This document shows positions 1-64,000 of a DNA stretch of 64,000 nt, piece after piece. The stretch is from contig NC_084763.1 in the NCBI RefSeq assembly GCF_028858725.1, positions 868,001 to 932,000 of the forward strand, written 5' to 3'. Position 1 is the first letter of the stretch. Each line of letters opens with the position of its first letter. The notes under the pieces were generated by a model. That model made no database searches. It was not told where the DNA came from and saw nothing but the letters and a program-made list of their open reading frames with translations. Made by a program: the position numbers and the translations under genes. This DNA comes from Colius striatus (Eukaryota; Chordata; Aves; Coliiformes; Coliidae).

Positions 1-2439
1 TGGAAAAAGTTCTGTTAGCATGCACATTCGGAAACTTAAGAAAGGGAAACTTGGGATGCAGATCAAGAAAGCACAGCCCCTCTGTGCAAACATTTCATTA
101 AACTGTTTGCTAACCAACAGCAAGTATGTTAACATTTATTTAATAGAAAAGTGTGTCAGAAGGCTTTCTGCCGCTTGCATTTTTAAAGAGCCAGGAGTTT
201 TTCCTCTGCTCGGTTGCAGGGATTCCTTGGCTGGCCTCTCCTTAGCTGAGGAAGTGGCAGCAGTGCTCCAGCGAGCTGGCTGCTCGGAGAGGAGGAGATG
301 CCTTATTATTTATGTGCTGCTCCTCCCAAGCTGTGGCGATTCGAGTTGAGGGTTCGGAGGCACTCCCTCAAGCTTTAAATCTCTCGTTGGAACACGGAGC
401 AGCTTCCTTCCTCACGTGGACTTGGCTCTGCCTATTTATCCTTCGCATGAATTGGGAACAGGGGCGTCTCCTCGGAACTTGGGAGCCCATTCAGTGGAGG
501 GGTAGTGCTTCTAACAGTGGCTGTTGGAGGAGAATGGGGAAGAGGGAGCAGCACTTTGCTGAAAGCCTTTTGGTTTTCAGCCTGAATTGTCAAAATGTTC
601 CTGTTTCTGCGTTCTTGGCTGAGGCAGAGAAGCCCTGATTTTGAAACCAGTAGGAGCTTTGATTCCTCAGAAAGTCCAAAGCAGGACCCGCACAGTTCAT
701 GTTCAAGGAGTGAAGGTTGCAAACTGGGGGTGCAAGAAGAGAGAGGGACACTGAGCCTGTGTGACAGGCAGTGCCCACATCCCCATGGGGAGCAAGATCA
801 CACCCTCTCCCTGCTGTGAGCCTGCTTCTCACCTGCTACATGTTTGGCGGCTCCTAGTCTGGCATGGTGTGCTGTACAGTAGCTTCTCAACAGCAACTGT
901 GGCAGACCACCGATTTACTTTCCAGTTCAGCCCTTTTGGGCACTAAAGTGTTAAGCAGTAGTGAGTGTGTGTGTGTGTGCAACCCTTCTGACCTCCTTTT
1001 TTTAAAAAATGAAGAAGAAAAGAGACCGAGTAACTCTCCTAGCAGTTCTGCTCCTGGTACCAGGGCAGCAGGCTGTGTGAAACTGAGCTGATCAACTGTG
1101 CCTTACAGTTTAAAATGTGGCATTACAGCTGTTCCCAGGGGAGGTGCTGTTGAAACGTGATGGTCTGTCTGAGCTGGAACGGCCAGCCTGCCTAGTTAGC
1201 TAATGCACATTAGGAGTATTTTCTACTTGTTTTTGGTGGAGAAGGCAAGCTAATGAACTGGACTGATTGCAGGAAACCTAGTAGGCATAGTATTTCTATT
1301 TAGGAGGTTCAGGTTTATAGCATTTCGTTGTGCCATTTCTTACAAACTTCACTGAGAGTGTGGAAAAAAAACCCAACACCCCACTAGTGTTTAAAAACAG
1401 GACATTAAACCACCAGAAATATGTTCAAATACCACCGAGAGTCTGAGTTAAACCCACAAAAAGCCAGGAAATTTAGACTTAAGACTTAAACTTCCTTAAT
1501 CCATTTGCACTGGGAGTTGGATTTTCCTGGTCAATTATGTGCATTGCCAGCAGTGGCTATGCTGAAACCACCAGTACCCAAATGTTAACTTGGGTCCCTC
1601 CTCCTCACGCTCCTCCTCGTGTTTCTCCCTTGCTCCTGCATATGGGCAGAGCCACTCTCCTGCCTATGTTGAAATATTTAGAGCCAACATGCTACGTGTG
1701 AACGTGGGTTTTCAGGTTTAGCACTGAACTTCTGGGCTTCTCGTGGCTTTTTTCAACAAGCCGTCAAGTGCAGTTTTAACACAGATTTCCAGGGTGTTCC
1801 ATGTACTTCAGTTATCGTTGTGCACTCCCAAGATTATTTCCTTAAAAAAAAGATGACCAAAAACAGTGGCCAAGACAGCAACTAGGGGGACTTTGCTGCT
1901 TAGCTGATAGGAGGATCCCAGCTGGGAGAAATCCCCATAGGCAAAGCAGACAGTTATGGTAACACTGCAGGAGCCTCCTGAGGGGAAGAAGTGCAGTGTA
2001 GACAAATACCTCAGAAAGTGCAGGGACACCGGGCTCTGGCAGCATTTTGTAGAAGTGCTTCTCCTGTATCTTTGTGGAGGGCAGTTTAAAGAGAAAATAT
2101 TTTTGAGCTTCATGAGGAAAACAGCTGTTTGTCCTTCGACACCCCGCCACAGAATGAATGGCGCTTGTTTTGTGTCAGTTACCTTTAAATGTGCTTTGTT
2201 ACACATAGAAACGTTTATGATTTTTCAGAGAGGAAGAATAAAAGTGGGGGCAGCTTTTTGTTTGCTGGATTGGTTTTTTCCTGTTCTGTATGTTGAATAA
2301 AATAAGGAAAGAAGTGTTACAGCCACCTCTCTAGAGGGGTGAGAACTTAGGGCAGCCTCTTTTTAAAACAAAATAACAAAAAAACCCAACCAAAACCTAA
2401 ATATTTTGGGGAAGCAGAGTTGCCATGGGCAGGTCCCTC

Positions 2440-3410
2440 AGGGAGCCCCCTCAGTGAGCCACAGTGGTCCCCTCGATGAGCCCCCTCAGCGAACCACGGG
2501 CAGGTCCCTCGGGGAGCCTCGGCGGCCCGGTTGAGGCACGGACAGGTCCGTCAGTGAGGCTCAGCAGCCCGGACGGGTCCGTCAGTGAGCCTCGGCGGCC
2601 CGGTTGAGGCACGGGCAGGTCCGTCAGTGAGGCTCAGCAGCCCGGTTGAGGCACGGACGGGTCCGTCAGTGAGGCTCAGCAGCCCGGTTGAGGCACGGAC
2701 GGGTCCGTCAGTGAGGCTCAGCAGCCCGGTTGAGACACGGGCAGGTCCGTCAGTGAGGCTCAGCAGCCCGGTTGAGGCACGGACGGGTCCGTCAGTGAGG
2801 CTCAGCAGCCCGGTTGAGGCACGGGCAGGTCCGTCAGTGAGGCTCAGCAGCCCGGTTGAGGCACGGGCAGGTCCGTCAGTGAGGCTCAGCAGCCCGGTTG
2901 AGGCACGGGCAGGTCCGTCAGTGAGGCTCAGCAGCCCGGTTGAGGCACGGGCAGGTCCGTCAGTGAGGCTCAGCAGCCCGGGCGGGTCCGTCAGTGAGGC
3001 TCAGCAGCCCGGTTGAGGCACGGACGGGTCCGTCAGTGAGGCTCAGCAGCCCGGTTGAGACACGGGCAGGTCCGTCAGTGAGGCTCAGCAGCCCGGTTGA
3101 GGCACGGACGGGTCCGTCAGTGAGGCTCAGCAGCCCGGTTGAGGCACGGACGGGTCCGTCAGTGAGGCTCAGCAGCCCGGTTGAGGCACGGGCAGGTCCG
3201 TCAGTGAGGCTCAGCAGCCCGGTTGAGGCACGGACGGGTCCGTCAGTGAGGCTCAGCAGCCCGGTTGAGGCACGGGCAGGTCCGTCAGTGAGGCTCAGCA
3301 GCCCGGGCGGGTCCGTCAGTGAGGCTCAGCAGCCCGGTTGAGGCACGGACGGGTCCCTCGGTGAGCCTCGGCGGCCCGGTTGAGGCACGGACGGGTCCAT
3401 CCGTGCCCGC
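2440..3410. repeat. 42-bp GC-rich minisatellite in IGFBP3 intron 1
   Basis: About 20 tandem copies of a 42-bp unit with the core words CCCGGTTGAGGCACGG, CGGGTCCGTCAGTGAGG and CTCAGCAG. Because 42 is divisible by three and the unit lacks stops, it reads as a 14-residue periodic peptide (VEARTGPSVRLSSP-like); this is a by-product, not a protein. Units alternate between GGACGGGTCC and GGGCAGGTCC variants. Two shortened units starting CCCGGGCGGGTCC at about 2977 and 3303 lie roughly 326 bp apart, suggesting a multi-unit block duplication. Copies at both edges (2440-2600 and 3350-3410) are degenerate. Confidence 0.93.
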
Positions 3411-3625
3411 AGCCCCCGGCGCCCGGGACGGTTGCCGCCCCCGGGGCTTCCCGCTGGGCGAGTCCCGCCCCCCGCCGGCCGCGATGGGGAACTGCAGAGG
3501 CGCGGGGCCGGGCAGTGGCTAGCAGCGAGGCGGACGTGGCTAGTCCTCCGGTGTGTGTGGGGTAGCTCGGCAGGCAGGCGGGTGCAGGGGGACGCCGCGC
3601 TGATGCTCGTCTTTTGCTCGTGCCG
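3411..3625. other. CpG-rich patch just upstream of IGFBP3 exon 2
   Basis: A segment of about 200 bp, very rich in G+C and in CpG (for example around 3430-3540), sits between the minisatellite and exon 2. It could be a small CpG island or alternative promoter for a transcript lacking exon 1, or just CpG content spilling over from the array. No TATA box is obvious. Confidence 0.45.
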
Positions 3626-3732
3626 CTATTTAGTGGCGGAACACGAAGCACTCGGGCTGCTGTGCGGGTTTATTGCCCTTCCCGAGGCGGCTGATTGACG
3701 CTGTTCCTTCGCTGTGGTTATTCTTCCCCAAG

Positions 3733-3962
3733 GAAATTCCAGCGATTCAGAGGAAGAGGACCGGAGCAGCAGCAGCAGCAGCACAGAAAATCAGGCCGTC
3801 CCAAACAGGGTGCCAGATTCCAAGTCGCACCCACCGCACACCAAAATAGACATCATCAGGAAAGTGCAGGCCAAAAACACGCAGCGCTACAAGGTGGAAT
3901 ATGATTCCCAGAGCACGGATACGCTCAATTTCTCTTCGGAATCCAAGCAAGAGACTGAATAC
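3733..3962 (+). CDS. IGFBP3: IGFBP3 exon 2 (linker domain)
   Basis: 230 nt, acceptor AG 3731-3732 and donor GTAAGT at 3963. The first two bases complete a glycine codon begun in exon 1. It encodes the unstructured linker: an acidic and serine-rich start (NSSDSEEEDRSSSSSS) with likely casein-kinase sites, then the conserved segment KIDIIRKVQAKNTQRYKVEY and SQSTDTLNFSSES. A pure AGC run at 3765-3782 encodes six serines. Confidence 0.95.
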
Positions 3963-6900
3963 GTAAGTGCTTTTGTAACTGGACAGGCGTTCCCAGCGTG
4001 AGAGAATATGTGTGTATGCGTGTTGTGCACAGAACAAGGTAGATAAATGCATGAAGTAAGTCAATGGTAGTAACTGTTGTAGCCGTTTCGGGCATTCTGT
4101 CTGTTTAACCGGTAAGGCATACTGGATCTGCAAGTGCAGACAGTCAGCAGGCTGAGCTGACGATGGTCAGAAAACAGAGGCCTAACACAATGACATTTAC
4201 ATCAATACAAATGTGATTTTTCACTAAGTCCTTTCTTGGAGAGCCAAAGATCTCGGTCCCCCCACGCAGTTATCACACGTTTGTGTGCGTGGACTCGGGA
4301 CAGGTTTCGCTGTGTCACAGGTAAATTTGGTTGCAATAATGGCAAAGAAGTGTTTTATGTTCAGCGTAGAGGCACTGTGTTCAGACTCCAGAGCGCAAAT
4401 CCAGGGAGGCAAACTTAGTCATTGTTTATGTGACTCGTTGGATGCCACCTCTGCTTGGCAGCCGTCGTTTGGTGCCACTGCCTAAGTGCCAAGGCTCTCG
4501 GGCACACAAGCTACCATTGCTTCCTACTAAGTGGATTTGCAGGGCAGCTGGAGAGTGGTGAGTCTGAGAGAAGTGTAATTCCTCTTCTCAGACATTGTGA
4601 GTGATGAGACGGTGGTTATCCTTGTGCCTGTGCTGATGGCCTAGAAGCCTGTGTCCAGGTGTACTTTGGCGTTCCGTCAAAACAGCTGTGGTGAAACCAG
4701 ATGTGGCTTCCCAGATGCAAAAGGGTTTGAAACCTGTATAAGGCAGAAAGCTGTGTCTGCAGAGAGCGTGGCCTCCAGGTTATCACAGCAAGGCTTCAGC
4801 TGGATGTTTACTGGTGCCCAGTAAAAACACTTTAAGAATCTGCCTTCCAGCACATCCTCCTCCCAAAAGCAGGAAGTAAATTGCATACAGTAAAAGAATG
4901 AACTTTGGTAACTCCAAGGAAATAGGATCTTGGTGTTAGCTAGGGTGAATTTTTCACATAGGTGGTATTTGGACCCCATAGACAAAGGCATGAGTCCATC
5001 AGGGGGACAAGTGCCTTTGTCAGCGAATGCCCTCCTAGCTGTGTCTGCGTGTTAGCAGCCTGCTTCAAAATAATAATTACCAAAAAAGAAAGGGCAGTTG
5101 ATGTTTTTGTGTGCCTAGCTGGGAACCAGGTATGTGACGTGCTGGTGTGGTTTGCAGCCAGTGTGCCTGAGCAGTTGCCTGCTTTTAAGGAACAGACCAT
5201 ATGAGCAGCACTTTAAAGCACATCTCTAGAGCCCATGAGATTGGCACTGGGAGGAAACTGACGAAAGCAGCAAGGAAGGTCTTTGCTAACCAAAAAACCC
5301 CTCAATTTTAAACTCCAGTAGAACTGTGTAGCCCGCATGCTTTCAGACACTCACAAGACAGGCACTTTACAGGAGCAAACTGTTAATATTGCCACTTGGA
5401 AGTACGAATGTTGTTCATTCACTAATGAAACATTGCACCAAATGAGTCTTGCTGTTGATACAGCAGCTTAAACGTTTTTAAATTGGGGTATCCAGCAAAG
5501 GAATTTTCCTGGGTGTTCACTGAAGCAGTGGGCTGGTGGGCTGAGCGGGGCACGTGCCCAGGCAGGAGTGTGGCTCAGCACACTTTGGAGGCTGCGGCTG
5601 AATCCTGACCCTGCTGATGACACTGACTGCCTCCACGGCCTCTGGCCACACGGGAACTCCCCTGCTCCTGGCTTTCTGACTGCAAAGTGGGGCTCGTCAT
5701 GCTCTACTCCCTACCCTGAAGGGCTTGCAGGGAGAAATAATTGGTTGGCGTTTGAGACATGCCCTTAAAAGTGCTTCGGGAAGTTCTTTTTGGCTCGTTC
5801 TCCCAGACCTAATCCTCACTATGTTGCTGTCAGCCTTTTGCAGGTGGAGAAAGCGAGGCAGAAAGTGACTTACTGTATCTAATGAGACAGTTGTACACAA
5901 CCATTCCTTTGTGTGGCTGTATCCATTCGGTCCAGTCAAAGTTGGGAGTTGTTGTCCAAAGTTGCCATGTTTTTACACACACATTGTGCCAAACTACTTG
6001 TTTTCCATGAAGTCCGTTTCATTCAAGCTTTCAAATCCAGCAGCATCACAAAAAAGTTGAGCAGCATCTACCAAGTGGTTTCTTCCCAGCTGCCTACCCT
6101 GTTCTTCAACCATCTGGCACAAGACCAGCTTTCACCAACCTGAGTTGTGTTTTATGTGACTGATTTACATACTGGTTCAGCCTCCTCATAGCTATACGTG
6201 GCTGTGATTGCAACTGGAAGTGCTAGTCTGTGCCTCAGCACAGCATAGGGCCCTCAGTGGTCAGAAATCAGTGTATCCCAAGTAAAACACAGAGTCGGAA
6301 TGAGAGTGGTCTGCCTCTGACATACCCCGTCATCCCTTTGTTCCAGTGGATTGCTTTAGGTTTGTGCTCCTTGCCCTTTTAAAGCATTATTAACTCATGT
6401 GTGAAAAGCAGCATTTGGGAATGAAGTCTCATCTGTGTTTTCTAAAACAGGGCCCTTGTCGTAGAGAAATGGAAGACACTTTAAACCACCTAAAGATCCT
6501 GAATGTCTTGAGTCCCAGGGGCTTTCATATTCCAAATTGTGACAAGAAGGGCTTCTACAAGAAAAAGCAAGTAAGTAAAGAGTCTGGATCATTTCAATGA
6601 ATGCACTTTTGCCTTTTCTACATCTCTGCTGCAAGGTCTTGCCAGCAAGGTGTGTTATGGCTCATTTTACAGAGGAACTAGTTAATTTCCAGTGTTAGGA
6701 CCTGATCTGCTAGTGCTGAACCTCATGAAGTGGGGACGGTGTTTTTATTTTCTATGGGTCATGACAACAGTTGAATTTGAGGATCCTCATACCTAATCAC
6801 ACATGGGTTGGCTGGTGTCCCAGATGCTAATGGCCTTTGGTTTAAAAAAAGCAGCGCCTCTGTAATAACCCATAGAGCTAAATGTTGCATTTACCATATG

Positions 6901-9900
6901 ACTGCAATAGATCAATGCTTTGAATTGTAAATAGCTGCTTGAGAGTTCCTAGAAGAACTGTGCTGGATCGTATTACAATAAGTAATTTGAGAAAGGTATA
7001 TATCTGTCCTTTCTGTGCTGCAGAGACCGCTTGCAAAATCCAGGTCATGTTGTCGTGAAAGTGATACATGTAGGAGTTGCTCTGCAGCAAGGGTGGCTCC
7101 TCAGCCCTCTTTGGTTCGAGGGCTGGGGCCTTCCCTGACAAATATAGACCTAAAGCGCGGGTATTTATGCTTCAGTTGTGTTTGGTTGGGCTGTGGCAGC
7201 CTCCTCCATCCAGCACTGCCCTCAGAGATGGTTCAGGAGCTTGGGGGAGTGCAAGACGTGCCAGGTTCTTTGCTTTGTGTGCACATCCATCCGATTGCAG
7301 CGTTTACGTAGTGACCTGCCTCCAGAGGTGTTTCTTGGTACAATTCCAAAATACTCCAAATTCAAAAGTTTGTTTAAGGTTTTCCTGAAGGCAAACCTTC
7401 TCTGTAAGGGCAGGTTTTGTTTGTGGACCATCTCATCTTTCCCGTTGGGGTTTACAAGAGTCAGCCTCTCTATCTCTGGCAACCACAGGAAGGGCTGACT
7501 CTGTGTTACTGGATAATGCAGCCCATTGGTTGGAAGTGAGAGGCCGACCTCCAACCAGGCAACCTTATTTTGGGAATGATATCCCTCCATTCTTTGGTTT
7601 CCAGCTTTCTTAGAAGCAGTCTTTCCCTTTCGGGTATTCCCTGGAGCTCTGTGTTAAGCTGGCGGTGTCAGGTGGGCTGTGTGCAGTCAGGGTGAGGTTT
7701 CCAGCCTCCCCTTCTGCCACCAGCCCAGCATCGACTGCGCCGTCTGACCTTTGGTGCTCGCTGCTGAGCTCCCCTACGCTCACCAGCTTTTCCCGAGCAG
7801 GTGGCGGCAACTGCTAGGGCAGGGACAGAGTTTCTTTTTGTTGTCTGGAGTTTTGGGAAGCCCATGTCATTCACTCCCCTCTGTGTGTTAAAGGCACAGA
7901 CAGCAACGCTGGCATCTCGGTCTGTGTTTGTGCAGAAAATGTGTGGGGCTGCTGTGTGGAGTGAGGCCTGGATGGGGCTCTGTGCCTTAAAGTGCCTTAA
8001 AAAGCATTTGCCTTAGCTCCCGAGGAGCAGCACAGCATTTAGCTGTGTTCAGGGCACACAAGGGTGCTCTAGCCCTTTCCCTTCTCTAGGCGTCACAGAA
8101 GACCACAGATTGGTATTTACTTTGTTCAGGAGATCTTCCTTTCATCTGTCTTCAGACTCTGAAGTTTTTGCTTCATCAGCAAAAAGGTGCTGGTTTGCAC
8201 ATGGTCTCTGGCATGTGTGTGGAGTATATCAGATCCACTGTGAGCACATATTAAAGGGCCTTGTGTTACCTTTAAAGTGCAGCCATAGTGCTGCCACTGA
8301 AGCAGGCAAAAAAGGAGTTACAGAGGAAAAAACAGAGTAAGAAAGACAGGTAATACATACACCAGGTCTTTGTTCCTAGAAGCTGATTTAGGAGAATAAG
8401 GTGTTGGAACACAGCAAAGCCATGCATCTGCCCTCTGTGTAGCATCTCGAGACTTTCAGGCTGCTTTAGGAAAGGTTCCTGTGCAACAGCCCATCTGCTC
8501 AGCAAACAGAGAGGATAAAGGGGCACTTTCATCCCCGGCCAGCCCCGTCAAGCACCGTGCCAATTCACACACTGAAACTACCACCAGGTTCAATGGTAGT
8601 TTGAGACAACCAGGATCTTGTAGGAGATGCCCACAAACGGAGCCCGTGTGAGAGTAAATATTCTCCATGAAACACAGCTGGAGCACTGCTCCTGTGAACC
8701 AGCCTCCATCGACCCTGGGAACAGGCCTTCAGAGGCAGGGCTCGCGAGGCAGGCTGCCTCTCACACCAACAAAGAGCAAACCAAAGAGAATGCACATGAG
8801 TTGCCCTTCTACTCCTGGGGGGGAAAAAAAAAAGTGTCATTTTGAGAAGTAGGTCCTGTCCAGACTGAATTCACTGTCTGGGAGGCAACACCACCATTGA
8901 TTATTGATGTTGTTTGGTTTTCTCTGTGGAGCATCACCGTGCAGGTCTGATGTTTTAGGCACCGTGAGCAGGTGTCTAATCTTACCAGCAGAATACTAGG
9001 CTGTTTTAATTTCCTTCGTTGCTATTATTAGCAGCATTCAATCTATAATTCAATTATACTCTGTTGTGACAATAGAGTTCAGAATAATAGGTTAGGAAAT
9101 AGACAGTAAATCCATCAAAAAAGGAGTGTGAGCCAGGCATGTTTCACTATGGGAACAGCTGCCAAAACCACTGCCTAGGATGATCGTGTAGATAGGTGTG
9201 TGATGGGAGGAATCTGACAAATTATGGTCGCCCTGGAAACCATTACAAATTATTCAGGAGGCACTTCACATGTTTAGTATGTTCTGCCTCCCTGGTCAAG
9301 CCAAAAACATTTATTTTTCCAAGGTGTTGGTGGAGATCTAGAAAGGGACTTTTCAGGAACAGCAATAGGGAGTAATTTGCATATATGGAACCATTTTAAG
9401 AGCATAAAATTATCTGTCAGGGGTATGGCACAAAAAATATTTGATACCTTGTGTTTATATATAAACTTTTTAAAGTCAGGTCTATTAAAAAGGCAGAGTC
9501 CTTTGTCTTAATAAAGGGCACATGTAAGGTTCTGCTGTTGAGCTGTGGCGTACAGGTACACGCACGTGGGATGGGTTGATACAGGCATGTTTCTGCCTCA
9601 AGTATGGACAAAAAAAAAGGTTTTGATGAGATTAGCGTTATTATATGGGGCAATTACTAGAATTGCCCTGTATTTGTGTACCAGAGCCAGATACTCACCC
9701 AAATGTGAGCTGGCGGCGTTCCACTGAAAACAGAGCTGCGCTCGGCGGGAGCCAAAACGGCCCGAGGTGTGTGTCAGTGCTGTCTGCAGTCTGTGCCAGG
9801 AGACCAGGGCTGCAGCTCCACGGAGACCTCTGGGCTGACCAGGAATTCAATGGGATACCATATGCTTCGCCATGCCCGACGAATGCCTCTGTGGTGCTGC

Positions 9901-12655
9901 TTTGTGGAAGGGAGAGGGGCAGGTGGCATGGAAGCTGGCAGCTGGTTCTTCTATCAGAAGTAATTACTGGCTCCATCGCTCGGGCAGTCTTCCAGCTTTT
10001 TGGGCTTCTGAAGTTGTACAGAAGAGCTGGGCAGAGCCTTGAAATGTTCGTGGAGCACAAAATTGAGAAAAGCTGGATTTTCTTCCAATTGATTTCTTTT
10101 TTCCCCGTATTGAACTGTCCACCACTTTTGTAGAGAATCCAAGCTCTCTGCTTCAGCATAAATACATCACTTTTGAACCAGAAGGTGTGGCTGAGCAGCC
10201 AGTACAGAATGGCAGACTGGAACAGGTAGGCTGTTTCCTCACGGGGCGATATTTCGGCTGTGGAACAGTCTCAGTGTTTCACTCTCCAAATGGCTAGTCT
10301 AGAAGAAATTAGAAAGCAAAACACTGGTTAGCGGGGAAGGTGTTCCTTCCTAACCTCACATTGTACCTAACTCCAAAAATCGATTATGCAACTGTAAAAA
10401 GCAGCCTAAGCCTCCAACAACACGAGATAACTTTAATCGATCATTTGTTTTGGGAGTGATGCAAGCCTATGAATCAGCGAGAGTTGTGTAACGTACTTCA
10501 TATAGTACTTCTAAAAGGGGAGGCTGTGTTACTATTATTAGCAGAAGTGTAGTTTCACTACCAGGGCACCAGGCTGGCAGCCAGAAGCCCTGTGCTCTAA
10601 TTCAGGCTCCATCTGTACCTGCTGCTGTGTTGGGAAAAACAACTCGCGAACTGCTGCCTCAGTTTCCTTTCCTGTAAAATTTAAGTAATGCAAAGGCTAT
10701 TGGTTACGATTTCTTCAGTTTCGAGCATAAAGAACTCATGTCACTGAAGGTTAATACCACTGAAGCTGGAGTCCAGCCCATTGCCACCAGCACTGAAGGA
10801 ACATTTCCTATTGGCATCGGTGGACTGGAGAACACGCGTGAGCCCCAGTCGGTCTTTTGAGACGATAAACCTAAGCTGTAAGACTTACGTTTCAAGATTT
10901 GGTACAGAAAACCAGCTGAACGGGTAACCAGAAGCCAAATGCAGCTCAGCCATGTAGTTTAGCAAATCATTAATGTAGCTGCTCTCTCGACAGGTTTGAA
11001 CTTCTTCACCCTCTCCTAAAACAAGCTTCATGTTGCCATCCTGCTGCTACCATCTGCGCAGGGCCATTGCAGGAGGTCAGAGGCAGAGAAGAGAAGCCAT
11101 TGTGTTATTTCTGCTTTGGGCTTGTTACTCAAAAATACATCATGAGGGTAGATTAACTTGCAGTGACAGTGATTGGCATGACTTTGTTTAACCTAAAATG
11201 AATGAGATGGACACGTGCTCTGAAAGTGGTGTCTAATGCTGCATGATCTGCTCTCATTTATCTTTCACAAGTTCCCAGTGAAAGACTGTCTACCTCCTCC
11301 ATGCTGCCACAAATGAGCTGGCCCCGGGGCCAGTGTACTGGTGCTGGCTGTCCCAGGAGTGCAGTTGAGTGGTAGTGGCAAAATTTACCTGGCTTGTACC
11401 AGCCCGGGCCTCTGAAACACTTTAGTTGCCTTGTGACCTTGCTGTGCTGTTTGATAGCTTCTACAGCGTTGAGGGTCATAAGTGGCTTCAGTCTCACCTG
11501 TCTTCCTTCTTGCTGGTTGACACAACAGATGAAATCTCAGCCTTTGCAAAGCTGGGGATGTTGGTGTCTCCACTTCCTCTGTCAGTCTATCCTGACTAAA
11601 CAGCCACCTCTGTTAGCATTCGCAGCAAATCCTGTACCTCCAAAGCGTGAGCTGGTGAGGGGCTGTGTCTTGGCAGTGAGATTGACCACGGCAAACCTAG
11701 TGAGAGTCCCAGAAGTTCACAGTCTGTGTGTCCAGGGTGGCAACACACTGAGCGCAGCCTGCAGCACGTCATCTCCTTTAGATGCATTTGTCCCCTTGGT
11801 GGCTCCCTGGGGAGAGCAGTGCTCTCTTCATAAACGCTGGACTTCATAATGGCTTTTTACTGCATCTCTGCTTCCAAAGAAGCTCAGTGTCGTTGCCTGT
11901 GGTAGTCTGAGGTTGCTCATCATTGCTGGCAAATTCCACCAGGCTGCTTCTAACGCTGCCATAGGTTGCAGACAAGTATATGGGCAACCTTATTTTTTCA
12001 GAGAACAGGCATATGAAGTTGTAGCACACCTAGCAGTTGTTGAGGCGATAACTCCACTACAGAAGGGTCATAATAAATACCAGCTGCAGTATTGAAATTC
12101 CTCCAGCAAGCAGTCGCAAGCCAAGGGTGTTTGTTGCTGCAGTGGCTGCCTTTGCCAGGCCTGCTCCCTAGTGCAGAACAAATCCCTTAGCTGTCTTTCC
12201 CAAAGTTGGGTCCCAGTTGTCGGCCTGTACCCGTTTGCAGTAGTTTTCAAAGGGGGCAACTGTGCTGCTAATGTAATAGGGCTGTTCCTGAGGCTCTTTT
12301 TCTGGTAGCTCTCAGGGCAGTCTTATTGTGGAGTAATTGGACTCCAAGGTATCGAGGGGCAGAGGAGGGAAGCTTTTGTGGTAATAGCCTGTCGTGGTAA
12401 TACATACTGTGTTATGGTGTCAGCTGAAGCCTGGCTATGCGAGTGCAGCTCTCAGGCAGGAACCCCTGCTAGATAACCCTGAGAGCAGAGGAAAAACCTG
12501 TGCTAACTGCGTCTTTCTTTCTGTTTCAGTGTCGCCCATCCAAAGGCCGCAAGAGAGGGTACTGCTGGTGCGTGGACAAGTACGGGCAGCCGCTTCCCGG
12601 CTACGACGGGAAGGGGAAAGGAGATGTCCACTGCTACAACCTGGAAAGCAAGTGA
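3733..12655 (+). CDS. IGFBP3: Insulin-like growth factor-binding protein 3, exons 2-4 (partial gene)
   Basis: Secreted carrier of IGF-I and IGF-II; in vertebrates it forms the ternary serum complex with the acid-labile subunit. The window holds join(3733..3962, 6451..6570, 12530..12655), giving the whole central linker and C-domain; the N-domain exon is off the left edge. The C-domain is a thyroglobulin type-1 fold with GPC (exon 3), PNC, QC at the exon 3/4 junction, YCWCV, and a final HC. The basic stretch KKGFYKKKQCRPSKGRKRG spans the junction; in mammals it is the heparin, ALS and importin binding motif. The sequence QRYKV.Y.SQSTDT.NFSSES in exon 2 is diagnostic of IGFBP3 rather than IGFBP5. 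It ends NLESK-stop, like the mammalian QSK end. Intron phases are 1, 0 and 0. The gene converges tail to tail with IGFBP1, as in mammals. Confidence 0.96.
3963..6450 (+). other. IGFBP3: IGFBP3 intron 2
   Basis: 2.5-kb GT-AG intron. It contains ancient MIR-like repeat relics around 5.56-5.89 kb. I see no other gene or conserved element in it. Confidence 0.85.
5560..5790 (+). repeat. Ancient MIR-like SINE relic
   Basis: The order of words resembles a MIR SINE: a TGTGGCTCAGC start, a GCTGAATCCTGACCCTGC middle, then GACTGCAAAGTGGGGCT (compare the MIR TCTGTAAAATGGGG core), ACCCTGAAGGGCTTGCAGGGAG and TTAAAAGTGCTTCGGGAAG (the MIR tail). A reverse-oriented fragment may follow at 5835-5875 (TTGCAGGTGGAGAAAGCGAG). 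The match is by eye and heavily diverged. Confidence 0.45.
6451..6570 (+). CDS. IGFBP3: IGFBP3 exon 3 (start of C-domain)
   Basis: 120 nt, 40 codons in phase 0, flanked by AG at 6449-6450 and GTAAGT at 6571. It starts GPCRREMEDTLNHLK and ends CDKKGFYKKKQ, with LSPRGFHIPNC between: the first two cysteines of the thyroglobulin type-1 domain. The exon length equals that of the mammalian exon, and the residues are nearly identical to mammals. Confidence 0.97.
6571..12529 (+). other. IGFBP3: IGFBP3 intron 3
   Basis: 6-kb GT-AG intron. It holds one MIR-like relic near 10.6 kb and short A-runs (8823-8832, 9609-9617). I found no alternative exon, RNA gene or CR1 copy in it. Confidence 0.85.
10555..10700 (+). 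repeat. Ancient MIR-like SINE relic
   Basis: Contains the MIR hallmark in order: CTGGCAGCCAGAAGCCCTG, a CTAATTCAGGCTCC segment (like TTCGAATCCCGGCTC), then GCCTCAGTTTCC with TTTCCTGTAAAAT and an A/T-rich continuation. The CAGTTTCC...TGTAAAAT core is highly characteristic. No flanking duplication is visible, as expected for so old an element. Confidence 0.6.
12530..12655 (+). CDS. IGFBP3: IGFBP3 exon 4 (end of C-domain and stop)
   Basis: 41 codons plus TGA; acceptor AG at 12528-12529 after CTTTCTTTCTGTTTC. It encodes CRPSKGRKRGYCWCVDKYG, then a glycine/lysine loop and DVHCYNLESK. CWCV and the last cysteine complete the thyroglobulin type-1 fold. The loop reads KGKGD (KGD at 12617-12625), where human IGFBP3, as I recall it, has KGKED. 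Confidence 0.97.
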   Translation, partial: CRPSKGRKRGYCWCVDKYGQPLPGYDGKGKGDVHCYNLESK

Positions 12656-13318
12656 GGGCTGCGTGCCAGCTCTTGTGGCATCTGCGGGGCCTCGCAGAGC
12701 CCTCGGAGGGGCTGGGCAAGCAGCGGGGGACGGGCTCAGCCTGCGCGGCGGTGGGAGCCGTGCCCCCGCGGCTGCCGTGCCACCGCCACCATGCCCCACC
12801 GCCGCCGCTGCGACCCGCCACCGCCGCGCCGCACGCTGCCTACGGCACGCGTAGGGAGCCCGGCATTCCCACCGCAACCTGCACTATTGATACCCGGAGA
12901 GACAGAGGCAGAGAGAAACAAAAGGCACTTCAGAATGGATTCAGGGAGTCTCCACTGACTTTTTTAACGAACGGCCTGTGACCAATTAGATCCCGAAAGA
13001 TACTGGGGGTGTTTATTACAAAGAGTTAATAGAGAGAAAGTTGGTAAAAGTATCACAGCAAAAAAAACCAAACGAACCAAAACAAGACCCAAACAAAAAA
13101 AGCCACACAAGGATTTAAAGGCTGAGCTTTCTTTACAGGTCTGACGGGAAACTTATCTTCACGGGTAAAAAGTTTTATAAGAATCTCAAAGAACTTTTTA
13201 AAGACACATATTTCTAAGACAAAGACATGGCTATTTTTTCTGTAAGATATATGATGGATATTCTGTTAGTCTGTATTTAATATAATTGTTTTTTAATAAA
13301 CTTTATTTAAATGTAACA
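12656..13318 (+). other. IGFBP3: IGFBP3 3' UTR
   Basis: Non-coding sequence from the stop to just past the AATAAA at 13295. The first 250 nt are very G+C rich, the rest AU-rich with ATTTA-type words near the end (GTATTTAATATAATTG). In mammals most of this UTR lies in a separate fifth exon; I see no obvious need for an extra intron here, but cannot exclude one without cDNA. Confidence 0.65.
13295..13300 (+). terminator. IGFBP3 polyadenylation signal
   Basis: AATAAA in the context TTTTTTAATAAACTTTATTT, about 640 nt after the stop codon and followed by a T/G-containing region. It is the first canonical signal downstream of the coding end. Longer 3' ends beyond it (AU-rich block at 14.24-14.31 kb) are possible. 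Confidence 0.7.
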
Positions 13319-14235
13319 TGTGAATACCAAATACTATGCAGTAATTCCAGTGTATACCTGCGTATGCAAAGAGAAAGGAAAGAGTGTGGAATGATTTACA
13401 AATATGTACAGATCCATATGCATACACACTGACCTATTCTAGCTAACGGGAAGGAAGTTGTGGAGCAAAGGAAGAGTTTCCAGGAGAGATTAAGTTTTGT
13501 TATTTGCAATAACTACAAATACCAAGATAATATCTCTGGGGGTTTAATTGTTGTATTTTATTGGTATTTCTAATGTACCCATCACTGAACTATGCCACTG
13601 GAAAGGATAACAGTTGCACTGAAGCTCTCAGTAAAGCGTTCTTCTGTCTGTCCTTACTTCAGCTGGTGCAACGGGGCTTACGTTTCTTGCCATTTCCTCC
13701 TCACGCTTATTCACAGTATTCATGGACAAAAACCCTTGCCATTGCAGTACCACCTTTCCCGTTTGCCTATTTATTTTGCAAAGCTGTATCTCTTCTGTGT
13801 TGCCTTGGTACATTTTTACCAAAGCATGTGCTCTGTAAGAGGAACTCCTGCTTCAAGCAAGGTCGATGCGATGGCGGGGGGGACGGTGGACCTGGGTGTT
13901 GAGACCCAACAATTGTTGCTTTGACTTCGGTAGAAATGATTTGCCTGCATCTTCAGCAAATAGAATAAGAACCGTTGGGGTTGAATATTTAAACAAACTG
14001 CCTGCCGTGGTGTTCTGTGTCCTTCTAATGACTCGGAAGAGAAGCGATTCAGGTTTGTTCTGGGTTGTGATGCTTCCACATGGGGAAGACTTGGGCAACA
14101 TTGGTTACTTTTTTCATTCTCTTTCCCGAGGCTGATTGTTTACTGAACTTCACGACAGATTCTGTATGCCGATGAGATCCGGATGAGGAAAGGTGGCCTG
14201 TGAAATGTAACATCTCTCTGGAAAGCAATGCCATA

Positions 14236-14310
14236 TTTTGTATATGTATTTATTTATATATTTTATATAAATATTTTATATATTTATATAAATATATAAT
14301 ATATTCTTAT
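14236..14310. repeat. AT-rich low-complexity tract
   Basis: About 75 bp made almost only of TATTTATATA-type words, on both strands. It could be part of an extended IGFBP3 3' UTR with AU-rich elements, or plain low-complexity DNA. Confidence 0.8.
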
Positions 14311-17300
14311 ATGTGTCACTATAAATGTTTGATGTCACTGCAGAAAAAAAAAAAAAAACAGAAACCATCAACACTGTAGTTTCCTTTTGGGTTGGGAACC
14401 TATGGAGACCGAGGGCAGTGGGTCTGCGGCTGGGCTTGTGCTGACAGCGGGGAGACCGAGCATCCCATTCCCTTCCACACACACACACATAAACACACAC
14501 CCCTCTGCCATGAAATTCCAGCCAGCCTCATTCCTACCAGGGCAAAAACTCTGAGGTGGGAAGGTTGGGATATGCAGCTTGCCAGGATGGAGACAGCCCA
14601 TCGCCCCAAGTCAGGTGTTCACAGCTGAAATGTATCAGCTGCATGGGCCCCACCTCTGCCTCATTTCCACTGATTGAAATGAGTTCCCATTGTTCTTAAA
14701 CCTGAAATGGTTTAACCTTAGAGAACCAAAAGAAAAAGGAGTATGTGAAGTGATGCTTACTGTGGGCTAACACAGATCTCCCGACAGGTGGTTAGAGGAA
14801 GCTTTGGGAGGTAAGCAATATTTTTACTGCTAATGCAAATGTAATGCCTGCAAGGATTTGTTGGCCAAAAAAAAAAACCCAATAGATACTGGGCCTTTTA
14901 TTGTTAAAAAAGAGGGCAAAAAGTAAGCTAGTTCCTTTTGAACAGTTTCACTGAGAGAAGAAAGTTACATTTGCACCGGGGTGTAGACATGAAAGTAAGA
15001 GTTGGATCCATGAAAGTCAGGCAGGAGTCTGCTTTCTTTAATTGCTAGTCTCTGGAGAAAGAAAATCAGCTTCTCACCAAAACAAAGGTAGATCACTGCC
15101 TCAGAAGCCACATTTTGCCAGCACACAAGATGGGTTTTTAACAGCTAGTAGCAGTGTTTCTGATCTGTGTATCTCATCAGGTGTTGAAGCTTTTTATGTT
15201 CTGCTCTACCAACCCATAAATAAATCCAGAAGCAGCAGGCCAGGAAAGGTTCTTAGTTAGTACTGGATTCTCTGATCTGTGCAGAGTGCACACTGTATTT
15301 ATTTTTAAATGCCACATCTTGAGGAACTTGGGTTGAAGCAAGCAGTCTGTCACGTGGATTATTTAGGAAATGGCATTCAGCTCCTTTGATGGCTCCTTTG
15401 ATGGCACTGATGGGCTTTGGCACATAACAGAGGAAACAAAGCAGCCGTAAGGGCAAAAGCAAGCAACCAGAACTGCGTGGCTGTGCAAGGCAGTTTGGTT
15501 CTTTTGTGTGCAACAGGTGTCTCTAAAACAAAGACTGTCTAAAAATAGACACAAAATATTTCTCACCTGTAATTTAAAACTTCCCCTTTTGCAGAAGGTG
15601 CCTTTTAGATACTGTTTTACGAGCACAGTTGCTCGCACTTAGTGTGGGATACTTCCCCTGCTCTTATCTGCTGTTCCTGGCAGCTGGTGTTCCTGGTGTG
15701 AAATGCAGAATAACATTGCTTTTTCCCCTTAAAAAAACTCACTCTTTAAAATGAAGAGAGTCAGCGTGGCTTTTTCCTTCTTTTTAAAAAATATTGCTCT
15801 TTCTATGATGACAAGGCTTCGGTTCCATAGATGGGTTCCTTGCCAGGCCAAGATTTCTGTCATGGCTACAGGAGCCAGGCTGCCATTCAAACACAAGTGT
15901 GTGTGAGCTCCATCCGAGCAGCAGCATGTGAGCAGCACAAAACAAACACGTGTGTTGGTGTCAGTTCAGGGGAAGATCTCCCTCCTTGCATGGGTTAGAA
16001 ATGTTCCCTGCTAAGGGCTGCGATGATTGGAGGACTTGGGGTTTGGTAGCAGAAATGGAACCTGTGCATTAGAAAAACACCTCGTGGTTTGGTGCCTTCA
16101 CTTCCATCAGCTCAGGCAGTTTATTTTTTTGAGGTGAGCATTTGTCAGCTTTTTCCCCCCTTAACAAGCTCTTTCACGAATCTCAAGTGGTCTGGGTGAA
16201 CATTACGAAGCCTCAGGAAAAACCTCATAGCTGCTGATGTTGTTTATGTGCCCAATGTCTGCATGGGAAGGCACTACAAAAGCTGCATGTACCTAGTGCA
16301 AGAGCCTCTAATTTCTTTTTGAGCCTACTTCATCTCTAGATGCTCTATGGGTACCATATGTAGCCCAGACTAATGTGGTATTATTTTCAACCCGTGTAAA
16401 AAGCAGTTGCATAAATCCCTGTAATTGTCCCAAATGCAAGTTAAAGCTGTCTGCAGGCAGCTCTATTATCTCTCAAACTATTTGAGAAAGTTCCCCTTTT
16501 TAATAGACCTACTGTGCTATAGTCTTTTGAGCTCAGAATATCCTTTTCCACCTTTCTGGCATGCATGCCCTTCGGGACATAATGTTAGCTATTTGTGCAC
16601 AGGGGAAGGAGGCTTCAATGAATACCAAAACCACAGAATTAATTAGTTTTTAGTACAGTCTGAACTTTTTATGACTAAATTCCATAGAAACCTTAACACA
16701 GCATAATTCTTTATTGAACTGAGCCCTAAATTTAAGTAATGGTTTTACAAACCTTTGGGGAAATCATGTTTTTGGTATCTCCAGTCACTCTAAAAACTGT
16801 GTAAGCAAGGATGGCTCCACAGAGATTTTGGGTTATTAGCAATAGGAATTATATTTAAAGGATGAAAAGTGCTGAGCAATCTTCCTGGATGCCAAGGCGT
16901 GTTGGTATTCAAAATGAGATGTTTTTGCAGGTAGCTGTCTTGTGCGTGGCCCTGCTGCGCCTTTAGGGAGTCTTCACATCTACAGATGTCTGTCAATCAG
17001 AATATGCTTGCTTCCTATGTTAGAAAGAACCCCACTCCCTCTTTTTCTTCTCCTCTGAGAGAGACAAAAAGAGTACCAGAGTATTCCAAGGGCAAGGTTT
17101 TTAAGGTCATTACCAGCCACGTCTTTGCCAGCGTGCGGGACTCATTGTGTTGAAGGCCTTTTGTTTTGGTACGTCCACTGGACCTGGAGATCTTCTTCCA
17201 GGAAAGACTGGAAAACATTTAACCTTCATTTGCTTTTGGAGTCTCACAACTCAAAAGCCATCTGGATCGAGAAGACGTTATGTCTTTTTTTTTCTGCTAA

Positions 17301-18537
17301 AAAGGGAGCTTCCTGGTGAAACAGCAAGGGGCACAAACTTGGTGTTGGCCAGCAGAAGTTTTCGGTTTCAAACTCTGCATTTTCTGTGTTATTTCTTCCA
17401 GTTGTGATTTTGAAGCTGTAGAAGCACACACACTGGCCTTAGAGGAAATCCCATTGTACAGACTTTTTCTTTGCTCTTGCCCTGTACACACATTAAAAAA
17501 AAAAAAAAAAACAAAAGCAAACAACTTCAAGGCGGAAAGTTGCAGCTGAGAAAAACTGGAGACCAGGTATTAGCAGAAGCAAAGGGTAATGCTGCAAATC
17601 TCAGTTTATCCTTGCAGAATGCATGTCCTGCTGTAGTATGTATTCTGGCTTTCCACTTCTGCTGACCTACTCAAATTCCTTAAGAGCCTTTCTCTGTCAT
17701 GGCTAATTTCACCCCACTGCTCTGCCCGTGAGTGGGGATAGAAAGAAAAGCAGCAGAGAGCAGCTGAAATTTCCTCCAGGAAAAAAAAAATCAGTGGAAC
17801 TAAAGAAAGTGAAGACTTCTTCACCACCATGGGTGGTGAGACCTTCCAAGAGCCAGGCAGTGAAGAGACTTGCCCAGGAGGGCTGGGCTGCATGTGCATT
17901 TCCTTCACTGCCTGCAGCTGGAAAGCAGTGGCTGTTTTTACGTGCTTATGCCACACAGAGAACAGTCCAGGTGAAGACTTGTTTCCCATGGCTGCTACGT
18001 ATCACATAAACTTGCACCCAGTGAAAAAGACCTAACAGATGGAGCTTGGATTATGGCTTCATCATGGGGGTGCCACATGCAAGCTCGAGCCCTCAGATCC
18101 CGCCGTACATCCCCACAGCTGCTATCACTCTGCTACCACTGACAGGTTGCTGCTCTTCTTTTCCCATTCCCTTGCTGGGATTAAATGGTGAGGGCTCAGC
18201 TGCCGAAGCAGCAATAAACAGAAGCCACAGGCAAAGAGAAAAATCTGAAAGAAGACAATGATTTTCAGAGACATCCTGCACCAAGATGCTTTTCCAAGGA
18301 ACCTCAGCATCACTGAACTACAGGGCACCGTCAGTGAGAGAGAAAAAATCAAATGTTACCGCTGGCATCATTGTGCAATTAAAAGCCTCAGAGTAGGCAC
18401 AAATGGGCTGCTCTTTGCTTAGCAGCAGTTGGAAGAGACTGGAGCAGGAGGAAGACTGCCCCTGCCATGTTCTGCATGGAAGAAGTGCAGCAGGGAGGCT
18501 CTGCTGGGATAGTTGTGCTTACTGGCCAGGCGCTGTC

Positions 18538-18760
18538 AGAGAGTCATGGAATCACAGAACACAGGTTGGAAGGGACCTTAAAGCTCCTCTCATTCCACCC
18601 CCTTGCCATGGGCAGGGACACTTTCCACCGCAGCTGGTTGCTCCATCCAACCTGCCCTTGGACACTGCCAGGGATGGGGCAGCCACAGCCTCTCTGGGCA
18701 ACATGTGCCAGGACCTCATCAGCCTCAAGGGGAAGCAATTCTTCCTCAGTTCTAACTGGG
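18538..18760 (-). mobile_element. CR1 LINE 3' end fragment, minus orientation
   Basis: Starts with the inverted CR1 terminus (GTCATGGAATCACAGAAC, then GGTTGGAAGGGACCTTAAAG) and continues through CCATGGGCAGGGACACTTTCC, CTGCCAGGGATGGGGCAGCC and CTCTGGGCAAC. This is the typical antisense reading of an avian CR1 tail. The element is 5'-truncated, as nearly all CR1 copies are. Open frames in it are not genes. Confidence 0.92.
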
Positions 18761-21700
18761 AAACATGTTTGTAAGGAAGCAGCGAGGAGCCAAGCCTGTG
18801 TGCAGCCCTTGGCTCTGCTAGGCTGCCCACACCACTGCTCAGAGGTGATAATCCAACAGAGTCTGAGAAGGGGGAGTAGAAACTTTGCAAAATGAAAGAG
18901 TCAAGATCTGGACCAGGCTGAACTGAGGTTGGTTCATTTGATCTTACTCGAAGATCCACAAGCACCCTTGCTGCCACGTCTCTCCTGCAGGAGATTGCCC
19001 TTCTCCCTGGGCCCTCGCAGTAGCTGACTTGCAGGTGAACTTTGCACCCTGGGGGAGGAGGTAGGTCAAGGGAGGAAGAAAGCAGACAAAAATAAAGCCC
19101 TTGTTTGTTGACAAAGTTATCGTCAAGAGCTGTTTGCATTACTCGGAGTGCAAGTGCTGGTATGTCTGGGCTCCAGCTCCACTGCTGTTGTTTTTGGTAC
19201 TTTCTGGTAACAGAACTAACCAGCTGTGCTCCCAGGAGATCTTCTCCTTTGTTCCCCTCTGCCTTTACCTACATCTGACTCGGTAGTCTCAGGTAACGTG
19301 TCAGGAAGAGAAGCCTTCTGCTTGCCACAACTCTCCTGCTCACTGTATACCATCTGTCTCAAAGAAAACAAACGTGCTGCACACAATTAGGTGCTTGTTA
19401 AGATGCTCATTCCCTGCTTTCCCGTGTGGAAAGTCCCTGCCTGATTCTCCCTGACAAGCTCAAAATAACTGGTCAGTAAATACAAAACATGTGGGCCAAC
19501 AGAAAGGCTGGGCCCCATCCTCAGGGCCAGCTGGGGAGGCTGTTGAGGCCAGTGGCTTTATCAGTGGAAGGACAGCCAAGGAAAAGAAGACCCACTTCAA
19601 AAGCATTGTGTAAAGACAGAGATCAGAGGTGTCTCTTCCACATGCAGCATGGGCTGAGTCTAGTTTGGAATGAGACACTTGCATCTTTTTTTCACAGCTA
19701 TTTTTTCTTTTTCTCCTCCTTCTTCTTTCTCTTCTTCCTACTACTATGGGTTGGGCAGGGGTTGGGCATTGGTGTTATCCTGCAAGAGCAAGGCAGTGAT
19801 GTGGGTAGAAAAATAACACTGCTACTTCTGCATAGTCCATGCTGCTAGCCTGCTGGTAAGGCACAAGCATCCATGGTTCTGGCTTTGCAGGAAAAAACCC
19901 CGCTCTGTTTTAGTACTTTGATGGGGCTCCCACATAGTGTGTGATGCTGTGGGAGCTGAGCGCTTTCCAGGAGCGCAGTAAATCCTGTGACAAGCCTCTG
20001 CCATGTGCCATTCTTTTCCATCCCGCTTTTCTTCCCCTTGAGGGAAAGCAAGCCCTATGTGACGCATTTTCTGTTTGCTTTTGTATTTTGTGATGTGTTT
20101 GGGACTCTCGTTAGCAAGCGCAAGGTCAAAGGAATATGTTGGTTTTGGAAAGGAAAAGGCTAAATCTTGACCTGCTCAAACATCTGATGGTGAGTCTGTA
20201 GAAAGCTGTCTCCTGTCTCAGCCTAGCCTTTGCAGAGCACTCTTATGGCAGAAAAGGGACAGAGGTGCTGATGAGCTTTCAGTATTAAGTGTGACTGCCC
20301 TCCATCCCCATTTTCTTTCTCTCCTCCTTTCACCTCCCTTGCCTCCTGCCAGGTCCAGTGGACACAAACGTCACCTCAAAGCGATGAGCGGAACCAACTT
20401 AGTACGAGCTACCTAATGTCAGGTGTCCTGGACCGCTTTAGGGGAAAAAAAGAGGACAGAAAATCAAGTGCAGAGGGCAGTGACCTCATTTCTGTGCTAT
20501 GAGCAGTTTGCAGCTGGCAGCGGTCCCGAGGCAGGAGCAGGCTGGGCTGGGACAAACCCTGCTGCAGCAAACCTGGCAGGGTTTTGGCAGGAAGAAGGAC
20601 AAACCGGGTAGGTAAGGTTCTCAGATAACATGAGCCAAACATTACAGACGCTCACCTAAAGACTTTCCCACCAGTTCATTTTTTGGGGGTGAGGTAGGAG
20701 GTTATGAAGGAAGGGAGGTGAAATAAGGAGGAACCTTACATCCCTTGTACACCTCCAGCTGCACGCCAGGTGACCTGCTAAGAGCATCCTGCAGCACTGT
20801 CCTTGCTCCCCCACTGCTCATTCCCCCCAGGCCTGGCTCATCAGCGCAGCTGGGGCCACTGCAGCCAGGATGGGCAGCTGACACAGGCCAGAAAGGAAGA
20901 GAAAGAAAAAAGGCCCCCAAAAAATCACCCAACAGAGAAGTAAAAATAAGCAAAACGAAGGAAAACCATAGACTTTGGATTTTTCTCCGTTACTGAGGCT
21001 GATCATAAAACTCGGGACATATTGTATGGCTTAAATGTAGTCCAAGCTCCTGGTAGCACTGTGATAGGGGAAGATAACATTTGCCTTCTTTGCAGTAGTC
21101 CTAATCCCAGCCTAGGGAAGAGTCTGGCCTGAGTCAGCCCATCCCAGAGCAGCTCCACAGAAGTCTGTCCTGGTGAGCCCTGGCAAAATGTCACAGGAGG
21201 CCAGATTGCAGTTAAGGAGGCACCCATCCCCTGTGGCTTCCAGTGGCAGGTAGGAGATAAACCCCCCCCTAAGAAATTGGCCTGTCATGCCTGAATGCTG
21301 TATGAAGCAACTTCTGCTCCTGGTGCTTAACATTCAAAAGAAAGAGCTTCCCTAAAACCCCATCCCTGTTAAAAACTAATCTCTTGCAGCTAGGATGGGA
21401 ACCTGCTCCCCTGCAAAACATCAGAAGCAGCTGTCCATCGCATTGCAATTAGACTGCGCTGTTAGTAATTACTAATGTGGTGAACATTCCCCATACATAT
21501 GTAACAACCCCAACAAAAAGCATCTGTTTCAGCCCTTTGGAGATCCTTCTTTGCACAAGGTCGATGGGGAGGGAGCAGCCAGAGCTGTAGTGGTGAGTAA
21601 ATGGTTTCCCCCTCCTTTCTTCACTGAGTTTCCCTTGGCAGTGCTGTGTGGCAGTTGGTCAGCGCTGGGCAGACTCCATGAAAGGACTCTTGAGGTTCTG

Positions 21701-22744
21701 CCCAAATTTGCCACTTCTGTATTATATTTTGATACAAGGATTGCCAAGCACTTTGACAAAGTGAATGCAGTGGTGTGACATGGTTTTGTTGCCAGGTCTC
21801 ACTGTAGCTCATCACATTAGACGTTAATTACTTCTAGTACCGATGTCATCAACTGCTTTTGCAGTGCTGTCCTGGGGAAGGTCTCAAAACCCTATGCAGA
21901 GCAGCTCAGAGGTGTACCTGCACTTTTAAATCCAGAGTGGCTTGTTGAAGCCTGATGGGCTCAGGTGAGGTTGCCTTGCAAACACAGCTCACACACTCAG
22001 CAGATGCCTTGGCTCCTTGTTTTCTAACGTGCCACTTCCCACTCCTATTTAAAACCCGAAGCTCTTGCCAACAGCAAGGAGGGTTTTATGCAGTTTCCCT
22101 TCTGCCAGGCTCCTGGGAAATGTTACTGCTTTCCTTTCAGGCTGTTTTCTTGGGCAGGGCTGGTGCAGCCTGTTTCTACCTCTGGGGCCTGTGCACTCCT
22201 GCAGCAGTTTCTCGGTGGCCAGAGCCAGCCTGAAGCTGGCCAGGCAGCCACGTGCTTGCTCTCCACTGCTCTGTGGCCACAAAGCCAAAGGGACGTGCTG
22301 AGTAGGGAGATGGAGTGCATCCTAAGCCAAGAGGACCCTCTGCTTTCAGCAAAAAGAGCAAGGCCAGGGCTTTTCCCCAGGCTCCCTTTCATAACCTCTG
22401 ACTTTCTGTGTGGGAAATGGCTCTTTCTGGTCTCGAAGTTAGCTTTTAAAAATGTGCTGATACCACTGCCTTGGGCTCTTCAGCAGAGTCATCCAGCTTT
22501 CCAGCAAACTTTTCAGTAGCTCCCCTTGAAGGCTGCTGCTTTGCCTGAGGCAAAGACTCACAGAGCACAGAGAGAAGGGGAGCAGAGCGGGGAAAGCAGA
22601 AGAGAACTCACTGCAGAGAAATAGACCCAGGAGTTCAGGAGATGGGTGGGAGGAGGCTTTTCGGCTGCCCTCCTACCTGCACAGTCCTGCCGAGGTCAGG
22701 TCCCAAGCAACAAGCCATAGGAACTGCGGAAATCGCCTCAGGTA

Positions 22745-22980
22745 AGTTCAGACTGAGTATCAGGAAAAAAGCCATTCACCAAAAGGGGTGTCCAGCACTG
22801 TCCCAGGCTGCTCAGGGCCCTGGTGGAGTGCCCATCCCTGGAGGGATTCCAAAGCTGTGGAGCTGTGGGGCTGACGGACACAGCTTAGAGGTGGCCATGG
22901 CAGTGCTGGGGGAATGAGTGTACTCAGTGAACTTAAAGGGCTTCTCCAACTTCAACACTTCTGTGACTCTGTTCTACAAC
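22745..22980 (+). mobile_element. CR1 LINE 3' end fragment, plus orientation
   Basis: Reads in CR1 sense: GACTGAGTATCAGGAAAAAAG, AGCACTGTCCCAGGCTGCTC, GTGGAGTGCCCATCCCTGGA, TGGCAGTGCTGGGGGAATG and CTTAAAGGGCTTCTCCAAC, ending with TCTGTGACTCTG. Diverged and 5'-truncated. It lies just upstream of the IGFBP1 poly(A) region. Confidence 0.9.
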
Positions 22981-23034
22981 TGTTTTCTCTATTTAGACTG
23001 CTGAATGAGAATGTGTAGCAAGCAAGAGACCAGG

Positions 23035-23837
23035 ACGGTGCAGAAGACATTATTTAATAGCTTGTCTTAAATAACATGACACTGTCAAGATGTGAGCAAA
23101 TCACACCTGTCAAAGGTGGCTCAGAATAGCCTCTTGTGTTTCATCATTTATCTGGTGCACATGTTTGGATAAATAGAAACAAATACTGACCCGTCTGGAG
23201 CTTCAGTATATAATCACGGTTTAGACTTTGTTGTTCAGGAAGCAGCTTGACGTTGAAACAGAGGTGCAAAAGCAACACGATACATAAACAAAACAGGTTT
23301 TAAATAAGGTCCTAAGTGTGTTCCCTACTGAAAGGTATTCGGTTAAGTTCAGCTTCACATCTATAAATATGTAGTACAAAAATGCAAGTTTACAAGCCAT
23401 TTTTCCCAACAGTTATGCCATTTGAAAGCTGAAGTAGCAACACTCCTCCAACATAAGATGCATACATTTAAGAGCAATAATATTAAGTATTTACATATAA
23501 AGTTATGAAGTGTTTGAGGATATAAATTAGTAACAACACACACAGACACAAATACACTTACTGTGAAATAAATAATTCAACAGCTTTACATACAGGGGTA
23601 GCTATAATATCATACAGACAAAATATACAGGACTGCAGGACTTGATCTTGCAGTTGCTCCCATCTGTCACTCCAGCGCCTGAGCAATCCCAGAGCAGCAA
23701 AAAAGGGCTTTATGGGGTACTCAGACGCTGAAAATCAGGTGCACGAAAGCACTGCGCCGAAAGGGCTCCCGACTGAAACGTCTCCCGACTGTCTCAGGCC
23801 CCACAGAAAATTTGGGTGTGAATGAATGCATTTGGGT
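23035..23837 (-). other. IGFBP1: IGFBP1 3' UTR
   Basis: AT-rich 0.8 kb downstream of the IGFBP1 stop on the minus strand, ending just after an ATTAAA (complement of 23053-23058). No canonical AATAAA is seen between the stop and this point except one overlapping the stop codon itself, which is unlikely to be used. Length and AU-rich content fit mammalian IGFBP1 mRNAs, which are short-lived. Confidence 0.55.
23053..23058 (-). terminator. Putative IGFBP1 polyadenylation signal (ATTAAA)
   Basis: Minus-strand ATTAAA within CTATTAAATAATG, about 780 nt after the stop. It is the commonest variant signal. Assignment is by position only. Confidence 0.45.
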
Positions 23838-23969
23838 TTATTCTTGTGAGCTGAGATACTGTTGGCATTCAGGGTCTCCTTTCGTTTCTGGAGACCCAGG
23901 AATTCTTCTCCCGTTTTTTGGATAGACACACCAGCATCCAGCAGACTCCCCATCCAGTGACGTTTCACA
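23838..23969 (-). CDS. IGFBP1: IGFBP1 exon 4 (end of C-domain)
   Basis: Minus strand; acceptor AG is the complement of 23970-23971. It encodes CETSLDGESAGCWCVYPKNG, then RRIPGSPETKGDPECQQYLS and SQE-stop (TAA, 23838-23840). CWCV and the last cysteine of the thyroglobulin type-1 domain are intact. KGD is at 23874-23882, replacing the integrin-binding RGD of human IGFBP1. Confidence 0.96.
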   Translation of the reverse strand, partial: CETSLDGESAGCWCVYPKNGRRIPGSPETKGDPECQQYLSSQE

Positions 23970-26900
23970 CTAGAACATTATCATCAAAACAAACCCCACA
24001 ATGAGTAACTGCCAGAAGACCACCTGTGAGACTCTGCAAGCAAGGTGCTGGATGGAGGCAGGAGAGGGAGGGAGGGAGGGTCCTGCCATGCACAATGGTC
24101 CCTGCTCTGACAGAGCCACTAGCCAACACCCTGGTTGTTGAGGCACAACCCAAGCTCAGCCTTGAAACACTTTGCCTGCTCTGTGGTACGCAGCAGTATA
24201 GATATGGCATACCTTCCAGTGTGAGAAAGCAAATGGAGGCTGAATCTAGGAGAGCAGTGACTGGATGGTCTGGCTCTTCACCCAAGGAGGCAAAGAGGAT
24301 TGGGTATTTTTTTTTTCTTGGGGTAGGTGGGGGGTTGAACATATTTCTGTTTGTGCCTGATTAGATTCCAGGTCATGCTGTTTGTGAGACACACCGCAGC
24401 ACCATGCCCAAAAACAAGGAGTCTCGGTGACACAGATTTATGCAGACCTACTAAATTTGTGTGCATGACCTGTGGTTACAAGGGTGGGGCTTGAGGTTTG
24501 GAGCTTTAGTTAGGCTTGCAGATTACTCTCAGCCTAACTCACTACGGCTTTTTTTTGAGCGTATGGTGTAACCCATGGGCAGTAGAAATTGGTTCAGTTT
24601 TGTTTCACTTTCAGAGGGCAAATTTTGCTCCCGTGAGTTTTTTCGACTGCCTGTGTGAGTTTTTCACCGCTCAGGAGCCGAGAGCTGCCTTTCTCCACAG
24701 GGATGATTAGATCCTCAACAGGCTCTGCAGGCAGCACAGCAGATACTGGGAATTCATGTCCACTGGAAACAGGCTAATGAATGAGGTGCAATGGAGCTCG
24801 ATTCAGCTTGGGAGCACAGAGGGTTAAAGATTTTGGAGAAGGCCTCGTATGCACCTGTTCTGCGAATGGAAAAGTCTCCTGCCTCCATTGCTGTCAGCCC
24901 ACAGCTCCCTTTTAAGAGGAGGAGGACAAACCATCTGCTGCCACTACTAAGTATTGCTGTGCTCACAACCTGCTCCTCCAGCAGCTGCAAAGGCGGGCGC
25001 TGGGGAGCAGAGAGAGGGCTGCCAGAGGGCCGGCTGTGCTGGGCGAAAGGCACGTACCTGTTTGCTGTGGTAAAAGCCATTCCTGCTGCAGTTGGGCAAG
25101 TAGAATTTGTACATCTCCCCGCCGCTCCTCTGCTGAGCCTTCGCCAATTTATACAGGGCTCTGTAGAGCTCCTTCTGACAAGGTCCCTGTGGGAATACCA
25201 CGCAGAGGTTGTCAGTACCAAAATCACAAAGACACCAGCTAAACAAAAATGGAGCAGTGTAAAGCCAGCAGAAAGCTGAAAATACTTATTAGTCATATAA
25301 TCTGCACCAGGCTGTGCTTTGCATTTAGTTTTTCACTTGTTTCCGTAGGAGCACAGCCAGAAAACTCTGGTGTTGCATTTAGGCCTTTGTTTTTATTCTT
25401 TGAGGTATTTTCTGTCCTCAGAAACATGAGGATTTAAGTCCTTAAACTGCCACACAAGGAAATTTAACCTGTGCTAAGTAAACACATTACTGCACAGAGG
25501 GTACAATCTCTCCTATTATGGGGAGGTGCACGTTAGGAGACTGGTGTACGTGAGACTAGCCACGTTTTCTGGGTTGCCATGGCCCTGTGCTCTGTTGATG
25601 TATGGAGAATAGGTGCAAGACATATATAGACAGTGCAAGAACAAACATCTGCATGTTTGTTGTATTATGTACAGGACAGAGCTGTTGCCAGAGCAGGATA
25701 GAGAGCACCCCTGTGGCTCTGAGACCCAAACCCAAAGTGCCCGGAACCAGGGATGAAGAATACTTTGCAGCATTCACTGTTTGCACACTTTGCTCTCTCC
25801 CTTTTGCAAAGTCACAAGTGTGCCGTGCTTTAACGTGTTGAAGGGAGTGGGAGGGGAGGAGAAGTGACCCAACAAACATTTTTCCTTTAGGGTGAAACCA
25901 ATTGTGTCCTCTGCTTTTGCAAGGCCTCCCTCCCTGTGTCAGCCCCTCACCTAAGCGCTGCTGAGTCAACGGGCTTATTTGTGGCTCTGGCTGAGGAAAG
26001 CAGCAGCCTACAAATCAGAACCGGATCTACTAACACTTATATGTAACAGTTCCAACTAAAAATCAGTGATGAAATCCAGTTCTGGATGTGCAGTGAGGCT
26101 TCTTGGGGGGTGGTAGTTCACAGTTTTTGCCTTTTTTTTTTTCCCTTCCCCATTTTGGTCTGTGACGATGGCAAAATTGGGCTTATGCAGTGCACGGTTC
26201 TAACTCAGCTCCCGCTGGGGGTGTGCTGGCTGCCTGGGATGGGTCTGACTGTGGTTCTCTAGTGCCCTCAAGTGGAATACGGACTTGCTAGCAAAGGCCC
26301 CACACCCCCCTGCGCTTTTGCAATGTCAAAGGTAAAAAGCTTACTTGAATTGCTCAGCTTTCTCTCTTTTTACATGCCTCTACTTAATAGTGGTTCCTTC
26401 TGATCAGAAAGAAACATGGTTTGGTCTGTACTGGTGCTTCATCAGTAACTGTATGTATGGTCTCCCTTTTATTTCACTGAGCATGAGACCAGCGATAAAT
26501 GCCTTTTCTTAACTAAAACACAAAATGAGTCCAAGACTTTAATATGGGCTCGCTGGAAATTAAAGGCCCACGTTATAATCTGACAGAAAATATAGAGAAA
26601 GATTCAGTGTAAGACCCACCTGATGCACACTCAGTTTCATCGCTCCTACCTACTTTGCCTTTTCCTCAAGCACCTGACAAAGGCATTCCAAAAGTCTGTG
26701 TCCCGACCACACTGAACACCAGTCCCCCAGTGCTGCTGACAGAATTTCACACACGTTCTCACGCTGTGTTCTGAATCCAGAGCATCTACTGAAATGGTCT
26801 CAGCAAGGTTTGCAAAGAAAACCCACCTGCTCTTTCCATTTCTTGAGTTCCGATAGTCTCTTTGCTTTCATGTTCTCATAGGCTGTGATGGCATTCCAGG

Positions 26901-29442
26901 GGATGGATTTGTCCTGGCCAATGGGGAACATCAACTGGTAGTTCAGCAGCTGATCCTGGGTTAACTCAGTGCTCTCCAAGGGCATATCTTCAGGTTCAAT
27001 AGAGTCTGGAAAGGAATGATACTAAGGTGAACACCTTCAGTGAACTTTTATTTCTGAGTTAAAAAGGTAAAGAAAAAGAAGAATCAACAGAAAGTGGTAT
27101 CTAAGACCGATCCTTACATTACAGTAGCTCTTGCAAGAGTAATATGCTACACCTGCAGCTCAGCAAATTAAACTCATGTCACACATCCATAAGAGGATGC
27201 TGTTCTCTGACTAGTTGGTTGTTTTATGATCCTCTGAAATCACTCTAACCCCAAAGATGACACTGCAGCCAGTCTGTTGGAAATGAAAAAACTTTCTTAA
27301 CCACAGTGGGCTGTAGAGACTTTGCTGAGTGAGAAAAGACTGGAGTTCAACTTGCACTTAAATGTTGTGTTTTTGCCAGCATGACGGGACTCAGTTTTTA
27401 TTCAGGAGAGGTCCCGGTCCCATGTCATCTTGTGCTTTGTTATGTGGCTGGCCTCGCACCTAAGAAGGGACATCAGTTCACAGGAGCCAGCAGTAGACCA
27501 CCCTGGCCTGCAGTAGGTCAAATAGCCAGGGATATGTTTGGTTCTGTCTGATCACGGCTGACACGCCAGTGCCTAACTTGGTGCTTGCGAGCACTGGAAG
27601 CAAGAGAAGATCTTTGCAATTGCAGGGACTTGGTGTGAGAGAAAAGTTTGACATGTGCCTAAATAAATTGTTGGATTAAGACTGTCAAGAGTCATCTAGT
27701 GGACTAAATCCACCTATTGTTCCCTTTGCCAGTGTTTAAGAAAAAAAAGAAGGTGGAAAATCGAGGAAGTTAAATACTAGATCTTTTAACTGCAGGAGGC
27801 TTAGACCCTCAGTTTAGTCACTGTTCTCTGCCCTTTCCATCCCCACAAGTAGGAGAAACCAAAGGCCATGGTGATTTCATATCACCAGTGATTATTTCTG
27901 TAGTGCTACAGAGCTAACCCACATCACCAATGCATGAGCATAGCAGTAATGGCAGTGAAAATAACAACTTGTAAAATAATGACACAACACTGAGGAAGTT
28001 CCTGGACATCATACAGCACCAGATGCTGGCTATGTCTTTGCTCAAAGACCGTCTGGCTAGCACTGAACCACTTCAGATGTGTTCTATTCTTGAAATGAAG
28101 CCAGACACAAAGCTTGTTTAGGTTCTTTCCACACTGTATCTTTACTTTTGCAGATGGACTCAGAATTTAAAAGACCTGTCCTTCTCTAGTAGGACAGAGG
28201 TCTGGATGCACACCCTTGAAAAGATTTGTCCTACTCTAGTTAACTGCTAAAGAAAGACTTCCTATAGCTTCCCAGAAACCTTATCCCGGTTATTCTGCAT
28301 CAACCCATCACTACATGTGGGCATTTTCCAGCTTGCTGTTCGCTGCCACCATCTCCTCGATGGGATGCACCTGACCTCGCCCAGGTTTTCCTGGAAAGCG
28401 CCGTCCGCCCCTCCGCCTCCGATCCTCAGGCGCCCGCCCGCTTCCCCCCCTCAGGCACTCCTCAGCCTTCCCGCCTTTGCCTGGATCCCCCTCAGACCTC
28501 AGGCACTCCTCAGCCTTCCCGCCTTTGCCTGGATCCCCCTCAGACCTCAGGCACTCCTCAGCCTTCCCGCCTTCTCTCGCGTCTCCCTCAGACCTCAGGC
28601 ACTCCTCAGCCTTCCCGCCTTCTCTCGCGTCTCCCTCAGACCTCAGGCACTCCTCAGCCTTCCCGCCTTCTCTCGCGTCTCCCTCAGACCTCAGGCGCCC
28701 GCCCGCTTCCCGCTTTCTCTCGCGACCCCCTCAGGCACTCATCAGCCTTCCCACCTTCTCTCGCGTCTCCCTCAGGCACTCATCAGCCTTCCCGCCTTTG
28801 CCTGGATCCCGCTCAGACCTCAGGAACTCCTCAGCCTTCCCACCTTCTCTCGCGTCTCCCTCAGGCGCCCGCCCGCTTCCCGCCTTTTCTCGTGCTCCTG
28901 ACGCCGGGCGCCCTCAGGCGCGTCGCGCGCGCCCGGTCCCCGTCTCCTCAGCGCCGAGAGCTCAGCCGCCGCCACCCCCCGCTCGCCCCCGTCTCCTCAG
29001 CGCCGAGAGCTCAGCCGCCGCCACCCCCCGCTCGCCCCCGTCCCGTCCCGAGACGCGGTGCCGCGGTACCTGCCGGCTCCGCCGTCGCCCCGGCCTCGCT
29101 GGCGGGCAGGCACGTCCCTTGCCCCCGGATGAGGGCGGAGAGGGGCCGAGGCTCTCCCGCGGGGACGTGGCAGCGGAGGCCCTGCCGGCAGCGAGCCGTG
29201 TAGACCCCGCAGGGCTGTCCCGGCCCCAGGGCGCAGGTCTGGCAGCAGCCGCAGCCGGGCTGCCGGGCCGCCTCCGGGCAGCCGGGGGCGAGAGGCGGGC
29301 AGAGGGCGAGCGTCTCCGGGCTGCACGGCGCGCAGCGCACCGGCGGCAGGGCCAGGCCGGCGGCCGGGCGCGGGCCCAGCAGCGCCGGCAGCAGCAGGGA
29401 GGGCAGCCAGCAGCCGGGCAGCAGCGACCGCGGGCTGCTCAT
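23838..29442 (-). CDS. IGFBP1: Insulin-like growth factor-binding protein 1, complete gene
   Basis: Secreted, mainly hepatic IGF carrier controlled by insulin and nutrition in vertebrates. Coding exons on the minus strand: complement(join(23838..23969, 25058..25186, 26827..27005, 29070..29442)), 813 nt and 270 residues (human 259). Order: signal peptide (about residues 1-28), N-domain with 12 cysteines including GCGCCQTC and the RGQGTC end, a linker with the IGFBP1-specific LMFPIGQDKSIPWNAI and LKKWKEQ, then a thyroglobulin type-1 domain (GPC, PNCSRNGFYHSKQC, GCWCVYP, PEC). The start at 29442 is chosen because upstream in-frame ATGs at 29514 and 29532 overlap the TATA box or the expected cap site. 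The C-domain carries KGD where human IGFBP1 has RGD. Intron phases 1, 0 and 0 match IGFBP3, as expected for paralogues. Confidence 0.97.
23970..25057 (-). other. IGFBP1: IGFBP1 intron 3
   Basis: 1.1-kb GT-AG intron on the minus strand. Holds a G-rich run (24060-24080) and a T run (24308-24318). No other feature is seen. Confidence 0.85.
25058..25186 (-). CDS. IGFBP1: IGFBP1 exon 3
   Basis: 43 codons in phase 0 on the minus strand, donor GTACGTG after CAG. Encodes GPCQKELYRALYKLAKAQQR, SGGEMYKFYLPNC and SRNGFYHSKQ. It aligns with the human exon encoding ELYRVVESLAKAQ and FYLPNCNKNGFYHSRQ. Confidence 0.97.
25187..26826 (-). other. IGFBP1: IGFBP1 intron 2
   Basis: 1.6-kb GT-AG intron on the minus strand. 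A T run at 26133-26143 and otherwise unremarkable sequence; no repeat or exon recognised. Confidence 0.85.
26827..27005 (-). CDS. IGFBP1: IGFBP1 exon 2 (linker)
   Basis: 179 nt on the minus strand, acceptor AG at the complement of 27006-27007, donor GTGGGT. The first two bases complete an aspartate codon split with exon 1. Encodes SIEPEDMPLESTELTQDQLL, then NYQLMFPIGQDKSIPWNAI and YENMKAKRLSELKKWKEQ. The pattern STE.T...LL..., W.AI..Y and KKWKE is specific to IGFBP1. Confidence 0.96.
28428..28905. repeat. 48-bp GC-rich minisatellite in IGFBP1 intron 1
   Basis: About 11 tandem units of 48 bp (some 41 bp by loss of the AGACCTC word), built from CTCAGGCACTCCTCAGCC, TTCCCGCCTT and either TGCCTGGATCCCC or CTCTCGCGTCTCC. 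Interspersed units carry CGCCCGCTTCCCGC instead of CACTCCTCAGCC. The plus strand is strongly pyrimidine-rich. Long open frames across it are a consequence of the 48-bp period. Confidence 0.92.
28941..29040. repeat. 49-bp direct tandem duplication beside IGFBP1 exon 1
   Basis: Two nearly exact copies of a segment beginning CGTCTCCTCAGCGCCGAGAG, starting at 28941 and 28990. It lies in intron 1, about 30 bp from the exon 1 donor. Confidence 0.9.
29070..29442 (-). CDS. IGFBP1: IGFBP1 exon 1 (signal peptide and N-domain)
   Basis: Minus strand, ATG at 29442-29440, donor GTACCG. Starts MSSPRSLLPGCWLPSLLLPA, a hydrophobic signal peptide. The N-domain has 12 cysteines, with GCGCCQTC, CGVYTARC and LIRGQGTC. 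Ends in phase 1 (last base G joined to AC of exon 2). The -3 position is a purine. Confidence 0.96.
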
Positions 29443-29531
29443 CTCGCAGGCAAGGAGGGGCCGGCGGGAGGGGGAGCTCGGCAGGCTGAGGAGCCGCAGG
29501 CAGTTCACATACATTCGGCTCACCCGGGCCA

Positions 29532-29537
29532 TTTATA
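29532..29537 (-). promoter_or_regulatory. IGFBP1 TATA box
   Basis: TATAAA on the minus strand in CACTGTATAAATGG, 90 bp upstream of the chosen start codon. This places the cap site near 29505 and gives a 5' UTR of about 60 nt. Mammalian IGFBP1 promoters also have a TATA box. Confidence 0.8.
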
Positions 29538-29554
29538 CAGTGCTTTGCCCGGCT

Positions 29555-29585
29555 ATTAATCTTTAACCCCGAGTTAACTATTATC
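29555..29585 (-). promoter_or_regulatory. Two HNF1-like sites upstream of the IGFBP1 TATA box
   Basis: ATTAATCTTTAAC (29555-29567) and GTTAACTATTATC (29573-29585) each match the HNF1 palindrome GTTAATNATTAAC at all but two defined positions. They sit about 20-50 bp upstream of the TATA box. A proximal HNF1 site is known to drive hepatic IGFBP1 transcription in mammals. Binding here is inferred. I did not see a clear forkhead insulin-response element nearby. Confidence 0.5.
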
Positions 29586-30192
29586 TGAACAGGAGGGCTG
29601 GAGGAGCATCATTTCACTGGCGGTTCAAGTCCCTGGCCACTCTTCCCCTCCCCTTTCACTTTCCCCCTTTATCTTTTTTGGGTTTTTTTCTTTCCTCCAG
29701 ACATGCAGGAATGCTTTTATTCCCTCACCCCCACCTCTGCCCCAGCACAGTTAACAAGGAAAAATGTGGTGGGGGTGGAGGAGAATGGATGGGTGTGGGG
29801 GGGTATCCCCTCCCCTTTTCACTGTCACAAATGTCCCCTGTCTCCTTGACATTTGATAAAAATGTAAATATTTTAAAAAAGAAAGGTGGACGGGGGAGCA
29901 GAAGGAAGAGGAGGAGGGGAGGTCCATCGAAACCGAAGCAACCCACTTTGTATTTCCACAGCAACAAATGCAACAAACCCCTTGTTTAATCATCGTCATG
30001 TGGCTGCAGGTTAGGAGGACACTGACATACCAAAGAGGAGGCCCCAAGGGTAATAAAGCCATCAGGATCCCATAACTGCTGCACACATGCACGTAGGAGT
30101 CCTTGCATTAACCTCTGGGACAGGCTGCACGGCCGAGGCTGTGAAGGAGGGATCTTACGCTGCTGAGAGGAGTATCGCTCCTGAAAACAGGC

Positions 30193-30300
30193 ACTTAGAG
30201 TTATAGTATTGTAGCCTTGGTTGGAAAAGGCCTTTAAGATTATCAAGTCCAACACTTGGGGAAAACCTGTGTTTGTCCAACACTGTGGAAACAGATACCT
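30193..30300 (-). mobile_element. Short CR1 LINE fragment, minus orientation
   Basis: TTATAGTATTGTAGCCTTGG, GGTTGGAAAAGGCCTTTAAG and ATTATCAAGTCCAACA are the inverted CR1 3' end in diverged form. The downstream limit is unclear. Confidence 0.7.
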
Positions 30301-31933
30301 GCCTTCCTGCCTGTCCTGTTAACTCTCTCCATCTCCTCATGTGTCACCTGGGGAAAAAGAGAATGCTCAGATTTAATCCTTTTCTCCTCTGAAGCAATGG
30401 GGTTGTCACTACAATAAAGAAAAAGTCTTCAGACTTCGCTGTGCTGAACAGATTATTTTATCCTGGTATTTGCAGTATGTACTGAGCTTGAAATAGCAAA
30501 TTCCACTGTCATCCAGCATGACAGGGTTTTGGTTTGGTTAGGGGTTTTGTTGCATTTTGTTCTTCTCTTTGGATAAAAAAGGGGGTAATTTGTGTGAAAT
30601 AAAGCGAAGCAGAACCATAAAACATCATTTAAGGTTCTGTTATTCATTCTTCGTTTGCTGGTATTGACACCAAAGGTTTTATTTATAATGAAGTTTTAAC
30701 CCCCTACATGACTTGGTTCTTGAAAATATTCTCATTGGTTACAGACTTTGACAATTTGAATATTTTCACTTAATTAATTAATTACTTCAATGTTACTTAA
30801 AAAAAAACCCAAACCAACAGGTTCTTTGAAGGATCTCCATCTGGATAAACAAAAGCTGGCAGCCCTTAAAACTCACATCTCTTAAACAGAACAAATGTTA
30901 GAGGTTTGTTAAGAAGAATCCTGTGGAGTTCAGGTGTCTGACCAGGAGCATATTTTGGCTGAAACCCCAGGCCACAGCAGTTTCTGCAGAAGGCAGCAGT
31001 TAGACTTTGCAGGCTCTAATGCTCTTTCCCCCCTTTTCATTTCTAATTTTTCCTCAGAAACAATCACGATTCTCTTACAATTCAATGCAAAGTGGAAAAC
31101 ATTGAAATCTCTCTTCTTTCCACCCTCCAAAAGAAAAGTGCAAAACAAAGTCCTTTTCATTAAGAAACTTAAAAAAAAACCCCCAATCCACCTTACAAAT
31201 GAAAAGTAGACACAGTTGTTAAACAACAAAGGGCCCAGCAGTGCTCATATGCATTTGTATATGTGTATGCACGTATTCATTCACTTATCTATGTATGTCT
31301 CTGCTGGGTCAGATAGCTTTGGATGAACAGAATTGAGGATCATTCTAATACTGACTGCTTAGCATAAGCTGCTTGTCTCTGAAATGGCTGTGCTCTGCAG
31401 TAACTGCCACCCTCCCGCCTGCAGTTGGGCTGTCTTTTTGCTGTTTAACAAAGAAAAGGACACGGAACTGCAAAGAAACAAACAGGGGAAAGGCTTGGAA
31501 AGAAAGATCTTTTAACTCATCACTGTGGTTTTGAAGCAAACAGATAAATACAGACTCTGACATACTGGGCCTACTCCACCAGACTTCCCTTAGTTTCTGA
31601 AGATTCTCATTCTTCCACATCACTGTCACGCTTTCAGGTCTAGCAGCTGGCAGTATCTGAGCTGCCCAGGCAACTCCTAGCCACTGGCAGGTTTTAGAAG
31701 CCAGCTTTTTTTTTCTCTTCAGTTTACCCAATAAGATAGGCGGAAGAGAAACAAACAAACCCCCCCCCCCCACCCCTCCCATAGATTCTAAAACATTTTG
31801 AGGGTGTTTTTGGTTTGTTTCCTGTACAACTGCAGACAGACTCCGAATGATGGTCAAGCCTCTTTGCCCTTGCTGCCTTTTGTACAACCAAACTGAGAGA
31901 ACCTACAACCCTGCCAGGACAGACTTGGTGAAT

Positions 31934-31990
31934 CGTAGAATCATAGAATGGAAGGGGTTGGAAGGGACCTTTCGAGATCATAGATGTGCT
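31934..31990 (-). mobile_element. Short CR1 LINE fragment, minus orientation
   Basis: TAGAATCATAGAATGGAAGG followed by GGTTGGAAGGGACCTTTCGA and GATCAT: the inverted CR1 terminus, little diverged, only about 55 bp retained. Confidence 0.88.
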
Positions 31991-33734
31991 TCTGCACAGA
32001 AGGGTGGCCCACACAAATCAGTCCTTTGATATTTCATTTGTGTAAATGTAATGAATGTCCATGAGAATGGGTTACGACAGCTTAAGGCAGTATCAATCAA
32101 CTTACACTTTGGTACAGCCCACAGGCCATCAGTGAGGTGTAAGTCTAGTTTGATGTAATACCACAATTCACCTGCCCATCTCCTCCTCTGACCTTGATGT
32201 TGCTTTAAAGAACACAAAGAGATAAGAGTCAGGAGGTCACAAACATCCATGATGCAAAGCTGTGTTCACCAAGGCTTCTGGTGGTGATTTTTAAGGTGTT
32301 TCACTATTGTCCCCCAATTAAACCAGTTTTCAAAAGGCACCAGGTGAAGCCTAGGCAGGCTTACTTTCCAGCAAGACTTTTCCTCTTGGTTTCACAAGAA
32401 TTCTCAGCCAATGGTCTCCTTTTTGCATGTTAAATAAAGTTTGGGGATTTATTTATGTCCTTATGTCCAAAGCTAGTGATATGTGCATATGTATATGGCA
32501 TCAAGCATAGGAGGAGAAAAAGCTACCACAGAGATACAAAAGCCCTCTAGTTCCTTCTCTGGCATTTACCCAGTATCAAAAGTGCTTTGTTCCAGGTTGT
32601 CAGGATTTGTTTATCTGAGTAGCTGACAGTGCTTAGGTTATCGATGCATGGTTTGACTCAGGTGCTCATTGATCTCTTGTTGTCACTTTGTGGCAATGGC
32701 ATATATGCCAGTTGGGGTTTTTTTTTGGAGGGAGTTAAATTCTGATTAGGTAAGAACTAGATTCAGATAATGAATCTAACTTTTAGAATTAGATCCACAA
32801 AGCGAGTTGTTCCAGGTTTGTGCTGCAGTAACTCGATTTCCTGGGGTTTCCAATTGGTTTTGCTGGAATGTGGGAAATACTTTAGAAAACACCTCCAAGT
32901 GAAACTGCAGGAAGAGAAAAGTGAGAGTGTGTGTCACGACAATTCCAGCTAGGGAAGGCTGTGGACTCCCTGCATCAAACGCTGTGTCACCAGAGTCAAA
33001 AAAAAGGAAGGGAGAAGTAATGGATTTCCTTGGTGGCACCCGAAGTGTTTGAGCACTGCGTAAAACACCTTGTTCACAGTGTTGTGCATGCACAGACCTG
33101 CCACATAATTGTTTTCCAAGAACAACTGAGCTCTTCTGGCAAGACAGGTCAAAGTCCTTTAGTCATCCTCCCATGGGCCAGCTGCTCCATGCAGTGATGG
33201 CACAGGTGTGAGTTTGCCTAGCTGGGGAAATAACCCAGAAACACTTTGGCAACGTTGCAAAGCCTGACCTCCTGTGTGGAGAGTTAATGTAGAAAAGCTG
33301 CTTCACCCCTTCTGCTGTAGTCAGCCCAGGTAGGGGTATTCCCTGGGACCAGCAAAGACTCTCCAGTGCCTGTCAGAGTAAGCTCTGCCTTAGCAGGGAC
33401 TTTGAAAAATGGAAATGATCCTTTTAGCACTGGCTCCAGGCAACTAAACTAGCATCAGCCGTTTAAATCTCTTTTGCAGTCTTCAGCCACTGTGTCTCTC
33501 TGGGCCCAGAAACTGAATAGAGCAGGACCAACCAAGTAAGGTGCTCTTTCCTGCAGTCCCTGAGGGCTGCAGGCACTGATGGCCCAGCCTTCACCACCTT
33601 AGATTTACCTTCCTAAGCAGTTGCTATCTTATGTTGATAAAGGAGAAGATACATTCCCCAGAGATTTACTCTAAAAGCAATCTGAATAGAAAAGGGCTTT
33701 ATTGTATTAAGGCATCTCACCTGAAAGAGGTGTT

Positions 33735-33872
33735 GGAGGCCAGGTTGGATGTTGGATGGGGCTTGGAGCAACCTGCTGTGGTGGAAGGTGTCCAGGCCCA
33801 TGGCAAGGGGTTGGAACGGGATGAGCTTGAAGGTCCTTTCCAACCCAAACCGTTCTGTGATTCTGTGACAGT
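33735..33872 (+). mobile_element. CR1 LINE 3' end fragment, plus orientation
   Basis: GAGGCCAGGTTGGATG, GGGCTTGGAGCAACCTG, GTGGAAGGTGTCCAGGCCCA, TGGAACGGGATGAGCTTGAA, GGTCCTTTCCAACCCAAACC and TTCTGTGATTCTGTGA follow the sense CR1 3' end including its 8-bp terminal repeat. 5'-truncated. Confidence 0.93.
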
Positions 33873-36800
33873 TTGAGACAATAACCAAAGGCTCCCTCTT
33901 ACTTTAATGTCTGGGGCTGTCACATGGATTAAATGCACATGAACCTCCCCTTTCCTCCCCAAACTAATACATGGCTTTTCAGGAGTAAGCCTTTCCACAT
34001 GTGGTAGGAAGTACCAATGGAGAAACAGTGAGATCCAGTCCTGGATCAGGGGCATCATAGCCACAGCCAGTTGCACATCTTTCTTAGGGGAAAACTCTCT
34101 ATGTGACAACAGCCGAAAATGTTTCATTTATATTGCTTGATACCTCATCAAATGCAACCATGGATATTCTTTTTCATAGGTGAGAGGCCAGATTTTTAAA
34201 GGAGCTTACTGCTAACCCAAATATGGAGTGGTGTTTCAAATTCCTGCTCTTTTCTTCTGAGGCTTCCTTGGAGGCTTTTCTCCTCCACGAGGAGATTTGG
34301 CTTACTACTAGAACCTAAAACACTGCTCTTTCACCTTTTTATCCTTTAAAAAATGCAAATAAAACCAGGAATAAGTCCTAGGACCCAGAGCACAGAAAGC
34401 CAAGAGGTCTGTTTTCTTTGGTTGTCCATCCTGTCAAGAGAGAAGCCAAAACCGGAGGAGACAAATATGCCTGAGTCGTGCCTGCTACAGAAACAGGCGC
34501 CGGGCCACAGGCAGAGCAGAACACAGCAGCCAGCCTGAAATTCTCAGCAGGAGAGCAAGAGGGCTGTTACTGACAGCAAAGCAGGAGGGCACGTTTCTCT
34601 GGGCCGTTTACAGCTGTTTTCCATGTTCAGGTTGTTCACTCCTGCACTGGTTCTTACACAAAATGAGGCAGTTTCCTGATGAAAGCCGTCCCTGCCTTTT
34701 GTCCCGGGGCGCTTCTGATTTCAGCAATGTCATTGCTATTCACCATTATTATAACATTGCTGTCAGTGATGCCAGGAGTGCTTTTTTTATTCAGGTTTCA
34801 GAGCCTTTACTGTTTCCCCAGAGGGTGCAAGACAGGACCCTGGGGCTTTGGTCAGCTCTAGAGAGCGTCAGGCTTGCGCAGAGAGCTGAGCGCACAGAAG
34901 CTGCTGCTGGGACTCAGAGTTGCCTGAGCCGTTCGAACATCACCACTGCCAAACTTGTCATAGTTCTCAAATGGGAAAGCTTTTGATGCTCACTGCAGCC
35001 TTAATCTACGTGTGTTTACTATTTCAAAGCCTTTGCAAGGCATCTTTAATGAGGTATAGGCAAGTTCATGCTGTCCAGGGGAAGAAAGATGTGCCAGCTC
35101 AGAGGTGCTGGCCCCTGCTTGGGACCCCTGAAGCTTTTAGTGTGAGCAGGGCAGGGCTTGAGTTCTGTGTGAAGAGGCAGGGGAACAGCATGAAAACAAA
35201 GTAACCATGAGACCTAACACCCTAGTTCAGGCAGGTCACCCTGTGTGGCACCTGGTTGTGGGCAAATCCAGCTCAGCAAGCATTTTAGAGAGCACTAGGG
35301 AACTGAAGTTGCTAACTCCATTTGTCAGCAGCTTTGAGGCTCCTGGAAGGAGAGCATACTTGCAAATGAAGATGCGAAGGGGTTAATCCAACCCGTTATT
35401 ATATCCAAATCACACTGGAGATAAGATTGGATGTCACACGAATATTTGCCTGACCTACTGTATAAATAATCACTGCCATCAAACACAGAGATCACACAGA
35501 GGCACTGGATTAAAACAGAAAAGGAAAAATCAATATAATTAATGTATAATGAACCAAAGCAAAAAGCCAAGATTAGATGGTCGAGGAGGCACTTTGTTGC
35601 AGATGAAAGCAGAGCGCCTCTCTTTACAAACAAACAGCCATTTGACCACGTGCAGTAAATCACCCTGGTTTTGCCTCCCGTACCAAAGCCACGTGGAAAA
35701 GAAGAAAAACCTTCCAGTGCCCCACAGGCTGGTGATGATGGGCCAGTAGTAAAACACTCGGACAGACACAGAGGAGAAATACCAGGTGTCTCAGAAGCTT
35801 TTCTCTCGTGAAATCTAACAGCTGCTGCAGAAATGCTTGTGTGTCTATAAAAGCCAGACTTTAATGTTGCTGGTGACTGCTTGACTGTGACAAAGTCAAC
35901 ATAAACACTTTCCCCCAGCAGCTTTTTAAGGTACTTTTCAACACTTTCATGTATATCACTTTTCCCTCTCCTCTGGTTTGACCATGTCTCAAAGCTAATT
36001 ATCTGGTGAAAACATGTCCTGGGGACTTATTGAAAGAAACAAACAAAAAAGACACCTTTTAAAACATCAGTCCAAGCCTTACTTTCCTTTAACTCCACTG
36101 ATTTTGCATGCTGAGAAGCTGGGATGGCCAACACTGGCCTTCCTGTTAGGAAGTGAGAGTCTGCCACCGTGTTTTTGCTTGCCTCATGCATCTCCTCTCC
36201 AATGTCAGGCATCACAACCTTCTCATTGTGATGAGCAGAGCTTTGCTCCGTGTTCTTTTTTTCCTGTGATCAGTTTTTATTGTCACCTGGTTGTGGCCAA
36301 AGAAACCCCAGCTGGTGCTGGACACGCTAGCCAAGGTCAGGATACGCTATCAATCTGTGTGCTGGCGTCACGCTCTTTGTAGGATAATTCCCAACACTCT
36401 GGTTTCAGGGGACTTTTCTGGGGCTGCCCAGGGGTGCCAGATTGCACTGTTCTCCACCCTCCACCCCTTATTTCTCCCCTCTAGCTTAGTTCCAACTGTA
36501 ACACGTATCCACATGAGCATGTGTGTTGTAACTGACAGTTCTTCATTGCAACCGCGAGCCTTCTGTCTAATTGCAGCACTCTCCCTGCCACGGAGGCAAA
36601 GCCAAGCCTGCTGCTGCTTTTGAGCTGCCACTTGTGCAGCTTTGGGGCTTTTGTGAGGGTGGTTTTCTTTTTCCTGTTGGAGAGGAACAAGTGCTACAGC
36701 AGCCATCTCCTCTGCATGAGCACTCTCACGCAGCAGCGATTGCATTTAATTGCATGCTGGATGATGCAATACATTGCTTGGTGCTCTCTTGGCTGGGAAG

Positions 36801-39800
36801 TAAGCTTTGAAACACATTTTACCTGGGCAATGCACCAGCAGTGCTGCCCACACTTTCTTCCTTTCCTGTATCTGAATTGACATCACCTTTCCACGTTAGA
36901 AAGCTGGTCTATTCCATTTCCTACCCTAGAGGTACGAGGTGTCTCTTTTCCCCTTTCATTGCTGGTGTCTCCTGTTTAAGAGGTGATGTAAGATGTAGCT
37001 TTGTAAGACTTATGGTATCTGCCAGTAAAAGAGTCACTACAGCAGACAAACCTGCAGTGACATGAAGAGCTGGAAGCAGAAGGCAGTTAGAAGAGGACAT
37101 GTAGAGCTAGGCAAGGCCAAAAGAACAAACTGGAGGAGAACAAAAGGGATCAAAATGGCAACAACAGTAAGAAGCAGAAAATATACGATTTCTTTCTTTT
37201 TTATCTCCCTGGGAATAATAAAGGATATTTCATCTCCTCCTTCTTTATAGGTCTTCAACAGGGATGAACTAAAGCTACAACAAAAAAACCCCAAAAGACA
37301 AAGCTCCCCAAGAAATTGCAGATGCGAGACAGTGAGTCACTGACCTGTGATGCAAGTTCAGTCTTTTCTAATGAAAGGCAAAGCAGAACAACTTCAACAA
37401 GCAACACTCAAAAGCCCTGACTCCACAGTAAGCCTACAGATGGTGATTGCTGCCTTGTGACCCGGGACATTTGGCTTCAAGGTCCTGCCTCAGATGGGAG
37501 GGGGATTTGAAATGTGGTCTCTCCCTACCCAGAGTTTTTTATCCTGAGGGGCTGCTGAAACCCAGGGGTGGCAGACCCTGACTGGTGTCTGCAAGGCACC
37601 TCCTGTGCCCGGGGCATCAGGGCGGCGCTGCAGTGCTGTGGGACTGCGTGGCAGCCCCAGGAGGCTGTCAGCCAGGCCCTGCAGGGTTTGCATGCCCATT
37701 GGCACTGACTGTCCAATTAAAGGTCATTGTAGAGGGGTAAGTTCTGGACCTACGTAGGCACATCTCAAAACCTTACCCAATAGCTCCAATGGGCCCAGCT
37801 TTCCCAGGTGCTGCAAAGCCCAGTCCAACCTTCAGTACACCTGTTCTTTTTATTTCCCATACCAGTGAGGAGTGAGCTGGTTTAACAGGCCTGTGGGACT
37901 GCCACGATAGATGGAGATAAGGGAGGCTTTTGAGCCTGTACATCCTATTGAAAGAAACCTACCCAGACACCCGAGTACAGGTCAGTGACACTGCTGTGTG
38001 ATTTATTACCCAGGACCTTGTCCGTAGCAGGAATGTAACTATGTTATGATTGAGAGCAAAATAAAACCTGTTTTTAAGTCTTCCACTTTTCCTAGCTATT
38101 CTAACATTGTCCAGCTACGGCCATCAAAGAGGTAACTTAGTTACTGGGTCTCTGTTATTTAAACCTGAAACATGCTAAATATGCATGCTAAACATTTTTT
38201 CTCTTGGATCTGGCCTCCTGCAGAAACACTGCAGCTGGGCAGAGCACTCCCAGCTCTGTCAACAGGACTGTTACCATTGCTTCAGTAGGAACAAGGCCGA
38301 GCTCATAAATCCAGGGTGAAGACATTTCTGTCTCTTCCCTCTGTTCTTGGTAGTGTTTTTGTTCTTCTCCATCCAACGCTGTGTTTAGTCACCATCAGCA
38401 GGTAGATTGTGTAACATCCATTCAGAGACAAGGGTACTGAAAACAGTTCCCTAGGTCAAGGTCATAGCTTAGCTCCTAAAGGAAAAACACTGCCCTAAAA
38501 GAGCACCCTTGGGCGATGGCTGTTCAGAGCTTACAAACACCTCTTGTGCTGGGTGTTAAAGCAAGGCTCAGGAACTTGGTGCACCTCTGTTTCACATTCA
38601 TCCACGCAGGAAAAAACTGGCTTTTTATGTCACAAAACACATGCCTTGGGGCTCATCTCCTCCTATGGCTCCAAGGATTGTGGTCCCTCACCTTTCCCAG
38701 CCTCAGCACGTGCCATCTGTACTCAAGGTCACTGATAATTAGTGAGGAGTGCGGTTGGGAGCCGGTGGGCTCCACGTCTCCTCTGCACTTGTTGGGTTGG
38801 GGTGTCTATTAAACAGTGCTGTGATATTGCAACATAAATATGCATAAGGGAGCTTTGCATATGAAGGGAGCCCCGAACAAAACGGTAATTTGCCATTGTT
38901 GCCACTAGAGGATGAACATTAAACAGCAGTGAAACTGCAGACTGCTGGTGCCTCTCTCAAAGCAGGTGTGAAGATGCTACAAAACCAGCCGTGCCATTAA
39001 GCCTAAACTCCAGCAGACCTGGCATCCTTCTGGATAAACTAATGAAAGTGCAAACCCCGTAAACAAAAGGGATACCAGGTGGGTTGTTTGGGGATCTTTT
39101 CCCCCTCGTTTTGCCCCAGTGGATGCACGTCTGTGTGAAGTGCAGTAAGAGCAGAGTCGCTTTGTACACCAGTTTGAAACAGAGTGTTCCCTGACATCCT
39201 GGCTTTCAAAAGCTAGAGGCAAGCATTTCTCTGGGAACACCAGGCACAAGGGAGTAAGGGGTAGTTTAATACTACATAGGTCTAGTTGAAGTCCCTTAAT
39301 ACTCCAGCCTATAATGGATAACACTGTTGATGCAGACACACTTCAGAGAACCCCTGAAGCAGCAGTTAATTCTCTTAACGTTTCCTCACAAGAGCCTCTT
39401 AGAGCAATATCATGAGTTTTGCAAATTCACAATGACCCAAATGACTGAGAGAGAAATGCCACACGGTCTTCTGTGCTTCTTTTTAAACATCTCACAGGGG
39501 AAATCAAAGTGGTTTCCAAAACCCTGAAAGCCCTTCACTTCAGGGTTTTTTTTTTTCGCTCCTGTGTGTCTGATACAGTTTCAGGAGTTGCAATGACCCA
39601 GTCCATTCTGTGGTGTCACTCTGGGCACTCAGTTTCCCTCCAGAGGGGAGTCTGCAGGATTTTATTGGCACCAACTATTTCCATGAAGTTGTCTGGGCAG
39701 CAGCCTTGTTCCCTGGAAAACTTTCCCAGCATTTTGTGCTCTGAACCTTAGAAAACTTCACGTTGCACTTGGCACAACCCCAAAGGCTGCCCAGATGTTA

Positions 39801-41964
39801 AGTAGCCATATTGCCCAGCTTCCTCTTGCCTCAAGCACAGCCTGAGAAGGACTTTCCCAGCAACTACATCCCTGGCCTGCTAAGGACTGGAACCTGGTCC
39901 AAATGGCCTTTAATGACCTTTTTATTTGGCCTAGCATGATGGAGGAGGTCAGCCTAAGCAGACACAGGCACTCAGGGGGATGACAGACGAGTATGAGCTT
40001 TGGCAGAAGACTGACAATGGGTATCAGATGGGCAAGGAGGAACTAGGAGCAGGCATGGAAGACAGAGGACTTCTGTCTTGTAACAGAGGAAGCCTCCAGA
40101 GGCCAGGTTAGAGAAGACATTAGAAGGCCAAGGAACTGGATGGGCTTAGGCAGGAGCCAAGAGTGATTGGGAGAGACAAAAGCAGAAGCAGTATCAAGAC
40201 TTTGAGGCCACCATAAGAAGCCTGAAGAAGGAACAAGTGGAACTGGCTATCTGGGAAGGTACAAATAAACAAGAGACAGAACTGGGTCATTTGGATTAAG
40301 TATTGGGTCATGTGGCCAGACTGATCCGTGCTTGTCCCAGGGGTAGAGGAGTGTTTTATGCTAACCTTGTGCTTGCCTGATCTTAGTTCATCCCCCCTGG
40401 CACAAATCATAGATGCTGATGAAATGCCTGCAAGCCTAAGGGGAATAGCAGCACATCTGCAACCGTGCCTATTTTATCTCAAAAGCAGCTTGGGATCCGC
40501 ATCAGCCAGAAGCTCCCTGGTTGCCAGAGGAACCTGAGGAGGCCAGACAAGCAGCCTGAGTAACGCACATAAACAAATACCAGAACATTGACTAAACATC
40601 AAACCAAGCGAGCATGCCCTGGCTGGTGACCCAAGGGGCAACATCACCCCCCTGCCCGGCTACCACAGGTCCGAGGACAAGGCTGTTCTCCTGAGAAACT
40701 CCAAAGAGTTTCACTTCAGGAATCATTAGCAAAAACATCCTAATTCCTTTAAATCCTGAGAGAGGTCATAAAGCCACAAACCCGCTCTTGCATTTTTTGG
40801 TCAGCCTCTCTCATAACATTGGCTTAGGCCACGCTCCTGTCCTCTGCCATTTTGGACACGAGGTACAACAAGCTGCAGCATGGGAGAAGGACATGCAAAA
40901 AGCTTCCCTTGCCTCCATCCTCAATCTGCAGCTTCCTTTGAACAGGACCTCTCCCCTTGGGGGTGATCAGGCAGTGCCTGGGACAGGCTGCAAAAACCAG
41001 TATAGCCAGGAAAGGGCACATGCTGGAGCCACACAGGTGTGTGCCCAGTGTAGCTCTGTTCTGGGTTCCTGATGCAGACATCCCATAGGCCACTCAGAAG
41101 TGTTCAGTTCTGACTAAAAATTAAGCAGCAGCTAGCAGTAGGAACCAACACAAGCATTATGCTTTGTGTCACTTCTTGAGTGGTGCTTCAGCAAGAGCTG
41201 CTGTGAGCTCAACGGCCATCCTGCAGACACAGCTGTCAGGGAAGATGCCTTTCTCCTGCCCTTCCTGCTCCCCACACAGCAGCTCCAGGGGAAAACAGAA
41301 AACCTATAGGCCCCCAAAGCACACAGCTGAGCACTGAGGATCTCCCAATGCAACAGCGAGGTGCATTTCCAACCCTGGGCTGGGGCAATCTCATTTTGAG
41401 CCAAAACTTCAAAACAAGCCATCATTAATTAGTAATCTTTGGAGAGTGGCCTCCCTCCTTGGTGCCTCTCACTATTTCCTCATCTCCCCAGCTCGTAGCA
41501 AAAACATTCCCGATTGCATCAGTTCTGATTACTCTTTAGAGGAGGAGATTCTCCTTCGGCTAACCAGGATTACATTCTGTGTGGCCACTAGGACTTTGTC
41601 ACTTAAGGAACTTCAGCACCCCCATGATTCGGATGCTATACAATAGAGTGTGGTCAGGAAGAGCTGTAGTGAGAGGAAGGATTTTTACACAAAGTTCTCC
41701 CTCTCTTCTTTGTTCCAGGCCTTCAGCCACTCCCAATTGACACTGGCTCTCATGGAGAGGCACTTCTTCACTCATACCTGACCCCTCTTAAATCTAGAGT
41801 GGCAAAAACAATCACAAAACTGAGAAACAAGCAACAGAAAAGGGACATTTTGGAAGGAAAAGAGGAAGTCTAACAGGCACTATAGTCAAATGGGTGATCT
41901 ATTGGAACCAGCTGTTCTGGCAGGGAGGATGCAATAGTACTAATTCCATACCTAGTTCAATCAA

Positions 41965-42051
41965 TCAGGCTTCTTCAATTGTCAGTTCATGGTCAGCTGC
42001 TTCCCCAAGGGCTATAAACCGCTGAATCAGCCATTCCCCTCGTTTCCTTAA
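41965..42051 (-). CDS. CCDC201: CCDC201-like last coding exon
   Basis: Minus strand, acceptor AG (complement of 42052-42053) after TTTTCTTTTCCATCCC. 28 codons plus TGA: LRKRGEWLIQRFIALGEAAD then HELTIEEA. It joins the upstream exon in phase 0. Too short to show as an open frame by itself. Confidence 0.75.
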   Translation of the reverse strand, partial: LRKRGEWLIQRFIALGEAADHELTIEEA

Positions 42052-43499
42052 CTGGGATGGAAAAGAAAATGCTGTTTAGTCAACTGAATCCAGTCAGATG
42101 TCACCTGCTTTAACAAACAACCAGCCACCCACAAAGGCACTATGAACCCAATCGGATGTTGGCTGAAGTTTCCCTTTACTCTCAGAGCAGACAAGTTTTC
42201 CTGAGTTCCCAACACACTCAGGAACAAGACAGGGGGAAAAGTACAATAACATCAAGGCAGAACAGGATTTGATGGCTTCACACTGACATGACAGCCTTCA
42301 AAATCAGTTTCTACCGCCCTGCTATCCTTTCTAGAGGCTTTCACTTGGCCTTTGCCAATAATAAAAGGTTTATGAAGTTCAATGCTCCTGCTCCAGAGAG
42401 CAGAAAATAAAGCTATTAATGTAATAAGTCCATTAATCCAAGTTTCCCCAGGAAACCCCAAACCAATCTAAGGGCTGCACACACCAGATCCCATTTGCAG
42501 TGACTGACATTCTTCTAAGTCACTACGACTGGGATTAAACAAGGAAAAGCAGCAGGTTATTTGTTTCTCCAGTTTTAGTTCACTTGTTGAGAAACCTGGT
42601 AATTTAAATCACCAGTTTCTTCCCACTCTTGAGCTCCTCCTACGTAGAGATCTGTTTTTTCAGACCCATACTTTTGCACTGGTGTGCACAGCCAGTCATG
42701 CATGCTCACAAGATAAAGCAAGCACTATCTTGAAGACCAGACTATCTATCTCACCCCATCTGTGATTAGGAGCGATACCCCAGAGCCCATCAGGGCTATG
42801 ACCCAATTCACAAACACACATTCTCACTGGTAAAGTTGTGGAGGAGAAGTTCCCTTTCTAAAGTATCCCCACACCAGTGGAAACATCTGTATGTTCAGCA
42901 CTGGTAGGAGGTTGTATAGCTCAGCTGTTTCATAACTGAGAGAAAGCCATTACCAAAAGATCTCTATCTATTTTCTTCTTTCTTTTTTTAGTTATCTGAT
43001 CATCTTTGATCCCAGGGAGGCCGGTAACAAGCCCTGAGGGTCCACTCTGAGCAGTCACTGCAGCCTTCTCGACTGGTTTGGTGGGGGCTTCAGCTTCCAC
43101 GTTGGGGACAACCTCATCGCTTGGCTCTTCATTTGATTCAGAGGCCAGCACTGTGGAAAGCCTCTTTCTAGAGAACACAACCCGAGAGCTTTGGGTCATC
43201 TCCTTGCTCGATTCTTGCGAGTCAAGTGCCCTTGAAAGCCTCGTGGGGGTCACAGGAGGGAAACGAGCTTCAACACTCACAGATGACACTTGAGCTAACA
43301 GTCTACTTGGATCCAGCTTTGGCACTGGAGATCCATAAACTCTCCTACTGTCACCTTGGTCCTTGACTGACTGATTTGCCAGATCTGGAAGGGACGGCAT
43401 TGTTCTTGACAGCAGCGAGTCCACTGGAGTGCTGTGTTTCACCATTTTCTTCCTCAATGATCTCTTAACATTCAGAGAATAATAATCTTCCTCTGACAT
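41965..43499 (-). CDS. CCDC201: Probable CCDC201 (coiled-coil domain-containing 201) homologue
   Basis: Two coding exons, complement(join(41965..42051, 42954..43499)), 210 residues (human protein about 187). Function is essentially unknown; recent human genetics links CCDC201 to oocytes and ovarian insufficiency. I assign it from recalled blocks in the same order: LRKKMVKHSTP near residue 20 (human LRKPLKHSTP), SRKRLSTVLAS in the middle (human RKRRLSTLWAS), GLPGI before a KKRKKK basic run, a conserved tryptophan in the last exon, and HELTIEEA-stop (human HELTIEDD-stop). The spacing from GLPGI to that tryptophan is 25 versus 24 residues. Between the blocks the sequence is Ser/Pro/Glu-rich and poorly conserved. 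No signal peptide or membrane span. The basic stretch could be a nuclear signal. It lies between ADCY1 and IGFBP1, on the same strand as both. Confidence 0.75.
42052..42953 (-). other. CCDC201: CCDC201-like gene, intron between coding exons
   Basis: 0.9-kb intron on the minus strand, donor GTAATG after TTG and a pyrimidine-rich acceptor. No repeat recognised. Confidence 0.7.
42954..43499 (-). CDS. CCDC201: CCDC201-like main coding exon
   Basis: 182 codons from the ATG at 43499 to the donor at 42954/42953, phase 0. The exon probably begins at 43519, after CTTGCTTTCTTAAG. The reading frame stays open to that acceptor with no earlier ATG, and would continue into the proposed upstream exon up to a TGA without meeting a start, so the ATG at 43499 is the best start. 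Starts MSEEDYYSLNVKRSLRKKMV and ends TKKRKKKIDRDLL. Confidence 0.78.
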
Positions 43500-43519
43500 C
43501 TCGCAGTCAGGTTTAGTGC

Positions 43520-45004
43520 CTTAAGAAAGCAAGATGATAAAATCGTGTCACTGGTCACATAGTAAGGAATACCACGGAAGCCATTCAGCTCCTGCTGCCA
43601 AAACAAACCCAAGGTGTTCCTGTCCTCATGTCTGCGTTCTGTCTTTAGCTGGGCTTCATCCTTTGCACAGACAGGTGTTCTTCAAGGGTTTGGAAGAGCC
43701 ACGTTGACAACAGCACAGTAGAGAAGGCAGCTTATCATGCACAGGCTAGTCACTCTTATCCCAGCCCTCTGCATGTGGAGCTCCACACATGCTAGGTATC
43801 TTTTTAAGATACCTCATTAACTACATCATCACTAAAACAGGTATTTTCCTCCTTCAGAGTACACAAACAATACACTGTCAGGGTTGCAGCTGCGAGTCAG
43901 GTAGCTGAGAACTGTTAGATGTCAAAGAGATTCCCATAGTGTAGCAAAAGCTCAAGTGCTCTAGGGAGATGTGCAAAGAGCTGGGCTCAAGCAAGCAACT
44001 CTTAGTCCAGTTGCCATGGATTTTTCCTTTTGCTTTCTTAAGAGGGGCTCACAAACCTCTCATTCCCTTCTGCTTACTTGACATTTGGCTTACTTCTGCC
44101 AATCTTAAAAACTCTGATCCTAAACCAACTGCGTTCTGGGCAAGTGTGGCCTCCCCTGAATTTACAGCAATAGCAAAGTTGTTGGTGACAGCATCTCCCC
44201 TCCCTGTTTGCCAGCGTCCCAGAAAGAGGAACCTGACTTCTGACACACAGAGATGACCAAGGTATTTATCTTAAATAGAATTTAAAACCTAGTTACCTTA
44301 ATTAGACGAGCAGTTAAATACTTCTAGTAACTGTTGAACTCTTTGCTTTCAGGAGGTAGCTCAAGTATTTCATGCAGGTTGATTGCATGAAGCTCATTAA
44401 GGGGACCCAATGCCTCAACACAACAGGAATCAGGTGGTTTGTAGTTTTTTTTCTCCTTAGAAAAAGGATGTGTGTGAACAACCCCTTTACCATCTTTATT
44501 TGGGTACTTATTTCTCCTTAGCAAGCATAACACATTATAAGCAGCGCTCAGCACTACCTTTTTCCTTTGCTGTTCAGCCAGATTGACCTCCTTTAGTCTT
44601 TATCATAGAACCCTACTGGCAATAAACTTGCATGGTTAAATTTAGAGTTAAATGGTTAAATAAGGAGTTTGCAACCCTCTCCATCCCCAGCTATACCTTT
44701 TGATGCCTCCCCTTTACTCCTGGTTCAGATGGTCAATTAAAATGCACTTATTCAAAGGTAGTTTTTAAAGAACATTTTCAAGCAAGGTTTCCAAGGAAAA
44801 ACAGCCACCTTTTTTTTTCTCTTTCACTCTTTCCTGTGCTTTAAAAACAGATCTCTACAAGCAAAACCATGCTTCTGATTACCTCTTTTAACATACCCTT
44901 ATAGTCTAAAAAAAACCAACAGAAAAAGAGAAACCCCTCGAGAACACCAGTCTACCATAGAAAACATATCTTACAGCAACTCTGACTAGAAACAACAGAC
45001 TTAC
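43520..45004 (-). other. CCDC201: CCDC201-like gene, 5' intron
   Basis: 1.5 kb between the proposed donor GTAAGT (complement of 45004 downwards) and the acceptor at 43520-43521. A 77-codon minus frame at 44324-44554 has no recognised similarity and I do not call it. Confidence 0.5.
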
Positions 45005-45155
45005 CAGACTCCAGAGGTTCTCTCTGACTTCTTCTGCCTCTCAGGTGATTTGGTTTCAGTTCACTGCTCGCTTCCCACCAGCCTGTGCTGCAGACTCCCT
45101 TAGTCACTCCTTTAGCATCTTTTTGTGTGTTTCAGCTGTGCTGCTGACTGAAGGA
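45005..45155 (-). other. CCDC201: Possible 5' UTR exon of the CCDC201-like gene
   Basis: Ends in a near-perfect donor (GAGTCTG followed by GTAAGTCTG). Spliced to 43519 it leaves the main frame without an upstream in-frame ATG and with an in-frame TGA in this exon. It contains one short out-of-frame ATG (four codons then TGA). The 5' boundary is arbitrary; a T-run region follows at about 45.15 kb. Confidence 0.4.
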
Positions 45156-48100
45156 AAAAAAAAGAGAACCAACCTTCCACTAAATGGAAATCTAAGATGA
45201 ATTAATCATAGGAAAACGGGCCAGCCAACTTACCTCTGTGCTGTGTTTATTGCTACTTAACCTCTGCTGCTTGCTGCCTATTTCAGTCACTGGTTAATTG
45301 GCTTCACCTGGCTGATTAAGGCTCGTTGAGAACCTGCCCCAAGATGAAGGTGTGTCTGGTGGAGGAATATTTGTTGATGGGGTACATCTGTTCTCATCCT
45401 GCTTTTACTGTCTCTTTGCCTCTTTTGCCCCCCAAAAAGTAACTAAACAAAAGTTAACTCTGCCATGAAAAAGGCTCTTCTTTCAGGAAAGCAAGCTGCA
45501 GGTTATTTCGCCCCAGTCTGAATTCCACAGTGCTTGCAGCCAACAGCTGTGGGCAGAGCAGCCTTCTGTCTCCAAGCGAGTGGCTTCAAAATGTCACCTC
45601 CCAGATGAGAATGCCACTGGTCTGAAAGGAGATGTTCCAGGTGGAGGGCTGCAATTTTTGCTGCTGCAGAAAAGCAGCTGGGCTGCCAGTCAGCCCAAGG
45701 CAGTGAACAGCCTGTCTCACAACACTGCTGAGCAAGCACAGGCACGAGGCAGCATGGGCCCAAATTTTGGGGTAGCCCCTTTTGATGGAGCATGACCCAT
45801 GGACCTTTAAAATCGAAGACAGCTCTAATTTCAGGGCCTTGTGCAGGTGACCTGAGGTTGTGGAGTGCAGACCCAGGGGGTGAGAGGCAGATCCTGCTGG
45901 AATTTGAACTTGTGGTTCCAGGGAGTCTGGGCATTTCAACCCCAATCATAAACCAGCCTCTCTTGCTGCATTAATAATTGCACTATGAATAGAGAATCGG
46001 AGCTACCAGCTCAATATTTAGGAATAACAGTCTGTCAGTATATGGGGAAAGTTGCTAGGTTTAAATTATGTGCCCCCAAGGAACTGAAAGGGAGCTTGAG
46101 AAATGGAGGCACTTTACAATCACATGGATCGCACGAGTAAACATCCTGGGAATAAATAGTCTGTCCAGGATCAGCTATTTATTTCCTAAACTCCCAAGGG
46201 AGGTTCCTACAGGAATATTTTGAGAACTACACAAAAATTATTTAGAGATATTTCTGTCTGGGCAAAAAAGGAGAGAAAAGTAAAAAATAATTCCCAGTCC
46301 TTTCTAAACACAGAGGAGGCTGGAGCAACCCTCACCTCCCTCTGAATGTCAGTAACTAGCTTTCAAACCAGTGGGCTTGTGGCTTGGTGAGCAAACCCAC
46401 CAGGTCAGCTGTGCTGTGCCCTGCAGGGCTGGTTCCTTATATAGCCCCAAGCAGCAGCGGGGGTGGCTCTGCGCTCCACTGGCATTGTTTTACGTGTAGC
46501 TGAGGTCTGGGGGATGTGGGCTCGGCAGTGAGAAGGTTAATGGTTGGGCTTGATGAGCTTAAAGGTCTTTTCCAAACAGAATGACTCCATGGACACCTAA
46601 ATTAAGAGCCTTGCAAGCTGCTCCCACTGTTAGCCACGGTTTCTCCTGTGTCGTGCATGTTTGGGGTTTTATGAAGCAGTGGCAGGATGTTACAGGAGGG
46701 ATGTAACCACGCAGAGATCAGACACAAACCTATCCCAAATTAATGTGAGCAGGTGGAGCTCAGCAGACCAGGTATTACCTTCACCTTGGTGCATCTGGAG
46801 CCTGGTCATGAGATGCCCAAGCTCCGGCATGAGTGGCACCATGAAGGCTTCTTGCATCTTTCAAAGAGCGGCACGTGCAGTGTCCTGCACTCACACCTAT
46901 CCACCATGAGCCGTTCCTTCACTAAAGTGACCTTCCTTGGTGTGACCACCTTCCTCCTCAGTATTGCCTACCTGATATTCTGGAGCAGCAGCTCCACGGG
47001 CTTGGAGCCAGCTGCTTGGTCTGTGTTTACACACCTTCCTTCCTCTAGCTGTGTGATGCACGATGGCACAGGATCCTCGAACTGTAACGATGCACCTCTG
47101 TGTACACTACAGCACACCTCCCCTTGCTTTGTGTTCGTGGCTTGAAAGACTCCTTTGTTGGTCTCATTTTAGGAGATAACTTCATCTCCTTTCCTAAATT
47201 TGTTCCAAAGATAGTACATGTACGAGCTTGCTTTCCAGCAACTCTCATTTTTTTGCCTTTGGAAGGATTTCCCTGTGGTTGAAGCCTTCTGCTGAATTAT
47301 GGTGTTACGATCACTGGACAAAAATGCAGCACCTTTGCAGCTGTCAGAACGTCCCATTTTTCATCGTGGCAATGACCTTTTTTCTGGCCAGAGGCAAGGT
47401 CCATGTCTCTGGCTACAGTGTCTGGGAACAGCCCTAAATGTGGTATAATTTCCAGCCTGACTCCTGTCATAGGAGCATCCTGGACAGACGGTTTGGGGGT
47501 TTCATAACCCATCAGAAAAAAAAAGGCTCTGTCCTAGCAGTACACTGAGTCACGGCACGTGCCTCAGGTTACACACGTCTGCAGGTTTAGGGTAGTGTAC
47601 CTCTGCTATGGCTGGATGTGTCCAGATGGACAACAAGTCTGACCAAAACCTTGTCACACTGACTGTGTCACGGCTGCTCAGGACGTCAAACCCGTATTGA
47701 AAGAAGGGAATGACCTTCCATGCGACTAACTTCAGCGAGGGTTTGAGGAACGAGACGTGAACCATTGCAAATACTCTTAAATGCTTTTAACTTAGGTGTC
47801 AATGTTGTAAAACTATGACCCCCATGTCCCCCAGTGTCAGGGAACTGAAAGTGGCATTGTGACAGCCATTCCTTCTCCTGCATTCAGGCAACACTGGGGC
47901 TGAGTACACAAAGGCCTGAAGGAACACACCTTTATCCCTCACGGACGAGCTCAGTGCCACATCCCTCCTCAGCGAGGACCAGTTTTGCCCTCAGGTGCGG
48001 AGCTTGGTGTCTGTGTGAGAAGAGAGGATTAAGCTGTAAATATTTAAAGGTGCTACTGTCTTAAGATCCATTATAAAACCTTAAGGCATCAAAAGTCGGT

Positions 48101-51060
48101 GCCTCTCTTGGCTAAACACACTGGTAATATACAAGCAGCCACTGGAAAGCCATAGTGGGGAATGCCAAAGTGAGAAAAAGTATCATCCCTTTTAGCCAGA
48201 GGTCTGGCAGATTAATATTTGACTTGGAAAACTCTAATTACCTCAGTAGTAAGCAGCTAGGTACACTCCAATAGCAGCAGAGGTCATGGACCTTGACAAA
48301 CCAATGCGCCACCACCTGCCTTTGTAATTACGTCAATGACTCCTCTTCATTAGCTGCTTACCCGCTTCAGTCTCACCAGAGGGCCACAATGTGCTCTACC
48401 TGCACGTTGTTTATTCACCAGACGGTGTCCTATACAATTCCTACGTGTTTCTACACCCCAGAAGTCGATGGGAGTTAATATTCAACAGGGACCTTTCCTC
48501 AGGAACTCGCTGTGTGCTTTCTGATATGACTGCTCCTTTCTAATTGTGTTGGCAGTGCTGCCGAGGAGCACATAATATTATTGCCAAAGTTCAATAAACA
48601 TACAGAGTAACTATAGAGTTTGGGGGAAAACAGTCGGCGATGCTTCCCTGACCTTTGGCAACAGCGTGAGCACAGTTCGGCCAATGCCAAACAAATGTCT
48701 AACTGCAAATCTCTCAGCGACCAGAAAATGATGGATTTGCTTTATTTTATTACATCTAATAATAAACAAAAAATGCTGTGTTTGTGCAGTGCAGCAGCGT
48801 GGCCAGTCCTGTGCAGGAGGCCAGGCCAGACGGGGATCAATGGCTCTTTCTTGTCGCACTGGAGCGGCGCGGACGAATCCCCAGGTGGTCTGAGATGAGG
48901 GAAGGCTGATGAAGTCACCAGAGTCCCACTGACTGCGTTCTGCAATAGGGAAGCTCCCCTGCTTTGTCTCTGGCGCTGCAGGAACAGGTATGAGGGCCAC
49001 CATTGGCCTCTAAAAGCTGTGTCTAGTAAACCGAAAGATAAACATTGACAATAACCCGCGACTGCTCCTCTATCACTAGCTCCTCCTGCCTCTTCATTGC
49101 TGGCTCTCGGCTAAATCGTGGACCAGGGCCTGGGTGATAAGTACAGAAACAGCCTAAGCCTGGCAGGCTCATAGCAATGTCACTTTCTGTTCTCTGAGCC
49201 TGGAAACCTACGCAGACAGCTGCAGCTGATGGCAGAAACAATCTGCGCAGGGCTGGGCGTTTAGGATCACATCAGGACTCCTGTATCTCAAGATCCCCAT
49301 CCTCAGATGCTCTCTCCACAGTTCAGTGTGTTTACTGAGAGCCAGAATTGCCACAGACAATTTCCACTACATGGGTCACTTTCCAGCTATGGCTTTTGTT
49401 TGCTTGTTTTTGCCCCCATCAGAATGGCCCAAATGAGAACACAGCCCATGACTGGTACCTGGGTAACTGTTCCTTTCCATCGAACATCACGTTCTTCCAG
49501 CAGGAACAGAGCGTTAGGTGACCCACTGCCCTGGGGAATGGCTGTGAAACTGGAAGGCTCTGGCATAGACACCGTGGCAATGCACCAATAATGCCTGGAC
49601 GACGTACACTGTGTTCTCATTTTCCATTCTCCTCTCCTCTTCCAAATTGACAACATCCCCTGGTAACGTTTTTGGACAAGAACACCGGTCTCAGTCCTGG
49701 GTGATGCAGTCTCTCTGGAATTTCTCACTCAGGGAATGCATTTCTACAGCACAAACCGCCCAGCACTGAACTGCTGCTCCTGTCCAACAATGTAACCAGG
49801 GGATCTAAGCAACCCCCTGCTGGTCCTACCTCATTCTTCCAGGGAAACGAACGCTTGTGCGCTGTGATTCTGTCTCTGAAGCGATGCAGCTGTGCAATGG
49901 GGCATGGCAGGAAGGTGTTTCCAACTAATGAGCTGGGTAATCAATCCAGAACGCACACTATGTCATTAATAGATGTGTATGTACACGTTTGATATTGTAT
50001 CTCTCTGTATGTACACACAAAAGCGCCCCAAAACAGCACGGGGAGACGTACAGTTCAGTATTAAAGAGTCAAAACATCACTGTGGCAGAACAGACCCAGG
50101 GGGAGATGGAGGCCAGATTTCCAGCTTACTCTGACTGGAGGGCAGCTGTTCTGATGGACACTTCTGAAGATCTGGCACGCCGTCTTCCAGAGGGGAAGGG
50201 GAAAACAACACAAGAAAGGCTACACGAGGCCTCAAGCACTTCTCACCGGCGCAAGGGCAAACCAAGAACAGCTCCATCACAGCCGCTGTCATCACAGTAA
50301 TTCCGTGCGGCTCACGCTGTGCTCTCTAACCTGCAAGAGGAACAGCTGGGGAGCCCGAGCCGAGCCTTTGGAATAAAACCTCTTGCATCTGAGCCCAGGC
50401 TGTTTCCATCACTGGGGACTCTGCACTTCCAAGTTATCTCAGGGCATATCTGCACGGACAGGCGTGACGGGCCCGAGCGCCTCCGCTCCCGCTCCGAGCT
50501 GGCCAGATGGGAGCCTGCGCTGCTTTGGAAGCCGTACAGTCCAAGTGCTTTGGTCCTGTGCCCAAGCTTGCGGAGGCTCTTCAGAGACACACGTTACCTG
50601 TGTAACGTACCAACGTTCAGATGCCTTCTGAGTTAAACCCGCGGGGCTCTGCACATCGGCCGGCCCCGTATCCTGCGCGACACAGGCTGCCTGTGCAAGC
50701 CACGCTCGGCCCGAGTTGGCCAAGTATTCCTGGCTCGTGGAAAGGGAGGCATGAGCTTCCCCCTCCCCGTCTTCTGGTCTACGTGGCCAGTATTTTGCCA
50801 GTACTTGCACATGTTTACTTTCTTGTGCTTGCACAAGGGATGGAGCACTTGGCCCAAGGCGGCTTCCGCTGCAGTCAACGCAGAGAGTCAACAAGGCTCA
50901 CAGGGGAGCCGAACTGCTCCCACGAGGTTCTTCAGTTCAAAGCAATCGTGAAAGCAGAGTCACAGGATCCCTAGACGCGTGTTCTTGGTCTGAAGGCTGA
51001 GAGGGCGCAGTTGGACCCTCTGAGAGGCACAGGGTAATGACCTTGATTAAAAACACGAAG
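45156..51060. other. Intergenic region between the ADCY1 3' end and the CCDC201-like gene
   Basis: 5.9 kb with one CR1 tail and no gene I can support. A 130-codon plus frame (46753-47145) contains a hydrophobic stretch but no recognisable family and is treated as doubtful. The promoter of the CCDC201-like gene should lie in the first few hundred bases; no TATA box or CpG island stands out. Confidence 0.6.
46503..46593 (+). mobile_element. CR1 LINE terminal fragment, plus orientation
   Basis: GGCTCGGCAGTGAGAAGG, TTAATGGTTGGGCTTGATGA and GCTTAAAGGTCTTTTCCAAA then AGAATGACTCCATGG match the last 90 bp of a CR1 element. Confidence 0.88.
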
Positions 51061-51085
51061 CCGAAGCGACAATCCCAAACAGCTG

Positions 51086-51091
51086 TTTATT
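51086..51091 (-). terminator. Putative distal ADCY1 polyadenylation signal
   Basis: AATAAA on the minus strand in GCTTGAATAAACAGCTG, preceded upstream by a long AU-rich block (51.09-51.45 kb). The sequence beyond it becomes less AT-rich, as expected after a transcript end. Confidence 0.55.
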
Positions 51092-53564
51092 CAAGCAAAT
51101 TTTTTTTTCCTTTATTTTTAATCAGATTCCAGAAATTATAATAGTGCAAACACTCAGTATAAAAGTTGCAATAAGAAATTTACATTCACATTCAACATTT
51201 CAGTCCATTCACTTTTTAACATAAAAATAGGACAAATATTCAATTGCTCTTCTCAATGTAACAATCCTGAAAAAGACTGGAAGATACTCTACAGTTTTCT
51301 ATTTACATAAAAATAGACCCGTATTATTAATGCAAATCTATCATCAGAAGTTACCCAGCGTCAAGTTATTGTATTGTACTAGGTATATACATACATATAT
51401 ATAGGGTGTATAGCTATATAGGTATAAAAAATATTTATAGGTTCGGTGGACTACAGTAGTTGGGAAAAATGACACCCTGACTTGCTGGTTCAGTCCTTAA
51501 AGTCAGGACGGTGCCTCCGATTCACCTGCAAAACTGTTTCTGTCGTTCCCATGTTTCTCCTCCTGGTCCCTTTGAAGTCACTGGCAACACTCCACTTGAC
51601 ATCAGTGGGAGAGGAGCAGGCGTTAAGAGTAAGGTCTGACAGTCGAAGTGAGTGTTTCCAGTCACCTCACTGGGCTGCAAATCCGACTCAAAGATCTCCT
51701 GACGCCAATTAAAGGGAGGGAAGGATGCACTGGGTTTCCCCTTTGAGGAGTGGAATATTTCTACATCGTGCTGACACTTTGTTTTGCTTTGTTTCCCAAA
51801 GTCTAATCAGAATATCCAAGTTAGTGTGGAAGCATTGCAAACACCTGCAGGTTACGCAGCTGGTAAGGCTGCTCTTCTTACTGTGTCCTTCAACCAGCCT
51901 TAGAAAACCCCAAGACTGTCTCTTTCCTTGCTCTTGTTTGTTTGATAAAGAGTGGCACCCAGACGCAGGCAACACGACTGAAATGGGTTTGCATGCACCC
52001 AGTCCAGGGCTAGGGACGAAGAACTGGGCTGCCTCACTGTGTGCCGCTCCTTCGGGGAGGAGAGCAGGGTCAAGCTGGTGCCTGCACTCCTGCCACGGGG
52101 TACATGTAGCCCTTTCAGGTTTGCTGTCACATGTGCTGCTTCCTAACCAGATTCTCTCAAAGCTCTTTCCACCTGAACACCTAGGAGGTGAAAAATGTGC
52201 TTTCCGAAAATGCAGGCAGGCATGCCTGGCTCCTTTGCCTCTTGGTGCTGTGTCACTATCACATTTAAATACACCCAGGAGGCTGAAAATGCTGGGTAAG
52301 CCCACAACAGACACCGTGCCATCACGTGTGGGCAGAACCATTCTGCACGTTGAACACAAGATCCACGTGCCTTTTGGCTTCCTGCCTTAGGCTGCTGAAC
52401 GTTTCAACACAAAGCCAAGAAGGACCCATGTATGCTTTTAAATCTTTCCAATCAGCAGATCAGAAAAACACCTGGCATCTCGTTTCCAAGCAGAACCTAT
52501 GGCAGTGCACCAGAAGGGCAAAAATGAACCTCCTGAGAGCAGAGAGCACCAGCACCAACCAGCAGGACAAATCCAGGCAGACATGAGCTGATGCACAAGT
52601 GTTAGTGGCTAGAGATGTTAAGGGATGAGCCAAATTTGGCTGAAATCTGCTTGAAACTGTGAAATGTGGGCATCAGTACCGTTTTGCACCCTTACCCATA
52701 CTCTGGGTACAACCCTACACACAAGTGTATTATGGAAAGAGAACACCCAGGATGAGGTTCTGAACCTCTTTTGGGATGTCACTGAAAGCAGCATCACCAC
52801 TCTGTAACTCTCTGCATTGGGTTAGATTATACTAGAAATGGTAACAGCTCTTGGACTCTGCCTTTTAGACCAGGAGCTCCAAAGCATTACTTTCATCCTT
52901 GAGGCGTTCTGTAACATTTTCCAAAGCTACCTCTGTGTTACAAGCAGGAAGGAATTCCACGTGGACAACGAGTTTCTACCCTAACAGTTTAAACCTGGAG
53001 CTCTGAAGCCATTTTGTGATGGCAGGGGTAATTCACTTTCACCTACACCTCACTGAAAATCCTCAGCGTGCTGCTGGGGTGGCATCTGGAACTGAAGGAC
53101 AGACAAGCCTGGCACCCGTGTGCGCTGAGGAGCCAAAGACACGAGCAATCGCCTCAACAGCTTCTCTCAACTGATGCCACCAGTGATGGCTCTGGGACGG
53201 AAGCAGCAGGTCAGGCACTTGGAAGTAAGACACGATGGTGTGCGCAGCCCCAGGAGTTAAAGCACACCTCAGCCTCGCCTGCGACGAGCACTGTGAGCTG
53301 TTGCTCCAGCAGCAGGACAAGCTCTGCCCAGCAAACGTGGCACTGCGGTTACAAGCTGCACGTAAAGTGTTCTGCATGGTTTTGATCAACGTGTTGCGGA
53401 AGCCTGTTCAGGTAAGGAGGGCAGACGGCTTTCTCAAGGGAGCTCCAAACTATCTGGGCAGACCTTTTTCTGCAGAAGTCAGCTCGCTGTATGTGCTGAG
53501 CTTCCTAGGACATCTGCTCTTCCTTAGCTTGGACCCACACACACCCGCGTGTGGCCGCCCTCCG

Positions 53565-53645
53565 CGAACACGTGGAGCACTCCTTGCGCCCACACACCTC
53601 TGCGGACACATGGAGCACTCCTTGCGCCCACACACCTCTGCTGGG
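53565..53645. repeat. 38-bp short tandem duplication
   Basis: GGAGCACTCCTTGCGCCCAC occurs twice with a 38-bp offset (first copies at about 53574 and 53612), followed each time by ACACCTCTGC. A partial third copy precedes them. Confidence 0.8.
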
Positions 53646-56239
53646 AGTAAACCAAAGTTGGAAAGAAAGCAGTAAAAAAGCTTCACAGTGATGCAGCACT
53701 GTTTGCTCCTTCGGTTTTATGCCGGTGTGACACATCTGATGCCACAGAAGGCATAAACCGGCGATCCCAACATAAAGAAGCAGATCCTCCAGCATGCAGT
53801 AAGGCACAAGCAAAATCAAGTCCCTTCCTGTGCATTAACCAGTGCTGATCCCCATTTCAAGGTGCTTCCCCGTGATCAGAAAACAGGCATTAGAGGTGAC
53901 AGCCCCCAGCTGCTTCTAGTAATCCCTGTGGAGATGCCGACAGCAGTCCACTGAGAGACCCTGAACTCTCCCGCACGTGAGCACATCTGGGGACTCAGGA
54001 ATGGATCTGGCCACACAGCTAAACACGAGCCTTATTCTTGTTGCACTGGCAATCTGGTTGAGTACTCTGCCAACTCAGATCCTCAAGACCCGTCCCGTGT
54101 CACTGAGAGCTTGACTCACCGCTGACTTTAGGGCGAGAGTGCTGGCTGTTCCCTTTCAGCAGCTGCTCTCTCACAGGCTGCTTTTCTTTTTGCCGTTTTG
54201 TTCTCCTGCTAATTTTGTGCCCTTTTTTTTTCTTTTCCCTGGATTTTTTGCCCTTTCCCCTTGTTTCTGTACTTCCACTGAGCAGATTACAAGTCACGCC
54301 AGGCCACCCAAGCAGTGTGAAATTTCAAGGAGCAACAGGCAGCCTCCCCGTTCTATGCACTTTGTTTTTCATGTCCTTACACCTTGATTTGGACGTGGCC
54401 TGAAAACTCAGTGAGAGATGGGATTAAGAGGAGCAAAGAGCTAAAAAAGCCTGCAGAGAGTTCTGGAAATAGCCAACCATGAACAGGGTCAGGGTGGGGA
54501 AGCACAATCCAGATCATCATAAGTTGCAACAATTATGCCACAGTGAGCCTAAAACCCACTGAATTTGAGATCCTAGCTCCGGACTGTGGGAAACCCTGAA
54601 CTGCTGTATGAAGCCAATCGTCAGGTAGTGGCTCTTGCATGCAGGCAGCTGGGAGACGTATGGACCTAGATCCTAACTTAGGATGACACAAGTACTTGCA
54701 GAAGCTGTAACTGCTTAGTCAACCCCACAGCCACCTGGTTAAGCAAACAAAGGAAGGGATTCCTAAGGCCTGCTAAAAACGGGCTCAAATCCGTCAAACA
54801 CAAAAAGTCCTTATTGAACCCGCTGTAGAAAGCGTTCACAGTTCACACCCTTTCTCCTCTGCCATACTCCTGCCATTCTCCTCCTTCCTCACACAGCAAT
54901 TAGATGATAAGCGACTCGGAAAGCAGCCCCGAGACGACGTGACACAGGCGCGGCGACTTCAGAAGCGACGCACGCAGAGTACCTCCAGCATTTACCATTC
55001 TGTCCAGCAGCCAGATGGGAAGAAAACCAGCTAGAGGCTATGGATTTCTCACTCCTCTGTCACCAACTGCCAGGGAACCCAGTGAACCCTTCCCCTCGTA
55101 GTCCTGTTGAACACCTTCTGCTTGGCAACAGAAGCCATTTGGAACATGAGTCAAAAGAAATGTATCAGAAATAAGGCAACGGAATGACTTTTTATATATA
55201 TATACACACATACATATGTATGTACCCAGGAAAGCAACCTCTTTGCGCTGTGTACTTTTCACATACAATAACTTATTACCACCTATAGGAACATACTCTG
55301 GGTAACGTCCATGGGCCAGATTCACCTCCTTTACTTTCAGTAGCGTTGCACCTGCATCCAGCAACGATGGATTTGACACTTGTTCCTTCTTGATGACAAT
55401 ACCACATCCAATGCAGTATCACAGAACACCCCTCGAACGGCAGATATTACACCATTACGAACTAGAACATCTGCTTGCTTTTTTATATTACAGTAAGTAA
55501 GAGTTTATTGCTTCTAATGACCGGAAGGTACCTTATGAAGACAGCATAGATGTCGGTAACACTTCTCACATACTGCATTATGGATCTCGGAACACTGAGG
55601 TTTGGCAGACCACGACCGTTAAACTATGTGTTTTTCTTCTTCTTGGTTTGCTGTTTGCACTTGGGTTTGGCTTTTGCTGAACGCACATGCAACTAGTGGA
55701 TTTAACTCTGTGCCAGAAGTGATGTGTCAGAAAACATTTAGGAAAAATGTACTGCTTCGCTTTGCTTTACCGAGGTCAGGCAGAAGTGGCATGCAGTAGA
55801 TCGCAAGGAAAAGCAAAAGGACGCCCATTCCCAAAGGGTTTATAATCTCCATGCACATGTAAAACGCCTCTTACAAAAACCGTTACCGGTTGTTAAAAGT
55901 GTGCCTCTTTGCCTCTTTTTATACAAGTGTACATGCAATTACCTGTCGCGGCTAAAACTATTTACAAAAACCTCATCATACAATTACATCCCTTAAAGTG
56001 AGTAATACATGAAAGGCCAATGTTTTCTGTCGTTCTGTAACACTGTACAAGATTAAAAATAAATAAGGCATTATAATACAGGTTTATCACAAATTGAAAA
56101 ACGTCAGTTTTCACTGTTCATACAAAACTCTGACTGGAAAGGATGTTATGGCTAAATTGTCCTCCTGCCCGGGCAGAACGCACACAGAACCTGGGCTTGC
56201 TGATGTGAAGGAAAGCGACAAGCAGGAATCCAGCACGTG

Positions 56240-56720
56240 AAGGTGACCCGCGCCACTGGCCACCGTGCCCAGAGCCCTCGGGGCAGCGGGACGGCACCGG
56301 CCGCGTCGCGCTTCCCTCCCGACGCCGGCCCCCGAGCCCTGCCCCGGCCCCACAGAGAAACCGCAGGCTAAAGCGTGGGGCGGACGGGGGCGTGTGACCC
56401 GCTCCGGGTGACGGCGCTGTGAAACATGCCAGGAGGCACGGCTGTGACCCAAAGCAGAGCCCGGCCCTCGCAAGCCCCGCTCCCGACCTTCACGGGCGTG
56501 CTAAACCGACAGTGGGGCCCGCGGGTGCAGAAAGGGCGCGCGGCTCAGCCCTAGCCAGCGGAAGCTTTGGGCTCCCAGGCTCCCCTAGTAGAAAGCGAGG
56601 GAGGATTTGTGTGTGTTTGAGCGAAGGTGAGGGCCTTCACTCAAGCGCCGCCACCAAATGACAAGGGAGCGCGAGCTGCCGCGGCGGGAAGCGGCTGCAG
56701 GACACAACGCATCTCTCGGG
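56240..56720. other. CpG-rich island-like patch inside the putative ADCY1 3' UTR
   Basis: About 480 bp of high G+C with many CpG (for example GGCCGCGTCGCGC at about 56298 and GCTGCCGCGGCGGGAAGCGG at about 56675), in a surrounding of average composition. It is not a tandem repeat. It may be an unannotated promoter or a conserved GC-rich UTR segment. Confidence 0.55.
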
Positions 56721-59700
56721 CTGTGGAAACAGCTTTCTACCCAATGCCAATGGCAAATGTCTGCAAACACCTGGCCAGTAATCCAAACAAACACCAAGCT
56801 GGAATCTCAGCAGAGAACAACAATCTTACAAAAACCATTTGAAGATGAAGGCAGCACAGGAACACTTTGACATCAGCTCCCGAGACAGCGAAGCCTGGAG
56901 GTCTCCCATACTTATCTCCTCACACAAACAGCTAAAGACTTGGATTATTACTATTATCTGAATGAGAAAACGTGCAAACTGATGTGAAACATTGTGCTTG
57001 CTACTGGCAGACACCGACGTGCCAAAACAGCATCCCTCTGTTGCAGGGCTCGGGTCTGCTCCCTGTTTCAAGCTAACAGTTGCATGAAACAGGGAACAGA
57101 AGTGCAGGAGGCCGTTCTGCCCTCAATGCAACGAGTTACTCCCCTCAGTCAAATGTGAGGGACTCTTGGGGACCGTGGGGCAGAATCGACTCCCTGGCTG
57201 GGGCTACAGCAAGGTCACCCAGAGCTCAATCAGGAAAGCAATAGATGCGAGACAGGACACACAACCGCCTGCGCTGAGGTGGCCACACGCAAGCCAAATC
57301 CCACAGAAAGCCAAGGAGATCCCTCTGCTGACTTCCAGGGACACTGCAGTGGGCCGTGTTTCACCTTAGCCAATCGCCAATAAAGATTTGATGACGAGCT
57401 TCTGTAATTTGGCAGAAAATGTGCATTTCTGGGGCTACCAGAAGCGTTACTACCCCCCCTTCGTGTACAGATCTTAGCAAACATACCAAAGAACGTGGAA
57501 GGGCAGAGAGATTGAATCTGTCACTTAAAGCTGTCACAAGAGAGCTAAAATGAAGCAAGCACAGAGAAGGAAAAGGGGAAAACTCAGTCTGAAGAGGGAA
57601 GGGAAGCATGAAGACAAGAGCCCGGCTTCACTGTCTCCTGACTCGCAGGGGCATTACTTTTCCCTGCTGGAATGGCTGCTGAGCACTGCCTGTCATTTCA
57701 CACAGCTGATCTCGTGACTTGTGCCTTGTCTCAACTTTCTCTGTACTGCTCAGTCCAGAACTAGAACAAACCCAGCAAGGACAACCGCCGCAACAAAAGC
57801 ATGAGAAACGTCAGAACACTGTCCCCCAACGCACCAGCAGTGACGGTGGAAGTCAGCACGTGCACACTGGACCGGCTGCAGCACCCAGGAGCCATCCTGG
57901 TCCACTCAACCTGCTCGGGAGCCACAGACCTCCCGCAAAAGGCCCCAGTGAGAAGCTGATGGAGGACTGCAGCCATCCTCTCCTTTCCATCCAACATGGA
58001 AAAACGTCCTTACAGAACACACCTGCCTCCAGTTTGACTGCTGGAGAGGAGGACCTGGCTCAGAAAAACCTCTGGAGTAATTCTACCAGCATCTGCTAAT
58101 CTTGAAATGTTCAAATGAAGAATCCAAAGTTACCTTGCCACATGATCTTCCACTGACACGGCTCCAGGACCGGGCTGGGAATGAGTCTGGGAATGAGAAC
58201 TGTCCCAGCAGCGTCAGCACAGGAGACAAGTCATTTCTGCTCCCTGCCCACGATCACAGAAACAATGGCAACGTGCCTCTGCCTTGGACCTACTGAAACA
58301 GGAACCAAGAAATGAATTCCTTGTAATCTTTTGGGGTGGGTGAATGGCTGTGTTTGTTCCACGTGCCCATGTGCTAGCAGACCTTCCTCTCAGGCTCTGA
58401 AGATGCTTTTAATAACAGTACAGGTAAAAATAATGTCTAATCACCGGTGAAACTGTGCTGAACTCACTGACTCAAAACCAGTGTAACTTGGGCTCTTTGT
58501 CAGTGGAACTAACGACATGGCACATAATGCTTTCCATTTGGGTTAAATATTTCACTTGCCTGGGTGATGATGACTTAGTTCTTACAAACCTTTAAGAAAA
58601 CACAGATGTGCAGTGTGCTTTACATGGACTGCTCCACTTAATTACGTAAACAGTTGTCCTTTTAAATCTGTGTTCTCTACATCTATTTATTTAAATGGCT
58701 TTGAATGCCTCAAAGACAGAAAAGTTATTCTAGAAGGACCCTGCAGAACTGGATACCAGCTGGGGAGACCAAGAAGTGCAGCAACCTCCGTCACATCAGC
58801 CAGGGTGCTTGCACCTGGGACAGCCAGGAAGCAACTCTCAGCTTTTTGTAGTCCCTTTAATCACAAGGCTAATTTTGCTAACTTTGTAAGCAAGCACCTA
58901 GCTGCCAGGGTACATCACAGTTAACTTCAAACCCTGATGAAAACCAGCAGGGTCCCACCACAGCCTGACGTGGCTGCACGGAGAAGGGAAACTCCTGCGC
59001 CGTTTCTGTAACTGTTTGGTATTTTGGGGTGGTATTTTCACTAATTCATTAACTAATTGTTTTGTGGTTAATGGGAAGTAGTGCAGTTTTGTGTGTTCTC
59101 AGGCAATGTAAAGTTTTGCCTCTCTTTTGGGAAGCACCGAGGCTGGTTTAGCTTGTGCATCCCCAACCAGCACAGCACGGTCCCTCCAGCATGGGGCTGC
59201 TCTCCACTCTGCGCATCCACATCAGTGTTTCAACATGAACCTGTGAACGATACGATGTGGGCTGCATTAAAGGGGAGGAAAACAAACCCCACAGCAGTCA
59301 AAATCTGTTCCCTTTTACGCAGATTAAGAGCAGACCTCTGTCTCCTCATTTGGGCAGAGCTTGACCGTGCTTGTTTCTCAGCACTACAGCTTTCTAGAGT
59401 GGCACGGCCTTGAAGAGTGAGCCTGGGCAGAATCGAGAGATAATAAAACTGCTGCATAAATTTAAAAATCAATTAAGACGTAAGACTGTGCTGGCAGATG
59501 CAGATGGCACAAACCTAGCAAGGGCCTGCTTGTCCCCGGCAGCACACGGCGACACTTCGAGGGGCTCGGGAAGGTGAAGCTAGGCGAGCTAAACGCTGGG
59601 AGCGAGCCACAGGACCTGTGCTGTGTGTAAAAGCCTGGAATAATGCCATCCCTCTGCCCTCGGGTAAAGTCAGTGATGGACATGGGGGAATGTTTCTGTA

Positions 59701-60536
59701 TTGCATAAGCGTATTGCTGTGCCTGCAGGGGGGCTCCTCTGCCAACCACAGGGCCAGGTGACCAGAGGCAGCAACTTCTAAACTCCACCACCCTTTACTT
59801 GTTTTAATGGAAAGAATATATACATATATATGTATCTCTAGTTCTTCTGCCACAACTCTGTGGTTTATCTATCTCATGTCCTAGTGTTATGCTCTGAACT
59901 GGGGTTGGTTGGAAGTTTTTGGAGCATGCAAGGAGAACTGTAAAGAAACACACAAGGTTCAGCAGTTAGCTGAACCCAGCCCTCGTGAGCCTGCCCTTGG
60001 CAGCACGATGAACACTGCTCTCGCTGCTTCAACTGGGAGCACAGCTTCCCTGACTCCTGCTGTAGCCCTGGGGGTCTCCAGCTGCCCCACGGTTCAATGC
60101 AGCTCTTCTCCTCCCAGCCCCAACGATGCTGGCTGTGGCAGAGAGAGAGATCTCTTTGCCATGTCATTGCAGGTGGAAGTGTAGATAGGTATGTATTTTC
60201 ATGTTTCTCTATAAATCTCTATTAAGCCTACACAGGGCTGTTTGCATATGTGCATATATAGATTAAATGTATATATACACATACACACTCATACAAGTAA
60301 TTGCTTGCACGTTTTTCTTTGTTTTTTCTTTTTCTTTGTTTTCACTTATCCTCTAAAAACACCAAGAAAATATTCCTCATTCCCAGAAAATCAGATTTTG
60401 CCTTTTCCTAACAGAATTGTTAGCCCTTACAATGTTCCATCCCAAGAGCTGGTTCCGCAGTGCCCCAGGTTCTCTTTGGTTGGGTTGTGGTGGTCCTTGG
60501 TTATGGCCGTTCCTACACGGGCAGGTGTGAATGCCC

Positions 60537-61665
60537 CGAGCTCCCCGTGCCAGGCACGGCCCCCACGGCTGCCCCAAGCCCCCCATGCCGGGCATGACCC
60601 CCACAGCTGCCCCAAGCCCCCCGTGCCAGGCATGGTCCCCGCGGCTGCCCCGAGTCCCCCGTGCCAGGCATGACCCCCACAGCTGCCCCAAGCCCCCCGT
60701 GCCAGGCATGGTCCCCACGGCTGCCCCGAGTCCCCTGTGCCAGGCATGGTCCCCACGGCTGCCCCGAGTCCCTGTGCCAGGCATGGTCCCCACGGCTGCC
60801 CCGAGTCCCCTGTGCCAGGCATGGTCCCCGCGGCTGCCCCGAGTCCCCTGTGCCAGGCATGGTCCCCACAGCTGCCCCGAGTCCCCTGTGCCAGGCATGG
60901 TCCCCACGGCTGCCCCGAGTCCCTGTGCCAGGCATGGTCCCCACGGCTGCCCCGAGTCCCCTGTGCCAGGCATGGTCCCCACGGCTGCCCCGAGTCCCCT
61001 GTGCCAGGCATGGTCCCCACAGCTGCCCCGAGTCCCCTGTGCCAGGCATGGTCCTGCGGCTGCCCCGAGTCCCCTGTGCCAGGCATGGCCGCTGTGGCTG
61101 CCCCAAGTCCCTTGTGCCAGGCATGGTCCCCACAGCTGCCCCGAGTCCCCTGTGCCAGGCATGGTCCCCACAGCTGCCCCGAGTCCCCTGTGCCAGGCAT
61201 GGCCGCTGTGGCTGCCCCAAGTCCCCTGTGCCAGGCATGGTCCCCACAGCTGCCCCGAGTCCCCTGTGCCAGGCATGGTCCCCGCGGCTGCCCCAAGTCC
61301 CCTGTGCCAGGCATGGTCCCCACGGCTGCCCCGAGTCCCCTGTGCCAGGCATGGTCCCCGCGGCTGCCCCAAGTCCCCTGTGCCAGGCATGGTCCCCACA
61401 GCTGCCCCGAGTCCCCTGTGCCAGGCATGGTCCTGCGGCTGCCCCGAGTCCCCTGTGCCAGGCATGGCCGCTGTGGCTGCCCCAAGTCCCCTGTGCCAGG
61501 CATGGTCCCCACAGCTGCCCCGAGTCCCCTGTGCCAGGCATGACCCCCACGGCTGTCCCAAGCCCCCCGTGCCGGGTATGGCCGCTGTGGCTGCCCCGAG
61601 TCCCCCATGCCAGGCATGGCCGCTGTGGCTGCCCCGAGCCCCCCACGCTGGGCATGGCCCCCTGC
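60537..61665. repeat. 38-bp minisatellite just downstream of the ADCY1 stop codon
   Basis: About 30 tandem units of 38 bp (some 36) with the words GTGCCAGGCATGGTCCCC, AC(G/A)GCTGCCCC and (G/A)AGTCCCCT. Variant units (GGTCCTGCGG at 61050 and 61430, each followed by a GGCCGCTGTGG unit) recur about 380 bp apart, which suggests a ten-unit block duplication. Edge units carry AAGCCCCCC instead of GAGTCCCCT. The unit lacks stop codons in at least five of the six frames, hence frames of 268-417 codons on both strands that are not genes. The array starts within 10 bp of the ADCY1 stop codon. Confidence 0.95.
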
Positions 61666-61670
61666 CGGCC

Positions 61671-62009
61671 CTAGGCCTCCTCCACGGGCGGCACGGAGGG
61701 CAGGTAGTGCAGAGTCTGGTTGGCGTGAGGGGCGGGCGCCTGGGCGGCGCCGGGCCCGGCTTTGGCGGGGAGGCTGGCGGCTGAGGACACGGACGGGCAG
61801 CTGGTGCCCAGCTTTGTCTGAATGTTTGCTCTCCCGTACGGGTACATTTTCCGCTCTAGGTTTAAAGACCGTGTTTGTGAGTTGTTTCCATCGGCCTTTC
61901 CTTCCAGGAAATAGGTCAACATTTCGCCCTTTCCCTTCACACTGACTTTACCCCTGCACACGAACTCGTAGCCGCACCTCTTCAGTATGCGCTGAACCTC
62001 TTCTGTCAC
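61671..62009 (-). CDS. ADCY1: ADCY1 last coding exon
   Basis: Minus strand, acceptor AG (complement of 62010-62011) after CTCTGTCTGC. Begins [20 protein letters not shown] in phase 0, 112 codons, stop TAG at 61671-61673. The first codon is GTG, which is valine here and not a start. The tail beyond LEG is Ser/Ala/Pro-rich and less conserved than the catalytic part. Confidence 0.96.
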   Translation of the reverse strand: MTEEVQRILKRCGYEFVCRGKVSVKGKGEMLTYFLEGKADGNNSQTRSLNLERKMYPYGRANIQTKLGTSCPSVSSAASLPAKAGPGAAQAPAPHANQTLHYLPSVPPVEEA

Positions 62010-63006
62010 CTGCAGACAGAGAACACCACAGAGCCGTTAGCCTTTCCTGATCGTGTAAGGCTAAACCCAGAACTGCCCACCCTTCCCCATTTTGCTCCCC
62101 TGTCGTGAAACACACACAGGCAGAAGGAATTAGCACCTACTGCTGCTCTGGGGCTCACTTGGAACCTTCTGAAGGAACTAGAAGTCACCCACCAAGCTGG
62201 AACCTGAGAAGCAGAGCTTCCAGGCTCGAGCTGTTCAGTAATTGCAGGACCAGATCGAGCCCCGTCCAACAGCAAGGTGTAACCACGCTGCCTGCTGTTG
62301 TAAGCTAGATCTCTTCCAGTGACGCTCACTTATCCCAGAAGAACTTTTGATGCCTGGAGACAGGTATTTCGGACAAAGGACTGCATGAGTTCGTTGAGCT
62401 TTCCAGAGGTGCAGCACAGCTTCCAGCCAAGCTCCCATAGGAGAACCTCATTCTCTCTCTGCGCGGTCTCTCTGACCCAAAGTGCCCAAGGAATTTGTAA
62501 AGCTGTATAAAAGGCAGCAGGATGCAGACGGACACAGGTCCTCTCTCCTTCTGGTCCTTATTCAGGCACAATTCCTCTGGCACGAGGACTGGCCCGTGCA
62601 GCGTTGGTGTTCCCAGGGTCGCCTCCAACTGCACACAAGGCAGCACGGAACCCCGCTGCTTCTGGTGGAAATGATTTACCTGAGCATTTCCTCAACTCCA
62701 AGAGCTGAAACACTGGTAGACAGCTACACCTCTGGTGCTCCTATCAGCTCCAGGATGTTGCCTTTTTCCTAAGAGCCACAAGATCAAGCAAAGCTGCATC
62801 TTCCAAGGGGTACTGAAAATGTAGCTACCGGTGAAACAGGAGGCGGGTGAAGTTCGCAGAACTGTCCCAGAACACACTCACCTGAATTTTCCCCTGCACT
62901 CCAGTGCTGTCCATCCTGCTGGCCACGTTCACGGTGTTCCCCCAGATATCGTACTGCGGCCTTCTGGCCCCGATGACTCCAGCCACCACCGGCCCGACAT
63001 TGATCC
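61671..63006 (-). CDS. ADCY1: Adenylyl cyclase type 1, last two coding exons (partial gene)
   Basis: Ca2+/calmodulin-stimulated membrane enzyme converting ATP to cAMP, chiefly neuronal. Coding exons complement(join(61671..62009, 62882..63006)), the last 153 residues; the rest lies beyond the right edge. The segment is the end of the C2 catalytic domain: [37 protein letters not shown] (with the Asp, Asn and Arg that bind adenine and phosphates in class III cyclases), IQVTEEV, then [15 protein letters not shown] with the catalytic-site lysine, and LTYFLEG. The tail [17 protein letters not shown]...PSVPPVEEA is ADCY1-type (human ends SAAAGKEA). Minus strand, like IGFBP1, as in mammals. Confidence 0.96.
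62010..62881 (-). other. ADCY1: ADCY1 last intron
   Basis: 0.87-kb GT-AG intron on the minus strand. Nothing else recognised. Confidence 0.9.
62882..63006 (-). CDS. ADCY1: ADCY1 penultimate coding exon
   Basis: 125 nt on the minus strand, acceptor TTTGGCTTTAG, donor GTGAGTGTG. The first two bases complete a glycine codon begun in the preceding exon. Encodes [20 protein letters not shown], then [20 protein letters not shown] and Q. Confidence 0.97.
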
Positions 63007-64000
63007 CTAAAGCCAAAGCGAGGGGTTGGGGTTCAGGCACCACAGCACGTTACCCAAGGGAAACAAGGATCCTGCCAAACACTTCTAACACAAGCACCTT
63101 CGGATTTTTCTGCTCAGAGGACATAACACACCTTAAACTAATGGTCTAGAGACAAAGACACAGAGATCTCTTATGGCAAATGCAGTGTGAGAGACCACAG
63201 CAGCAATTGTTTCATCTGGGGAGTATAACTGTGGAACAATTCAGGACCAACTATTAAAGATCTTTGCTATGACTTCCACTGTGGTTGCTCAAATAAAACC
63301 TTTCAATGGAAGTTTTCCAAGTGGAACAGAAAGAGTGGCCTGGAAGACATGAGGAATGGGGTAAGAGTGTCACGTTGGCTGTCAGTACTGGACAACTCCA
63401 ACCAGGGAGACACTTGACAGAAGACAAGAGAAGGGCTCAAGCACTTCTTCTGTGGGAAGCCACAGGGCTCAATTCTATATCTGACCAATTTTGACACCCT
63501 GTTAGGAAAAGAGGATGCTCATTCTTCTGAGTGCCCTGAAGAGCTGCAGATGCCAAATCCTGCAGCAAGTTCTGTGTAAGGGCTTTCTTCCCCCAAGTTC
63601 TGCAGAAGAATGGGAGTCTGGTGTTTGTGCTCTGTCCCTTTGTGAACCTGGAAAGACTAGTTGTAATGGAGTTCAAAGAGAACTTGGGCTTTACAATTAT
63701 TTAAGAGATACAGGAGGGCAAATGGAAGTATCACTCTCCTGTTACTACCCTTGATGTCTTTGGTCTTCATCTCCTGCTGCTAGTAACCTCACTTTTCCCC
63801 TTTGTCCAGCCCATTCTCACAATCCAGCCATGAAAATATACAGAGAAAGAAGCTGGAGGAAACTGTTTCTGTTAGAATAAGCAATGGGGTGAGAACAGCA
63901 GTGGAAGAATTGTTAGAGAGGAGTGAGATGCAGGGAAGAAAGGGAATGTGGGAATTTGCTCCTGGAGAAGGGACTCTGTGAGGTAAGACACGTAATCACA
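63007..64000 (-). other. ADCY1: ADCY1 intron (incomplete, runs off the right edge)
   Basis: The preceding ADCY1 exon should encode the segment ending FVLRV; no minus-strand frame here resembles it, so it lies beyond the window. No repeat is recognised in this kilobase. Confidence 0.75.

Follow-up and report, generated by a model that had tools for sequence, protein, structure and literature searches.

CCDC201 is a gene of the ovary, and a normal reproductive lifespan in women depends on it. The human coding sequence of 187 amino acids is described as 'conserved to birds' in the legend of Fig. 2C of Mudge et al. 2019 (PMC6886504), and the same paper reports transcription of the human gene in female reproductive tissue and gives the mouse gene as ENSMUSG00000087512. 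Carriers of a homozygous CCDC201 stop-gain reach menopause about nine years earlier (Oddsson et al. 2024, as cited in PMC12680335), and this link between homozygous loss and early menopause is what makes a bird orthologue relevant. What CCDC201 and CCDC66 do in the oocyte has been termed largely elusive (PMC12884753). Strict restriction of CCDC201 to the oocyte is not certain, because the gene is listed as differentially expressed in cattle liver (PMC12148182) and in cultured human corneal tissue (PMC9917909). Literature combining chicken and CCDC201 consisted of Mudge et al. and PMC12239803, the latter naming CCDC201 in its reference list only, and Ccdc201 was not recognisable among the genes in the available text of the FIGLA paper (PMC1906760).

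In the present study, we analysed a candidate for this gene in a 64-kb stretch of Colius striatus DNA (hereafter, the window). The candidate occupies positions 41965-43519 and is flanked by IGFBP1 on one side and by a membrane adenylyl cyclase on the other; the three genes share the minus strand (Table 1). The top PDB match of the thyroglobulin-repeat segment 23841-23969 was IGFBP1, and the top PDB matches of the catalytic exon of the cyclase (62828-63049) were adenylyl cyclases 5, 8 and 9. We take this cyclase to be ADCY1, by position, and the candidate then lies at the place expected for CCDC201, as far as the inferred name ADCY1 holds. A second IGFBP-like gene has its thyroglobulin-repeat exons on the plus strand (6394-6597 and 12473-12652), and its position suggests IGFBP3.

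Table 1. Features of the candidate CCDC201 locus and of its neighbours (positions in the window)
Feature	Position	Strand	Details
IGFBP1, downstream neighbour	23841..29532	-	IGFBP domain 29014-29532; thyroglobulin repeat 24950-25285 and 23841-23969
Candidate gene, last coding exon	41965..42051	-	28 codons plus the stop codon TGA; product LRKRGEWLIQRFIALGEAADHELTIEEA, a predicted amphipathic helix
Candidate gene, intron	42052..42953	-	902 nt, phase 0, GT...AG; from splice translation and splice-site scoring
Candidate gene, exon with the bulk of the coding sequence	42954..43519	-	ATG at 43499; acceptor-like site before 43519; donor TTG/GTAATG at 42954
ORF with the terminal exon of a membrane adenylyl cyclase, upstream neighbour	61674..62036	-	presumed from a motif at about 61.9 kb

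Human CCDC201 likewise lies between an adenylyl cyclase and IGFBP1/IGFBP3. In the pig, TNS3, CCDC201 and ADCY1, among others, appear together among the differentially methylated genes of one interval (PMC8207654), and an interval of human chromosome 7 contains both IGFBP3 and CCDC201 (PMC10366082); these gene lists define a common interval and not strict adjacency. The synteny with ADCY1 and IGFBP1 that the initial annotation had assumed agrees with the mammalian lists as they are published, through ADCY1 in the pig and IGFBP3 in human.

The proposed gene model, two exons joined in phase 0 into a protein of 210 residues, proved accurate. The first segment of the coding sequence, 43499..42954, has 546 nt or 182 codons, and the second, 42051..41965, has 87 nt with the TGA counted in; spliced together, they are translated without interruption to the stop codon, and the product of the two minus-strand exons, 43519-42954 and 42051-41965, ends in HELTIEEA. 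The open frame begins at the acceptor-like site TTCTTAAG, with 43519 as the first exon base, and the first ATG (43499) has a purine at -3. The intron starts with GTAATG and ends with TTTTCCATCCCAG. The acceptors at 42051 and 43519 scored within the top 0.7% and 1.4% of the minus-strand AGs, respectively, and the donor at 42954 is weak, since 13.6% of the minus-strand GTs score equally high; these ranks are rough. Four alternative acceptors with more than 4 bits at 41000-42940 would yield tails of just 4 to 16 residues. A scan of 43560-50000 for an upstream coding first exon (donor score of at least 5, in-frame ATG, right phase) gave no candidate, and the ATG at 43499 was therefore retained as the start. 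Neither AATAAA nor ATTAAA occurs on the minus strand at 40501-41964. The stretch 43520-46500 contains 11 matches to CA[CG][CG]TG as a raw count; the nearest upstream E-boxes, CAGGTG and CAGCTG at 43672 and 43887, are not evidence of expression in ovary or oocyte.

A motif search of the 210-residue protein recovered every block that had been claimed for it, in the order claimed: LRKKMVKHSTP (residues 15-25), RKRLSTVLAS (111-120), GLPGI (160-164), KKRKKK (171-176), Trp 189 and HELTIE (203-208). According to the initial annotation, the same blocks would stand in the same order in human CCDC201, and the rest of the bird protein would be strongly diverged from it. The protein also contains three [ST]P sites, one of which is TPTR, and a basophilic KRLS site; the Lys/Arg run KKRKKK may be a nuclear localisation signal. 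Among proline-free windows of 18 residues, the peak helical (amphipathic) moment was that of residues 185-202, which the last exon encodes. Disorder of the protein is a guess from its composition, because in the charge-hydropathy relation its mean hydropathy of 0.431 lies just beyond the boundary of 0.420, towards order. Searches of the 210-residue protein against Pfam and PDB gave no match with E up to 10, and the 64-kb window gave no Rfam match at gathering thresholds. The viral and prokaryote genome collections, scanned for stray vertebrate contigs, yielded 18 and 31 pattern matches, respectively, none of which was confirmed.

The length of the open reading frame says little about coding. 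In simulated 3.5-kb stretches (1000 runs for each of three models), the longest ORF reached at least 196 codons in 25 runs under the order 2 region model, in 22 under the order 3 region model and in 43 under the exon composition model; because 22 to 43 of 1000 simulated regions equal it, ORF length alone is just moderately unusual and weak evidence. The codon positions are more informative, the first being poor in T (0.148) and the second poor in G (0.154). The codon-position chi-square of the coding sequence (26.0) was equalled by 4 of 2000 stop-free simulated frames under the exon model and by 7 of 2000 under the region model, and the value for the whole ORF (26.2) was the highest of 46 unmasked ORFs of at least 120 aa. 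The mask (2400-4000, 28200-29700, 53500-53700 and 60200-62000) covered tandem-repeat areas, IGFBP1 exon 1 and the last exon of the cyclase; since two known exons were removed along with the repeats, this comparison is mostly with non-coding ORFs. Second among the 46 came a minus-strand ORF (36371-36745, 125 codons, chi-square 16.9), which is situated between IGFBP1 and the candidate. Asymmetry per codon was equal in the two (0.134 in the candidate, 0.136 in this ORF). By a plain codon-usage score, the proposed frame ranked first of the six with +5.8 bits, the others lying between -4.2 and -19.8, and the candidate ORF was not among the 25 best of the window's 952 ORFs, with 0.03 bits per codon against 0.13 for a cyclase exon. 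The composition-corrected margin did not discriminate, being reached by 582 and 262 of 2000 null frames. The coding evidence from the Colius striatus genome alone is moderate.

One possible explanation of these observations is a chance ORF in intergenic DNA, the motif match to human CCDC201 then being spurious. The lengths reached in the simulations agree with this explanation, as do the weak donor, the ordinary codon-usage margin and the ORF at 36371-36745 with its equal per-codon asymmetry. However, the total codon-position asymmetry was rarely matched by null frames (4 and 7 of 2000), a strong acceptor opens directly into the open exon of 28 codons, the location is the one expected for CCDC201, and conservation of CCDC201 to birds has been published (PMC6886504); we consider a chance ORF improbable. 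An alternative possibility, to which we assign a somewhat smaller probability still, is that the two exons are genuinely coding but belong to another, lineage-specific gene, which lies in this interval by chance. The neighbouring ORF, with its equal asymmetry per codon, could be taken to favour such a gene. In total asymmetry, the candidate nevertheless ranks first of the 46 ORFs compared, and a CCDC201 that is reported as conserved to birds (PMC6886504) and listed with ADCY1 in the pig interval (PMC8207654) argues for the known gene at this place.

The locus could also be a CCDC201 orthologue that is decaying, or one whose gene model differs in the last exon or in the start. The weak donor GTAATG and the lack of a canonical polyadenylation signal in 40501-41964 are consistent with this, but 210 codons free of stops speak against decay, the other four acceptors give only the short tails described above, and no upstream coding exon emerged from 43560-50000; of the three alternatives, we regard it as the most improbable. 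The reading that we prefer, with a probability of roughly 0.9, is that the candidate represents CCDC201 in birds: an orthologous, fast-evolving gene of the female germline that has stayed at its ancestral position, with ADCY1 and IGFBP1 on either side. The intact two-exon frame, the codon-position asymmetry, the good acceptors, the amphipathic peak in the last exon and the early menopause after homozygous stop-gain favour this reading, and the weak donor, the missing polyadenylation signal, the codon usage, the unremarkable ORF length and the negative Pfam and PDB searches weigh against it. The neighbouring IGFBP1 and cyclase genes, the pig and human intervals and the conservation statement of 2019 support orthology; on the basis of position and of this published conservation to birds, the candidate is very probably orthologous to CCDC201. 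The homology to CCDC201 claimed initially is partly supported, by position and by the legend of Mudge et al., and its block matches to the human protein are putative. An origin before the split of birds and mammals, claimed as well, is already contained in Mudge et al. 2019 (PMC6886504). Like the candidate, the gene they describe is small and has more than one exon separated by introns; it had been missed by annotation. The human protein has 187 amino acids, against 210 residues in Colius striatus. That CCDC201 reaches birds is therefore already known, and known biology is confirmed here. Because conservation to birds is in print (PMC6886504), our result extends the set of gene models by a further species and is not a discovery.

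A bird orthologue reveals the short segments that have persisted through fast divergence, and thereby helps to locate the working part of CCDC201. Bird CCDC201 would be a small protein: its length would be about 210 residues, it would carry short linear motifs and a Lys/Arg run, and it would have an amphipathic helix at the C terminus. In the oocyte, it may act as a small, largely unstructured adaptor, in which the N-terminal motifs KHSTP, TPTR and RKRLST would serve as docking or phosphorylation sites and the helix of the last exon would bind a partner; loss of CCDC201 might then shorten the life of the follicle pool. The human stop-gain is reportedly Arg162Ter. A text search of the literature for the identifier of this variant gave no match. 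A stop at residue 162 of a 187-residue protein would take away the final 26 residues, a length similar to the 28 encoded by the last exon of the bird gene; this suggests, but does not prove, that the C-terminal helix is the essential part of CCDC201. So late a stop would tend to escape decay, and the ovarian insufficiency would then result from losing the helix rather than the entire protein. A tentative proposal, which we hold to be rather doubtful, is that the last exon of 28 codons already formed the functional core of CCDC201 before birds and mammals diverged and has done so ever since; if it is true, birds could model this ovarian insufficiency. A possible remaining lead is that the human truncation may remove the stretch that matches the 28-residue last exon of the bird.

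Three tandem repeats accompany the neighbouring genes. A 48-bp repeat of 8.6 copies (28449-28846) adjoins IGFBP1 exon 1, and a 42-bp repeat of about 22 copies with a higher-order period of 325 bp (2495-3405) lies upstream of the IGFBP3-like exons. Directly downstream of the last exon of the adenylyl cyclase, a minisatellite (60532-61643) with a 38-bp unit, about 29 copies and 89% matches carries long ORFs on both strands, which are probably spurious.
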